The notes beneath the pieces are model-generated. The model was not told the origin of the DNA and searched no databases. It worked only from the letters and a program-made list of their open reading frames with translations. The position numbers and the translations under genes were made by a program. 64,000 nt of DNA from NCBI GenBank assembly GCA_963920635.1, contig OY987302.1:32463278-32527277 (forward strand), given 5' to 3'. Below are positions 1 to 64,000 of this stretch, piece after piece; positions within the stretch are counted from its first letter, which is position 1, and each line of letters starts with the position of its first letter. The DNA comes from Pseudeuparius sepicola. Taxonomy: Eukaryota; Arthropoda; Insecta; Coleoptera; Anthribidae.

Positions 1-290
1 ATTTGACACCGGAAGTGTAATTTGAGATTTGAGATGAAATTTGAGACGTAATTTGAAATGTAAGTATATGTAATTTGATGTAATTTGACACCGAAAATGT
101 AATTTGAGATGTAATTTGACACCGGAAGTGAAATTTGATATGTAATATGACACCGAAAGTGTAATTTGAGATGTAATTTGACACCGAAAGTGTAATTTGA
201 GATGTAATTTGACACCGGAAGTGAAATTTGAGATGTAATTTGAGCTGTAATTTGAGCTGTAATTTGAGCTGTAATTTGACACCTCGAAAA
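1..290. repeat. Tandem minisatellite, about 31-34 bp unit
   Basis: The first 290 bases are built from imperfect copies of a unit containing GTAATTTGA and TGACACCGGAAGTG, with shorter TGTAATTTGAGC copies at the right end. The open frame over it is a product of the repeat and is not a gene. It may be subterminal repeat of the outer Polinton or flanking satellite; the left border lies outside the window. Confidence 0.85.
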
Positions 291-312
291 AAAATTTTCG
301 AGCTGCGCGCAG

Positions 313-500
313 TTGGACACGTATATATATTTGAAGAGTGTTTTAATTATAAAAACGGTTTCCAAACTCACGCGGTTCATAAACGACTCATCATATTTCA
401 AACTGCCACATCAACGAAACTATATACTGGTTTCCTGAGACAGCAGGTCGATAACCATGCTATATCATCATATTGGACACGTATATATAGTTGAAAATGT
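313..500 (+). repeat. Short direct repeat pair
   Basis: TTGGACACGTATATATA occurs near 313 and again near 473, each followed by a similar TTGAA.. AT-rich tail. No coding sequence is seen between 290 and 630 apart from this. The role is unknown; it could be promoter-proximal sequence of the polymerase gene that follows. Confidence 0.5.
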
Positions 501-630
501 TTTTATTTTTATATTAGTCAGCGAAGAGCGAACGCAACTGGTCGCGCAATTGGTCTAAGATTCCAAGAAACCTGTCTACTATCAGTTTTAACAGTAAGGT
601 TAGTATATTTAGTTGCTCATTTAAGTACAC

Positions 631-1086
631 ATGCTTCTAATTTCAAATAGTAACGAAGAACAAGAAATCACTAAAATTACTAAAGGAATTTGTGAGAATG
701 CTACCAAAACCTATCAGTTATTACACATAAATCCATTACCGATAAAAATAAATAGGTGGGTTAATTTTTCAAATAAAAATATTACTCTTTTCAATAAATG
801 TCTTAAGAAACAAAATCTTTCGATGGGTATTCGTCGAAAATTACAATCTTCTTTAGGGTTGATTAAAGCATTTCGAGCCTCCATCAAGCAGTTATTAAAT
901 GAAAACTCTCATACAGGAATGGGTTTAGCTCAGGGGATATTAGCAAAACGCATAAAGTGGGAAAATATCACCTCGGCTTTCGCGAACAGACTGCAGACGA
1001 GCACAATAATCAATTTAAAACACAAAGACGTAAAGGAATTTCTAAACGACTGCTCCACAATTTTTAAATTAAAAATAAAAAAATAA
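631..1086 (+). CDS. Hypothetical protein upstream of / N-terminal to PolB (outer Polinton)
   Basis: A 151-residue open frame, basic and lysine-rich. Its C-terminal half matches the protein at 39514-40005 of the third Polinton: both share a KR.x.W.N/D...AFA.R pattern followed by I.NLKHKD..EFL.DC. In both places it sits directly before the polymerase, so it is either a separate small gene or the amino end of a long PolB polyprotein. The nested element's PolB also starts with about 170 extra residues. Function unknown. The frame is open, but the downstream polymerase is broken, so it is probably inactive. Confidence 0.6.
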   Translation: MLLISNSNEEQEITKITKGICENATKTYQLLHINPLPIKINRWVNFSNKNITLFNKCLKKQNLSMGIRRKLQSSLGLIKAFRASIKQLLNENSHTGMGLAQGILAKRIKWENITSAFANRLQTSTIINLKHKDVKEFLNDCSTIFKLKIKK

Positions 1087-1103
1087 TAATAAAATCTCAC
1101 TCC

Positions 1104-4100
1104 ATGATTAAAGTGAATACTTGCTTTTGTGCAGAGTATATAAAAAAATCTGGAGATGATGAAATTCTAGAAAATAAGTATTTTAACACCAAAAATTGTG
1201 AGATCGATTTAGGAGTAGATTTAAGACTACTGGTTCAGAACGAACGTATATGAAAAAATTTTTAATTCACTAGAAGAGTTTGAAGAAGGACAAAGCGGGT
1301 ATGCCCTTAACAGAATAATATCTCTCGAAGTAAATATTAACAAATATGAATTGGGCAATGGAGCTTCATCTTTCATAAGGTTACCTGAACAAATTTCTAA
1401 TAGAAATGCTTGCTTAAATATACAAAATCAAGATGAGGCCTGTTTTGCCTGGAGCATAGTAGCTGGTCTATATCCGACAAACAAAAAAACCTGTAGAACT
1501 TCTTCGTACCCTCACTATTCCGATGTTTTGAATTTAACTGGAATCCAGTTTCCAATGACTATTCCTCAAATTGCAAAATTTGAAAAACTCAACAACATCT
1601 CAATTAATGTTTTTTGTTTAGAGATGGATAAAAAATCTAATTTCTCTGTTGTGCCCAGTCGTCTAACCAAACAGAAAGTAGACAAACATGTTAACCTCTT
1701 ATTATTTCAAGATAAATATTTTCCTAAACTAAATTACGATAACTGGGACACCAACGATGATGAAAATGTTGAAATAAAATATCACTACGTTTTGATAAAG
1801 ACTAATATAAGCAATTAAATAAGCATCGGTGTAAAAAGTTTCTCTGTGACAGATGTTTAAATTATTTTCAAACGCAACAAACGTTGGAAGAGCATACCGA
1901 TGAATGTGAAAAAATGAATGAATGTAAAATAATTTTCCCTACGGAAAAATATATTGAGTTTAAAAACTACGTTAACAAAGAAAGCGTTCCATTTTTAATG
2001 TACTCCGATTTTGAGTCCATCTTAAAACCATATAATGATTCCCAACGAACGCTAAAGACTGAAAAATATCAGAAGCATGAAGCGTTTAGTGCAGGATATT
2101 TCTTTAAATGCAGTTATGATGATAGTCTCTCTTATTACAAAAGCTATCGAAATACAGACTGTATGAGTTGGTTCGCAGGTCAGTTGGCTGAAGTTGCCAC
2201 TGTAGTATCATCAAAATTGAAAAACGTGAAACCAATGAATCAAGTCGTAAGTCTCAAGTACGCTACAAAGTCATGTCATATTTGTAATAAAAGTTTCCAG
2301 CTTACCGATAAGATAGTGCGAGATCATTGTCACCTGTCAGGTAACTTCAGGGGATATGCGCATAATCAATGTAATCTAAATTATACCAATTCATTTGTAA
2401 TTCCAGTTATATTTCACAACCTTTCTGGATAGGATAGTCATTTTATAATTAGAGATTTAGCGAAGAGAAATAATGTCTCGTTGCTTCCCGTAAACAAAGA
2501 ACAGTATATTAGTTTCACAATATTTGATAAAATACTAATATTAGATTTCGATTTATAGATTCCTTTAGATTTATGAACTCCTCATTGAGCACTCTAGTCT
2601 CAAATCTCAATGAAAGGAATTTAATAAATACCAGAAATATGTTTCGCGGTTTACCTAAAGAAAATTTCGAATTGTTAACCCGAAAAGGTATTTTTCCTTA
2701 TGACTATATAGACACAATTGAAAGACTAGAGGAAACATCTTTACCTAAAATTGATGATTTTTATAGCAAACTAAACAATGTTAATATTGATGAAAATGAC
2801 TATATACATGCTCAAAACGTTTGGAAAAAATTTAATATTAAAAATTTAGGTGAATATTCTGATTTGTACCTTAAAACTGATGTTATGCTGTTAGTAGACG
2901 TTTTTGAAAATTGTCTTAAAACATGTCACGAGACTTACGGGTTGGATCTTGCACATTATTACACAGTTCCGGGATACACTTGGGATTGTATGCTCAAATA
3001 TACGGGGTGTAGGCTTGAATCTTTTCAAGATATAGATATGCTAATGTTGCAATCGCTTTGCAGAGGCAAACAACAAATATATGGATAATTTTAAATCAAA
3101 CGAGGTTTCAAAGTATCTCCTCTATTTAGATGTAAACAATTTATACGGTTGGGCCATACGGAGAATTTGAATGGGTCGATTCAAATATCGATGTAACTAC
3201 CGTTCCCGACAAAGGTCCAGTAGGCTATATGCTTGAGGCAGATTTAGACCATCCGGAACATCTGCATGACTTACACAAAGATCTTCCGTTTTATGCCGAA
3301 CATAGTACTCCCAAAAATTCGAAATTATCAAAACTTATGAGAACCTTACATCCTAAAGAGAAATATATTTTACATTATAGGAATCTAAAACAAGCTTTGA
3401 ATAATGGATTAGTGTTTAAAAAATACATCGTGTTTTAAAATTCAGTCAGACACCGTGGTTGAAACCATATATAGATGTCAATACACGACTCCGCTCGCAG
3501 GCCAAAAACGAATTTGAAAAAATCTTTTCAAGCTAATGAATAACGCGGTCTACGGCAAAACGATGGAGAATATAAGAAAACATCGCGTAGTCAAATTAGT
3601 TCGAAAATGGGAGGGTAGATATGGTGCAAAAAATCTAATTTCTAGTCCACACTTTAGAAGTAGAACGATCTTCGACGAATGCTTGATTAGCGTAGAATTA
3701 AACAAATCAAAAATAATTTTCAATAAACCCCTCTATATTGGAGCAGCAATTCTAGAGATTTCGAAAACTTGTGTTTGTGATTTTCATTATGGATATATGC
3801 TTCGGAAATTTCAACCGTCTGAATGTAAGCTGCTATATACCGACACGGATTCATTGATTTATAAAATACATTGCCAAGATGTGTACGAAGATGTTATAAA
3901 AAGAGATCTACATCGGTTTGATACCAGCGACTATTTAGCTGACAACCCATATAATATACCATCTGCGAATAAAAAAGTGCCGGGCCTTATGAAAGATGAG
4001 AATAACGGAAAAATCATGACCCCCTTTGTCGGCTTGCGTTCTAAACAATACACTAATAAAGTTCAAGGTGGAACATGCGTTAAGAAGGCTAAGGGTGTTA

Positions 4101-4228
4101 AATACAATGTGGTTAAACAAAAAATTCGGTTTGAAGATTATCTGCACGCCCTTCAAAATTTTCAAATGAATAGTGAAACAGAACGTTGTATAAGATCTTA
4201 CAACCACGATGTCTACAGCGTAGAATAG
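1104..4228 (+). pseudogene. Protein-primed DNA polymerase B (outer Polinton), degenerate
   Basis: The polymerase would replicate the linear element by protein priming. Recognisable blocks in order: an N-terminal region with FAW (1440s) and MTIPQIAKFEKLNNISINV; an exonuclease I block with D-x-E (about 2005); an HNH-like zinc block CxxC...DHCHLSG..RG.AH..CN (about 2275-2375); exonuclease III YSDLYLKTD (about 2860); polymerase motif [10 protein letters not shown] (about 3133); KxxxN..YGKTMEN (about 3535); and motif C YTDTDSL (about 3837). The gene runs through all three frames, has a nonsense TAG at 2430-2432 inside the conserved exonuclease II motif (the tyrosine codon is lost), and a deletion after motif A. 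It is clearly inactive and diverged from the other two polymerases in the window. Confidence 0.9.
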
Positions 4229-4352
4229 AAAAAAATCGCCCTTAATCCTTTTGATGATAAGCGATTTTTATTAAAGCATTCTCACGATACGCTTCCTTGG
4301 GGTCATTATAGTATAATAGATTAACACCACTTTTTTACTTTCCGAGCAACTA

Positions 4353-4463
4353 TTTAGAAGCAGAATATCTTACTTACCTTTACTATTCTCACGATTTGTA
4401 TTACTGTTTTAGAAGCAGAATATCTTACTTACCTTTAGTATTCGCACGATTTGTATTACTGTT
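4353..4463 (+). repeat. Two-copy 55-bp direct repeat
   Basis: Two tandem copies of a unit with AGAAGCAGAATATCTTACTT ... CACGATTTGTATTACTGTTT lie between the convergent polymerase and the 4520-5197 gene. They are followed by AATAAA-like sequence near 4485 (AAGAAATAAAAATC), a plausible poly(A) region for the polymerase transcript. Confidence 0.6.
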
Positions 4464-4519
4464 TGTATGTATATATGTTTAAGAAATAAAAATCATTTAT
4501 ATTTTTAAATTGTTTTATT

Positions 4520-5197
4520 TCAAAAATACCTTCTGTTATACAAGTCAATTAAAAACTTATCTCTACTAAAATTAAAAAATTCAAAAATACAATACATTTC
4601 TAAATTGAGCGTTGAACTAAATAATGCTGTAATTAAATCTATAGGATTCAACATGTAATTACATCTAAACAAAAGCATATTTACTGTATCTAAAAAGTTT
4701 AAATAATGTTCGCAAATATTTAGTTTTAACATTACATCGATTTTAGAAGAAATTATCTTATCGAGGCTTATTAATTCTAAAATATCTGAATGAGAAAAGT
4801 AGGAGTCGACGCCCTCCTTTGAAAGCATAGCAACTTTTAACCCATCCACTCTAATCATTGTATTAATTCTAACATTTTCATTGGATACAAATCTCCTCGA
4901 TATGGCAGACGAATTAGGTTTATTGAAAAAATCTTCGACGCATCCTGTCAAAATTAGAATTACCTCGTTCCATTCGAGGCGATCTAATAAAATATTAGCG
5001 AAACCTTGCGTATCTAGGTGGTTAACAATCTTGATAGCTGGAGTGAAATATCGTGCGGCGCTCAATCCACAATGAACAGTAAACACATGATTGGGCTTCA
5101 ACACAAAGCACGTATTTAGAATAAGATCATCATCGTTGGCAGCATCTACAGATGTTGTATCTTCACTAAATTCGGAAGCGTAAGCACTGTCACTCAT
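4520..5197 (-). CDS. Hypothetical Polinton protein (outer copy of the 18089-18835 gene)
   Basis: A 225-residue protein of unknown function. It is homologous over its whole length to the 248-residue product at 18089-18835. Both have an acidic N-terminus, then NTC.VL.PN.VFTVHCGL, NHLDT..FA, DGLK.A.LS and an identical RRYF carboxy end. The C-terminal part is helical and rich in Leu/Ile/Phe. Conservation with position next to the integrase in two divergent Polintons argues for a real gene. No catalytic motif is visible. The frame is open here even though neighbouring genes are broken. It is convergent with PolB. Confidence 0.7.
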   Translation of the reverse strand: MSDSAYASEFSEDTTSVDAANDDDLILNTCFVLKPNHVFTVHCGLSAARYFTPAIKIVNHLDTQGFANILLDRLEWNEVILILTGCVEDFFNKPNSSAISRRFVSNENVRINTMIRVDGLKVAMLSKEGVDSYFSHSDILELISLDKIISSKIDVMLKLNICEHYLNFLDTVNMLLFRCNYMLNPIDLITALFSSTLNLEMYCIFEFFNFSRDKFLIDLYNRRYF

Positions 5198-5275
5198 TTT
5201 TAAAATATTCGAACTGCTACTGTAGATATTTCTTGAAGGTAAGTAGTATTTTTTTATGTAGCTGTCTCTTATAGT

Positions 5276-5372
5276 ATACTCCCCTCCACTCTATCCCTTC
5301 TACTCTACCCCCACTACTCTTACCCCCTCTACTCTACCCCCTCCACTCTCTCCCCTTCCATCTACCCCCTCT
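5276..5372. repeat. Pyrimidine-rich simple repeat (CTCTACCCC-like)
   Basis: Imperfect CTCTACCCCC/CCACTCT units form a strongly strand-asymmetric C/T tract in the gap between the 4520-5197 gene and the integrase. It lies just upstream of the minus-strand gene start at 5197, so it could be promoter-associated or simple-sequence noise. Confidence 0.8.
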
Positions 5373-5394
5373 AAATTTTTATAAAACGTTATTG

Positions 5395-6284
5395 CTATCT
5401 ATCCAGGAGTCGTGAGATTTGTCAAGACCAAGCCACCGAACTAAAACTTTTTCCCTTTCTTACGTAACACTTTTTCAACTAGATAGACGTCGGAATTAAC
5501 CGTTTTCTGTAGTTCTTTAGCGTAGAATCCACCCTTTATGGGACTTCCGTTCATATCTTCAAGTAAATATGTTGCTGGATTGGTGATTTGAATCCTCACA
5601 ATTTTAAACAATTCCGTAGTCCAGTTGGGGGTATAACCTTTGTTAAAAACGTGCTTCATTTTTCTGATCCTAACTATATCACCAACATTAAATTTTCTAT
5701 TACCACAAGTCTTCAAGTGGCTATAGACGTTTTTTAATAACCGCTTTTCGCAACTTTTGCTTACATCTTTAGGTTTCATTTGTCAAGGTAGGCAATACAT
5801 CGATCCATCTATGTTTTCTGCTCAAACTGAAAAATTTAAAAAGCTTTTCCTTCAAAGTACGTATCACTCTTTCAACAATGGCAGCTTTCTTGGCGCTAAA
5901 TGTGCTATAGTGATTAATGTTATACGCTCCCATCAACTGTTTGAAATGAGTGTTGTAAAATTCCTTTCCGTGATCAGTTTAAAGGGTTTTCGGACACCGC
6001 CGTTCTGAACTTTTAAGGATCTCTGCAAACGCTCTTGTGACTTCTTCTCCAGTTTTCGTTTTCAACGGTTTACACCAAACAAATTTTGAGAAAGCATCAA
6101 TAACGACAAGTATAAATTTAAAATTTCTATTATAGGATTTATATTGATCAAGTTGTCCAAGATCGGCTTGCCAGAGATCGTCCAGCCCTTTGATGATAGT
6201 TCGTCGTCGAGTATAATTTTTGCGTGCAGGCTTATGAAGCTCTTTAACTATTTGAATTTTTTCTTTTGAGTGATTGGAGTTCAT
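5395..6284 (-). pseudogene. Polinton retrovirus-like integrase (outer), frameshifted
   Basis: The product would insert the element by DDE chemistry. The N-terminal half (6284-5979) shows HKPARKNY, WQADLGQLDQY with the first catalytic Asp, and VVIDAFSKF. The C-terminal part (5779-5395) shows the basic SH3-like segment and the start of a chromodomain. The middle, holding the second Asp and the Glu in the homologue at 18851-19783, lies in shifted frame. The chromodomain tail also continues in another frame after a stop near 5438. Inactive. Confidence 0.85.
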
Positions 6285-6810
6285 GTCGATTTCTTTTGAG
6301 ACAATCCTTTTGCATCCAGACTATTAAGTATGGCAGTTAGTTTTTTGTAGTCGCTATTTAGCGAATCAAGTTGAATGGATATTGCTTTTAAACGATTTTG
6401 ATATTCTATATTCAAATTAGTGATTTGAGTCTGCAGGGATGTCACTTTCTGGTCAATCACGGAGATCTTTTCAACGTTTTTATTTAGTAGAGTCGTGTTA
6501 TCGGTTGACGCCGAAGATGAACTTAATACTATCTTATTCAAACTCGAAATCTTTTTATCGATCTTAAAGATATTTTGAAATTTTTCATCGATCGAATTCA
6601 TTATAGAAGTACAGCTAGCATCCACGTATTTTTTTGTTGCGGCGTCGCCACCTTCAGTCGGTACTCAACGTTGCACAATTTACGGTTTTGAAGATCGTAG
6701 TCTCCTTCTTTGGTTACCGCAAACAAATTCTGAGTACGAAAAACTTTGACTTCGTTAGGCGCTTTGGAAGAACGTCTGAACTTGTTCAAGCTCATTTTGA
6801 TACTAAACAC
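6281..6810 (-). pseudogene. Coiled-coil, fibre-like structural protein (outer), frameshifted
   Basis: Two overlapping frames (6810-6601 and 6625-6281) correspond in order and position to the 19787-20403 gene of the nested element. The first begins MSLNKF (compare MSVNKF in the nested copy) and carries the degenerate L.N.KL.N...VATPQQKNT block. The second is a long heptad-rich coiled coil with no cysteine pattern. I infer a trimeric surface or structural protein; this rests on the motif in the better preserved copy. Confidence 0.6.
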
Positions 6811-6824
6811 GTTTTGTGCATCTA

Positions 6825-7871
6825 TCTGATTATATTAGCTTCTTTGAGCTCATTTATTATTGCTAAAATTTCGTTGCCATTCGATGTTTTGCCTGCGTTT
6901 TTAGATGCCACGAGCAATTTTAAACGGTCAACTAATTCATTGGCATCATCCCAATAAACGTTATGGTTTTTTTTTTATTGAAAATCCAATGCATCCCGGA
7001 AGTACCCGAGCCAGATATTGTATTCGCACGGGGCCTCGATTTAGATGTTGAAGTAACGAAAGGTTTTATGATGTCAATATACTTTGAACGATTTGTGCCT
7101 TTCAGTCTTCCAAGAGTATTTAGGTGAACTTCGGTATTAACTAAAATTTGTCTATACCTATCGTTCTCCTCTTTAGTAGTTATACGTGGATCATCGTAGA
7201 AAATTAAATCGTAGAGTCCCTCGGTACCTTTATAGCGGTGTCCATCAATCAAAATGTCTCCGCTACTTTTATCGAAGTCCATAACTTTTTTCCTAGCATC
7301 CATTGTGACTGTGACGCATTGTAAAGGGGTTCATAAACCGGATCAATTTTTGGAAGTTTTTCATTGTGGTCTAAAATGTACCTCTTAGCTATTTCGGGAT
7401 AGGCATCCAAGTACTCCTCCAAAACCTCCGGTCGAAATGTACTCATGTTAAATGATTCGTTGAAAACGGTATCGTTATCAGTTGGTACGGTAGCTTCATA
7501 ATGTGACTCATTGAGGGATTGTTGCTTGTTTCTATTAATACTTGCTATTAACTTATCGAGTTTCTTGCTGATTCTATCCTCAACGTTTTCTTCCTCCTTT
7601 TTTTCGACGCTTCCTTCCTTTTTCTCAACCTTACATAAACCATCATTTTCTCTTTTGAGTTCAAACTTCATGTTGTCCGGTCTTTCATTTTTATTTTTTC
7701 AATTTTTGTAATAGATTTGGTAAGAGGTTGAAATACCTTCTCCAAGACCTCATCTTCTTCAAATCTACCTAATTTTAAAGCCGTATACTTTTTCCTGATA
7801 GAGCGAGTAAGATCCTTAATTTTTTTTGAGCGTTGGGCTTCAGCAATTTGCTCTTGAGATGTTAACGGCAT
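6825..7871 (-). pseudogene. DUF8207-like Polinton protein (outer), frameshifted
   Basis: Three overlapping frames (7871-7668, 7671-7249, 7303-6825) match the protein at 20435-21451 end to end. Matching blocks are SKKIK.L.RSIRKKY.ALKLG..E.DE near the start, a Glu/Lys-rich linker, PEIA..YI, the K.W..G-type block with D..SGDI.IDG..YKGT.GLYDLIF.DDP, and a final VYWDD..ELVDRL.LLVASKNAG module. I recall the central block as an uncharacterised domain frequent in insect Polintons (DUF8207, from memory). Role unknown; conserved next to the ATPase. Confidence 0.7.
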
Positions 7872-7901
7872 ATCGTCAGATGCGCTAATGATCCGTAGAA
7901 G

Positions 7902-8571
7902 CTATTGTCCAGACCTTATATATTTGTCGAATCCCTGTCGATAACGTCCCTCGTTTATGCTAAAATCTTTCACGATCACCAAAGAGCCATAATTATCATT
8001 CCAGCACTGGCGACATACATCTTTAAGCTGTTCGAAGGTTAGGTCAGGTGACACGTGCTCTTCATACACGTGTCTGAGATTTGTCTCATCCTGCTTAAAA
8101 AGTACTATAAAGTTGCAGTTATCTCGAATCAACTACTTGGGTATCTTGGAGTAAGTCTGGCAAAGATACACCGCGTCAATACCCTTATGTCTGCACATAG
8201 AATAATACTCCCTGATTTTATTTTGCTTGTCGCAAGCCACATCGTCGAAAACAATGAGGGAATTTTCTCGAGCATCAGATGGATCTATTACATCATCGCT
8301 GGCTTTGAATGGAAAATATCCGATACAATCAATATTTTTTAGAACATCTTGTAGTAGCCGATATTTTTCCTGATAGAGCGATTTGCTATATACATACACG
8401 TTTTCAAATTTCAAACCATTTTGGTTAAATATTAAAGTTAAAAGTGCGTTTGTTTTTCCACATCCACTTGGACCACAAAAAATTGCACGAATTAAATTTG
8501 GAAATAGTTTACCGATGTTTGCTGTTGTTCGATTTGCATTATGAATCAGTCTGACTGATCCGACAAAGATA
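7902..8571 (-). pseudogene. Packaging ATPase, FtsK/HerA type (outer), nonsense mutated
   Basis: This gene would pump DNA into capsids. The minus strand shows a Walker A GPSGCGKT near 8455-8480, preceded by LFPNLIRAIFC. It is followed by a Walker B-like LIVFDDV near 8240-8260 and a sensor-like AVYLCQTYSKIPK. The C-terminal part shows a CRQCWNDNYG block and GRYRQGFDKYI. A TAG at 8130-8132 interrupts the frame where the nested copy has a glutamine codon. No good ATG is seen before a stop near 8572, so the amino end may also be lost. The IAP gene and a minisatellite lie immediately upstream. Confidence 0.85.
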
Positions 8572-8588
8572 CGTCAGTATTTATAGTT

Positions 8589-8745
8589 TCGAGTCGCTTT
8601 GAGTCGTCTAGTCGTTTTTAGAGTCGTTTTTCGAGTCGTTTAGTCGTTTTTAGAGTCGTTTTTCCAGTCGTCTAGTCGTTTTTCCGAGTCGTCTAGTCGT
8701 TTGTACAAGTCGTCTAGTCGTTTTTTGAGTCGCTTAGACGCTTTA
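8589..8745. repeat. AGTCGTTTTT minisatellite, inverted relative of the 31-kb array
   Basis: The array consists of GAGTCGTCTAGTCGTTTTT-type units of about 10 and 20 bp. The flanking sequence (GACGCTTTAAGCTTTTTCTTGGTAGGATAAGGGG) is the reverse complement, with few changes, of the sequence at 31040-31065 that starts the long array there. Both are therefore copies of one repeat family in opposite orientation. Here it separates the ATPase from the IAP gene. Confidence 0.85.
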
Positions 8746-8823
8746 AGCTTTTTCTTGGTAGGATAAGGGGCAGTCAAAAATGAACATTGTTGTAATTTTT
8801 ATTATTGAATAAATACAATACAA

Positions 8824-9348
8824 TCATGGAAGGTATGCCCTCATTTTATTCCATATAACTTGTCTACACAACGGGCACCTATCTATTGATGTTGAACATT
8901 CCATACAAAAAACTAAATGCCCGCAAGGAGACATTAATACCTCTATGGGGTTAGAGAAACAAATTGTACATAATTTTTTTTCTTCATCTTCACAAGTTTG
9001 CTCAGTTTGAGAATAAGCATCAACTTTTTGAGTCCACACCTCATCTTCGGGAACGGCATTCGGGCGAATTTCAATCGGTCGAATTTCAGGTAATTCCGCA
9101 TCAGTATCACCACCTTGTAACACAAAGGGACAGTTCGGAGACCAACTTGCGTGATCGAGCATAGGATTATCTTCAGGTTCCCAATGATATCCTTCGATAT
9201 GACAGTATGGACACTCAACCACATCTTCGTTATTTTTATAGAAAAAACCAGCTTCCGCCAGTTTTTGCCCCGCAATCACACTACTTGATGGCCAAGACTC
9301 AAACGATTTGAGTCTGTCATCAATATTTTTATATGACACTAGTTCCAT
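8824..9348 (-). CDS. iap: Inhibitor-of-apoptosis protein, one BIR plus C-terminal RING
   Basis: An intact 174-residue protein. The BIR domain spans about residues 8-80 with zinc ligands Cys46, Cys49, His66 and Cys73 (CPYC...W.....D....H...NC). A C3HC4 RING lies at the C-terminus with Cys127, Cys130, Cys142, His144, Cys148, Cys151, Cys158 and Cys161. IAPs of this layout bind caspases or IAP antagonists and act as E3 ubiquitin ligases; large DNA viruses of insects use them to delay cell death. It lies inside the Polinton between ATPase and capsid genes in the same orientation, so I read it as an element-borne host-derived gene. It is one of the few undamaged frames in the outer element. A later host retrogene insertion is the alternative. 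Confidence 0.9.
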   Translation of the reverse strand: MELVSYKNIDDRLKSFESWPSSSVIAGQKLAEAGFFYKNNEDVVECPYCHIEGYHWEPEDNPMLDHASWSPNCPFVLQGGDTDAELPEIRPIEIRPNAVPEDEVWTQKVDAYSQTEQTCEDEEKKLCTICFSNPIEVLMSPCGHLVFCMECSTSIDRCPLCRQVIWNKMRAYLP

Positions 9349-9419
9349 TTTTTAATATACGATTCGCGTACTACTGGCTAGATATTCCGCAGATTGTTAT
9401 TTATATATAAGTATTGTTG

Positions 9420-9595
9420 GAGGGGGGAAGTGCTGAGTTCATTTGTTATCAAATTTCAAGTGTAAGGTGAAATATGAGGAGGGGTAGTGTCGAGTTCATT
9501 TGTTATCAAATTTCAAGGGTAAGGTGAAATATGAGGAGGGGTATTGTCGAGTTCATTTGTTCTCAAATTTCAAGTGTAAGGTGAAATATGAAACA
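9420..9595. repeat. Three-copy tandem repeat, about 58 bp, upstream of IAP
   Basis: Three copies contain GAGTTCATTTGTTATCAAAT followed by AAGGTGAAATATGAGGAGGGG. The array lies just upstream of the IAP start (9348), so it could act as promoter repeats, but no motif proves this. Confidence 0.8.
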
Positions 9596-9829
9596 ACAAT
9601 TAAAAATTGCTTTGCTTTATTTTTAACATTTTTTAGATATTACCATTCTACACTTAAATATATATAAAAAACATTTTTTCGTTTACTCCTTCCACCCTTG
9701 TGAAGTCGTCGCTTCGATATTCCTTTTAAATAGAAAATTCTTCAACCAGCTGTCCAACTTTTCACAATTTCTCCAACTGCACATATATTTAGAATGTTTT
9801 AGGTGATACACGCAAAGGGGTACATCTTT

Positions 9830-10208
9830 TTAGAATTTCGGTAAATTTCCAACATTATTCTCTAGTTTCTCAATATTGATTATTTTCGCAGGATCGATGT
9901 CGATAGTCTGCAAGAATTTTTCTTTCTGATATCCTTTGATGTAGATGATGTCGAAATCAAAAAGAAACTCTTCTAAAATTTCTCGCACATGATTGCACTC
10001 CACATATCCATTGGAATACCATAAACCATGAAAATTGTGTTCCAAATAAGATACTTGCTTTCTATCCACCGCAGTTAGCAAATAATAATCCTTAGGGGGT
10101 TTTATCGGCAGGTGTAAAATTTGATTGTTAATTTTGATCGACAATTCTTTGGGGTAGAAAAGTCCGTCAATTATAAAGCCTTGAGTGTCTACGACTGCGA
10201 TCTTCCTT
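9830..10208 (-). CDS. Conserved Polinton protein with DxQGF start, unknown function
   Basis: The frame opens upstream of the first ATG (10144). The conserved amino end AVVDTQGF....LFYPKELSI is read at 10208-10140, so the usual start is probably further up or lost. Downstream are LP.KPPKDYY, DRKQVSYLEHNFHGL, a HVREIL block, D.IYIKGYQKEKFL and NI.KLE. I recognise the pattern as a recurrent insect Polinton/transposon protein. The early Asp in a beta-strand context and the later IYIKG hint at a nuclease-like fold, but that is inference. It sits downstream of the capsid gene and reads in the same direction. Confidence 0.6.
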
Positions 10209-10257
10209 CTTCCGAGTCAAACTAGCAACTGGGAGTTTATTGAGGTAAGCGGTCTTA

Positions 10258-11190
10258 CATCAAGTTTCTGACTACTTCGCTTAGCGGCAGATATTCCATA
10301 AGACTGTCGTGAATAATTAAGCAATACGCTCGAGTGTCTTTAGGAAAACCGACATCACTTTCTATGTCTAGTTTGACGTCAACAGTGCTGGTCTTAAGGG
10401 TCTCATTTCTTCTAGAACAGACGATAACAAACATAGTTACGTTATCTTTGTAATCTTTGTAATCTAGCAGTGGACGTTTCTCACGAACGCCCATAAAATT
10501 TTAATAAAATTCAATGTAACTATTGTAAGCTTCTAAGTAATCATTATTTTTGAAATTCAGCCTCTGCCTTTCAAATGGGAAATATTCACCGTTTAGAATT
10601 AACCTAACGTCTGATATACTTATGTGATCGAATTTTGTGGGATCGCTTTTGCTATTTTCTTTGCGATTAGTTTGAAAACCAACTACAACAAACCTAGGAG
10701 ATTCCACTGCTGCAGATGTTTTCACTGACCAAATTTCTTTACGAGAGTTTGCCGTAAGAGTTGGCAATTCATGTATTTCCCACTTTCTAAAGTGTAAAAT
10801 AATGGGTTGATCTCGCTTTATGGATTGCAGGAGATCTAATCTAATCATATCGTTTGGCTGTATATGTTTCACTTTTAGTTCTATATTGGTAATCAATAAT
10901 GCTGCTGTCAACTCTGTAGTGGAGTCGGCAGCTTTCTCTAGTAGCAGGCAATTATTGTCGTTGCGGGCTCGAATTAGTCTTATTGTTTGCTTACCGCAAA
11001 TGGCATATTGATAATCATTAAAGAGCCCAAACAAATGTTTAAGCGGTATTCTTACGCTGAATGTTCCGTCCTTATTCAAGATTGGCGCATTGTCCTTGGG
11101 ATAGCTCCAACTTGAAGTTACCAAGTACTTTTCATCGTTAGGAGAATAACATAAACATCCCCTCATGGCACTCACAACTCCAGGATCTCT
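10258..11190 (-). pseudogene. Major capsid protein (hexon-like), C-terminal three quarters
   Basis: This is the double-jelly-roll capsid protein of the outer Polinton. Visible hallmarks are F.VRIPLKHLFGLF.DY near 11065, a beta-rich middle, Y..FY before an in-frame TAA (10501-10503), and the typical tail with FVIVCSRRNETLK, FP..TRAYCLIIHD and Y.PL. The same frame continues past the stop, so there is one nonsense mutation. The amino-terminal 102 codons lie at 27194-27499. The break falls between two codons at 11190, exactly at the nested element's edge. No restored product is given. Confidence 0.85.
11185..11190. other. Target-site duplication ATCTCT, left copy
   Basis: Six bases immediately before the AGTAGTGAGG terminus are identical to 27194-27199 after the other terminus. 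A 6-bp duplication is the known signature of Polinton integrases. Confidence 0.95.
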
Positions 11191-11385
11191 AGTAGTGAGG
11201 CAAAGCGGGTGCACCATCATTCCATCTCACTCGCACTCATGTATTTTCCCACATAAGATAACGACTTCCGGTGCGGTCTTATCGCTACTTTTGGTCTCTC
11301 TCTCTCGGCCGTAGTCGCGGCGCGGCGTTGCCTGATCCTCGATTCTGTCGTGTAGGTGCGACGTTGCCTTTTCCTGGAATGAAAT

Positions 11386-11466
11386 AAAAAAAGCCCGTGG
11401 CTGGAATGGAACCTGTTCCGTTCGTGTCCCGACCCCGTCGCTCCGGCCAACTGGGCTATCGCCGCA
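11386..11466 (-). promoter_or_regulatory. Pol III (tRNA-like) promoter unit in left TIR
   Basis: Reading outward on the minus strand there is an A-box TAGCCCAGTTGG (11458-11447), a B-box-like GGTTCCATTCC (11413-11403) and then a run of seven T (11392-11386), which is a Pol III terminator. The A-to-B spacing of 45 nt is exactly tRNA-like. Acceptor and T stems do not pair well, so this is not a tRNA gene. It is either a tRNA-derived SINE head or an element-encoded small RNA. Confidence 0.6.
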
Positions 11467-11599
11467 CGTCGAAGAAGTGACCTTAAAAAGCGCAAACTAG
11501 AATCTCGTCATCCGTTCGGGCGCGCGCGCTTGCTCCTCGAGGGACGCCTGTCAGGTAGACCGGATCCGGGGGCCTGAAAGGCGGAGGAGTCTTGAGCCT

Positions 11600-11830
11600 G
11601 TCAAAAATATACAGGATGGAACAAGAAGAGAAATATGTGAAAAATATTAAGAGAAAAAATACAGTTATGTTGAGAAAAAAATATATACAGAGTGATCAAA
11701 AGTTAGGTTTGAGAAAAATATAGAGTGACCAAAAGTTAGGTTTAAATATGAGAAAAATATACAGGATGGAACAAAAAGAGAAATATGTGAAAATATTAAG
11801 AGAAAAAATATACAGGGTGACCAAAAGTTG
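11600..11830. repeat. Subterminal direct repeats with ATATACAGGATGGAAC and TGACCAAAAGTTAGGTT
   Basis: Imperfect units contain ATATACAGGATGGAACAA, GAGAAATATGTGAAAATATT and TGACCAAAAGTTAGGTTT. They are repeated here and, inverted, at about 26560-26760. They could be replication or packaging signals or an inserted MITE; the phrases resemble the TACAGG(G/A)TG ends of other repeats in this window. Confidence 0.6.
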
Positions 11831-13152
11831 GGTTATGTTGAGAAAAATAGTAACCAAAAGGTAGCTAAATATATGCCATGTCTTAGAAGAAAAATGTCTT
11901 GGAAAGAGTCCCTTGAAGGCGGAGAAAAAGTTGCAGGGTGGACAAATTGTTCACAGAAAACATTTGAGCGGTTTTAGGTGGAATGAATAATAATTGATGC
12001 AAAGTGCATGTTTTCTTTGTTCGTTAAAAATATAATGTGATGTAATGTTTCCGGAGACATTTGATAAAGCTCCATAAAATCAAACACTGCAGAAAGTCTT
12101 CATTTAGTTTCATTGTTCCTTTGAATCAAAATGGGTAAATTAATGAGAAAGCTTCCTAAAAATTAATCGTCTAATCAAAGTTTTTTTTTATTGCAGAATT
12201 TATTAAATTCGTCAAGGAAAAGGTCCAAACCTTACCAGTAAGTTATAAAAATTAAAACTATACCATAATTTATACGTATCTTGTAGCCAGGTGGAAACTA
12301 CACGATAATGTACGGGAAAAAGGGGGATGTCCCCTTTGGAAAGGAGGGGGCACCCCCTTTCATAGGGGAGCACGCCTCACACTATGTGTTTTTTTACATG
12401 GAAGGGCCCCTGGGGGTTGTTTGGGTGTTCCCCAAATGGTATAACAATAATTCTTGTTATTTAACTCTTGTATAACCACTAAATTTGTTTCAGATTCTGT
12501 ATAGCGAGGGTGCTGAATGGTATAGTAAAAAATTGTTAAATTTTGCATGAACATGAAATTTGTTTTTTTTTTCAGATTTGGTCCAGATCAAATAAAAAAT
12601 TAAACCAATTTTTTTATTTTCTCATTACTCCATCCATACAATCATTAAAAAATCTCCTTTTCTTTTTCTAAAGTGAATCACTAAGACATATGTCTTTTAA
12701 AAAGATAAAAACACAAATTTTCCCACTTGAATGCTCGATTTATAATAAACAAAACAATGAATTTCTTGTCTCTTAGTGAATGTTATAAAAATTCTTAAGA
12801 AAAATTTTGTTTTTTAGTTTGTTTCAGACAGATTGATTGATTGATTAAAAGATAAGGAAAAAATAAAAGATACATATAGATATACATATTTTTTATTGAT
12901 AAACACAGTCGCAAAAAATTACAATAATTCCAAATATATTTGTGGTAATTTTATGGGTTAGGTTAGGTTAGGGATACAGGTTCACAAAGTCAATATTTAA
13001 AACATTAGTTTAACGAAGACAAAAATACAACGAACGCAAAAAAGGTCACAACGAACGTAAAAATACAACAAACGCAAAAGTTTCACAATGTACGCAGAAA
13101 ATTATATAAAAAAATTTTTGCACTGTTTTTACATTTTCCAACACCAGATTTT
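11831..13152. other. AT-rich subterminal noncoding region, left arm
   Basis: No supported gene. It contains a GC-rich double hairpin at about 12317-12362 (GGGGGATGTCCCC and AAAGGAGGGGGCACCCCCTTT-like palindromes), three TTAGG units at 12958-12972, and ACGAACGCAAAA.. repeats at 13015-13085. The equivalent, more diverged, sequence is at 25302-26560. Confidence 0.6.
12958..12972 (+). repeat. (TTAGG)3, insect telomere-type motif
   Basis: Three perfect TTAGG units. The right arm has only one or two at the equivalent place. Too short to indicate a telomeric origin. Confidence 0.5.
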
Positions 13153-13695
13153 TTAAAATTCAATAGCCGAATCGTCGTTTTCATCATGCATATTTTCAAA
13201 ACATTGATTGGGATCAAATAAATCGAAGAGGGGAGTTCTAGAACAATTTCCGCACCATTCTTTTGGATTTTTAATCCACCTGTCCATGACTTGAGTAACG
13301 TGAGATGAGAAGTGCTTGCGTTTTCTCTTGGGTGCGCGACGAAAATTCTGATACTCTTCAAATAAAAATTGAACTACACCTTTGCAGTAGAAACACACTT
13401 TCAAATTTTCTAACTGTGGAAACGCAAAATATTCCGTGAAAACACAAAAAAGCGCGTCATGTTCTTCCGGTAAAAAAATCATTCTTTCGTCGAACCAGAG
13501 ATCATCCCACGCGGGTTGATTTAGTAAAAAAGCCACTTCCCTAGGTGTCAGCCGTTCATCAAAATTTATCGAGTCCCGATCTGCATCCTCCCAATCATGA
13601 ATGGTTTCTTTGTAAATTTGAAGCTTGTACTTCGTAAAATCACTAATAATTTCATATTGTAGAGCTGCGGCAGATCCGTCTCTAGAATGTGACAC
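13153..13695 (-). CDS. Hypothetical protein with two Cys pairs (nested Polinton, left arm)
   Basis: A 180-residue open frame between the terminus and PolB, reading outward. It has an amphipathic N-terminal half with TPREVAFLLNQPAWDDLWF, then CFYCKG, a basic patch APKRKRKHFSSHV, W...P.EWCGNC.RTPLFDLFD and an acidic end. The CxxC pairs may bind zinc. Comparison with the right-arm copy shows a 1-nt difference near the start: the right arm's frame continues upstream through KMSCHILETDLPQL, so the left start at 13695 may be an artefact of a frameshift. Function unknown. Confidence 0.6.
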   Translation of the reverse strand: MSHSRDGSAAALQYEIISDFTKYKLQIYKETIHDWEDADRDSINFDERLTPREVAFLLNQPAWDDLWFDERMIFLPEEHDALFCVFTEYFAFPQLENLKVCFYCKGVVQFLFEEYQNFRRAPKRKRKHFSSHVTQVMDRWIKNPKEWCGNCSRTPLFDLFDPNQCFENMHDENDDSAIEF

Positions 13696-13931
13696 GACAT
13701 TTTGAGATTTCGCACAATTTCTTTTTTAGCGAGATTTTGTAATGACAACATTTTTGTATGGTGCACTTAAATAGAACGATAAAAACAATTGTGTGGTAAC
13801 TAAATTACATTGAGAGACAACGGTTTTTAAACCGCCTTTTCCTGTTGACGACGGTCTTATCACAACGCTCTTATCTGTTTACGATCCATTTATGCAAATT
13901 TGAAAAATATATTATGGTGAATCATCGTAGC

Positions 13932-16900
13932 CTAACGGAAACGTTCCGATGTTTCTTCAAGGATTTTGCTTTTATCGTCAAAACTGCTTAGGGCGTTTTT
14001 ATTAACCGTAAACGAATAAATATTATGTTTTTCGGACCTTATCGTATTAAATTTGGAATACAGGTCCGAAGAAGTACCGAAAAGAATGTCTTTATAATTT
14101 TGAAATGTTAAGTTATTAACAGCGAATTTTCCCACACCCTTAGCTTTCTTTACCGAAATTTCCGAATCATCGTCTTCATTGTGAAATTTGAACGCGTACA
14201 TTTTTGCGGCCAAGCCGACAAATTCTGAAATAATTTTACCTTTTACCTCGTCTTTAATATACCCGATTTTCTTCTTGTTAAATTTTGCAATTTTAAACAC
14301 GTTCCCGTCCGGATAATCGCTGGTATCGAAAAATTTGATGCAGTCATTTCGAATGATTTCGTAAAAATCGTGACAAAAAATATGATACATGAGGGAATCG
14401 GTATCGGAATACAGCAGCTTTATTTCCCTTACAGGTAATTTTGTGAAATAATTATAGTGAAAATCATACACGAGGCTTTTGGAAATGTCTAGCACGGAAA
14501 TGCCTACATAAATCGGTTTATTAAACAACAATTCGTTTTTTTTTCATTTCTACGGCTATCAGATTTTCCGAGAAAATTTGCAAAGAATCAAAATTGGGTT
14601 GGGCAATAAGTTTTCTGGCTCCGTATCTCCCGTCCCAGCTAGTGACTAACCTAATATCCCTGTTATTTCCTATATTCTGGACCGTTTTACCGTAAATAAT
14701 GTTATTTTTTCTTTTGTATAAATCCTGTTCAAATTCTGATTTTGCCTGAGCGCGCAAACCCGTATTTAGATCCATATATTTTTTAACCAGGCACTTTGTT
14801 TAAATTTTAAAACCCTATGAATTTGCATCAATTTAATTCCCAAATTTAAAGCTTGGATAAGAAGTTTGTAATGTACAACGTACTTTTCTCTTTTGAAAAA
14901 TGTGCTGGTCAATTTCTTAGGTTTTCCCGGCGTTGTTTCATAGTGGTGGGGGAGCAACGGAAAGTCCCTGTGTTTTTCAAAAAGTTCTTGGGGATAATCG
15001 AGCGTTACTTCTAAAATATACCCAATTCCTTCGCCCCAACCGTTAATATCAATACCTATTTCCGTGATATATCCGTGTCTAGAAGATTTTATGAGCATTT
15101 CAATTTTTTCTAAATCATGTTCCCATTCAAAATTGGAGACGGGAAGTGGACAGGACATAGAAAAACCATAAAGGTTATTTACATCCCCATAAAAAATGTA
15201 TGAGTCTGGGGATGATTCGTCATAATTTTTCATGTATCGATTGGAACAAATAACGAGCCCTCCTCTAATGCCTTTTTCGATAAACAAAATCATATTGTAA
15301 TCGGTCAACAATTCCATTTCAACTTTCGTCATCTTTAGCATGGCGTCCCAGGAAAAATGGGCCGCGGTGAAGAAATGTGCAGCGTCTAGACCGTAATTAT
15401 TAATGCAAAAATCGCGATAGTTCTCAAAAATGTCCGCCAGTAAGATTGCATCAATTCGGAGATATAGATCGCTATATTGCCCCAAATTTTGTATTTTGAA
15501 GGTTTTCCAAACATTTTGAGCATGCAAGTATTTTTCATTGGAAATTGTTTCCCCCGTCAATTTACTGTTAAAATGGTGCATGGCGGGCAGTTCGTTTTCG
15601 CTTAATTTTGAAACGGAATCGAGATAGTCGTATGGAAACACGCCCTTCTTAATAGCTAAATTAAATTGTTCGGGGTCTGGAAAAGTCTTACGCGTTAAAA
15701 CGAACTGATCGGCATTGAGCGATTCGGCTAATTTTTGCAAGGAAGCGGGTAAAAATCTCAAACTGTCCAAAAATCGCATATAAAGAGTTCCCGACCTTTT
15801 ACTGAAAGAAAGAAATTTTTCAAACGAAATCGGCAATAGGGAAATTGATTGATCGTCAAAATTCAACTCCCTGATAATAAAATGTGCGTCATAGCCGCTT
15901 AAATTATGGAAAAATATAGGTACAAAATTCGCGTTTTTACATTGCAAATTACAGTTATTACAAAGTGTTTTTCGATATTCACCCGTCAGGTGATTGTGAT
16001 CGAAAACTTTCGGGTTACTTTCCGAAAATAATTCATCGCAAATCATACACCTGATGACGTTATCATGATTTATTTGCTGTTCTAGAGAAATTTTTGACAT
16101 TGGTAATTTAGTTTTTAATATGTCCTCAATTGTTTTCATTTCAAGACGAATTTTGTTAACGAACCATTTTACTGGGGCTTCTCCCCTGTATATCTCAAAG
16201 TGTGATAATGTTTCATCGAACGAGCAGACTACCTGATAAGCTATACTAAAAGGTTCATGTTTTTGGTAGGGATTGGTGTACGATTTCGAGGGATTATTTT
16301 CGCAATTTTCTATATTGACCGTTAAACATTCTATATCTGCATAAATGGAAAAGGGAACCTTTGCGGTTTTTTTGATGTCCTTAAATTTTAAAATGTTTTC
16401 ATTTTTATTAGGTAAAATAATTTTCACTGGATCTACTCTTTGACAATCCTCTAAATGCGTCGTTAGTTGTTCATTGGAATTGAAATTACACAAACAGCGA
16501 TCACATATGAATTTTTTTCGTTTATTTCCACTAATTTGATTTCCCGTCAGAGTACCTAAATCTAAAATGTAGCAAAAATGTCCCGAACTCGATCTGAACT
16601 TGGTCAAATAAAGCAAATTTACGTGAATTTCCTTAAGTTCTTTTGTGTGATAGATCGGACCGTTAATTTTTTTCTTTATGCTATCGTACCCAAAAACATT
16701 CACCGAAATGGTAGGATTTTGTTTTTCAAATTTAGACAAGTCTGTTATTTTCATAGGTAGTTCAATGTTTCTCAAATTTAAAAATTCGTAATAATTTTGC
16801 GGGTAGTCAGATGGATCGGTGGATCTAATTTTGGTAACGCCCGCCAATATGCACCAAACAAAACAACGCCTATCTACAGATTTTATATTTAAGATACACT

Positions 16901-17441
16901 GTTTTCTTTTTAATTCCGCAGGTAAATCGATAAAAGATCACCCATTTATCGGATCGTACTTATTGATATTAACAGTTAAATTAATAATTTCTTTTAAAGT
17001 CCATCCCGAATCGCCCTCTTCGAATTCAGACATACTGTTCAAAATAAGATCAGTGAAAAAGGTAAAAACATCTTGTATGTGCGTTTCCTCGATAATTTCC
17101 TTGTTTGGTGTTGAAAAATGTTTAATTTCGCTTATTTCAACCTCTTCGGAATCCCTAACTGTTTTCTTAACAAAAACAGCGTATAAAATAACGTTACACT
17201 TGATACATTTTAAACGTGACAGAAAATAAATAATCTTACGTTTAAAAATCGGGAAACAAGATTCCAACGTCGCCAGGATGAATTCCAATCTTCTTTTTTC
17301 GGAGAGTTTTGCTGATCCGAGAAGGAGGCTTCTGCAGCGATCGATGTATTTTCCATTTTTTCCGATTAGGTCCGATAAATCACCCTCTGTTTGCGCCAAA
17401 TAATACAAGTTTTGAACAGACTGATTTGTGCTGTGATCCAT
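13932..17441 (-). pseudogene. Protein-primed DNA polymerase B (nested Polinton, left copy)
   Basis: This is the replicative polymerase of the element, about 1,170 codons. An N-terminal extension (17441-16941) ends at an in-frame TGA (16938-16940). The long frame 16937-14766 then has a C2H2-like finger (CDRC...H...C), exo I YADIEC, an HNH/EndoVII-like block CMIC...DHNHLTG..R..LC..CN, exo II SGYDAHF, exo III YSDLYLRIDA, and motif A DVNNLYGFSMS. A 1-nt loss in an A-run near 14783 shifts to 14775-14521 (NNIIYGKTVQN). A second A-run shift near 14535 leads to 14531-13932 (motif C YSDTDSL). Three small lesions, two in homopolymers, make this either a very young pseudogene or partly a sequencing problem. 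Confidence 0.9.
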
Positions 17442-17552
17442 TTTGTGTGTTTATCTGTAAAAACGGTTCTTTAGATTTTCACCGGTAAAAAACAAAAAAA
17501 AAACTTACTGTTTATCGGTTCGGGTTCTGATGTCGATTAGCGCACACTCTTG

Positions 17553-17762
17553 TCACATCACCGTCTTCACCTCCTTCACCACTAGCACCATTTTACCGGC
17601 CCATCGCTGTTTGAAGTCCTCCACGGCCGCCCGATCAAAAACGTGCAGGAATCTCTTCGGCAGCCAGCAACTAAATTCACCCAAATTGACTAGGACGGCT
17701 TCTCCAATTTCCGTGTGTTTTCGGTCCACGTCCAGAATTATGTACTCCGTGCCCAGTTCCAA
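17553..17762 (-). CDS. Small LPxRF-family protein (nested Polinton)
   Basis: 69 residues: YIILD.....T..GEAVLVNL..F.CWLPKRF followed by a short hydrophobic tail. The same pattern (K.ILSF...T.YGE.V.VE...F...LPARF) is seen in the 100-residue protein at 29840-30142 of the outer element, so I treat both as one small Polinton family. The beta-rich pattern is compatible with a small nucleic-acid-binding fold, but nothing proves it. It lies between PolB and the 248-aa gene in the same orientation. Confidence 0.55.
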   Translation of the reverse strand: MELGTEYIILDVDRKHTEIGEAVLVNLGEFSCWLPKRFLHVFDRAAVEDFKQRWAGKMVLVVKEVKTVM

Positions 17763-17849
17763 TTCGACTAATTTTTTTTATCGGATTTAGGTTGAAATTA
17801 AGCGCCTCTTCTAGTTTCTTGAAATCCATGAGGAAGCTGTTGACGCGAG

Positions 17850-18062
17850 GAGACCACAACGAACAATGAAACTCGGTTCGGCTACGAGGCGAAGGCTTTA
17901 TCGCCCGTCGCGCGCCCAGGCGGGGAAGGCTTATCGCGCGCCCGTTAAGGCGGGGAAATATTAAGAACGGGATTCCCGCAGTGTGCAAAGCGCCCGACCC
18001 TAAGAGGGCACCTGCCAGGTAGCCTTAAAGGACGAGGGTCCGGGGGCCTGAGAGGGATAGAA
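17850..18062. promoter_or_regulatory. GC-rich spacer with repeats and a TIR-like motif
   Basis: A GC island in AT-rich surroundings. It contains a direct repeat GCGCGCCC...AAGGCGGGGAA (17910s and 17935s) and, at 18008-18055, ACCTGCCAGGTAG ... GGTCCGGGGGCCTGAGAGG. This matches the subterminal GCCTGTCAGGTAG ... GATCCGGGGGCCTGAAAGG of the left TIR (11547-11583). It sits at the 3' side of the 248-aa gene and 5' of the small gene, so a promoter, origin or recombination site is possible. Confidence 0.45.
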
Positions 18063-18088
18063 AGATTTGACTTTTTCTTAATCTTTAT

Positions 18089-18835
18089 TCAAAAATATCT
18101 TCTCATGTACAGGTAGGATAACAACTTATTTCTATCGAAATGGAGTAGTTCGAATATGCAAAATGTTTCCAAGGTGAAAGAGGCATTACAAATTTCTAAC
18201 ATTATTTCTATGGGATTCAATACATAATTACACCTAATCAGTAGTTCGTTAACTCTATCTAAAAAGCTATCGTAAAATTCGTTAATTTTCAGTTTTAACA
18301 ATACGTCAAATTTCGTAGAAATAAACTTATCGATTACATTGACTAATTCAAAAATATCGGATTCCAGAAAATAATGGCACACTTCGTTCATGGAGAGTAC
18401 TGCAATTTTGAGCCCGTCCAATCCGACCATCGTGCTAAGTTCCAGATTTTCGTTTGTGGTAAATTTCAGGGAAATGTCCCGTGTTGACGTCATCCCGAAG
18501 AATTCTCGCGTAAATTTATTCAATAACGAAATAAACTCGTTCCATTCCTCGTGATCTAACGATATGGTGGCGAAATCTCTCGTATCCAAGTGGTTAGTGA
18601 TATTGACCGTGGGCTTGAAATAAGAGTCCGGCTTCAGGCCGCAATGTATGGTGAAAACGTTGTTTGGAATTAACACAGAACACGTGTTTAACACAAGTTG
18701 TTGTCTCTTCTTTTCGTCGCAGAGGTTCGTAATGCGCCCGACTTCGTGATTGCAATCGCAACATGGTCGCGAGGAACCGTAACCGCTATCGACGCTCATC
18801 TTTTGAAAACTAACGCGGAGGGTTTTGGGCAACAT
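18089..18835 (-). CDS. Hypothetical Polinton protein, 248 aa
   Basis: Intact frame. The N-terminus has CCDCNHEVG, then NTCSVLIPNNVFTIHCGL, NHLDTRDFATI, DGLKIAVLS and a helical C-terminal half ending YMRRYF. The outer-element homologue is 4520-5197. It starts 16 bp downstream of the integrase stop in an apparent minus-strand gene series. No family recognised. Strict co-conservation with integrase in two divergent elements suggests a core element function. Confidence 0.75.
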   Translation of the reverse strand: MLPKTLRVSFQKMSVDSGYGSSRPCCDCNHEVGRITNLCDEKKRQQLVLNTCSVLIPNNVFTIHCGLKPDSYFKPTVNITNHLDTRDFATISLDHEEWNEFISLLNKFTREFFGMTSTRDISLKFTTNENLELSTMVGLDGLKIAVLSMNEVCHYFLESDIFELVNVIDKFISTKFDVLLKLKINEFYDSFLDRVNELLIRCNYVLNPIEIMLEICNASFTLETFCIFELLHFDRNKLLSYLYMRRYF

Positions 18836-18850
18836 TTTTTATCCCCACCA

Positions 18851-19783
18851 TCACAAAACATTAACGCCATCTATCCACGAATCGTGAGATTTGTCAAGGC
18901 CAAGCCAACGTACCAAAACTTTCCCTCCTTTTTTTCTCAAAATTTTTTCCACTAGGTAAACGTCGGGATTTGCAGTTTTCTGTAACTCTTCACCGTAAAA
19001 ACCTCCTTTTATAGGGTTTCCGATCGTATCCTCCAGCAAATACGTAGCGGGATTGGTCATTTGTACTTTGACTATTTTAAAGAGTTCCGTGGTCCAGTTT
19101 GGTGTGTAGCCTTTATTGAAAATATGCTTGGCTTTGCTGATTCTGACCATATCACCCATTTTGAATTTTTGCCTGCCTAAAATCTTCATGTGACTGTAAA
19201 CGGTTTTCTGCAAGCGACGTGCACTGCCCTTGTTCACATCTTTAGGTTTCATTTGAATAGTTCTATGTCTTTGATTATTGTACTCTCCTACTAGATCGGG
19301 TAGTACATCGAGCCATTTATATTTCCCGCTTAAACTGAAATATTTGAATAATTTTTCTTTTAAGGTACGGATCACTCTTTCCACAATGGCGGCTTTCGTA
19401 TTGCTAAACGTGCTGTAATGGTTAATGTTGTACGACTTCATCAGTTTATTAAAGTGCGTATTATAGAATTCCTTTCCGTGGTCTGTTTGGAGATTTTGCG
19501 GGTGTCTAGAATTTTTTAAAATTTCACCAAAAGCCTTTGTAACCTCTTCGCCCGTCTTTGATTTAAGCGGTTTACACCACACGAATTTTGAAAAACAATC
19601 GATCACGACTAGAATAAATTTAAAATTTCTATTTTGCTTCGCATATTGATCCAATTGACCGAGATCTGCCTGCCAGGGATCGTCTAACCCTTTAATTATC
19701 GTCCTACGACGAGGATAATTTTTTCGGGCCGGTTTATGCAACTCTTCGACAACTTGAATTTTTTCTTTTGAATGATCGGGCAT
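18851..19783 (-). CDS. INT: Polinton integrase (retrovirus-like DDE) with chromodomain, intact
   Basis: A 310-residue protein. The catalytic core carries Asp40 (WQADLGQLDQY), Asp101 (QTDHGKEF) and Glu135 (AAIVERVIRTLK). A basic SH3-like segment (KMGDMVRI..AKHIFNKGYTPNW) follows at about 205-235, and a chromodomain-like tail (VEKILRKKGGKVLVRWLGLDKSHDSW) at about 270-305. It is complete and unbroken, which fits the sharp 6-bp target duplication of this element. A chromodomain tail may bias integration to particular chromatin. It is the best preserved enzyme in the window. Confidence 0.93.
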   Translation of the reverse strand: MPDHSKEKIQVVEELHKPARKNYPRRRTIIKGLDDPWQADLGQLDQYAKQNRNFKFILVVIDCFSKFVWCKPLKSKTGEEVTKAFGEILKNSRHPQNLQTDHGKEFYNTHFNKLMKSYNINHYSTFSNTKAAIVERVIRTLKEKLFKYFSLSGKYKWLDVLPDLVGEYNNQRHRTIQMKPKDVNKGSARRLQKTVYSHMKILGRQKFKMGDMVRISKAKHIFNKGYTPNWTTELFKIVKVQMTNPATYLLEDTIGNPIKGGFYGEELQKTANPDVYLVEKILRKKGGKVLVRWLGLDKSHDSWIDGVNVL

Positions 19784-19786
19784 ATT

Positions 19787-20403
19787 TTAATTTTTATGTT
19801 TCTTTGCGGCAGGAGCAGACGTTTCACCCTGTTGTTCGGGCGTTTCTATTATTTTCCGAGCCCCTTCCAGCTTTTTATTGATTTCCAAAATGGCTTTTTC
19901 CGCCGCTATTTCGACGGAATTTACTTTAGTTTTAAGACCATTTTCTGCATTTTCAATTTTGCCACGTAAAATGTTCATATCACTGTCAAGGTCTGTCAAA
20001 CGTTTTTTTTGAAGGCCGTTTCGATTTGTTGAATTTGTTTCTTAACGTCTCTTATGTCCTTCACTCTGTCATTTAGCTCGGAATCCATTTTTGTCTTTAA
20101 TTCTTTTTGTATAGCGACGTGTTCAATCCGAGATTCTTTTATGAACTTATTCGCGTCTATAATAACCGAGTTTAATGTTTTGTTTGCATTAATTTGCGTG
20201 TTTTTTACGCAACGATCGATATATTGTTTGGTGGCGGCGTCTCCGTTTTCGGTAGGTTCACTTAGGTTGGCAATTTTCAAATTTTTCGCATCTATTGATC
20301 CGTCGGGAGTTAATTCCAAAATAACACTACCCAAAGGCGTGGAGAGGTGGGAACTTTGACGTGTTTTGGATTGTGAGTACTGTCCAAATTTGTTCACGCT
20401 CAT
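19787..20403 (-). pseudogene. Fibre-like coiled-coil protein (nested), one frameshift
   Basis: The N-terminal frame (20403-19996) opens MSVNKFGQYSQS and carries DGSIDAKNLKIANL.EP followed by GDAATKQYID. This resembles the repeated 'nL..P...tDAatk.YvD' trimerisation block of phage tail fibres (family knowledge; similarity by eye only). A heptad coiled coil follows. A shift near 19997 moves to the second frame, ending in a charged PEQQGETSAPAAKKHKN tail. The stop of the second frame precedes the integrase start by only a few bases. Confidence 0.65.
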
Positions 20404-20434
20404 TTTGAAAATGAACGAAAATGTTGTCGTGCAC

Positions 20435-21451
20435 TTAATAAATAAGGTTGCTTTCTAGTAATTCGTTTAAGATAGCCACAATCTCGTTGTCGTGAGAATT
20501 ATTTCCGGCGTTTTTGGATGCCACTAGCAGTCTCAACCTGTCCACTAATTCGTTTATATCGTCCCAGTACACGTATTCTATCGGTTTCTTGTTAAAAGCC
20601 AATTTCATACCCCCACCAATCGATGACGATGATTTTGAACGTGTACTAGCTTTCCTTTCGGGTACGGGTATGGAGCTAGGTGTTCTAAAAAAAGGTTTAA
20701 TAATTTCCATGTACTTGTGACGAGTGGTACCCTTCAATCTGCCAAGCTAATCGAGATGAATTCCAGTAAGAGTTAAGATGGTCTTATATTTTTCCCTGTC
20801 TTCCTCGTTGCTTTGTGGGTCATCGTGAAAAATTAAATTATAAAGCCCTTTTGTACCTTTAAATTTATCCTTTCCGTCGACAATAATATCTCCTGTCGTT
20901 TTATCAAAATCGATAAGTTTGTTTCTTAGAAACCATTTTGACTTGGAGGCATCATAAAACGGCCCATACACCTTATCTATAAGCTGCGATTTATCGTGAT
21001 ATTCTCCGATATAGGGTTGAGCAATTTCCGGGTATGATTCAATATATTCTTGAAAAACTTGTGGTGGATATTGTGTTGTGTCAACATCGTCATCACGCAG
21101 CGTCGTCTCGTCAGCGGGACGAATGGGATCTTCCCAGTAGGTTTCATCTTGAAGGAAAGGCGAACGAGATTTTTCAATGCTGGCTTTCAACGCGGCGAGT
21201 TTTCTGTTTATTCTGTCTTCAATTCCTTCTTCTTGCTCTACTTTTTCTATAATTTCTGGTACTTCTTTAGGTTCAAATTTTAAGTTATCGATCAACGATG
21301 TATTGGCTTCAATCTTTTCAAGTTTACGTGTTACCGGTTTAAACATTTTCTCGACAGATTCATCCTGTTCGAATTTCCCCAATTTTAGGGCCGTATACTT
21401 TTTTCTGATGGAGCGCGCGAGTTCTTTGATTTTCTTGGAACGTTGTGACAA
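20435..21451 (-). pseudogene. DUF8207-like Polinton protein (nested), one nonsense codon
   Basis: Frame 21451-20747 opens MSQRSKKIKELARSIRKKY and contains a Glu-rich linker, PPQVFQEYIESYPEIA, PFYDASKSKWFL.NKLIDFD, then GDIIVDG.DKFKGTKGLYNLIFHDDP. A TAG at 20747-20749 interrupts it. The same frame continues to 20435 with LGRLKGTTRHKYMEIIKPFF and WDDINELVDRLRLLVASKNAG. The outer homologue reads through at this point, so the stop is a lesion. Function unknown; conserved between the ATPase and the fibre-like gene. Confidence 0.75.
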
Positions 21452-21472
21452 ATGATTAATTGCGCGATAAAA

Positions 21473-21800
21473 TCAAAGTTTTATATATTGATCGAACCCC
21501 TTTCTATAGCGCCCATTGTTCAAATTAAAATCCTTAATAATCACCAAAGTGCCATAGTTGTCGTTCCAGCACTGCGAACATAGCCTCTTAAATTCTTCAT
21601 AGGTTAAATACGTGTTCGTCGTACACATGCCTGAGATTAAGGTTATCCTGTCTAAATAGTACAATGACATTACAGTTATCGCGGATCAATTGTTTAGGTA
21701 TTTTCGAATAAGTCTGACAGAGATAGGCCACATCTATACCCCTGTGTCTACCCATGGAATAGAATTCCCTTATTTTATTTTGTCTATCGCTGGCCACAGC
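21473..21800 (-). pseudogene. Packaging ATPase, 3' fragment truncated by the arm junction
   Basis: Only the region after Walker B survives: VASDRQNKIREFYSMGRHRGIDVAYLCQTYSKIPKQ, RDNCNVIVLFRQD, then, after a short indel near 21615, CSQCWNDNYGTLVIIKDF and YRKGFDQYI. Everything upstream, including the Walker A P-loop seen in the outer copy, is replaced by inverted polymerase sequence beginning about 21801. The truncation shows what the inverted duplication removed. Confidence 0.85.
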
Positions 21801-24497
21801 TATCGTACAAAAGAACTTAAGGAAATTCACGTAAATTTGCTTTATTTGACCAAGTTCAGATCGAGTTCGGGACATTTTTGCTACATTTTAGATTTAGGTA
21901 TTCTGACGGGAAATCAAATTAGTGGAAATAAACGAAAAAAATTCCTATGTGATCGCTGTTTGTGTAATTTCAATTCCAATGAACAACTAACGACGCATTT
22001 AGAGGATTGTCAAAGAGTAGATCCAGTGAAAATTATTTTACCTAATAAAAATGAAAACATTTTAAAATTTAAGGACATCAAAAAAACCGTAAAGGTTCCC
22101 TTTTCCATTTATGCAGATATAGAATGTTTAACGGTCAATATAGAAAATTGCGAAAATAATCCCTCGAAATCGTACACCAATCCCTACCAAAAACATGAAC
22201 CTTTTAGTATAGCTTATCAGGTAGTCTGCTCGTTCGATGAAACATTATCACACTTTGTGATATACAGGGGAGAAGCCCCAGTAAAATGGTTCGTTAACAA
22301 ATTCGTCTTGAAATGAAAACAATTGAGGACATATTAAAAACTAAATTACCAATGTCAAAAATTTCTCTAGAACAGCAAATAAATCATGATAACGTCATCA
22401 GGTGTATGATTTGCGATGAATTATTTCGGAAAGTAACCCGAAAGTTTTCGATCAAAATCACCTGACGGGTGAATATCGAAAAACACTTTGTAATAACTGT
22501 AATTTGCAGTGTAAAAACGCGAATTTTGTACCTATATTTGTCCATAATTTAAGCGGCTATGACGCACATTTTATTATCAGGGAGTTGAATTTTGACGATC
22601 AGCCAATTTCCCTATTGCCGATTTCGTTTGAAAAATTTCTTTCTTTCAGTAAAAGGTCGGGAACTCTTTATATGCGATATTTGGACAGTTTGAGATTTTT
22701 ACCCGCTTCCTTGCAAAAATTAGCCGAATCGCTCAATGCCGATCAGTTCGTTTTAACGCGTGAGACTTTTCCAGACCCCGAACAATTTAATTTAGCTATT
22801 AAGAAGGGCGTGTTTCCCTACGACTATCTCGATTCCGTTTCAAAATTAAGTGAAAACGAACTGCCCGCCATGCACCATTTTAACAGTAAATTGACGGGGG
22901 AACAATTTCCGATGAAAAATACTTGCATGCTCAAAATGTTTGGAAAACCTTCAAAATACAAAATTTGGGGCAATATAGCGATCTATATCTCCGAATAGAT
23001 GTAATCTTACTGGCAGACATTTTTGAGAACTATCGCGATTTTTGCATTAATAATTACGGTCTAGACGCTGCACATTTCTTCACCGCGGCCCATTTTTCCT
23101 GGGAAGCCATGTTAAAGATGACGAAAGTTGAAATGGAATTGTTGACAGATTACAATATGATTTTGTTTATCGAAAAGGGCATTAGAAGAGGGCTCGTTAT
23201 TTGTTCCAATCGATACGCGAAAGCGAATAATAAATACATGAAAAATTATGACGAATCATCCCCAGACTCATACATTTTTTATGGGGATGTAAATAACCTT
23301 TATGGTTTTTCTATGTCCTGTCCACTTCCCGTCTCCAATTTTGAATGGGAACATGATTTAGAAAAAATTGAAATACTCATAAAATTTTCTAGACACGGAT
23401 ATATCACGGAAACAGGTATTGATATTAACGGTTGGGGCGAAGGAATTGGGTATAACACAGGGACTTTCCGTTGCTCCCCACCACTATGAAACAACGCCGG
23501 GAAAACCTAAGAAATTGACCAGCACATTTTTCAAAAGAGAAAAGTACGTTGTACATTACAAACTTCTTATCCAAGCTTTAAATTTGGGCATTAAATTGAT
23601 GCAAATTCATAGGGTTTTAAAATTTAAACAAAGTGCCTGGTTAAAAAAATATATGGATCTAAATACGGGTTTGCGCGCTCAGGCAAAATCAGAATTTGAA
23701 CAGGATTTATACAAAAGAAAAAATAACATTATTTACGGTAAAACGGTCCAGAATATAAGAAATAACAGGGATATTAGGTTAGTCACTAGCTGCGACGGGA
23801 GATACGGAGCCAGAAAACTTATTGCCCAACCCAATTTTGATTCTTTGCAAATTTTCTCGGAAAATCTGATAGCCGTAGAAATGAAAAAAAAAACGAATTG
23901 TTGTTTAATAAACCGATTTATGTAGGCATTTCCGTGCTAGACATTTCCAAAAGCCTCGTGTACGATTTTTAATATAATTATTTCACAAAATTACCTGTAA
24001 GGGAAATAAAGCTGCTGTATTCCGATACCGATTCCCTCATGTATCATATTTTTTGTCACGATTTTTACGAAATCATTCGAAATGACTGCATCAAAATTTT
24101 CGATACCAGCGATTATCCGGACGGGAACGTATTTAAAATTGCAAAATTTAACAAGAAGAAAATCGGGTATATTAAAGACGAGGTAAAAGGTAAAATTATT
24201 TCAGAATTTGTCGGCCTGGCCGCAAAAATGTACGCGTTCAAATTTCACAATGAAGACGATGATTCGGAAATTTCGGTAAAGAAAGCTAAGGGTGTGGGAA
24301 AATTCGCTGTTAATAACTTAACATTTCAAAATTATAAAGACATTCTTTTCGGTACTTCTTCGGACCTGTATTCCAAATTTAATACGATAAGGTCCGAAAA
24401 ACATAATATTTATTCGTTTACGGTTAATAAAAATGCCTTAAGCAGTTTTGACGATAAACGCAAAATCCTTGAAGAAACATCGGAACGTTTTGGTTAG
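21801..24497 (+). pseudogene. DNA polymerase B, N-truncated inverted copy (nested, right arm)
   Basis: A mirror copy of the left-arm polymerase, starting at the codons equivalent to YHTKELKEIHVN, so about 320 N-terminal codons are missing. It keeps the C2H2-like finger, YADIEC, SGYDAHF, YSDLYLRIDV, DVNNLYGFSMS, GKTVQN and YSDTDSL. Lesions are frameshifts near 22310, 22430, 22910 and 23895, a deletion near 23455, and a TAA at about 23970-23972 replacing a histidine codon. It cannot make an active enzyme. Confidence 0.9.
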
Positions 24498-24753
24498 GCT
24501 ACGACGATTCACCATAATATATTTTTCAAATTTGCATAAATGGATCGTAAACAGGAAATGTATGCGACGCGCGGATTGATAAGATCGTTGTGATAAGACC
24601 GTCGTCAACAGGAAAAGGCGGTTTAAAAACCGTTGTCTCTCAATGTAATTTAGTTACCACACAATTGTTTTTTATCGTTCTATTTAAGTGCACCATACAA
24701 AAATGTTGTGATTACAAAATCTCGCTAAAAAAGAAATTGTGCGAAATCTCAAA

Positions 24754-25301
24754 ATGTCGTGTCACATTCTAGAGACGGATCTGCCGCAGCTTGTACAATA
24801 TGAAATTATTAGTGATTTTACGAAGTACAAGCTTCAAATTTACAAAGAAACCATTCACGACTGAGAAGGTGTAGAGCAGGAGGTGATACATTTTGAAAAT
24901 TAGATGACACCTAGGGAAGTGGCTTTTTTTACTAAATCAATCCGCGTGGGATGATCTCTGGTTCAATGAAAGAATGATTTTTTTACCGGAAGAACATGAC
25001 ATGCCTTTTTGTGTTATCACGGAATATTTTACGTTTCCACAGTTAGAAAATTTGAAAGTGTGTTTCTACTGCAAAGGTGTAGTTCAATTTTTATTTGAAG
25101 AGTATCAGAATTTTCGTCGCGCACCCAAGAGAAAACACTTCTCATCACACGTTACTCAAGTCATGAACAGGTGGATTAAAAATTCGCAAGAATGGTGCGG
25201 AAATTGTTCTAGAACCCCCCCTCTTCGATTTGTATGACCCACATTTATGTTTTGAAGTCATGCATAATGAAACCGATGATGATTCGGCTATTGAATTTTA
25301 A
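24754..25301 (+). pseudogene. Inverted copy of the 13153-13695 gene (right arm)
   Basis: It starts MSCHILETDLPQLVQYEII, continues to KYKLQIYKETIHD, then hits stops near 24862 and 24903 and a frameshift near 24930. The frame with FLPEEHDMPFC.ITEYF, CFYCKG and WCGNCSRTP (24974-25237) is open, and the acidic tail is shifted. More decayed than the left copy. Confidence 0.75.
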
Positions 25302-26560
25302 AAAACTGGTGTTGGAAAAATGTTTTTAAAAATATTGCAAAATTATAAGATTTTTTTTATATAATTTTCTGCGTACGTTGTGATCCTTTTGCGTTTGTTG
25401 TATTTTTGCGTTCGTTGTGACCTTTTTTGCGTTCGTTGTATTTTTGTCTTCGTTAAAGCAAAAAAAAATATACATAAGGACTCTGTGAACCTGTATACCT
25501 AACCCATGAAATTACCCCAAATATATTTGTAATTATTGTATTCTTTTTTTACCTTCGTTAAGCTAAAGTTTTAAATATTGACTTTGAGAACCTATATACC
25601 CATTAACAATAAAAAAATTTGTATATCTATAGGTATCTTTTATTTTTTTTCTTATCTTTTTAATCACCATCGAAACTCAAATTTTAACGAATCCATTCTT
25701 TTTATTTTTCTCCTTATCTTTTAATCTGGTTAAAACACATAATTTTTCTTAAGAATTTTTATAACATTTCACTAAGACACAAGAAATTCACTGTTTTGTT
25801 TATTATAAATCGAGCTTTCAAGTGGGAAAAAATTGAGTAATTTTTTATCTATTTAAAAAGACATATATCTTAGTGATTTTAGAAAAAAGAAAAGGAGATT
25901 TTTTAATGATTGTATGGATGGAGTAATGGGGAAAATAAAAAAAATTGTTGAGTTTAATTTTTATTTATTCTGCACCAAATCTGAAACAAATTTAGTGGTT
26001 ATACAAAGGTTAAATAACAAGAATTATTGTTATACCATTTGGGGTACACCCAAACAACCCCCAGGGGTCCTTCCACGTAAAAGAATACGTAATATGATCC
26101 ATGTTCCCCTATGAAGGGGGGGTGCAATACTGCCCATCTGGCTACAAAATACGCATAAATTATGATATAGTTTTAATTTTATAACTTACTGGTAATGTTT
26201 GCACCCTTTGCTTAATAAATTATATAAATTCTGAAACAAAAAAATTGATTAGAGGATTAATTTTTAGGAAGCTTTCTCATTACTTTACCCATTTTGCCAC
26301 AAAGAAACAACGAGACTAAATGAAGACTTTTCTGCAGTGTTTGATTTTATGGAGCTTTATCAAATGTCCGGAAACATTACATCGCATTCTATTTTTAACG
26401 AACAAAGAAAACATGCACTTTGCATTAATTATTATTCATTCCACCTAAAACCGCTTAAATGTTTTCTGTGAACAATTTGTCAACCCTGCAACTTTTTCTC
26501 CGCCTTTAAGGAACTCTTTCCAAGACATTTTCTTCTAAGACATCGCATATATTTACCTAC
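25302..26560. other. AT-rich subterminal noncoding region, right arm
   Basis: No supported gene. It is the diverged mirror of 11831-13152, including the GCGTTCGTTGT repeats at 25380-25450 and the GGGGG-rich hairpin area near 26110-26125. ORFs here are chance frames. Confidence 0.6.
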
Positions 26561-26918
26561 CTTTTGGTATAACCTAACTTTTGGTCACCCTGTATATTTT
26601 TTCTCTTAATATTTTCACATATTTCTCTTTTTGTTCCATCCTGTATATTTTCTCATATTTAACCTAACTTTTGTTCATATTTTTTCTCTTAATATTTTTC
26701 ACATATTTCTCTTCTTGTTCCATCCTGTATATTTTTCTGAACTTTTGGTCACCCTATTTTTTCCAACATCTCAAGACTCCTCCGCCTTTCAGGCCCCCGG
26801 ATCCGGATCCTCTCACGCTACCTGACAGGCGTCTCTCGAGGTGCAAGCGCGCGCGCGCCCGAACGGATGACGTCGGCGAGATTCTAGTTTGCGCTTTTTA
26901 AGGTCACTTCTTCGACGT

Positions 26919-26998
26919 GCGGCGATAGCCCAGTTGGCCGGAGTGACGGGGTCGGGACACGAACGGAACAGATTCGATTCCAGCCACGGGCTTTTTTT
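26919..26998 (+). promoter_or_regulatory. Pol III (tRNA-like) promoter unit in right TIR
   Basis: Inverted partner of the left unit, with A-box TAGCCCAGTTGG (26926-26937), B-box GATTCGATTCC (26971-26981, closer to consensus than the left copy) and T7 at 26992-26998. A14 and G18-G19 positions are kept. It would transcribe toward the element terminus. Its presence in both arms means it predates or took part in the inverted duplication. Confidence 0.6.
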
Positions 26999-27193
26999 AT
27001 TTCATTCCAGGAAAAGGCAACGTCGCACCTACACGACAGAATCGAGGATCCGGCAACGCCGCGCCGCGACTGCGGCCGAGAGAGAGAGACCAAAAGTAGC
27101 GATAAGACCGCACCGGAAGTCGTTATCTTATATGTGAAAATACATGAGTGCGAGTGAGATGGAATGATGGTGCACCCGCTTTGCCTCACTACT

Positions 27194-27199
27194 ATCTCT
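27194..27199. other. Target-site duplication ATCTCT, right copy
   Basis: Identical to 11185-11190, and it directly follows the ...CCTCACTACT terminus. On the minus strand it forms two complete codons of the capsid gene at both sides, so the target site was inside that reading frame. Confidence 0.95.
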
Positions 27200-27499
27200 C
27201 ACCATTTCCAACTCTTTGCCATTAAGTTCGTATGAGACAGAATCAAAGAAAAACGATGCACCATTGTTTACAAGCTTGCAAGTACCAGTGCCTGATTTCT
27301 TGTTTATTTTACCTTTTATGAAAATTGCAGCATCATACATCAACAACCAAGCGTCACCTTGATTAATGGTTATTTCTACGATGTCATTGTTCATGAAGGA
27401 CTTTACGAACGGATAATAGGAGCGTGCTTCTAAACGTTGAATAGATTCATCGAACTTTGGTTTCTGATGCACGTCGAACACTTGATGCGTCAATGACAT
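27194..27499 (-). pseudogene. Major capsid protein (outer Polinton), N-terminal 102 codons
   Basis: It starts MSLTHQVFDVHQKP at 27499 and contains a beta-rich stretch with VEITINQGDAWLLMYDA and FFDSVSYELNG. The frame is open up to the nested element edge at 27194; codon phase there equals that at 11190. N-terminal capsid start motif and following segments match the 'F..P.fd.si..leyh.y.P' start seen in adintovirus-like capsids (by eye). The rest of the gene is at 10258-11190. Confidence 0.85.
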
Positions 27500-27650
27500 G
27501 ATAACCGAGATATTTTAAGAATAGGCGATTTTCAGGTGTAAGACTCGTATTACGATCTCTACTCTTGTACAGCTCTGCTGGTTGTGAACTTCTCGACCGA
27601 CCGACACTCCTTTTATATGGTCGGTACCTACCATCAAAAACTAACACCAT
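27500..27650 (-). CDS. Small basic protein with LTPENRLFLKYLGY motif
   Basis: About 50-60 residues are readable: an Arg/Ser-rich start (PYKRSVGRSRSSQP) then SLTPENRLFLKYLGY. Its end overlaps the capsid start in another frame. A short protein with an 'LT..N..FL..LG' motif just before the capsid gene recurs in insect Polintons (from memory). Role unknown, possibly capsid-associated. Confidence 0.5.
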
Positions 27651-28368
27651 TTCTCTTCAGCTCCAATCTGATTATGATTTCTTTCCCGTTGAGATTTACC
27701 GATCTTGAATCTTGATCTAAAAGTTGCACTGTAATATTGTCGATGGTTTTCCTATTGACAGGCAAATAAATTAGTTTCCTAGGTTCGATATTGATACTGT
27801 ATCCCGGGTCTACTGTAGGCATAAACTCAAAAAGAGTATGCGAAGGTGCGTTGTTGTAATATGATCCCGAAATTAAATTGCACTCCACTCTTATTGTTAC
27901 CACTTGCACAATCTCTACTCGGAGGTCTGATTGATGTAAATCTCCGGATTTCAATATTTTATTGGAAGCCAAGCAATTTAGCAATTTAGCTATAATATCG
28001 GGCTGTTTAAAATTTACATTATACAGAGATTTAAGTTCACACTTTAAAGTATTATTGTTAGGTTTCAACGAAAAAATTTCGTCTAGTCCTTGCTGATTAT
28101 CCAGCGAACTTCCTAGTTGTTTCTGAACGTAATTCTCAATATCCCGAATCTCATATGCTCCTGTCGGAATCTCAATTTCTATCTCGCTTCCTCTGTGATC
28201 TACGAAATATAGCTTGCTCTGTCCTCCCTCTATATTTGGAATTGAATTCCAAGTAGATAGAGAAATTAACGCTAGCGAATATTCGTACTGAGGACCTAGC
28301 TCAAGGGGCGGAAAAAACGATTTGGATATGTAGCTACCGTTACCCGTCAAAGTAAACGTCTGCGACAT
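27634..28368 (-). CDS. Penton (minor capsid) protein, single jelly roll
   Basis: I take MSQTFTLTGN (28368) as the start, although the frame is open to 28446. Hallmarks: F.PPLELGPQYEYSLALISL, WNSIPNI, IEIPTGAYEIRDIENY and a C-terminal beta-rich half ending RLELKRNGVSF, about 244 residues. Pentons of this type occupy the fivefold vertices of Polinton/adintovirus capsids (family knowledge). It is open and adjacent to protease and capsid genes, all minus strand. Confidence 0.8.
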   Translation of the reverse strand: MSQTFTLTGNGSYISKSFFPPLELGPQYEYSLALISLSTWNSIPNIEGGQSKLYFVDHRGSEIEIEIPTGAYEIRDIENYVQKQLGSSLDNQQGLDEIFSLKPNNNTLKCELKSLYNVNFKQPDIIAKLLNCLASNKILKSGDLHQSDLRVEIVQVVTIRVECNLISGSYYNNAPSHTLFEFMPTVDPGYSINIEPRKLIYLPVNRKTIDNITVQLLDQDSRSVNLNGKEIIIRLELKRNGVSF

Positions 28369-28400
28369 GACTGAGCAAAAATATGATAATTTTTTCTGTT

Positions 28401-28769
28401 TTATAGGGTTTTTCCACGTAAAAATTTCAAACAGAGGTGTCCGCAATTTATTTCATCGTATGTTTGATACGAGTTATTGTTGTATACGATATTAGCAGGT
28501 TTCCCCAAGTATAGGATCAGTTCTTTCGGTGGCTTCAACGCCCCGAAATTATCGAAATACTCAACGTTGTTACCTCTTTTCTCATATGCTACCCAATGTG
28601 TTCCAGCATTACTTTTGACGTCTAAATTCAAAATTGCCGATTCGTTTTTGTTTGGACCAAGTTTTGGAAGCGTGTCTCTCATAAAGACACCTCTAAAATA
28701 AGGTATTTTTATCTTTTTAGCGTAAAAAATTAAATCTTTATCCGTTAGAGGTCTATTGGGTAGCATCAA
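28401..28769 (-). CDS. PRO: Adenain-like cysteine protease (maturation protease)
   Basis: A 122-residue intact frame. The catalytic arrangement is visible: His58 (AGTHWVAY), Asp73 (YFDNFG), Gln102 and Cys109 (NCGHLCLKFL), with the seven-residue Gln-to-Cys spacing of adenovirus protease. It would cleave capsid and core precursors during virion maturation. It overlaps the pX-like gene end by a few codons and is followed by penton. Short compared with adenain (about 200 aa), as is common in Polintons. Confidence 0.88.
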   Translation of the reverse strand: MMLPNRPLTDKDLIFYAKKIKIPYFRGVFMRDTLPKLGPNKNESAILNLDVKSNAGTHWVAYEKRGNNVEYFDNFGALKPPKELILYLGKPANIVYNNNSYQTYDEINCGHLCLKFLRGKTL

Positions 28770-29587
28770 TGGGAGTTTTTTTCTTTAAATATAAACCGAA
28801 TTCTCCGTGATTATTTTTCTTTAAGTAAAGCCCAGATCCCGTTTTTCCAATAGCTTCCATTGCCCTATTATGACGTATTTGTTCATCAATTTTTTTCTGC
28901 GCGTTTTTTGCGTCTATAGCGGTTTTCGCAACAGCGCTAGCACCATCAGCTACCGAACCGAGGGCCCCCAAAGCTCCTAACAGGGCAGTAGGGGTAAAAA
29001 GACCCCTGTTTTCTTTTCAAAGGGAATCACTCTCGGTACTCGAATTTTTCGTTTCCCTCCCGCCTTCTTGATGGCTAATCGTGCAGCGCGCAAAGCTGCC
29101 GATGAATTTTTTTTCAAATTCCTGACATCATTAAGCTGATCTCTATCAAATGTTTTTTCAATGATCTCGAGACTTTTCCCACGATATCTTTTTTAAAAGA
29201 AACCGAACCTTTTTTCGGCTTTATTCCCATTCCCAATTTTCGTTTAGTTTTCATTGCGGTCGTGACTAGAAGAGCGGCAGCCTTTTCACCAAATTTTGCG
29301 TCTTTTGATTTAACACGTCCCCAAGCCCTATTTTCCAATTCTAAATCGGCTGCGTGTCTCTCCTTTAAAGATCTATTTTCTGAATATGCAATATCGTGCT
29401 CCTTGCACGCAGCGTCTAACTTATTTATACCAGCGTCACCTCTCGCAATTCTTTTTTGTAATTTTGTGCCAGGACCACAAAACTGATATCCAGGAAGATG
29501 TAATTCGACGGGCATCTTATTTATTAGCGTGTTCACCAACCCTTCACCTGTGAAGGATGACATTGAACTGATTCCAGTCAAATGCAC
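28753..29587 (-). pseudogene. PLA2-domain / pX-like virion core protein, frameshifted
   Basis: The first part (29587-29114) has a parvovirus-VP1-like phospholipase A2 domain: Ca-loop FCGPGT (residues 37-41) and the catalytic pair in DAACKEHDIAYS (His64-Asp65). A basic stretch follows. A frameshift near 29160 leads to a basic, nuclear-localisation-like segment (RAARLAIKKAGGKRK). After a second shift near 28985 comes an Ala/Gly-rich block (GALGSVADGASAVAKTA) and GSGLYLKK...GLYLKKK, as in adenovirus pX/pVI-like core proteins of adintoviruses (family knowledge). PLA2 would open endosomal membranes at entry. Inactive here. Confidence 0.75.
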
Positions 29588-29839
29588 TTGGACGTATTTA
29601 TATGTTCTGCGCTCAGAAGCAATCGGAACTTTTAGATTTGAGTTTCAATTTTGTAGGGGTTGTAGGGGTAAATAAAAATTGACTATCATATTTTATTTTT
29701 TACAATTTTTTAAATTTATGTCTTTGAACTTTATTTATTTCATACATTTCAATTTCATATTTTAGATTTTGAAGAGATATTAGATAAAATTCCAATCTTC
29801 TTTTGTAGTGTTGTTTGCGTCGCCTCTTGTCAGTGGGAT

Positions 29840-30142
29840 TCATTCTTCCTCAAATTTAATATTCGTTGTCCTACCAATGAGGCCCAGACTCGTCAAGAAG
29901 ATCTTCTTTCCGTTGGTGATTTCCCGGTTTATGTCTTCGGTGCGTTCAGACGTAAATTCTTTTACGAACCGTGCAGGTAGCGCAGTTCGAAAATTTTCAA
30001 ATTCGACGAACACTTTCTCCCCGTACCTTGTTTCAATTCTTCTAAAAGATAAAATTTTATGTTTTTCACCAACCACTAACTCTATTGCATTCACAATTTC
30101 TTTTACGAAGTTATTTTCGTTCAACTGTTTGAGAAAATACAT
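29840..30142 (-). CDS. Small LPxRF-family protein (outer Polinton), 100 aa
   Basis: An intact 100-residue frame: MYFLKQLNENNFVKEIVNAIEL, then KILSF.RIETRYGEKVFVEFENFRTALPARFV and a C-terminal IGRTTNIKFEEE. It shares the T..GE.V.V....F...LP.RF core with 17553-17762. It is the last recognisable gene of the outer element, so the right terminus should lie soon after. Function unknown. Confidence 0.6.
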   Translation of the reverse strand: MYFLKQLNENNFVKEIVNAIELVVGEKHKILSFRRIETRYGEKVFVEFENFRTALPARFVKEFTSERTEDINREITNGKKIFLTSLGLIGRTTNIKFEEE

Positions 30143-30289
30143 ATTTCAATATTATTCAAGCACTGTTGACTGGGTATAGTGAGCTCTCCCAACGGCATCC
30201 TCCTTTTAACCCCAATCCCTCCCCCCACCTAAATGCTACGTCAACTGTTTTAGTTCAAACATCAGCATAATTTTTGTTTACGTTTTTTA
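30143..30289. other. Probable right end region of the outer Polinton
   Basis: No gene. C-rich stretch near 30205-30230. I looked for an inverted partner near the left part of the window and found none, so the terminus is not placed. Confidence 0.3.
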
Positions 30290-30640
30290 TATCAAGGTCT
30301 ACGTGTCAAAGTGACAAGATCACTGACCTTCAGGGGTTAACTCAAGGTGATCTCTTAAAGTTCATTGACCTTCAGGTCAAGGTTAACTCAAGGTGACCTC
30401 TTAAAGTTCATTGACCTTCAGGTCAAGGTTAACAGTGACCTCTTAAAGTTCATTGACCTTTAGGTCAAGGTTAACTGAACGTGACCCCTTCAAGTTCATT
30501 GAACCCGCGGGTCAATGACCCCTTAAAGGTTATCGATCTGGTAACCCCTTGACCTCTAGATAACCTTCAGGTCAAGGTGAACTGAACGTGACCCCTTAAA
30601 GTTCATTGACCTTCAGGTCAAGGCCATTTTCAAATTTCCC
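30290..30640. repeat. Tandem minisatellite rich in TCAAGGTCA/TGACCTT
   Basis: About five to six imperfect units of about 58 bp contain TTCATTGACCTTCAGGTCAA and GGTTAACTCAAGGTGACC. Nearly every unit carries TCAGGTCA and TCAAGGT half-sites similar to nuclear-receptor monomer sites (FTZ-F1/ERR type). No coding potential. Confidence 0.85.
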
Positions 30641-30703
30641 GCCTTGGCGACCATCTTGTGACGTCACTTCCGCCCTGGAGTCCCCTTTGCTATACTACTA
30701 TAA

Positions 30704-31028
30704 TGTGTACTTAGGCAAGGCCCTGTATCGTACTTATTAATCCTTGTTGATGCTATGTTAGTAACTTTTTTGCTTAAAGAGACATTTTCTACCATGAGGA
30801 TGAGATTATGATATTTACAACTGGGGCACCCTGTATGTTTGAATTTTAATATACATATACGTATTTAAACGGTATGTGTACAGTTCCGTCCAATTTCAAC
30901 TTGCATCCGGTAACATTGCTATCCACGTAAACTCAAAGGCCGGTTTTTGGCGTATGGTAACTGAAAATTCCAATGAATAAAGAACCCCCAGGAAGAAGCA
31001 TGTTTGGGATTAACGCGCGACAGGGATA
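30704..31028 (+). repeat. Dispersed repeat copy A (partner inverted at 59940-60288)
   Basis: The stretch from ATAATGTGTACTTAGGCAAG to GGGATTAACGCGCGACAGGG is about 85-90% identical by eye to the reverse complement of 59940-60288. It includes a ..CACCCTGTATGTTTGAATTTT.. segment typical of insect non-autonomous elements. No gene. Confidence 0.8.
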
Positions 31029-31061
31029 GTTCATTCTGTCCCTTATCCTACGAAGAAAGAG

Positions 31062-31490
31062 CTTAAAGCGTCTAAGCGACTAGACGACTCGAAAAACGAC
31101 TCAAAAAACGACTGAGCGACTCGAAAAACGACTAGACGACTAGAAAACCGACTCTGAAAACGACTAAACGACTCGGAAAACGACTAAACGACTTTGAAAA
31201 ACGACTGAACGACTCTGGAAAACGACTAAACGACTTTGAAAAACGACTAGACGACTCTAAAAACGACTAAACGACTCTGAAAAACGCCTAGACGACTCTA
31301 AAAACGACTGAGCGACTCGAAAAAAACAACTAGACGACTCGAAAAACGACTCTGAAAACGACTAAACGACTCGGAAAACGACTAGACGACTCGAAAAACG
31401 ACTCTGAAAACGACTAAACGACTCTGAAAAACGACTAAACGACTCTAAAAACGACTAAACGACTCTAAAAAACGACTAGATGACTTGAAA
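31062..31490. repeat. ACGACTNAACGACTC minisatellite, about 430 bp
   Basis: Head-to-tail units of about 10-18 bp built on GACGACTCGAAAAACGACT. The left flank (CCTTATCCTACGAAGAAAGA) matches the inverted flank of the 8589-8745 array. It abuts the dispersed repeat at 30704-31028. Confidence 0.9.
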
Positions 31491-31494
31491 ACCG

Positions 31495-31612
31495 ATATAC
31501 CATGGAATGTCATCAAAGACCATGGAATACCATGGAATACCATCGAATGCCACCGAATACCATGGAAGACCATCGAATGCCATGGAATATCATTGAATAC
31601 CATCAATGATTA
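31495..31612. repeat. CCATGGAATA/CCATCGAATG tandem repeat
   Basis: About ten imperfect 10-11-bp units (ATACCATGGAATGCCATCGA). The open frame across it (repeated WNTIECH-like words) is caused by the repeat. Confidence 0.85.
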
Positions 31613-32528
31613 TGGATACCCCTATGAAAATTTAGCCACGGGGGCGAGCATAAAAAGAAATTATTGATACCGTCATAGAGATGCTCTGTGATCGGAACAT
31701 GTATAAGCTTTTGATAATTACCATCACACTCATCCAGCACACCAATGACGGATTAGTAATAGGTCAAATACCAATACAACAAACAGCAAGGTTTTAACGA
31801 CAGTGACCTAAAAAATATACAAATAATTGTTGATCATTACTAATTTTTTATTGGTTCAACAAATCGGGTTTTTAACAGTATTTGTGCTTATTTTTGATAG
31901 ATGTGTATGACTTGATCTGCTAGGTGTTCCATGCATTTGCATATCGAACAAGATTGTATTTACCACAACTCATTTACATTCATGGTAGGTAGTTTATTTT
32001 ATCTGTTACAGTAGTGATTGTGGGTAAAAAATCTAACAAGCTGCAATTAAATTTTGAAGATTTCTGTCTTCTACGCATCTTATATCCACTTTATAACTTA
32101 AAAATTGAGATAAGCAATCGTACATGCATATGCATTCATTTTTCCCACCACCCTAGAGGTAGAATGCAAGGTCTAATCCATGTATTCAAACAACATCTTA
32201 TTTAATAAATTTGATTAGAGATAATTGTTGTATAATGCAATACGTTCTAACTTATTTAAATATTTTTTTCTTATGTTATCTAACTGGACATTTGTAGAGT
32301 GTTTCTCCAAATCTTCTCTTTGACACTGCAATTTTCGTTGATGACGGATTTCTTGCTTTACTTATAACCTTTAGATTTTTCCTCTCCATGTTTCCATATC
32401 CAATTGTGATTGCGGACTCATCGATTTGTTTTACCCATTTTACCATTATAACACACTTTTAAACTTATATAACTAAATATACGCTATAGTAAAATTATCA
32501 TACATTTATAAATAGGTTTAATTATATA
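31613..32528. other. AT-rich stretch without recognised gene
   Basis: Only short chance frames on both strands. No repeat structure stands out. Confidence 0.5.
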
Positions 32529-33985
32529 CAGGGTGATTTATTCATAAATACAATAATTTTAACCACGTCATCAGGGAGGTACATATATGCCAAAAACGCA
32601 AAAAAAATTTTTTCGCTGCATGTTTAAATAATGGGGCAATTTATCCCTAATCCCACGTAACGAGGCGCACCTGAACGCATGTGAATGAGGCTTTCTGGTG
32701 GGGAACATGGCGCCGGCCGCGATGTTGCCGTTTCGTTGCCATAATTTAAATAAGAAAAAATATCCAGTTTATGAATTTACCTCTGGTTAATGGGACATGG
32801 GACAATAAAAGACTGTTAGCACATCTTGGACTTTCCGCATTCAGCATTTAACTGACACATATTCCTTCAGAATGTCACTACACTTTTCACTGCACAAATC
32901 ACGATCTCTAAAACAATTTTGGTAAAAGTTCTCCACTGTGTATACGCAGCCTGTTTTTTTTTAATTTTGGCTACCCCCCTATTTTCGAGGTTCCTGAACA
33001 CCTTAGTTTTTGGTGCTCGACGTAGTTTCCGAGAAAATGGATTTTCAAATTTCCCTTTGACACCTCACTTTTTACGGCAATATTTGTGGTTATAATCGGG
33101 GTAAATTTTTACTGTACACAGCTCAAACTAATCACCATACTATTTTGCACCTTTTGCAACATCGACACTTGGCGAAAACCCGCGGAAAAACAGAAAATAT
33201 CCAAGATTTATGCATTGCCCTGTCCGCTGTCCTCCGCTCCGCTACTTAGGTGCTTAGGTGAAGTTAGCGTCACTAACGTCAGCGCCATGGCGCCGGCGTC
33301 AACGCCAAAAAGACAGCGTCATCGATTTTTCGCCCACTAGCCCGTTCCACCATCGATCATAATTAAAGTCCGTGTACCAATATTATTTTTTCTAAGGGTG
33401 TTTCTGGCATTTTTTGGGATACCATTCCACAGATTACCTCCTTTGGAAAGGGGTCATCTCCAGTTTCAATGAAAATCTCGGATCTCGAGGGACAGGGGTC
33501 CATTCGCCCTCGGGATATATTTCCGTTTTTAATTTTTCTAAGTACTTAAGTTCCCCCTACTTTTTGGGGATGCTATTCCACAAATAAGCTCCTTTGGGGA
33601 CGGGTGGTCTCCAGTTTTAAGGAAAATCTCGGATCTCGAGGGCAAAGTGTACATTCGCTCTCGGGATGTATTGTGGAATGGCATCCCCAAAAAGTAGGGG
33701 GAACGTACCTACTTAGAAAAATAATTAAAAACGGAAATACACTCCGAGGGCGAAGAACCCTTTACCCTCGAGGTCCGAGATTTTCATTAAAACTGGAGAT
33801 GACCCCTCTCCAAAGGAGGTAATCTGTGGAATGGTATCTCAAAAAATGCCAGAAACACCCTTAGAAAAAATAAAATCGGTACACGGACGTAATTATGACC
33901 GATGGTGGAACGGGCTAGTGGGCGAAAAATCGATGACACTGTCTTCTTTTCGGCGTTTTTGACGCCTGACATTTGTGTGGCTCTG

Positions 33986-34601
33986 ATTTAAAGTACCACC
34001 GATATTAAGAGAAGTAAACTGGAGCACTTGTTCTCAAAACCCGCACGAGGGAATTTGGCATTCAATGCTTTACGTAATGAAGAAGTACCCTTCCTTTTTT
34101 AAAGAAGTAGGTACAACCTCCTACTTTTAAGTGCGTATTTTGAAGAAAAATAAAAATGCTAATGAAACGAAAATTTAAACATTCATTTTTATAGGTCCAG
34201 TTTTGTCAATACCTAACCCTAACATTACTTAAATTGGTGTTGATAGAGGTCTCACAATCTAACATAATGTTGGTAAATACTCTTAAAAAGGCCGTAAATA
34301 GTCTCCAAATCAAATTTGTGAAATACAAAAAATAATCATGAGAAACTAAGCGCGCCCCGAATGTCGGGCGAAAATAGCCTACGTAAACACAGCAAAAATA
34401 TTTCTTAATGTTTCTTCTTATAACTATTGCCGTAACGCATAGTTTAAAGAAATGTCATGCATGATTCTTTTTTGTATTACACAGATTTTAATTTGGAGAC
34501 TATTGACGGTATTTTTATCATGCCAAATTCCCTCGTGCGGATTTTGAGAACAAGCGCTCCAGTTTAGGTACTTCTCTTAATATCGGTGGTACTTTAAACG
34601 T
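33986..34601. mobile_element. Nested foldback, about 615 bp
   Basis: TTTAAAGTACCACCGATATT at the left and its inverse AATATCGGTGGTACTTTAAA at the right bound arms that share AACTGGAGC.CTTGTTCTCAA and CCGCACGAGGGAATTTGGCA. The centre is unique AT-rich sequence. It sits inside one arm of the larger foldback, explaining that arm's asymmetry. Confidence 0.75.
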
Positions 34602-34989
34602 CGCTAACTTCAGGCTGCAAGCAGAAAACAGAACAGAAATAAGGGATAGGCAACCGGCATGAAAACAATGCAAAATTAATCTTGGACACACAGATTACCC
34701 ACCTTATTTCCGGTTTTTCTGCGGGTTTTCGCGAAGTGTCGATATTGCAAAAGGTGCAAAATAGTCTGGTGATCAGTTTGAGCTGCGTACAGTAAAAAGT
34801 CAACCGGATTATAACCACAAATATCGCCGTGAAAAGTGAGATGTGAAAAGGAAATTTGAAAATTCATTTTCTCGGAAACTACGTCCGAGCAAAAAAAAAC
34901 TAAGGTCAGATTCGTGTTCAGGGACCTCGAAAATAAGAAAGGTAGCCACAATAAAAAAACGGGGCTGCGTAGGTACATCGTGGGGAACT

Positions 34990-35545
34990 TTCACCGCTAT
35001 TTTTGCCATAACAAGCACGAGACGTACACAGTTTCAACAAACAGTGATTGGAAAATACTGAAACTGTTTAAAAAATTTCGATTCTATTGGAAATAGGTAT
35101 GAGTCCTTAACTATGACAAGAAAACATAACGAGAAAGAAAGGACTGGTGTGTCGTTCGTGTTGGATACGACCTAAGCGGAAAGTACACGGTAAGTTTAAG
35201 CAACTAGACCCCAGATATGTTCGCTAATGTTGACGTTCTTATTTCAGAGGAAGCGGAACACCCACAGACGCTATTTTTGCCATTACAAGCACGAGACGCA
35301 CACAGTTTCAACAAACAGTGATTGGAAAATACTGAAACTGTTTCAAAAATTTCGATTCTATTGTAGATAGGTATGAGTCCTTAACTATGACAAGAAAACA
35401 TAATGAGAAAGAAAGGACTGAGAAAAGTGTGTCGCTCGTGTTGGATGCAACCTAAGCGGAAAGTATACGGTAAGTTTAAGCAACTAGACCCCAGATATGT
35501 TGGCTAATGTCGACGTTCTTATTTCAGAGGAAGAGCTCTAAGAGC
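34990..35545 (+). repeat. Tandem duplication of about 285 bp containing an intron-like segment
   Basis: Two direct copies, about 34990-35255 and 35272-35535, each with CAACAAACAGTGATTGGAAA, GAGTCCTTAACTATGACAAG and GAGAAAGAAAGGACTG. Each copy contains CGGTAAGTTTAAGCAACTAG ... GACGTTCTTATTTCAG followed by AGGAAG, i.e. a consensus donor and acceptor about 57-60 bp apart. This looks like a captured, duplicated exon-intron piece. The reading frames are too short to name a product. Confidence 0.6.
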
Positions 35546-36163
35546 GTCTCCGTGCAGTAAAAAGGATTATCAGTGAACTAGTGAGTGGAAAAATTAGTGC
35601 GCGAAGTGAAAGTGAATGAAGATTGTTCTATCAAGAAAAAGATCGTCCTCGGTGGTGTCAAGGTCCACGAAATCATGTAAGCCAGTTTAGTACTTAATAA
35701 AGCATCAAAAATCAAAAGGTCACGTAAGCAGTCGTTTCATTTATTTTTCTTGTTGGCATTTATCCCAGGCCAAAACTAACCTTTACAAGAGGTACCTAAA
35801 CCTAAGTGTTAACATTTTGGCCATAATTTCCGCATGAATTTTGCAGAACATTCGCCTACAATACAAATAATAATTATGTACCGAAACATTCCTTCAAACT
35901 TATGAAAGTTCCGTACATCTGGCAACAATGCTGACGCGCATGACGGCAAGCGTCGTCCAATGCTCTGCCGATGCCTCATGCGCCCTGAAAGAAAGTCAGT
36001 GGCAGCTGCAAATAGGGGGCCAAATAGGTAAAAATGCGGTTTAGAAAAAAATTAATTCCGGCTTTAAGAAAAAAGTTGGAATTTTTTTAATTGCGATTTC
36101 GCATTCAGGATATTTTTCCCTACCCACTGTTAAAATTAATGTAGTTATGAATAAATCACCCTG

Positions 36164-36594
36164 TATAAAACTATAATATATTTTTTAACCCATATAATAA
36201 GTAACAATACTTTAAAACCCTCTCTGGTAATTAACATTAAATTTATAATAGATAATAAATTTCTATACCTATAATTATATAAAACTTATCATTTATGTCA
36301 TGGTTGGCACGTGATTTTCGTTTGACTTTCTCGCAGTTTACCCTTTCCTCTATTTTTTAATAAAATTTTATTAGAGGTGAAAACAAATACAATTATGTCT
36401 AACCTATTTGCATTTGGGAATAATGACCCCACGGGAGTGTTTCATAACTTGCTGGTAAAATATATCGTTTGTCGTCGTGAGGGCTTAGAGCGATTTTTTC
36501 TTGTGTAATGGACTATACGTTATGCTTTTCTGATTTGATTATATTTTGATTAACAGATTTTTCAATATTTTCTTCTCAACATTGAACATATTCT
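36164..36594. other. Intergenic between foldback element and third PolB
   Basis: AT-rich with no gene. It may include the terminus of the third Polinton (GTCGTCGTGAGGGCTTAGAG near 36470 is the only GC-richer stretch), but no inverted partner was found. Confidence 0.4.
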
Positions 36595-39500
36595 TCAAAA
36601 TTTATTTTTCTCTTTATAACACCCTTCTATCTTTATCTTTTTAGTAATTCCCTCTTCTTTCAGAATTTCTAGGATTTCATCCTGTGTAAAGCCATCTTTT
36701 TCCAACTTCAACTTCTGGTTTTGTTCATCGTCTATGGTTCTTAAAATTTTCAATGTGTACATTTTTGATCGCAGCCCCACAAAATCAGTCATAATACACC
36801 CATTGTTTTCTTCTTTCATCATTCCTAGTACCTTTTTGTTGACAAGTGGTATGCCGTAATGATTTTCTGGGAGGAAGTCGCTAGTATCAAAATACTTGTG
36901 ACAATCTCTACGAATTACCTCATAAATATCTTTGTTTCGAATTTCATATATTAATGAATCTGTGTCTGTATATAAAATCGTGCAGTTATTTCCAAATTCG
37001 GGCTTCATATATCCATAGTGAAAATCAAAGATAGTAGTTTTCGCCAAATCCAAAATTGCCATTCTTACGTATATCGGTTTGTTAAGATATACTCCCAATT
37101 TATTTAGTTCAATTATTACGAGGTCTTCTTCAAGAATAGTCGCCGTTTTAAATTCCGGTTTTGCGATAAATGCCTCCGCACCATATCGTCCTTCCCACTT
37201 ATTGAGCAGCTTTACCACAGAATGTTTCCGAACATTTTCCATTGTTTTCCCAAAGACAGCGTTGTTTAGTAGTTTGAAAAGATCTTTTTCAAATGCACTG
37301 GTGGCTTGGGCGCGGAGTTTGGTGTTGAGATCTATGTAGCTTTTTAACCAAGGTGACTGTTTAAACTTTAAAATTCTGTGGGTTTTCTTCAAGACCAAAC
37401 CGTGATTCAGAGCCTGTTTAAGCGCTCTGTAATGTATCACGTATTTTTCTTTGGTGTAAAGGGTAGCCATTAGTTTTATCTCTGTTTTACTCCCTTGTCT
37501 ATGTTCTGGACAGAAAGGTATATCTTTGTGTTTATCGTGAAGGGCCTCCGGATACTCTAGATCCACTTCTAGGAAATACCCAGTGCTAGAATTGTGCCCC
37601 AATTTTTCAATATTCAACCCCTGAATCTCCCTATCATCTAACCATCTAAATCCACCGAAGGGAAGAGCCTGCGACATAGCCCATCTATATTGATTGTTAA
37701 CATCAAAGTAACTTAAATACGTCGTAGGTTTCTGGGGGTCATAGTACTTTAACATCGAATCCCAAGTGTACCCAGGCAATGTGAAGTAGTGAGCGGGATC
37801 CAGTGTATGAGTTCTGATACAGCTAGCTCTAAATGCTTCGAATACATCACCTAGAAGTAATACATCAGTTTTCAAATATAGGTCGGCATAATCCTTTAAA
37901 GTTTTGCATCCAAATTCACCCCACACTTTCTGTGCATGAACATACTCCTTTTCATATATCGATCTCTCCTCAAGTTTGTTATAAAAACAGTCTTTAGGGG
38001 GTAGCTGACTGTAGTTTAATTTCTCCATACAATCTATAAAATCGTATGGATATACACCTTTCCGTGTAAGAAGTTTAAAACGTGATTCAGGAAGATTGGA
38101 AAAATTGCCTCGGAGGATTGGGTATTCAGAAAGATTGGAGGTTAAAGAATCTAAGCCTGCAGACATAAAACGGAAACTATCGATAAATCGGAATTTCACT
38201 AGATTTTCAGGAATATGTTTGGTGAAAGATATATATTTTTCTTTGTTAAGAGGAAGCAACTCTACACGCCCATCAATATCCTTAGCTACGCTCTTGATCA
38301 CAAAATGTGGATCGTAACCCGAGAGATTGTGGAAGACTATTGGTACAACGTGACTGTCTTGATAATTTATATTACAATCTTCGTGGGCAGCGCCTCGGAA
38401 CTTTCCCGGCAATGATCTCTAACTTTCTTTCCTATGAAGGGTTTTTCACACATGTAACAAATTGTCGCAAGGTTAAAGCTCATCGTTTGCTCCGCTGTTA
38501 ACCTGTCCATCGGTATAGGGCACAGAAAAACTTTCTCTATATCCTCAGGCACTCCTCTCAGTTCTTTAGAAAACCATTCATCGTAACTACATTCGACATA
38601 GTAAGCAACGCTGCACGGTACGTGTTCTTGGTATTTATTGTTATCATTTGTTGCTTTAAGGAGGCTTTCTATATCTGCATAAATTATGAAGGGAACCTTC
38701 TCCTTATTTTTGTAATTAGTAAATTTAAGGGGTTTGCGATCTTCGCTTGGCATCCTAACTTTGTAGTCGTTCATATTTTTTCAATCTTCGTAATGTGTTG
38801 TTAGTTTTTCCTTCGAATAAAAGTAATGCAGACATCGATCACAAAAGAATTTTTTCGTTTCGTGTTTGCTCAGCTGAGATGAAACAAAGCGAGAGAGGTC
38901 TTTGATCCAACAAAAATGATAACGCATATGTGAGCTATCATTACTTCCTTCTTCATTATCCTCATCATAATAGACATTCTGAACCATTAGAAGATTAACA
39001 TGTATGTCTACTTTATTTTTAGTGATGTACATAGGCAAAGTGTGGAGCTTGTTTCGACGCTTTCGCAGAATGTAAACGTTTATGGATATGTTGTTCAGTT
39101 TTTCAAATTTTGGAATCTGTTTAATGGTCATTGGAAACCGAATTCCATTCAAATTCAAAACAGATGATGGGTGAGGGTACTTGGTTATTCGCTGAGGATG
39201 TTTCTCAACTGGATACAGGGCTGAAGTCACAGCCCAGGCAAAGCAAAGGTCGTCCGCATTCTTCACGTTGATACATGGCTGTTTTGCCTTTACTGGTTCA
39301 GGTAGCTCTATGTATGATGATCCTAACAGGGGAGTAAACTTATTTATATTTACCCCCAAGTTCACAATAGCCTTCAACGCCCAACCAGATTCCCTTTCTT
39401 GGAATTCTTCAAGCTGCGTCAAAATCGGCGTTGCTACATGGTGTTTGAACCATTGATTTGAGTCAGTATCTCGGTAGACAGGCCCGTTAGATGTTGTAAA

Positions 39501-40005
39501 ATATTTCATCTCCTCAATAACCCTGTCGACCTTCTGCAGCACAAATAGTCCACCGAACACTGCATTTATTTTGACTGCCTCTTCTTTTTTTTAAGACGTT
39601 GGCAACACGTCGCTTGAACAAAGCAAAACAGTCGTCCAGGAAATCGCCGGGGTCCTTGTGCTTAAGATTAGAGATGACTCCAGTTCGAATACGGCAGGCA
39701 AATGCTGAATCCAAATCGTTCCAGCTTACACGTTTTTTTGCCGTTCCTTTACTAGATGCTCCAGCTCCATGTTTAAGTTCTTGTTTAATTTGGGTACGCA
39801 GTGTTTTCACGTTAGCCAAAGTTGTTACTAATTTTTGCTTCTCACCAATGGACTTTGCAGATTTTAACTGATGTTTTATATGTCGAACTGCCTTTGTGCA
39901 TTGACGAAGACCATCTTGAGCAGTTTCGCCGCTGTAGGATGACTGAAGTAGGCTCAATATACTAGTAATCTTCAAGTATACGGCCTTTAGTACATCTGTC
40001 GGCAT
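36595..40005 (-). pseudogene. DNA polymerase B of a third Polinton lineage
   Basis: Three overlapping frames read in order. 40005-39514 is the N-terminal unknown domain matching 631-1086. 39560-38781 has SGWALKAIVNLGVNINK, FAW.V..ALYP, a C2H2-like finger CDRC...F.S.E.L..H. 38774-38367 has exo I YADIESL and the CYMC start of the HNH-like block. The 605-codon frame 38412-36595 has SGYDPHF, YADLYLKTDVLLL, motif A YFDVNNQYRWAM, NNAVFGKTMEN and YTDTDSLIYE. Frameshifts lie near 39570, 38778 and 38400. An in-frame deletion of roughly 45 codons precedes motif A, and the C-terminus is cut short. Clearly diverged from both other polymerases. Confidence 0.9.
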
Positions 40006-41090
40006 GGTTCAAGTTTCGAGATGCTCGACCAGAAAAAAGCTTATTTCCGGGAACAGGTCTCAATAAGACGAAGGTCGTGTTTTCTGAACCTAAAAAAAAC
40101 TCACCAACCCTAGCCGTCCTTATCACCTTACCAATCGACGTCGTAGACGTTCTTCTCCTTAGCTCAACCTAGAAAGGAATACTTTTTCTAACTTGTATGC
40201 ATACTTCAACCTGGGGAACTGTGTTCGCTAAGAGGTTAATACTAGGTTAAAGTATTTGATAACCCTTTAAAAAAATTTGAACACACTGTGATTGTTTACG
40301 ATTTAAGGAACGCGTTGTCTAAACAAGTCCCAAAATCTGCTTAGAAGAGCAACAGCACGACTGGGAGTGTGGAAGGTTTATACACCCGTTCGACAAATAC
40401 CAAGAAAATGTTTACGTTTCTCGGAAAAACTTGTCACAAAATGTGTTGTCCAATTCACAAACACAACTTCACCCATCAAGAGCAACATCACGACTGAGGA
40501 AATGGGTGTTCCCTTTTATACGTTCAAGAAGTTGAATGTTTACAATTCTCAGAAAACTTAAAATGTTAAGCTAATTAAAACAAAAAGGTTTTCTTTTAAA
40601 ATTTGTCAAAAATGTCCAATTCACAAAGTCGACTTCACCTTACAACAGCATCAACACGACTGAAAAAAATTGGGGATGAACACCCCCTTTTATAGTCTCA
40701 CCCTATGAGATGCTCAACCAATCAGAACAAAGCTTATTTTCTAAGGCTGAGAAGGCCCCTCAATAAGACGAAATTTGTGTGTTTTCCGTAAGACTCAATG
40801 CTAATTTGCAATTTTTACAAATATTGGAAACTTAATAACAGATAAAAATTGAACTGCCACTGCTTGCTTTTAGGATATGCGTTGTCTAATTCACAAAGTC
40901 GACTTTACCTTACAACAGCATCAAAACGACTGAAAAAATTGGGGACGAACACCCCCTTTTATAGTCTCACCCTATGAGATGCTCAACCAATCAGAACAAA
41001 GCTTATTTTTTAGGGCTGAAAGGCCCCTCAATAAGACGAAATTTGTATGTGTTTTCCGTAAAACTCAATGCTAATTTGCGTATTCTATAT
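40006..41090. repeat. Diverged direct repeats, about 270 bp unit
   Basis: Two well-matched copies at about 40612-40815 and 40895-41080 contain CAAAGTCGACTT.ACCTTACA, CACCCCCTTTTATAGTCTCA, GAGATGCTCAACCAATCAGA and CTCAATAAGACGAAATTTGT. Weaker copies occur at 40014-40090 and 40430-40530. They lie directly upstream of the third polymerase, so they may be its TIR-internal repeats. No gene. Confidence 0.75.
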
Positions 41091-41099
41091 TGGAAACTT

Positions 41100-41800
41100 G
41101 ATGACGTTATAAAAATGTATAAAGTTCCAAGAAAATTTGGGGAATTTCTCGAAAAAACTTGGCAAAGTGATGATAAAACTCAGAGTTTCAATCTAGAAAT
41201 TGTCCAAGAAATTTCAAGTTGTTTACAAGAAAATTCGGGAGATTTCTCAGCATGTGAATCCAAAGCCCAGAATCGCAAACACCTTATTAAAAGAAAAATC
41301 TACGAAAGTTTCCAAGAAAATTCGAGACAGTTCTCAGAAGCCTTGGCAAGGTGATGTTAGGTTTCGAATCATCGACACCTCACTAAAAGAAAAATCCCCG
41401 ATAGTTTCCAAGAAAATTCTAGACATATCTCAGAAAAACTTGGTAAAGTGATGTTAGGTTTTAACAAAAAAATCAGAAAGTTTCCAAGAAAATTCTAAAG
41501 ATATCTCAGAAAACTTGGTAAAGTGATGTTAGGTTTCAAATTGCCAACACCTCATTAAAGGTTACCAAGACAATTCGAGACAGTTCTCAGAAAACTTGGC
41601 AAAGTTCTGTAAAAAATCAAGGTTTCGAATCAGCAACACCTCATTAAAAAAAATTCTTGAAGGTTTCCGAGCAAATGTTTTTAACCAAGACGTTTCACAG
41701 AAAATTTGTCAAAGTGTTTGTTTAAACAATTTATGGTTTCAAATCGCTTCAATGGTGGAAACAATGTTTTCTCAAATGAATCATTTCCAAAATCATCCAT
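41100..41800. repeat. Direct repeats of about 85-90 bp
   Basis: Repeated TTTCCAAGAAAATTC, TCTCAGAAAACTTGG and GTGATGTTAGGTTTC words, each ending with CAACACCTCATTAAAA. Open frames across the block are repeat-driven (KKFQ..., SQK...), so I do not call them genes. Confidence 0.75.
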
Positions 41801-42411
41801 AAAGAAAGTACGCTAAGATGTGTTTTCTTTCAAAACTATTATACAATTTTAAACCCTTGATCGAAAAAGCAAAAAATGTTTTGAAAATATATTATTGCAA
41901 AGTGTTTTTTTATCTGCAATGCAAAATGTTTTTCAATTACTAGAGTTTTCTTGTAGTACTTGAGCAAATGCTATCCCAGTTCTATAAGGAAAGTCGGTCC
42001 TAGACACAAATGCTAACGAAGTAATAGTAATTGTCACCCCTCCGCCCAGTTGCTTCTGGGGGTAATCTTAGTTTTCGGGTACTGTGAAAAGCATAAAATG
42101 TTAACATATTCTTTGGTGTTCTCGTTTTTTACCATTTTTTTAAACAAAATATTAGCGTTTTCCCTAGACTATAATTTTCGACAACACGACTATCACCTAT
42201 TAAGTTTTTAGTAAAAATGTTTAGCCAAGACAGTCATAAACTATCGAACAAAAGGATAAAAGTTTCCGAATTTATCAAGGATTTTTTTAACTAAGGCTTC
42301 TCAGGAAGGTTATTAGATAGAATTTTACACATTTCTAAACACAATATTAACTTTTTCTGGACTAATAATTTTTTTTAGAACACGATTATCACCCATCAAG
42401 TTTTTAACAAA
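41801..42411. other. Intergenic, no recognised feature
   Basis: AT-rich. No gene or repeat of note. Confidence 0.5.
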
Positions 42412-42842
42412 ACAATTGAAGACACAAATGGATAAAGGTGTCATGTCACATTTTTTCTAAAATCGACTTTTTCAACTTCTCTGATATAGATCTATCTTCT
42501 GAAAATCCTAAATACTTCTATCTATATATTTAAAGTTTTTTTTTAATGGATAAAGGTGTTAAGTCACACTGTATGTATCATGTCCTAGTGGATAAAGGTG
42601 TCAAGTTACATGTTTCGTGGATGAAGGTGTTATGTACACATACATTTACTTACATGTAGAAAAAATTTTTTTAATTAGAATTCATCAAAGAAATTAACTT
42701 ATTTTTAATTAAATTTTCCGATATTGCAAAATAAAATTTAATAATAATTTAAAAAGTTCTAGTTCAAAACGCGCTTTATTAAATATCTTGAAAGTTTAAA
42801 AATGTGACATGACACCTTTATCCACTTGTGTCTTCAATTATA
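42412..42842. mobile_element. Foldback/MITE, about 430 bp
   Basis: The left end, GAAGACACAAATGGATAAAG and GTGTCATGTCACATTTTT, is mirrored at the right by AAATGTGACATGACACCTTT and ATCCACTTGTGTCTTCAATT. Additional GGATAAAGGTGT copies lie inside. No coding capacity. Confidence 0.75.
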
Positions 42843-42910
42843 AACTACTTACTAAGTGAAGAAGTTTCCCAGTTTCTTAAGAAAAATTTTATTCCATAGA
42901 GTCATATACT

Positions 42911-43490
42911 CAGTTAAAATTGAAATAAACATAAAATATTAACTTTTTTGACTTGTTAACAATTTGGTTAGTTGAATACCAGGTCGAAAGTGTGTGTATG
43001 TTTTTATGGATGTCAGTAATAATTAATGCCATGGAACTCCTTGTTTTATCCTGAACAATTAATAGATATTGCATGTGCACGTAATAAAGCAAGAAAAAAG
43101 AGGTAAATCAGAAACAAAAAATTGCATAATTTTAGGGCATTTTGATTTTATAAAAAGGGAGTGATAGCGAGTGATATGTCTCGTTGTATTTTTTATTGCT
43201 CAGTTAAAATTGAAATAAACATAAAATATTAACTTTTTGACTTTAACAGTTTGGTTAGTTGAATAAAAGGTCGAAATTATGTGTATGTTTTTATGGATGT
43301 CAGTAATAATTAGTGCCATGGAACTCCTTGAAATAAAGTAATCCTGAACAATTAATAGATATTACATGTGCACGTAATAAAGCAAGAAAAATAGAGGTAA
43401 ATCAGAAACAAAAAATTTCTAAATTTTAGGGCATTTTTGATTTTATAAAAAGGGGGTGATAGTGAGTGATATGTCTCGTTGTATGTTTTT
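42911..43490. repeat. Two direct repeats of about 280 bp
   Basis: CTCAGTTAAAATTGAAATAA starts both copies (42911 and 43199). They also share TTTTTATGGATGTCAGTAAT, CATGTGCACGTAATAAAGCA and GGTAAATCAGAAACAAAAAA, and end with GTGATATGTCTCGTTGTAT. Tandem duplication of noncoding sequence. Confidence 0.85.
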
Positions 43491-44360
43491 TTATGAAGGA
43501 ATTTTGGTATTAATTTGTAGAAACAAAATAAGTGAGAGTGGTTACCAGCGATGAGGAAATTTAAATATATCAGCATATAGCGGAATTTCCAGACAATATT
43601 GGAATTTACTATTAAATAATGGATTTAAGAAAGTAATTTTTATAAATAGTGGTAAGTATTTAGATGTAGATTCCATTATTTTATCAATTTTTCAGTACGC
43701 CCCGTGGTTTCCTACAGTGGTTAAAAATTTGGTTACTCTTGTGCATTAAGTAAAGACGGGACGCTTTTTTTCTACATTATCACCAATAATTATTCTATTT
43801 CTCCGAACTTATCGGGGTTTTGTAATGAACGAAACTCAAAAATAACTTCAACAAACTTCTTTTTTTCTGAACTTTCAGAGGATAAATCTTTCTCAAAGAT
43901 CATGTCAGGTCAAAGTGAAATGATAGATTAATATATCGTACCTCCGGAGAAACAATGACGTAAGTGCAAATTTTCCCCAAAGTCAGATTTTATTGACAAA
44001 ATATTGCAAAGCCTTTAACCTATCTGGAATTACAAAGACATTATTGGGTTTCTAAAATTTATCACTAGATGTCGCGCCTATGTCTTTGTAGAAACGGCGG
44101 GAATGTTATGCGGTCTTGGAGTAACAACGTCAGACTAGTCAGTTGTGCGCGATAGTTCATGAGGAGTGCACGTGGTTGGAGCTAAACTGTCACAAAGGTG
44201 AATTTTAAGTAGTATTTTGAAGTAACAAAGACTTAAATGTACTTTTTGTCATTGTGGCTTGATAGACCTGCCAGATTACTGGGTCAACAAAGACGCAAAT
44301 GTATTTTATGTCATTGTTTCCTCTTATTTGAGGTTAATTATAAAAATCATAGTGGTATTT
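43491..44360. other. Intergenic, no recognised gene
   Basis: It contains three loosely similar ACAAAGAC..AAATGTA...TGTCATTGT words (44038, 44225, 44295). A related CGTAAATGTATTTTGGGACA occurs at 46722 just before the multi-exon gene. These could be fragments of that gene's upstream region separated by insertions; weak. Confidence 0.35.
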
Positions 44361-46085
44361 TTAGTTTAGTTTAGTTTATTTTTCCAACTTTGGTACATAA
44401 GTACATATGGCACGTCATTCACTTACATATAGTTATACATATATACATATATACAGGGTGTTCCTTAATGGCATGCTAATACTTAAGAGGGTTATTCTAG
44501 GGCCCATTTTAAGAAAAAAACTTCATATGAACGTATGTCGTAAACGTCCTAACTTTTGAGATACAGGGCGTTAAAGTTCATTTTTTAAAATTGAATTTTG
44601 GCTACATCTCCCGAAATAATCAAGCTGCTGAATTGAAATTTGGCACTGCTATGTTTTTGGGGATGGAGAATAAGCTGAAAATGTCAATTTCACCGTATCT
44701 CACAGAGGGCGCCACTTGCGCTGTTTTTTGATCACGCTTTTACTCGTAACTTTTTTGAGGTTATCTTTTTGGTCCTGCAGGTCCATCATTTTAGTGCATC
44801 TTTTCATTCTGCAAGAAAAAGGTACTCTTGTTTCATAACGATTAAATCAACCGTTTGCTTTGAAATTGCCAAAACGTTCTCCAAAACACCTGTTGACTTC
44901 AATATTCGAAACATAAAATTTTCACCTACCACCTTCAAATGTTACAGATCAACTGTACCATTTAAACTGAGAAAAAAATCCCTATGAACAATGTACCAAA
45001 AATTATTCGCTTTCAAAATGGAAAGGATTGAATTTGACAAAATTTGGACACTCTATTTCAAGAAAACCAATGGTGTTTTGACCAATGCCCATTTGACATT
45101 TTTTTCATCATTTTGAATGTACAGTTGATCTGTAACATTTGAAAGCAGTAGGTGAAAATTTTATGTTTCGAATATTGGAATCAACAGGTGTTTTGGGTCA
45201 CATTTTGCTGATTTCAACGTTATGAAACAAGAGTACCTTTTTCTTGCAGAATGAAAAGATGCACTAAAATGATAGACCTGCAAGACCAAAAAGATAACCT
45301 CAAAAAAGTTACGAGTAAAAGCACGATCCAAAAACAGGGCAAGTGGCGCCCTCTGTGAGATACGGTGAAATCGACATTTTCAGCTTATTCTCCATCCCCC
45401 AAAACATAGCAGTGCCAAATTTCCATACAGCAGTTTGATTATTTCGGGAGATATAGCCAAAATTCAATTTAAAAAAATGAACTTTAACGCCCTGTATCTC
45501 AAAAGTTAGGGCGTTTACGACATACGTTCATATGAAGTTTTTTTCTTAAAATGGGCCCAAGAATAACCCCCTTAAGTATTAGCATGTCATTAAGGAACAC
45601 CCTGTATATACAGTATAAGAGTAAAACAATTTATATAATAAAAATAAATAATACAAAAAGAACAGAAACAACTAACGACTTAAAAACTCGTTTACACTAT
45701 AGTATGTATCGTCTGGTAAAATGTTTGTCACTTGTTTTTTGAATGTTTGATAGCTTTTAGACATCTTAATGATATCAGGTAACTTGTTGTAAAGTTTCAC
45801 AAAATTATAATAGGGAGATTTTGTAAAAAACACATTTTTGTGCGATGGAATCAATAGCGTGCTACCATTTAGTGTGGCATAACTGTGGCTTTCAGTTGTA
45901 TGTCTAAAGTTCTGTTTATTTCTATATACGTATAGTACACATTTCAGAATAAACACCGATGGTACAGTTAGTATTCGTTTATTTTTAAAGATACTTCGGC
46001 ATGATTCTCTTGGCTGTAGGTCGAATATTAAACGAATGAGCCTCTTCTGGCTGGAATAATGTGTCTTTGTTGCTCCAAGTAGATT
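44361..46085 (-). pseudogene. Non-LTR retrotransposon (LINE) 3' end, split by a foldback element
   Basis: The minus-strand frame 46085-45672 encodes the C-terminal tail of a reverse-transcriptase ORF: GNLLGATKTHYSSQKRLIRL, PRESCRS, ILTVPSVFI, SPYYNFVKLYNKLPD and YSVNEFLSR. The 3' UTR is interrupted by the 44454-45604 foldback. It resumes at 44453-44361 and ends in AATAAACTAAACTAAACTAAA, a short-tandem LINE tail. It is 5'-truncated at about 46085, the usual outcome of target-primed reverse transcription. Jockey/CR1-like by its tail motif; the clade is not certain. Confidence 0.85.
44454..45604. mobile_element. 1,151-bp near-perfect foldback element, ends CAGGGTGTTCCTTAATG
   Basis: The whole element is one large hairpin. 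The left arm (44454-about 45000) is mirrored by the right arm (about 45060-45604) with matching blocks such as TTTTAAGAAAAAAACTTCAT, GATACAGGGCGTTAAAGTTC, GAGGGCGCCACTTG and AACAAGAGTACCTTTTTC. A short unpaired loop of about 60-100 bp lies at 45000-45060. It is inserted in TA-rich sequence of the LINE 3' UTR. Non-autonomous; no transposase. Confidence 0.92.
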
Positions 46086-46087
46086 TC

Positions 46088-46318
46088 CTATACGACCTCT
46101 CTGCTTCGGGAAATTTCGTTGCGGATCTTCCTTTCCAGTTGTTTTTTACATTTCTTGACAAGGTACTGTATGATAATAATTACCGCCAAAATCAGCACAG
46201 CTACCATAAGAATTTCCTTCGCTGACCATGTAGAGGATGCCGATCCATTTGCAGACACTCCACCACTATTGCCTGCCTGTGCAATTATTACCCCTTCTTT
46301 TGACTGTGAGGTACCCAT
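46088..46318 (-). CDS. Small putative N-myristoylated membrane protein
   Basis: 77 residues starting MGTSQSKEG, which fits an N-myristoylation signal (Met-Gly-x-x-x-Ser). An Ala/Gly/Ser-rich linker, one strong transmembrane segment (EILMVAVLILAVIIIIQYLV) and a basic Lys/Arg tail follow. The stop at 46088 directly abuts the LINE 5' border, so the tail may be changed by the insertion. The family is not identified; small proteins of this design accompany some insect mobile elements. It could also be a fragment. Confidence 0.5.
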   Translation of the reverse strand: MGTSQSKEGVIIAQAGNSGGVSANGSASSTWSAKEILMVAVLILAVIIIIQYLVKKCKKQLERKIRNEISRSREVV

Positions 46319-46790
46319 ATTCTTCTTTTTACAACTTTCTCGCGGCACTTTTGGCCATTGCCTCTGGCAGGGTCGCCATGCAATGAGTGGATTAGGTTCG
46401 ATAAATGATTAGAATTTTTAGTATGTTTCACTCACTGTATTCAAATCAATAATGCTGGTATGTTCATTGACAATACTTAACCTATAGCTATAGCTAACGC
46501 GGCAATTTGGTAAATAGCCGACGAAAGTCAGGAAGAAGTTCAATGCTCGGTGGCAACGACCCGAATTTTGGAGGTGTTGCAGTTTTATGCTAATTGGCTT
46601 CCTTCCTGCCTTTCGTAATATACTATCTAAAATATATTTCAACTTAAGTCTAAAATAATATGATATAACTAACCTATATATTTATTACATTACAATGGTA
46701 CTTTCCTGAAAAATAAGTGTCGTAAATGTATTTTGGGACATTGTTTCTTTGTATTACCTGTTTTCATAAATATTCAATTTGTCTTATCAG
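46319..46790. other. Region between membrane-protein ORF and multi-exon gene
   Basis: No supported gene. A 74-codon minus frame (46418-46642) has no recognisable motif. A TTATCAG acceptor-like site at about 46784-46790 directly precedes the ATG at 46793. Confidence 0.4.
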
Positions 46791-46792
46791 AG

Positions 46793-48857
46793 ATGGAGCC
46801 GCGGGGGCTAAAATTGGTGCGATTAGCATTACAGGCTGTTTCTTCCAGCAGCAGTGAAGCTGGATTACCCAGTCCTATTTTAAGTGAAGGTAGTGAGGGT
46901 TTTATCTTTTTATTACTAAAGGTTGAAGCTATTATGTTTTTTAGATCATAATATTATTATTCCGATCACAACACCTCCAGCAGAACAGCAAAGTGGTTCT
47001 TGTTACTTACAAAAAGTTGATTCTGATATAATTAGCTCAAATTCAGTCTCAAATGATAATTCCAAAGAAGGTATAAATTATTATATCGAACAACTAAACC
47101 CAATAAAGGTTGTTCGAAGTTTTAGACATGGTAGATTTTTTAGTAAAAATCTGTGTTCGGACTTCCATTTTCTCTTCATTTATTTTTAAACACGACGTTC
47201 CGATCAGTACAAATCTCTGATCGCTTTCGAGTGAAAGAGATTGAGTTATATGTATATAGAGTACTCCCCATTTTCACTCGAAAACGATCATAGATTTGTA
47301 CTGATCGAAACGTCCTGTTTAGAAATAAATAAAGACAATGGAAGTCCGACCACCGATTTTTACTCAATAAACCCAAAGGGGTCACTATTTCCTTTCAGTT
47401 TTAGATTCTCAACTAGAACCAAAAATCAATTTGAAATTAATACTTAAGCGAGTAAAGTCAAAGAATTATAAAATAGAAAACTCATCGGATGAAGAACCAT
47501 TTTCTGGAGAAGAAAGTGATGAATATGTACCTTCTTCAAGCACCACTTCATACTCGTCATCTTCTGATAGTGACTCGGAGAGTAGAAATGGTACAGTAAA
47601 CATTTTAAATGCACGCTCTAATGGAAATGACGATGACCCTCCAGCAAATAAAAAAGGGAAAAAAAGAGAAAGAAAATCAGAAGAGTGGAAGAACAAAAGA
47701 AAGTTTTTGAGAAACTCTGGTAAACAGTATGTATCATCACGTGGCAAAGTAGTAGAAGAAAGGAAAATGGGTCCACAATGTAAGTGCAGACTGAACTGTG
47801 CCACTAAATTGGCAGAAGATGCGAGACAAAATTTATTTCGAGAATATTGGGTATTAGGGTCCCTTCAAAGGCAACGTGATTATTTGAGTACATGCTGAGG
47901 TGTTACAGGTCCAGTATAGAAGGATAAAAATGAACTCTGAGCGGCCTCGAAAACCAAACTGTTCATTTTTCTTTGTATAAGACGGGAAAGAATCCAAGTA
48001 TGCAAGCCGTTCCTAATGAGTACTTTAGGAATCAAAGAGGATCTGTTCGCACAGTTATGGCAGCTAAGTTTAATGGTATTGGGACAACGCCAGATGACAA
48101 GCGAGGCAAGCACGGAAACATTCAAAACTAGATGAAGAAATTATAGAATCAGTACGGCAACACATAATATCTATACCAAAAATAGAAAGTCATTATGTGC
48201 GAGCTAGTACTAGCAGAGAGTTCGTAGATGGTGGACTTACCATAGCGGAGCTGCATCGAAATTATGAATCTCGGCGTAAGTTAGCTAATAAACCATCAGC
48301 GAACTATGATGCTTATTCGCGTATTTTCAACACCCAATTCAATATTGGGTTCCATGTTCCGAAAAAAGATCAATGTGACCAATGTGAAGCATTTAGGAAT
48401 TCAGTTGCAGAAGAGAAATTAAGATTAGAAGAAAGTTATAAGGAGCATATAAAACAAAAAGAATTGAGTCGCCAAGAAAAAGCGAAAGGCAAAAAAAAGT
48501 GAGGATGCTGGTACAAACCAAATTGTTGCAATTTACGATTTACAGGCAGTAATGCCTGTCCCGATAGGAGATTCATCCGCATTTTTTTATCATTCTAAAC
48601 TCAACTGTTATAATTTCACAGTAAGTATGGTGAATTGTATTGGTGCTTTAAATTTAATTGGTTATTTTCAGGTAACAGATACCAATACGAAAATTACCAG
48701 GTGTTATTTTTGGCACGAGGGTTTGGCACATACAGGTGCAATTGAAATGGGTTCATGTGTGTTTAAATATCTAAAAGAAATAGAACTGAGTCACCCCAAG
48801 TGTAACATGATTTTTTATTCAGATAACTGCTGCGGGCAGCAGAAAAACCGGTTAGTG
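46793..48857 (+). pseudogene. Multi-exon gene of unknown family, 5' part (SDNC-type, possibly transposase-derived)
   Basis: Exon 1 is 46793-46889, intron 46890-46944 (55 bp), exon 2 46945-47070, intron 47071-47404, exon 3 from 47405. The codon phase is kept across both introns. Exon 3 has an acidic Ser/Asp/Glu region, a basic KKGKKRERK stretch and C-K-C-R-L-N-C. After stops and shifts at 47896-48196 the protein continues with SHYVRASTSREF, FHVPKKDQCDQCEAF and, past a 53-bp intron (GTAAGT at about 48620), CYFWHEG and FYSDNCCGQQKN. The SDNC.GQ.KN strand plus later H..E resembles an RNase-H-like nuclease core (inference). It is cut at 48857 by the LTR element and continues at 55831. Confidence 0.7.
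47142..47364. mobile_element. MITE/foldback, about 223 bp, inside intron 2
   Basis: AGTAAAAATCTGTGTTCGGA at the left is matched by the inverted TCCGACCACCGATTTTTACT at the right. The internal arms share CGATCAGTACAAATCTNTGATCG. It lies wholly inside the 47071-47404 intron, which explains why this intron is longer than the others. Confidence 0.85.
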
Positions 48858-49044
48858 AGTTAAATAACCGGCTGACACAGTCTGCTTTTTAAAAACATTT
48901 ATTTAGAAAAACTACAGCGACGGACAGAATCTTAATGCCGTAAAACATACGTGATGAACATTTTATAGGGGTAAATTTGCAAACTAAACATTTCGAGAAC
49001 AAGGCATTTTTTATGTGAAATAAGGAATAATGGTGTATCTAACT
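48858..49044 (-). repeat. 3' LTR (187 bp)
   Basis: Begins AGTTAAATAACCGGCTGACA on the plus strand and ends TGGTGTATCTAACT. Paired with 55576-55762. Confidence 0.93.
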
Positions 49045-49056
49045 TCTCCCTCCTTT
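49045..49056 (-). other. Polypurine tract
   Basis: AAAGGAGGGAGA on the minus strand abuts the 3' LTR, as needed for plus-strand priming. Confidence 0.8.
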
Positions 49057-50769
49057 AGATGACCACTGAGGGGTCGAAGACAACCGAAGGGGGCAAGTTT
49101 TCTTTCTTCTTTTCTTCTCTACTGGGTTGAGACTTCTTAAATTTCTTGAACAGCTGGTAAACAATATATGCGGCGATTGACGAAAGTATTGAGCCGATGA
49201 AAAACCATTGAATCCATTGAGAGATTGTATTGGTTTCGATGTCTTGGATAAATATTGGATCAATTGAATCGACGCTTGTTTGAAGGTTGTGTAGTTCTTC
49301 CAAAGGGATGCTATCTAATACCAATTTTTGATGATTTTGTTTTTGACTGGTTTTTATTTGGTACACATTTGGCAGCACCAACGGGTGCGTTGTTCCTGAA
49401 GTTTCTCTGTTTCCATATGTTGTTCTGTTGATTTTCACTGTGCAGTTTTTTCCTATTTTTATTAGGTTTGTTCCGTCAATAATTTTGTATTCAGGTCGAT
49501 GACAATTTGTTTCTAGCTTCGATCGATGTGCGGCGATGACTATTAAGTATTCGTTGTTTATTTTCTCTACAGCTTCCTTTGGTGGTCGAATATTGATTGA
49601 TTGGCAGTTGTTTTCTCTTTCTTTTCCATTGATAAGAGCTGTTGTATAGTCAGTCTCGGGGTTGTCGATAACCGATTCGTGTAGGCAGACAAACGTTCTA
49701 TTGATTTCTTCACATGGTTTGTTCATATACTGGTAGTTCTTCTCGCCAAGGGCTAAATAGGGTTTTTGGGGCAAAATAATGGTGTGATTTTTTGTGGGAA
49801 TTGGAATCAGATGGAAGTATTGATATGTATCTGGATTGATTATTGGGACCTCTAAAGCAAATATTAATTCTTCGTTCACAAAGAAACAATTAGTTTTTAT
49901 TACTGAGTACCAATCAATACTTCGATATCTAAAATTTCTTCTTTTGTATAAATTTGAGTTAGTTGCTTTAATATATCATACAAATCATTTATCGTCCAAA
50001 TATCGGGGTGTGCAGTATGCAACCTAGCGAAAGTCACTGCATTTTCTATGTTGTCCAAAAATGTTGTAATTACGTTTGCATTTATAAACATTTGATTTAA
50101 TATGCTTAAATATACGGTGTATTTGTATAAAATGTCAGTTTCTGAATTTAAGATTTCTTCGTATCTTTCAAAATATTCCAATATTCTCTGTTGGTTATTA
50201 ACAATTGAATCAATAGTTTTCTCATAGTTTTTGGTTAGTTTTTTGAAAAGAGAAATTTTAGTATTTACTTCATTAACAATTTTTTGCTGATTATTTTCTA
50301 GAGTCGTGATTGCCTTATTATACCGTTCGCCATCATTCGCATCTAAAGTTCCTGTAAACCACTTGTTTATTGTGCCAATGACATTAAATAAACCACGTCT
50401 TGTTCTAGGAATATTTTCTCGAGGTGAATAAATTACATTGGATAGTTTGGTTTCAATTTCATTGAGCATGGGTTCTAAATTATTATAGTTATTTTGCAAA
50501 CTAGCAGTGAATATGAATTTAGTTTCTTTAGTAATTGATTTATTAAAGTTACTGTAGCTTTCCCTAAGGTTATTAATTTGTTTCTCCAATTCTTGAAATT
50601 TTACATAATGTAAAAATGTGTGTCTACCTGAAATTATTTTGGCTTTTCCTAATGAAAAGGGTAATATACCAGGAGTATCATTTATAGGAATGATCTCAAC
50701 TGTAGGAAGGGCTAGGGTTAGGAATAGGTTAGTTATTATCGTCAGGGTTATTGTCAGCGTCGTCTTCAT
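49055..50769 (-). pseudogene. env: Env (F-like fusion glycoprotein) of the errantivirus-like element, one frameshift
   Basis: The first frame (50769-49900) has a signal peptide (residues 1-20), a furin-type site RTRR (122-125) followed by a hydrophobic GLFNVIG fusion-peptide start, and long helical heptads, as in the baculovirus F/errantivirus Env family. A shift near 49905 leads to 49879-49055 with an ectodomain, a transmembrane segment near 49215-49150 (WFFIGSILSSIAAYIVYQLF) and a charged tail. The single shift would truncate the protein before the membrane anchor. Confidence 0.85.
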
Positions 50770-53700
50770 GATGTTCCTGTAACAATTGAGTGTTTGATAA
50801 TTTTTTTTGTCTTTTTAATTTACCTTTATGGACTGTTGTAGTGTCAAGTTTTGCTTTAATATCGTCATTTGAAAGTAACGTTGCTTTTTTGTATTTAGGT
50901 TTGGATTTTGACCTCAAATTTTGTTTCAAATAAACAGTGGTGTTCGCGGGGTATTCTATAGGATCTTCTCGCGTTTCGTTTCGTTTAGCAATAACTTTTT
51001 CTTTTCTATTTTCGTTTAGTTCTTGAATTTTTTTATATAAAATTTTAGTTTGTCAAAAATTTGGTACTTCTTAGAAGTTTAAAAGATGAATTTTTGAAAG
51101 TGTTTTGAACTATAACACAAAATTTATCGATGATTTCTAGGGTTTTGAAAAATAGGCAGTATGTGTTTTTGTTTTCGACGTACTCTTTTATTAAGGAGAT
51201 AACTTCTGATTCAAAATTTTGAAAGGGTAGTGAAACTTTTAAGCGAGTCTTTTCTTGAAAATGTTTAGATCGAATAACATATTTTTTGTTTAATGTGTTA
51301 TTAGCAGAGATTATAATTTGGTTTTGGTACGAGTTTATTGATTTTTCAGTTATAGGGATTGTCAAAACAGAGTCTTCGAGGGCTGTGTGAACAGTGTCAT
51401 CGTCACTAGTATTGTCATTATCGTTGTTTTGTATCGGTGGAACATTGAATGGGGGCCTAATTTGTATGTCAGAAAGGATTTTCATTTTGGGTTTATTTCT
51501 TACTACTGGTTCGCTTAAGACGTCCTGTATAATATCATCTGATATTATAGGGAGTTCATTCGCGTTTTCTAGGAAATCGGATATGTCTTTATTTATGTCG
51601 CCGGGATCTGCTACAACAGATTGCGTTTCGACAGCATTTATCTCTATGCGAGATAGTGCGTCAGTTAAATTTGCCTTTTTTATAGCAGATCTCATAGTCG
51701 TACTCTTCGAGTTTTAGTCTCCATCGAATAAGTCGTGAGTTGGGGTCTTTTAAGGAAAATAACCACTGGAGTGGTTTGTGGTCACTATAGATTGTGAATT
51801 TTTTTTCCGAATAAATATGACCGAAAATATTTTACGGACCAAATTATGGCTAGTAGCTCTTTCTCTATTACACTATAGTTAATTTCTGCGGGGTTAAGTG
51901 TCCTTGAGGCATAAGCGATTGGTCGGTCTTGTCCTATGGGTCCTTGCGATAAGATAGCTCCGAGTGCGTAATTGGATGCGTCGGTTGTCAAATTAAATGG
52001 TCGCGAAAAGTCCGGATATTGAAGAATAGGATCGTTTGAAAGAAGATTTTTGCAGTATTCGTTTTTATAAAATTTTCGTCATGAACAATTTTTTCGCCTT
52101 TCTTTAGACACTGAGTAAAAGGTTTCGTGGTTTTTGCAAAATTTTTTATGGATTTCCGATAGTAGCCGGGAAGGCCTAAGAATGATTTTATGTCTCGTGT
52201 TGTTTTAGGTAATGGAAACTTTTTGATTACTTCGATTTTTCGCGGGTTTGGTTTTATTCCGTCGGGAGTGATAACATGACCAAGAAATTCTACCTCTTTT
52301 CGTAGGCATTCTGACTTATCTAACTGTATCTTTAATTTAGACTCTTTTAATCTTTGGAAAACTAGACATAAATTGGAAATATGTTCTTCGAGACTACTAG
52401 AAAACAAAATTATATCATCCATATACACAAGGCAGATTTTATTTTGGAGATCTTTAAGCACGTTATCCATGACGCGTTGGAAAGTCGCGGGAGAGTTTTT
52501 AAGTCCAAAAGGCATATGGTTGTATTTATAATGACCGTTTTCAACTGTGAATGCGGTTTTATCTATGCTATCAGGATCCATTTCTATTTGATGGAATCCT
52601 GACGCCAAGTTTAGGGTCGAAAAATACTGACATCGACCGAGTTTATCTAGAATGTCGTTTATATTAGGAATCGGGTAACGATCGTCTATAGTTTTGTCAT
52701 TTACACGTCTGTAATCTACTACAATTCGCCATTTGACTTTACCGGAGGCGTCTTGTTTTTTCGGTACAATCCATATGGGCGATGACCATGGACTGTTAGA
52801 GGGTCGAATAATTCCATCTTCCAACATTTTGTTTATTTGATTTTGTACTTCTATTTTGTGTACGAACGGGTAACGATAGGATTTTGTGTGGACAGGAATT
52901 TCGTCTTTTGTCTTGATTTCGTGTTTAACAACGTTAGTAAAGCTTAGTTTTTCGTTTTCGAGATGAAAGATGTCTGAAAATTCTTTGCAGAGTTTTAAAA
53001 GTTTAGATTTTTCCTCAAAATTCAGATGATCGGTTCTAAGTAGTGATTTAATGTCGATTTTAGGGTTGTTTGTCGTTTCGGGGATAGTATCGTCTATATG
53101 AATAAATATTGTTTTTGGGAGTCAGAAAAGGGAAGAGTTTCGATAGGATTTTTCAAAATGATGGGTTGTATTTTATTTGAGCGATTTTGAATTTCTGCGA
53201 AAGCAAAGCCTTTGTTAGCTGTGGTTAGCGTTTCTGGCAAAACACAATCTTCTCCGAATTGCTGCTCTGGGATGATGATATCACCCGAGTACATGTTAAC
53301 TGGAATTCTTACTTTCTGGATTTCTAGAGAATTTATTTCTGTTTTAAAAATAATGCCGTTGTTTTTCTTGCGGTAATATATAGGAAGAGAATCTTTGTTG
53401 TAAATTATGTCGTTTTCGGTGTCTATGTGAATTTTAAATTTCTTTATGTCTTCGAAGCCAATTAAGCCATGGAAGAAATCGCGGAAAGAAAATAAATGGA
53501 AAGTGATAGCGTTATTCAAGTTGAAAAGAGAATTTAAGTCTATATCAGCTTTAAAACGGCAATCATTTATTCCGTGGATAGTTTTGACAGAAAATGGGTC
53601 GTGATAAATGCAATCTGGATAGAATTTTTCAGCTAGGCTAGGATCTAGAAGAGATTTTGTAGCGCCAGTATCTATTACAAGTCTTAAAGGTGAATTTAAT

Positions 53701-53788
53701 GTTTGAATATATGGTAGAGTGTTTAAGTCTTTAGTATTATTAAGTTCTATTATTGTGCGAATTGGGTTATGGAAAGGAAAGTTATTAA
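50729..53788 (-). pseudogene. pol: Pol of the errantivirus-like element (PR-RT-RH, integrase core missing)
   Basis: Protease: VIDTGATKSLLD with DTG at 53672-53664, open to 53094 where a TAG stands. Reverse transcriptase: SPWSSPIWIVPKK, RIVVDYRRVND, YFSTLNLASGFHQIEM, MPFGLKNSPATFQR, CLVYMDDIILFS (YMDD at 52425-52414) and FLGLPGYYRK. A frameshift follows near 51990. RNase [16 protein letters not shown] and [19 protein letters not shown]. After another shift comes ADALSR-like text, a variable acidic region (51695-51045), and a stop. Then comes directly the basic C-terminal tail of integrase (51040-50729). No HHCC finger or DDE core lies between. Confidence 0.88.
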
Positions 53789-55201
53789 TTAAGGGTTCCC
53801 CTTGGGAGTAGTAGAGGCAGGTAAATGAAAATTTTCGTCGTTGTTAGAGTCGTCAACTTCAGTTATTTCGGTGATTGTAGGTGGATTTTCGGTATTAGGT
53901 TCATAAAAATTAAAGTCGTAGTCGTAGTCGTAGTCAAAATTTTGGTTAGATTCGTCTTCGGGATAGTAAGGATTAGGGTATGGATTTTCGGAAGGTTGTT
54001 CACAATAAAAATTGTATAATTCTTGGGAAGAAAAGATACGAGGGCCCGTTGATTGGAAGTAGTTAGGTATATAGTGGGGTATTTGTTTCTGGTTTTGGGC
54101 ATGTATAGTGGGATTTCGGGAATTCGTCGACATTGGGGTAGGCTTATGGTCGGGAGTCTTGCCTGTGGGTCTAAATACATTAGTTTTCGGGGGTCCAAAA
54201 ACATCTTTGTTTGTGTAAAATCTCTGTTGTGGAACATTTGGTTTTGGTGTTATATTTATAGGTGCCGAAGGAAAGCAACTTCCTGGAAATTGAGATGGCA
54301 GTTGCATAGGATTTAGCATACGTACATTGTGTGGATTTGGTCCTGGGTTTCGAATTTCAGGATTCGGGTTAGGGAAATTAATTCTTGGTATATAGGGTTG
54401 AGTTGGCCTAAAAGAATTGGAATAATATTGTGTGGGTGGTTTAGACACTTGTGTTGGTACAGATTTTGGAGGTTGATTAGGTATTATACGGAGTTGATTT
54501 TGTGCGTAATGGAAATTTTCTTCTTCTACTACTAAACCTATAGCGTTTTCGAGAGTTACGGGCGATTTAAGCCTAATAATATCCTGTATTCGTGGTGGTA
54601 GGCCTCTAATGAAGGTTTTTAGAGCCAAATCTTTGTAATTTTTCAAATGCAAAATTTTTTCATTATTGTCCGCGAAATTTGTAGCGTTTAGTTTAGATAT
54701 TATGAGACTGCAAGCGTCTTGGATTCTACTACCGAATTGTTGAGGGTTCTCGTTGCGTAAGGGTCGCATTATTATTAGGTCTTGTACTAGACAGTCGATA
54801 TTTCGATTGTCACCAAACGTAAGTCGAAGTGTGTCGCGAATTTCAGTCCAAGTTTTTAATTCAGTCCGGTTACCTATCAAAATAAGGGCACGATCAGTGA
54901 GTTTTCCAATAATAGCTTTTATCAAAAATTGGTTTATAGGATCACCAGCATTTTCATTAGAATAGGTGTTAATAAGACAATCGCAACTATCAATAAATAC
55001 TTCTAGGGTATAAGAGTTTCCTGAGAAATTTGGAATGTTGTCGATGTATAATCTTAGTAATTGATAATTAACTGATTGATTACTGTGGTGCGTATTCATA
55101 TTTTCAGAAATTGGAGTAACTTCGCTAGATTCTTGATTTTCTTGTACACTAATTTTATCAAAAAGTACACTTAATTCGTCATCAACTAATTTTTCGTTCA
55201 T
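53789..55201 (-). CDS. gag: Gag of the errantivirus-like element
   Basis: A 470-residue intact frame. The N-terminal half is helical (IDSCDCLINTY, LTFGDNRNIDCLVQDLIIMRP, FIRGLPPRIQDIIRLKSP) as in gypsy-group capsid domains. The C-terminal half is Pro/Asn/Gln-rich and ends in a Tyr/Asp/Glu-rich tail. No CCHC knuckle is seen, as in errantiviruses. It would assemble the intracellular particle. Protease follows in another frame. Confidence 0.85.
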   Translation of the reverse strand: MNEKLVDDELSVLFDKISVQENQESSEVTPISENMNTHHSNQSVNYQLLRLYIDNIPNFSGNSYTLEVFIDSCDCLINTYSNENAGDPINQFLIKAIIGKLTDRALILIGNRTELKTWTEIRDTLRLTFGDNRNIDCLVQDLIIMRPLRNENPQQFGSRIQDACSLIISKLNATNFADNNEKILHLKNYKDLALKTFIRGLPPRIQDIIRLKSPVTLENAIGLVVEEENFHYAQNQLRIIPNQPPKSVPTQVSKPPTQYYSNSFRPTQPYIPRINFPNPNPEIRNPGPNPHNVRMLNPMQLPSQFPGSCFPSAPINITPKPNVPQQRFYTNKDVFGPPKTNVFRPTGKTPDHKPTPMSTNSRNPTIHAQNQKQIPHYIPNYFQSTGPRIFSSQELYNFYCEQPSENPYPNPYYPEDESNQNFDYDYDYDFNFYEPNTENPPTITEITEVDDSNNDENFHLPASTTPKGNP

Positions 55202-55556
55202 TAAAATGAAAATAAAATTTGAACTTTAAAATTTTTCAACTTTGAAACTTATTTTTCTTAAATTTACCTTAATCTAAGGGTCGTGAACAGCGACCTGGGT
55301 GACTAAGATTTGCCTAAAGGGGGTCAAAGACAAGGATCACTGGCAAATAGGATTAGCTCTTACCCTTGGCTGGGTCGCATGCTCTCCGTGGTTGCTCTGG
55401 AACTTCGGCCTCTGGTCCAGCCCTTCGTTGCTGCCCTGCACCAGCGCGGTTGTTTTTTTGCCTCGATGGCCCGAGTGGTTCGAACAAGTCCAAACGGTTT
55501 CGAAAACCGACGATAACACGCAAATCAATTGACTTCGACGCGTACCGTACTTGATC

Positions 55557-55576
55557 CTACTGTTTCGACTGCGCCA
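55557..55576 (-). other. Primer binding site, tRNA-Ser type
   Basis: Reading the minus strand, TGGCGCAGTCG starts at the last base of the 5' LTR and continues AAACAGTAGGATC. TGGCGCAGTCG...TAGGAT resembles the serine-tRNA primer site used by the Drosophila 17.6/297 group (from memory). Confidence 0.65.
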
Positions 55577-55762
55577 GTTAAATAACCAGCTGACACAGTC
55601 TGCTTTTTAAAAACGTTTATTTAGAAAAGCTACAGCGACGGACAGAATCTTAATGCCGTAAAAAATACGTGATGAACATTTTATAGGGGTAAATTTGCAA
55701 ACTAAACATTTCGAGAACAAGGCATTTTTTATGTGAAATAAGGAATAATGGTGTATGTAACT
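55576..55762 (-). repeat. 5' LTR (187 bp)
   Basis: Begins AGTTAAATAACCAGCTGACA on the plus strand and ends TGGTGTATGTAACT. It differs from the 3' LTR at 5 sites. Confidence 0.93.
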
Positions 55763-55830
55763 AGTGTTACTATTGAAGCCATAATTTTTTTATATTGAGT
55801 AGATACAATCATAATTTTTTTTCTTTCACA

Positions 55831-56364
55831 TTCATTCTGGCTATGTACCTGTATGCAGTTACCCATTTAAATATAAACAGCATAACCCACAAGTTTCTTA
55901 TAAGAGGGCACACTCAAAATGAGGGTGATACTGCCCATTCCCTTATAGAGAAGAATATAAAAAGATCGAAAAAATCCGGGCCTATTTACGTCCCAGATCA
56001 ATATATTTCTCTGATTCGTATGGCAAAAAAGAAGGGAAAGTCATTTCAAGTAAATGAATTAACATTTAGCGACTTCTATGATTTAAAATCTTTGGCAGAA
56101 GAAATGGGTTTTAACACAACAAAAAATGTAAATGGTAATCAAGATCAAATAAAGGTGTCCGAAATTAAGATGGTGGAATTCCAAAAGGGAGAGAATACTT
56201 ACCGTTATAAACTTGGATACGAAGGTGAATGGATCTCCGCTCCACTTAGAATTGGTAGTTCCATCAATAAAAAAACTAATGTTTCCATTAAACAGGCTTA
56301 TAAGTCCAAACTTGTAATCACGGGAAGAAAAAAAAGACGATTTATTGAAGCTTACAAATACTAA
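55831..56364 (+). pseudogene. 3' part of the multi-exon gene interrupted by the LTR element
   Basis: The frame reads AMYLYAVTHLNINSITHKFL, then RGHTQNEGDTAHSLIEK, SGPIYVPDQYISLIR.AKKKGK, F.VNELTFSDFYDLKSLAEE and a basic end KRRFIEAYKY. It continues the family order begun at 48552-48857 (SDNC block, then the GHTQNE.D..H.LIE block). Stops at 55777-55830 show decay or an unresolved intron next to the insertion. It ends at 56364, with no clear poly(A) signal nearby. Confidence 0.7.
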
Positions 56365-56835
56365 TAATGTACCTAAATATTACGGCAACCTTTATAATAC
56401 CCTGTTCTAGTTTTTTTTTCATTAAATGTAGCAAAGAACCCCATCTTTTATTGCAATTACCTATTTGATTGATTAATGATTGAAATTGCCTTACTTGGAA
56501 AAATCATGCAGCTCTAGGGCTACAATGACACAGTTGAGGGGTACTGCCCTTTAAACCTCCCTAATAGGTAAAAATTGTAAAATTCTATTAAAAGCCAAAG
56601 TAAACCTAGAAGCTGTACAAATTAGCGAATGCCATTAAACATTTAAATTCTCAGTAAATATATTGTACTGTCTTTGTTTTAAGTTTTAAGAATTCTAAAA
56701 ACTTTAAAGACGTTTTCTCGGCATTTTGCAAATTTGCAGTTACGTCGATATTTCCCCGGAGGTGCGAATATGTCAAGTTAAATGTCATGACAGAAACAAT
56801 AGTCTAGACACCTGTCTGATATTGCACCCAGTGTT
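56365..56835. other. Intergenic, no recognised feature
   Basis: AT-rich with no open frame of note. Presumed 3' flank of the broken gene. Confidence 0.5.
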
Positions 56836-57165
56836 CTAATTATCTATACTAACTTCTCTTTGGATATCTGGCAATAATATTTTACTGAATCCCACTGAAC
56901 ATTCAGCAACAAAGTTGTCAGTATTTCCTAGAATAAATGATGATTCTTTAATTTTTCGTCTACTTCTTCTTTGAGAATTTGGTTTGGACTTATCCCACAA
57001 AATTCTATAATTGTTATTAAAAGAGTGTTTTTGTATTTTTGACTTAGAAATTTGATTTTGTCTGATATAATTTTTATGTTATTTTAAGCGAACTTTAAAT
57101 GGCCTACAAGTCTCCCCAACATAGAACTTTCCACATTCACAAGGAATTTTTTAATGCAATTTTTT
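56836..57165 (-). pseudogene. Penelope-like element, GIY-YIG endonuclease 3' fragment
   Basis: The minus strand reads IPCECGKFYVGETCRPFKVRL, one TAA, then HKNYIRQNQISKSKIQKHSF and ESSFILGNTDNFVAECSVGFSKILLPD. C..CGK.YVGET.R....R....H is the signature of the GIY-YIG nuclease that ends Penelope-like retroelements (family knowledge). Decayed upstream sequence reaching about 57380 (LPGKIQKFL...) may be the preceding region. Inactive. Confidence 0.8.
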
Positions 57166-57380
57166 GAACTTTGTATCTTGTATCTCTATAATTTTGTTGT
57201 TTGGTTTTAAAATGCTGTTCCGATAACAAATTTGTTGAAGTTATTTTTGAGTTAAATGTTCAAAGTTTCGTTCATTTACAGCTAAGAATTTTTGAATTTT
57301 GCCAGGCAACTTAAAAAAGTTGACTTTTAATCTGTTCGGTGGCGAAAAACCCAGTAAAAAATCAAATGGATCTGTTTGCG

Positions 57381-58122
57381 CCACAAAAAAATTTCCTACA
57401 ATAATTAATTAAGGTGGTTTCAAAATATTTAACAATATAGCGTTGACTGAAAAAAAATAGTCTCACAATATTCCACAAGGATTTTAACTCAAATATAAAC
57501 TAATTAATAGAAAATGCCCATGCCCAAAATGTATTTTAAAATATTAAACCGCCCTGACAAGTCAAAAACTTAAAATATCCTTGGGTGTTTTTAAGAAAGA
57601 TTTTACTTAATTTCTTTGGAGTTCTATTGATCATGAACTTGTTTTCCTTAAAGGGATGCAAGTGTAGGTTTTCTGTGTCAACTTTTTTTTCACAGATTGG
57701 GTAAGAATAATTTTTAGTTAATGCGTTTTCAGGAAACTATGAAAATGGGACCAAAAATAATTCTCTGTGGGTCTGGATTGGTGGTTTGTACCCGACAATT
57801 TTTTTATCCACGAATTCATCTGACATTATTTTGTCTTGCTAGAACGACCTATGATGGACTCAAACAATGTTAATTTGTAGGTTTTTTTGCTTTGGTTAAC
57901 GTTACACTATACTGATGATTGTCAAATATCATTAAACACGTACATATTATGGTTACTAATTTTTTGTTCAGTTTGAGTGCTTGTCCATTATCACTTTCTC
58001 TTGTCTGCAAGAACGACTTCATGCATCCGGGGTTATTCAAATGCTTTTCCTAAGACCGAGACAACAATGTAAAAGTATTTTTTAAAGGAATGCAGAAGGG
58101 TAGTTTTATTTTTTTATTATAC
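57381..58122. other. Intergenic, no recognised gene
   Basis: AT-rich. Two similar TGTC.TGC.AGAACGAC words (57832, 58011) suggest old repeats. Confidence 0.4.
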
Positions 58123-58686
58123 GGGGTGATTCACTTTTAAATACCGAAAATTTAAGAATCGATAGAACATGAAAAAATAATGTTAGTTTCCTATATAAAC
58201 TTAGTTTGTTTGGGCCTTAGTTTTAAAGATACAGGGTGGTCAAATTTTGAAAATAAAATGGTTTTAATTTTTTTTTCTACGTAAATATTAGAGATATCAA
58301 AACTAAATTTAGTACACAAGATATGCGAACATAGGACTATAAAAGTACAGAATGTCACGTTTTAAAATTTACCAGTGGCGGAGATATGGGTAATTAGTAT
58401 TAATAATTCGACAAAAAAATAGTACGGCCCTGCACGAAATAAAAAAGAAGCATATTTTTGAATAGGCCACTCAATTCTAAGCAAAAAATGTCTTTTGGTA
58501 TTTTTTCGTAGATCTGGTCGTTTCGGCGTAATTGTAATGTTTGTGATTTATTACACTATTGGGACAAACTGGTAAAAATAATTAATTCAAATCAAACATT
58601 TTTAACTAAGTTTATATAGAAAACTCGCATTATTTTTTCATGTTTTATCGATTCTTAAATTTTAGGTATTTAAAAGTGAATCACCC
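58123..58686. mobile_element. Foldback/MITE, about 565 bp, ends GGGGTGATTCACTTTTAAATACC
   Basis: GGGTGATTCACTTTTAAATA and the following AAAATTTAAGAATCGATAGA, AACATGAAAAAATAATG are mirrored at 58590-58686. It has a GATACAGGG-like word inside (58229), as in the 44-kb foldback. No coding capacity. Confidence 0.85.
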
Positions 58687-59939
58687 TTGCTAAAAACAGA
58701 CGAGAATCGATCGAAGAAAACGCAAAAGGGTAGTTTTTGCTCTGCAAATATTTTCAACCATTTGTATAAGGGTAAACGGTCAAAAATCAGGCCCATGAAA
58801 TATTTTTTGGGTTGCTAAAAAATTATAGTTTTCAAAAATTTTGCCTTTTTGGTCTTTTTCGATAGGTATTTCTTCGATAAGTTTTGAATTTGTCATAACT
58901 TGTTTATATTAGTACTAATATTTGCAGAAAATAGTGGTGGTAAATCCAATGAAGTACCATTTTTTACAAATAGAAGACCGTCAGTGCATATGTGGTAGCT
59001 TCTCAAGTAAGTTCTTTGATCTCTGTCCACCCGGTTCCCAAAAATAATTCATAAAGTTTCGAGAACAAGCTTATTAAGCCAATCAAAAGTTTATCTTATA
59101 ACCCTTAAGAAGCTATTTCAACTCTCCGTTATAAAGTAGATACTTACAATTAAAACTCCAAACTATATTCCAAAAAACGCACTAAAATATTTAAAAAAAA
59201 CACCTTCACTCCGAACCGCACTGCTTAGACTGAAGGCTATACATAAAAAAGTCTGTATCCAAGGCAATTATGCAAACTTGCATTTTTTCTTAAGACGTGC
59301 TCGTGCATATAGCAAGTTTCCGGAGTTAACTGTAAATAAAAGTATCTCGTTTCGAGAATCAAATAAATGCTATAGCTCTGAAACTAAAAACATTTTTTCC
59401 GCTTTTATTGCAGCGTGTTTTTACTAAAAACCCTCAGCTTAAAACTAGTGGACATATTACAATTTTGATGAATTAATTTTTGCAGTTACTATCCCCGAAT
59501 CCCAGAATCACAATTACGTTTAGATAAAAATGAAACGCACCTTGAATTTTACAATGAAGCCACCTTCAATTAATGCATATGAACCGTGTAAAAAATGTCA
59601 TAATTTTCAATTAACTAATTTTCGGATAGTTGACAGTAGCACAGATGGAGAGTAGCCAGATTTTGAGGATAATAATCAATTGGTAAATAATTTTGTAATT
59701 TAAATTAACTTTTGACGCCATGCACCAAAGTAGCATAGGCGTTTGTGTAGATACCTACCTACTTCTTCATAATTGAAAATTTAAAATTAAAAGTGCTATA
59801 TTATTATGAAGGATTCTTAAACTTAAAGATATAAATGTGCCTTACAATTTTTGGCCTGCATTGTAGGTATGACTGCTTTTATGAAAAATGAGGATTTCTG
59901 TCTCGATTAGTTTGTTGAAACCACTGAAGGAACTATCGC
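58687..59939. other. Intergenic, no recognised gene
   Basis: AT-rich with only short chance frames on both strands. Nothing further noted. Confidence 0.5.
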
Positions 59940-60288
59940 CCTGTCACGCGTTAATCCCAAACATGCTCATTCTTGGGGTTCTTTATTCATTGGAATTTTC
60001 AGTTACAATACGTCAAAAAACCGGCCTTTGAGTTTACGGTGGATAGCAATGTTGCCGAATGGCCTCTCACACGATATTGCAAGTTGAAATTGGACGAAGC
60101 TGTACATATACTGTTTAAATACGTATACGTGTATTAAAATTCAAACATACAGGGTGTTCCAGTTGTAAATATCATAAATCTCATCCTCATGGTAGAAAAT
60201 GTCACTTTAAGCAAAAAAGTTACTAACATAGCATCAACAATAATTAATAAGAACGATACAGGGCCTTGCCTAAGTACACATTATAAAA
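59940..60288 (-). repeat. Dispersed repeat copy B (inverted partner of 30704-31028)
   Basis: Reverse complement of the 30.7-kb copy, from CTGTCACGCGTTAATCCCAA to GCCTAAGTACACATTAT. This copy lacks the ACGACT minisatellite found next to copy A. Confidence 0.8.
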
Positions 60289-61472
60289 AAAATGTTGAGC
60301 TAAATTTTGACCAGGCCGCAGTCACGCACAGTAGATTTTTGAGTTTTCTTTTGTCTTAAAAGTTGATTTTAATACGCCATAATTGTCAGATGCTCATATT
60401 ACCAATATCTGACACAAGCTATCATCAGATTTCATGGATCTATTATTATGGATTTTTAGGTGTGTACCACAGTAAAATAATATTGTAAAATCCTAATGGG
60501 TAAGTATCTAGTTTTGAACTTTCATACACCTTCCACTGGATTGCCTTTTTGATTTTTCTTACCTATAACTTGTTTATTCTCGACCCATTAATTAATTTTA
60601 AGAATGAAAAGTGTTGGATAATTTTGTGGCTCACAATTTTGATATATGGATTTTAATTAATATGAGGTCCATGGTTTACAATATTTCAGAACGCATTAGC
60701 TGTATTCATTAAAAACTAGTAATTTAATTGATAACTAATTCATCAAAAGGACAATAGAATTTTGTTAAATAGTTTATATTTAATTCGCATTTAATAGCAG
60801 CTCAGAAAACGAGGTCTATTGTTGGGGCACACATAGTTTAACCGGCGGAGTGACGTCATACTTTGGATTTTAATAACCTGGTTTTTATTAGAACCTCTAG
60901 TAACAGTCTAGCATTTTATATTATCGTGATTTATACAATTCCAAGAGCAATATTTTCTATAAAAAATGTTTCCAGTGCAAGTTGAGTTTTCTGGGGAACG
61001 TTTCACGTTTAGTTTTACTTGTAACGTTTTGGGGGTAGGTTGCTGGGCGAAAAATATTTCTTAAATTTTTTTGACGTCAGGGTATATTTTATTTAAAAGT
61101 CACTTTGCACCTCTTATATTTTAGTCAACAAGTTAAGTCTGGTTTTCTAGATTGAAGTCGGGGTCATCTTCTTTAAAATTGAACTTACCTAAAATATATG
61201 GTTATAAACTGGTTAATGTGTGCCCCAAATTTAATGTTCACTTTCCTTTTGAGAAGCAGTCCTATTCTCTAAATATATGAAGATACGATGAGTTTTGATA
61301 CACCCTTAGTTATATATTAATTTATACTCTCATATGTATCTCAAATCTGATCTTTATTTCACTTTTCCTACAGATTTTTTTATCGCCAGTACCGATGAGA
61401 TCAGCGAGCTCGTTTAATAGGCGCTTATTCCGACAAAGAGAAAGTACTTTCCGTGGAGTTAGTTTACGTACA
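60289..61472. other. Intergenic, no recognised gene
   Basis: AT-rich. No repeat or motif of note up to the LTR at 61473. Confidence 0.5.
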
Positions 61473-61870
61473 TGTTACGTCGCGGATCCACAAGAATGGT
61501 TTTTAAAAAAGGTTTTTATTGGTAAAAGCCGTCGATTACAGGTTGCACTTAATATACGATTAAAATAACTTATAACTATCTGTACATTGGCGAGAATCGT
61601 AGTGTATGGAATAACGAATGGCGAATTAATAGCTACGAGTGACCGGGAGCATAGTTGGAGTCTAGGTTATATAGGGTAGCTAGGAGCTGACCTGTTCAAA
61701 AGGAACAAAGGAGCTTTATAGGATTCTTAGTATTTTCTACTGGTAAACATTAGTTGGCAATTAAAATGTAGTCGTATGACTTAGTTGCAAGTTAGACAAA
61801 GGAGATATCAAATTACTAGTAAATAAGGTTAAATAGAGGGCGAGAAAGGTCATTTAGGTGGGGTGTAACA
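61473..61870 (-). repeat. 3' LTR, about 398 bp
   Basis: On the minus strand it begins TGTTACACCCCACC and ends CGCGACGTAACA, i.e. TG...CA borders with a short TGTTAC/GTAACA inverted repeat. It contains a CTATATAACC promoter-like box and an AATAAAAACC signal in the right order. The purine-rich AAGAGATAGTAG just before it may be the polypurine tract. The second copy is outside the window, so this is inferred. Confidence 0.7.
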
Positions 61871-62256
61871 CTACTATCTCTTATATAAAAAAGATAATGC
61901 TGTGCATTAACTTTTACCAAAAAATAAAAATAAAATAATAATATTAATATTAACAAATATAAAGGTTATAAAAATAATATAAAATAGTATAAAGTATAAG
62001 GTTAAAAATAAGTTTTAAGTATAAGTATAAATATAAGTTTCATACCTTGTATGGTTTGTTCTCTATTATACTTTATTGAATTTTGAAATTGTACTTCACT
62101 TTGATCATTGTTTATAGAGATTCTTACTCTTTTTGGGCTTACAAATGGTTCACGTTTTTTATACCTTTTCTTATTTATATCTTCATTATTTATGTCTTTA
62201 GAGAGAAAAATAGGGAACATCCTTAAAGAATTGCTTATATTACTTTGCCTAATTTG
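61871..62256 (-). other. 3' untranslated or decayed internal region of the second LTR element
   Basis: A 72-codon frame (62220-62002) with charged residues (NKKRYKKREPF) and a hydrophobic end but no recognised motif. Very AT-rich. Confidence 0.4.
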
Positions 62257-62730
62257 TTAAGTCTTATTAACTTCTGAAATATGATAAACATTGCATTCGT
62301 CTAAAATTTCATCTTTAAAGTCGAAAACTAAAATTTCACATGGACAGTCTATAAATATAAAGTTAATCATCTTTTTTACTTTATCCCATTTTAATTTGTC
62401 AAGACCGCATCCTAGTTTCGGTATAGCTCAATTTTTAATATTATTTTCGTAAATTAATGTTCTTAAATTTTTCAAACATCTCCATAGACTAGTATAAGTT
62501 GGTTTTTCGTAATATAATCCTTTAGTAACTAAATAAAATATAAACTTATTATCATCTTGTAACGTTGCTACTTCACCTATTGCTTTCTTTTGATTTTTTA
62601 ATTCTTCAATATTATTATATCTTTCCCTAAATTGCAATGCTATTCCTGCACCTAATTTGAAATCTTGGGAAACACAGTGCGCTACAGAATATCTATCCGG
62701 CATTTTAAATAAATCCGCTTTAACTTCTTT
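62257..62730 (-). pseudogene. Macrodomain (TARG1/OARD1-like ADP-ribose hydrolase) in LTR element
   Basis: The start is readable as EVKADLFKMPDRYSVAHCVS. Then come DFKLGAGIALQFRERY, the linker K..GEVA.L, YLVTKGLYYEKPTYTSLW, an in-frame TGA (62428-62430), and in the same frame AIPKLGCGLDKLKWDKV. The order and the conserved TK and GCGLD segments match TARG1/OARD1-type macrodomains, whose Lys and Asp act in removing ADP-ribose from proteins. An Asn-rich basic linker precedes it. The single stop kills this copy. Alternatively it is a host gene fragment trapped by the element. Confidence 0.75.
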
Positions 62731-63316
62731 TATCTTATCAAAATTCTTATCTTTATTTTGCTTAAATTCTTTATATTCTTCATCGTTACTTAAATCTATA
62801 AAATTATTAGTAAAACTACTTCTTTCTTCTTCTTCAACTTTACTACTAATAAAATTCTTACTTTTATCTTTTGTAACTTCATTAATAACTCTCTTCTTTT
62901 TAACTTCTTTTATTTACTTTATTTTTCTTCGCGATTTCATTAGCTTTATTTATAAAAATTCTAACTTTTTCATTCCTATCGTTATTCTTAACTTCAAAAT
63001 CATCAGTATCTTCGTAAGCTTCTATTTATAAATCTGAAAAATATACAGTTTTTGTTTTATCACTTGTATTTATTACTGTGGTCAAAAATTTTCCTTCGTT
63101 ATTTATTTTTACTACGTCACATCACCTATCTTTTTCATTTCTATTATAGCATCAGTGTTCTTAAAATTAATGGCATTTAGTTGAACTACCTTGTCTTCTC
63201 TGTTCTCGGTTCTACAGTAAGTACATTATTGCTTTCATTACTACTTTGTTGCGTTACGATATCATCATTACGTGGAATTCGAGAGTAAGCGTTTTGGTGT
63301 GGTTGATTATTTTCTT

Positions 63317-63760
63317 TTATTGATACAGGGTCATTCTTAGATTTAGCGAATAAATTTGGTTTTCTGATGGATTAAAATCTGTGAAAATTAAATTTTTCTT
63401 GTAACTTATTTCTGCATTATATTTTTTAAAAAAGTCATTTCCATAAATAACATCAAATTCGATTGGTAGGTTGCAAATGTAAACTTTAAATGGGGTTTTT
63501 CCTATCGAAACATTTGTAGAATGGGTTACTAAAAATTCTTCATCCGAGGTACCTTTAATTTTTAAATATTCTTCATTAAGGTTTCCGTTACCGTAGAGAT
63601 TTATTAAATTTGGTTTAATTATCGAAATTGGAGAACCTGAATCTAACAAAATATTATGTTCTTGGTTTTTACTTTTCATATAAACTAGTTCGAAATCTGG
63701 AGAGGAGAATGAATGTAATGTAATAGTAGGTATACAACTTAATTTAATTCCGTTGAGATT
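63317..63760 (-). CDS. Retropepsin-like aspartic protease of the second LTR element
   Basis: ILLDSGSPISIIKPNLI is the catalytic D[ST]G motif. IEFDVIYGNDFFKKYNAEI is the second conserved strand, with the ILG-like hydrophobic-Gly-Asn-Asp variant. The frame is open upstream of the ATG at 63679 to about 63760, overlapping the Gag end in another frame, as in gag-pro frameshift elements. After 63317 the polyprotein continues in shifted frames (SRIPRNDDIVTQQS, VYFSDL), so it is damaged downstream. Confidence 0.8.
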   Translation of the reverse strand, partial: NLNGIKLSCIPTITLHSFSSPDFELVYMKSKNQEHNILLDSGSPISIIKPNLINLYGNGNLNEEYLKIKGTSDEEFLVTHSTNVSIGKTPFKVYICNLPIEFDVIYGNDFFKKYNAEISYKKNLIFTDFNPSENQIYSLNLRMTLYQ

Positions 63761-64000
63761 TGGTTGTTGGTTTCCGAGGCTGGTAGACGAAAATTTACGT
63801 TTCTTTCATGAGAGTTTTCAATTGGTAAAAGTTGAGATTGTGAATTTTGGTTTGTTACTCTTGTATGATGTGTTCTGGGGGAAAATTGTTGATTTTGCGA
63901 ACTTGGTAAAGGTCTAAAATTTGTAGAAGCTTGATTGTTATTTTGGTAAGAATTTGTAGATCGATTAAAATTATTGTTCGGGCGAAAATAATTGTTACTT
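63737..64000 (-). CDS. gag: Gag C-terminal part of the second LTR element (partial)
   Basis: The frame is open from the window edge to a TAA near 63737: an Asn/Gln/Ser-rich sequence (RPNNNFNRSTNSYQNNNQ, SSQNQQFSPRTHHTR). Low-complexity Gag tails of this kind precede protease in gypsy-like elements. The N-terminus is outside the window. Confidence 0.65.

Follow-up and report, generated by a model that had tools for sequence, protein, structure and literature searches.

A palindromic Polinton with two left ends and mosaic arms in the genome of Pseudeuparius sepicola

Introduction

Polintons are thought to be viruses that are copied by a protein-primed polymerase, and their replicating form is hard to observe. 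Other protein-primed linear replicons are known to give rise to rearranged derivatives. Adenoviruses produce defective genomes with inverted duplication of their ends, and the linear killer plasmids of yeast produce palindromic derivatives in which one end is inversely duplicated. The light intermediate and incomplete particles of adenovirus are described as containing left-end DNA (PMC5033970). For intact vertebrate Mavericks the figures given are a length of 12.7–24.6 kb and terminal inverted repeats (TIRs) of 46–1,447 bp, with a mean of 402 bp, together with an (AGT)2 tip motif and a target-site duplication (TSD) of 6 bp (PMC8097293). We found no palindromic Polinton in the literature searched, at the level of search results.

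Here we describe an element of 16,003 bp (11191–27193) in the window, the whole stretch of 64,000 nucleotides of Pseudeuparius sepicola DNA that was analysed, with inverted arms at 11191–16653 and 21800–27193. The type B polymerase, the RVE integrase, the (AGT)2 tips, the 6-bp TSD and the length of 16 kb are all shared with Polintons/Mavericks (Polintoviricetes; adintovirus-like). Unlike these it has 5.4-kb arms that include the polymerase gene (polB) and two left ends; genes for capsid and protease are missing, and the ATPase gene is reduced to a stump. In being a putatively protein-primed linear genome reduced to left-end sequence it resembles the incomplete genomes of adenovirus. It differs from adenovirus defective genomes in being integrated in a chromosome, in its 5.1-kb single-copy core and in its mosaic arms. 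The arrangement of a snap-back genome, with one end inversely duplicated around a unique loop, is present; whereas the killer-plasmid palindromes are cytoplasmic and non-integrated, this one is integrated.

Results

Arms and core of the palindrome

Comparison of the window with itself revealed inverted similarity in 23 pieces, 11190–16653 against 21800–27194, the best of which scored 5,993 bits against at most 32.8 bits in simulated segments (n = 20, Markov-1). Aligned end to end the arms are identical at 4,932 of 5,178 ungapped columns (95.2%), with 246 substitutions and 42 gap events. The identity is uneven, being 96–98% in the outermost 0.7 kb, 82.9–90.2% from 12145 to approximately 13275, 91.9–95.9% from there to 13773 and 96.7–99.6% from 13773 inward. 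The features are as follows:

11191–16653, minus strand: left arm with terminus, small gene and polB, reading toward the left tip (self-comparison, open reading frames (ORFs), alignment)
13153–13725, minus strand: small gene, a 190-aa ORF with no Pfam match above cut-off
13932–16937, minus strand: left-arm polB, a 723-aa ORF (14766–16937) and a separate 203-aa ORF (13932–14543); PF02945
16654–21798, minus strand: single-copy core (self-comparison, relatives)
16938–17450, minus strand: 170-aa ORF upstream of polB, no Pfam match
18089–18838, minus strand: 249-aa ORF, no Pfam match; DNA similar to 4514–5118 of the outer element described below
18851–19786, minus strand: integrase (RVE), PF00665 above cut-off (E 5.3e-11), open over 311 aa; chromo match below cut-off
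19996–21472, minus strand: three ORFs (152, 103 and 241 aa), the first resembling a T7 tail-fibre N-terminal model below cut-off
21690–21798, minus strand: packaging-ATPase stump, cut at the junction; start approximate, aligned to outer 8133–8241 (PF04665 on the outer homologue)
21799, no strand: junction, a single base G between the ATPase stump and the inverted polB
21800–27193, plus strand: right arm, the inverted left half, with polB reading toward the right tip (self-comparison, ORFs, Pfam, alignment)

The earlier note had described inverted arms around a 5.1-kb single-copy core, and both the self-comparison and the end-to-end alignment bear this out, with the arms in the places that it gave. 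It had also given each arm a terminus, a small gene and polB, which holds for the left arm; the polB of the right arm lacks its N-terminal part and is broken into several frames. The polB ORFs are split in both arms. An ORF of the right arm matches PF03175 above cut-off, predicting a type B DNA polymerase (viral/organellar), and the left-arm gene is identified through its match to this ORF.

Genes for capsid and protease and a whole ATPase gene are absent from the element; the core ORFs have no Pfam match of these kinds, and the ATPase stump is seen by alignment. We therefore regard the element as a defective derivative, an incomplete Polinton/Maverick. Over 3,179 columns the core shows 41 substitutions private to it (9 synonymous, 20 non-synonymous and 12 non-coding, with no stop), compared with 2–14 in each of seven relatives, and is likewise divergent or mosaic. 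Searches of phage records gave no match, and no relative was found in IMG/VR.

A single insertion into a second Polinton-like element

The palindrome sits in the major capsid gene of a second, resident Polinton-like element, a nesting on which the earlier note is silent. Further genes recognised in this outer element are a BIR/RING gene, a Pox_A32-type ATPase gene, a phospholipase-like gene and a protease-like gene, the last with a match below cut-off. The borders are:

11185–11190, no strand: left copy of the TSD ATCTCT, 6 bp
11191–11507, plus strand: left terminal repeat, tip AGTAGTGAGG
26877–27193, minus strand: right terminal repeat, of the same type as the left
27194–27199, no strand: right copy of the TSD ATCTCT, 6 bp
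27194–27514, minus strand: outer element, first part of the major capsid gene, placed by alignment, no Pfam match alone
10501–11190, minus strand: outer element, later part of the major capsid gene, PF21738 double jelly roll

Tips of the (AGT)2 type are present at 11191 and at 27193. When placed on homologous capsid genes the flanks share exactly 6 bp in 19 of 20 cases, the remaining one (L017) differing at that place, and this overlap within one capsid gene indicates that the palindrome is bordered as one clean insertion. The clean termini and target duplication claimed in the earlier note are thus in place. It had named as an alternative two independent Polintons with separate target duplications, meeting at 21.8 kb; this was checked and rejected, since there is one TSD and the flanks belong to one capsid gene. 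No element-end sequence was found at 21.8 kb.

The right terminal repeat is of the left type as far out as the type can be distinguished, approximately 15–30 bp from the tip. Thirteen of 15 ordinary right ends differ from the left type at approximately this distance, the exceptions being L012 and L027.

Relatives in the host assembly and the junction

At least 127 integrase matches occur in the host assembly, which comprises 769 Mb in 16 contigs. In the 20 best-scoring other loci we inspected approximately 9 kb upstream of the integrase (two of these loci, L015 and L018, overlap). The close kin of the palindrome in this genome carry the full gene set: the capsid region was matched in 20 of the 20 upstream stretches, the ATPase in 19 and the protease region in 18. 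The right terminal repeat was reached in 16, its subterminal part only in L014 and L016, and neither in L013 and L015. None of the 20 stretches contained an inverted polB, and long TIRs as a trait of the family were rejected on this count, with L013 and L015 stopping short of the right end. Both tips were located in three relatives, whose lengths by coordinate arithmetic are 15.9 kb at C5:31.68 Mb, 17.0 kb at C11:40.65 Mb and 28.1 kb at C2:74.47 Mb, compared with 16.0 kb for the palindrome; all three have matching 6-bp TSDs. The genome also contains a two-ended mini element of 1.1 kb with the TSD CCTACA, which indicates that end-only derivatives can integrate. Among the 120 integrase matches listed of 2,470 the closest reach 79% identity, and the named relatives, from the beetles Exocentrus, Cryptolaemus, Euwallacea, Harmonia and Popillia, are 54–66% identical.

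The window tracks the ATPase gene of these relatives as far as 21798; a single additional G follows, and from 21800 the sequence continues as inverted polB. Past 21798 the ATPase gene runs on in 19 of 20 relatives, L018 being without the ATPase stretch. The junction is exact, lacking clear microhomology and containing just this one added base. Compared with its kin, the palindrome stops in the ATPase gene; in place of everything beyond, the capsid genes and the right end included, it has the left half again, inverted and beginning within polB.

With 21600–22000 as the query, one of the 40 scored genome matches (539 candidates) spans the junction, and this is the window itself. The polB half alone is matched by a further 23, among them the left arm of the palindrome itself, and the ATPase half alone by 16. 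The earlier note had suggested that further copies with the same junction would prove that the palindromic form itself transposes; this search gave no second copy among the 40 scored matches, and so no sign of renewed movement of this palindrome.

Ancestry of the two arms

The relationship between the arms changes along their length. Over the inner polB (21800–23270; 11 sequences) 22 sites are informative, and the arms disagree at 12 of them. Here, over 1.4 kb, the left arm differs from the copy at C5:31.69 Mb at 6 of 1,479 positions, a grouping with 98% ultrafast bootstrap, and from the right arm at 24 of 1,479. The affinity of the left arm to L034-type copies continues past 16653 into the core, to approximately 17.0 kb. 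Private substitutions over the inner 1.5 kb number 8–10 in the right arm and 0–1 in the left, with three 1-bp deletions in the right and one 21-bp deletion in the left; that the left arm has almost no private substitutions in this part is in keeping with its having been overwritten here at a later time. We also considered the right arm as an older, decayed copy and dropped this reading, the excess of private changes being 8:0 or 10:1 over the inner 1.5 kb and a weaker 12:7 over the next.

In the middle polB (23300–24840; 16 sequences) the arms are each other's nearest relatives, with 21 differences in 1,513 positions and 94% ultrafast bootstrap; the copy next nearest to the right arm differs from it at 33/1539, and for the left arm the corresponding figure is 26/1556. 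Private changes here are similar in number (right 12, left 7). Four sites are exclusive to both arms when compared with 14 other copies, with one conflicting among 31 informative, and five when compared with five other copies. We left out L033, which is very divergent (333/1442), and, from the middle-polB comparison, the partial L075.

Extending the comparison to 23300–25150, which includes a divergent outer stretch, gives a tree in which the left arm joins copies of the L034 type (100%), its nearest relative being L052 (40/1804) and the right arm farther away (48/1791). In the outer part, from 24858 to approximately 26340 (approximately 1.5 kb), the two arms have different nearest relatives, and the terminal repeats of both are one type. 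In score-ranked genome searches with pieces of the right arm, the window's own left arm came below 12 other places in one search and 16 in another, the latter with 46 matches, fragments included, and for the query 25300–27193 it was not among the 60 matches listed. For 23300–24840 we read the low rank as an effect of gaps, since by substitutions the left arm is first of 15.

As judged from these trees and site counts the arms of the palindrome are mosaic. They are sister over approximately 1.5 kb of polB only, with the inner and outer parts differing, and so have partly common and partly different ancestry. The earlier note had proposed a fixed snap-back genome. What we observe is a Polinton that is integrated, has two left ends and has had its capsid genes replaced. 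The arms do not appear to be simply two copies of one molecule, and because they are sister neither over the inner 1.4 kb nor over the outer 1.5 kb, a single-molecule snap-back is not supported as it was put forward.

Inverted polB pairs in a second family

Inspection by eye of the 152 matches listed for a polB piece (150 scored, from 1,690 candidates) revealed at least three inverted pairs that face outward and lie less than 10 kb apart: the window's own, and two of another polB family at C3:47.40 Mb and C8:14.47 Mb. This second family is 44–45% identical in protein to the window's polB; a fragment of it matches PF03175, and its named insect relatives are 35–46% identical. The arms are 99.75% identical at C3:47.40 Mb (797 bp) and 98.95% at C8:14.47 Mb (764 bp), and 98.4–98.7% between the two loci, which have in common a repeat-rich centre piece (98.4% over 500 bp). 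Four 1.3-kb windows located 3.3–4.7 kb further out showed no mutual homology, from which we conclude that the flanks differ, and comparison of these windows did not reveal the ends of the palindromes. A common centre with unrelated flanks at two loci is as expected if the palindromic form had transposed.

Discussion

The element has two left ends, its capsid half is gone, and one TSD borders the whole. It appears to be an unusual defective form, the origin of which can be read in part from its relatives. With about even confidence, we favour a defective, capsid-less Polinton that acquired its two left ends through a swap during replication and integrated once, its arms having recombined later or earlier. 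We infer that the swap would have taken place during synthesis of the linear genome by its putative protein-primed polymerase, either by a nascent or displaced strand switching to the opposite strand or by a broken left half joining another left half. Both ends would still be usable as origins and as integrase substrates, and the palindromic unit would have integrated once, by its own integrase or that of a helper. Recombination with family members may then have overwritten parts of the arms, either after integration or already in the replicating pool. This explanation is favoured by the kin, whose 20 upstream stretches all have the capsid region and in no case an inverted polB, by the exact junction, the left-type right terminal repeat and the clean TSD, and by the approximately 1.5 kb of polB that is sister between the arms and the 1.1-kb mini element. 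Against it stand the different closest relatives of the inner and outer arm parts, the grouping of the left arm with L034-type copies over 23300–25150 and the reach of that affinity to approximately 17.0 kb, the low rank of the left arm in the score searches, the 41 private core substitutions and the single junction copy among 40 scored matches.

Alternatively, the left halves of two different co-resident Polintons may have been joined end to end and the arms partly homogenised later, which we consider rather unlikely. The different nearest relatives of the inner and outer segments, the one extra base without clear microhomology and the unequal private changes and deletions of the inner 1.5 kb are in keeping with such a chimera. 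However, the arms are sister over approximately 1.5 kb with four exclusive sites, and their terminal repeats are of one type, so that the homogenisation has to be assumed. It is also conceivable, though improbable, that a normal Polinton in the capsid gene lost its right half in place when a break was mended by copying in a left half in inverted orientation, the repair finishing through homology at the terminal repeat, with the TSD and tips inherited from the original insertion. The TSD and flanks are equally expected under this scenario, and the TSD does not separate rearrangement in place from integration as a palindrome. Among the 40 scored matches the junction occurs in the window alone, and the terminal repeats are homologous, so that repair could end there. 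The right terminal repeat is of the left type, from which 13 of 15 ordinary right ends depart close to the tip, and this argues against repair in place; the argument is weak because L012 and L027 also have left-type right ends. An assembly artefact, either a hairpin read or a misjoined repeat, is very improbable. The region is repetitive, with 39 other places matching one or other half of the junction query, but 246 substitutions and 42 gap events separate the arms, and both flanks belong to one capsid gene with an exact TSD.

The inverted polB pairs of the second family suggest that two-ended palindromes may recur in this host. For the mobility of palindromic polB elements these loci are a lead, short of proof. 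That palindromic, two-left-ended Polintons are recurring capsid-less genomes here, which integrate and in one family spread, is a possibility we put forward tentatively.

If the favoured explanation of a swap during replication is true, a fixed genome with two left ends, intact tips and a TSD would be a genomic trace of replication errors of the adenovirus type. It would suggest that the capsid half and the right end are dispensable in cis for integration, and the dynamics of defective Polinton genomes would become testable from genome assemblies.

Further genes and repeats in the window

The outer element, the second Polinton-like element whose capsid gene holds the palindromic Polinton, carries several additional genes, which are given here by window position with the other polB-like gene and the fold-back repeats.

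625-4228, polB-like gene in fragments, outer element (DNA similarity)
8824-9351, BIR/RING (inhibitor-of-apoptosis-like) gene of the outer element (Pfam)
29114-29644, phospholipase A2-like gene of the outer element (Pfam)
33295-33966, self-inverted fold-back repeat (82% over 0.7 kb)
36595-40008, minus strand, further polB-like gene (DNA similarity to the 625-4228 gene)
44429-45630, self-inverted fold-back repeat (86% over 1.2 kb)

Two pieces of the fragmented polB-like gene had no Pfam match, and its orientation relative to the integrase is opposite to that of polB in the inner family, the genomic relatives of the palindromic Polinton. The minus-strand gene shares 70.6-80.4% identity with this fragmented gene across two DNA pieces, and the 36598-38418 portion of the minus-strand gene was also without a Pfam match. 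We also observed a retroelement-like stretch (48858-55762), bound by 187-bp direct repeats (97%), with minus-strand ORFs labelled by eye as gag-like, pol-like and env-like.

Related elements elsewhere in the host assembly

Two mini elements of ~1.1 kb, L066 (C3:12220720-12221945) and L067 (C2:10902140-10903330), each consist of two inverted family ends; a target site duplication, CCTACA, is present at one and absent from the other. On C11 (40.49-40.51 Mb) two family integrases, L015 and L018, lie ~7 kb apart on the same strand, and one of these elements abuts the other or sits inside it.

Near-identical inverted polB pairs were also found for a second polB family, distinct from that of the palindromic Polinton, at G000:C3:47400000-47409600 and G000:C8:14472350-14481150 (pieces L078-L087). 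The flanks at the two loci are unrelated. These pairs are candidate mobile palindromic elements.
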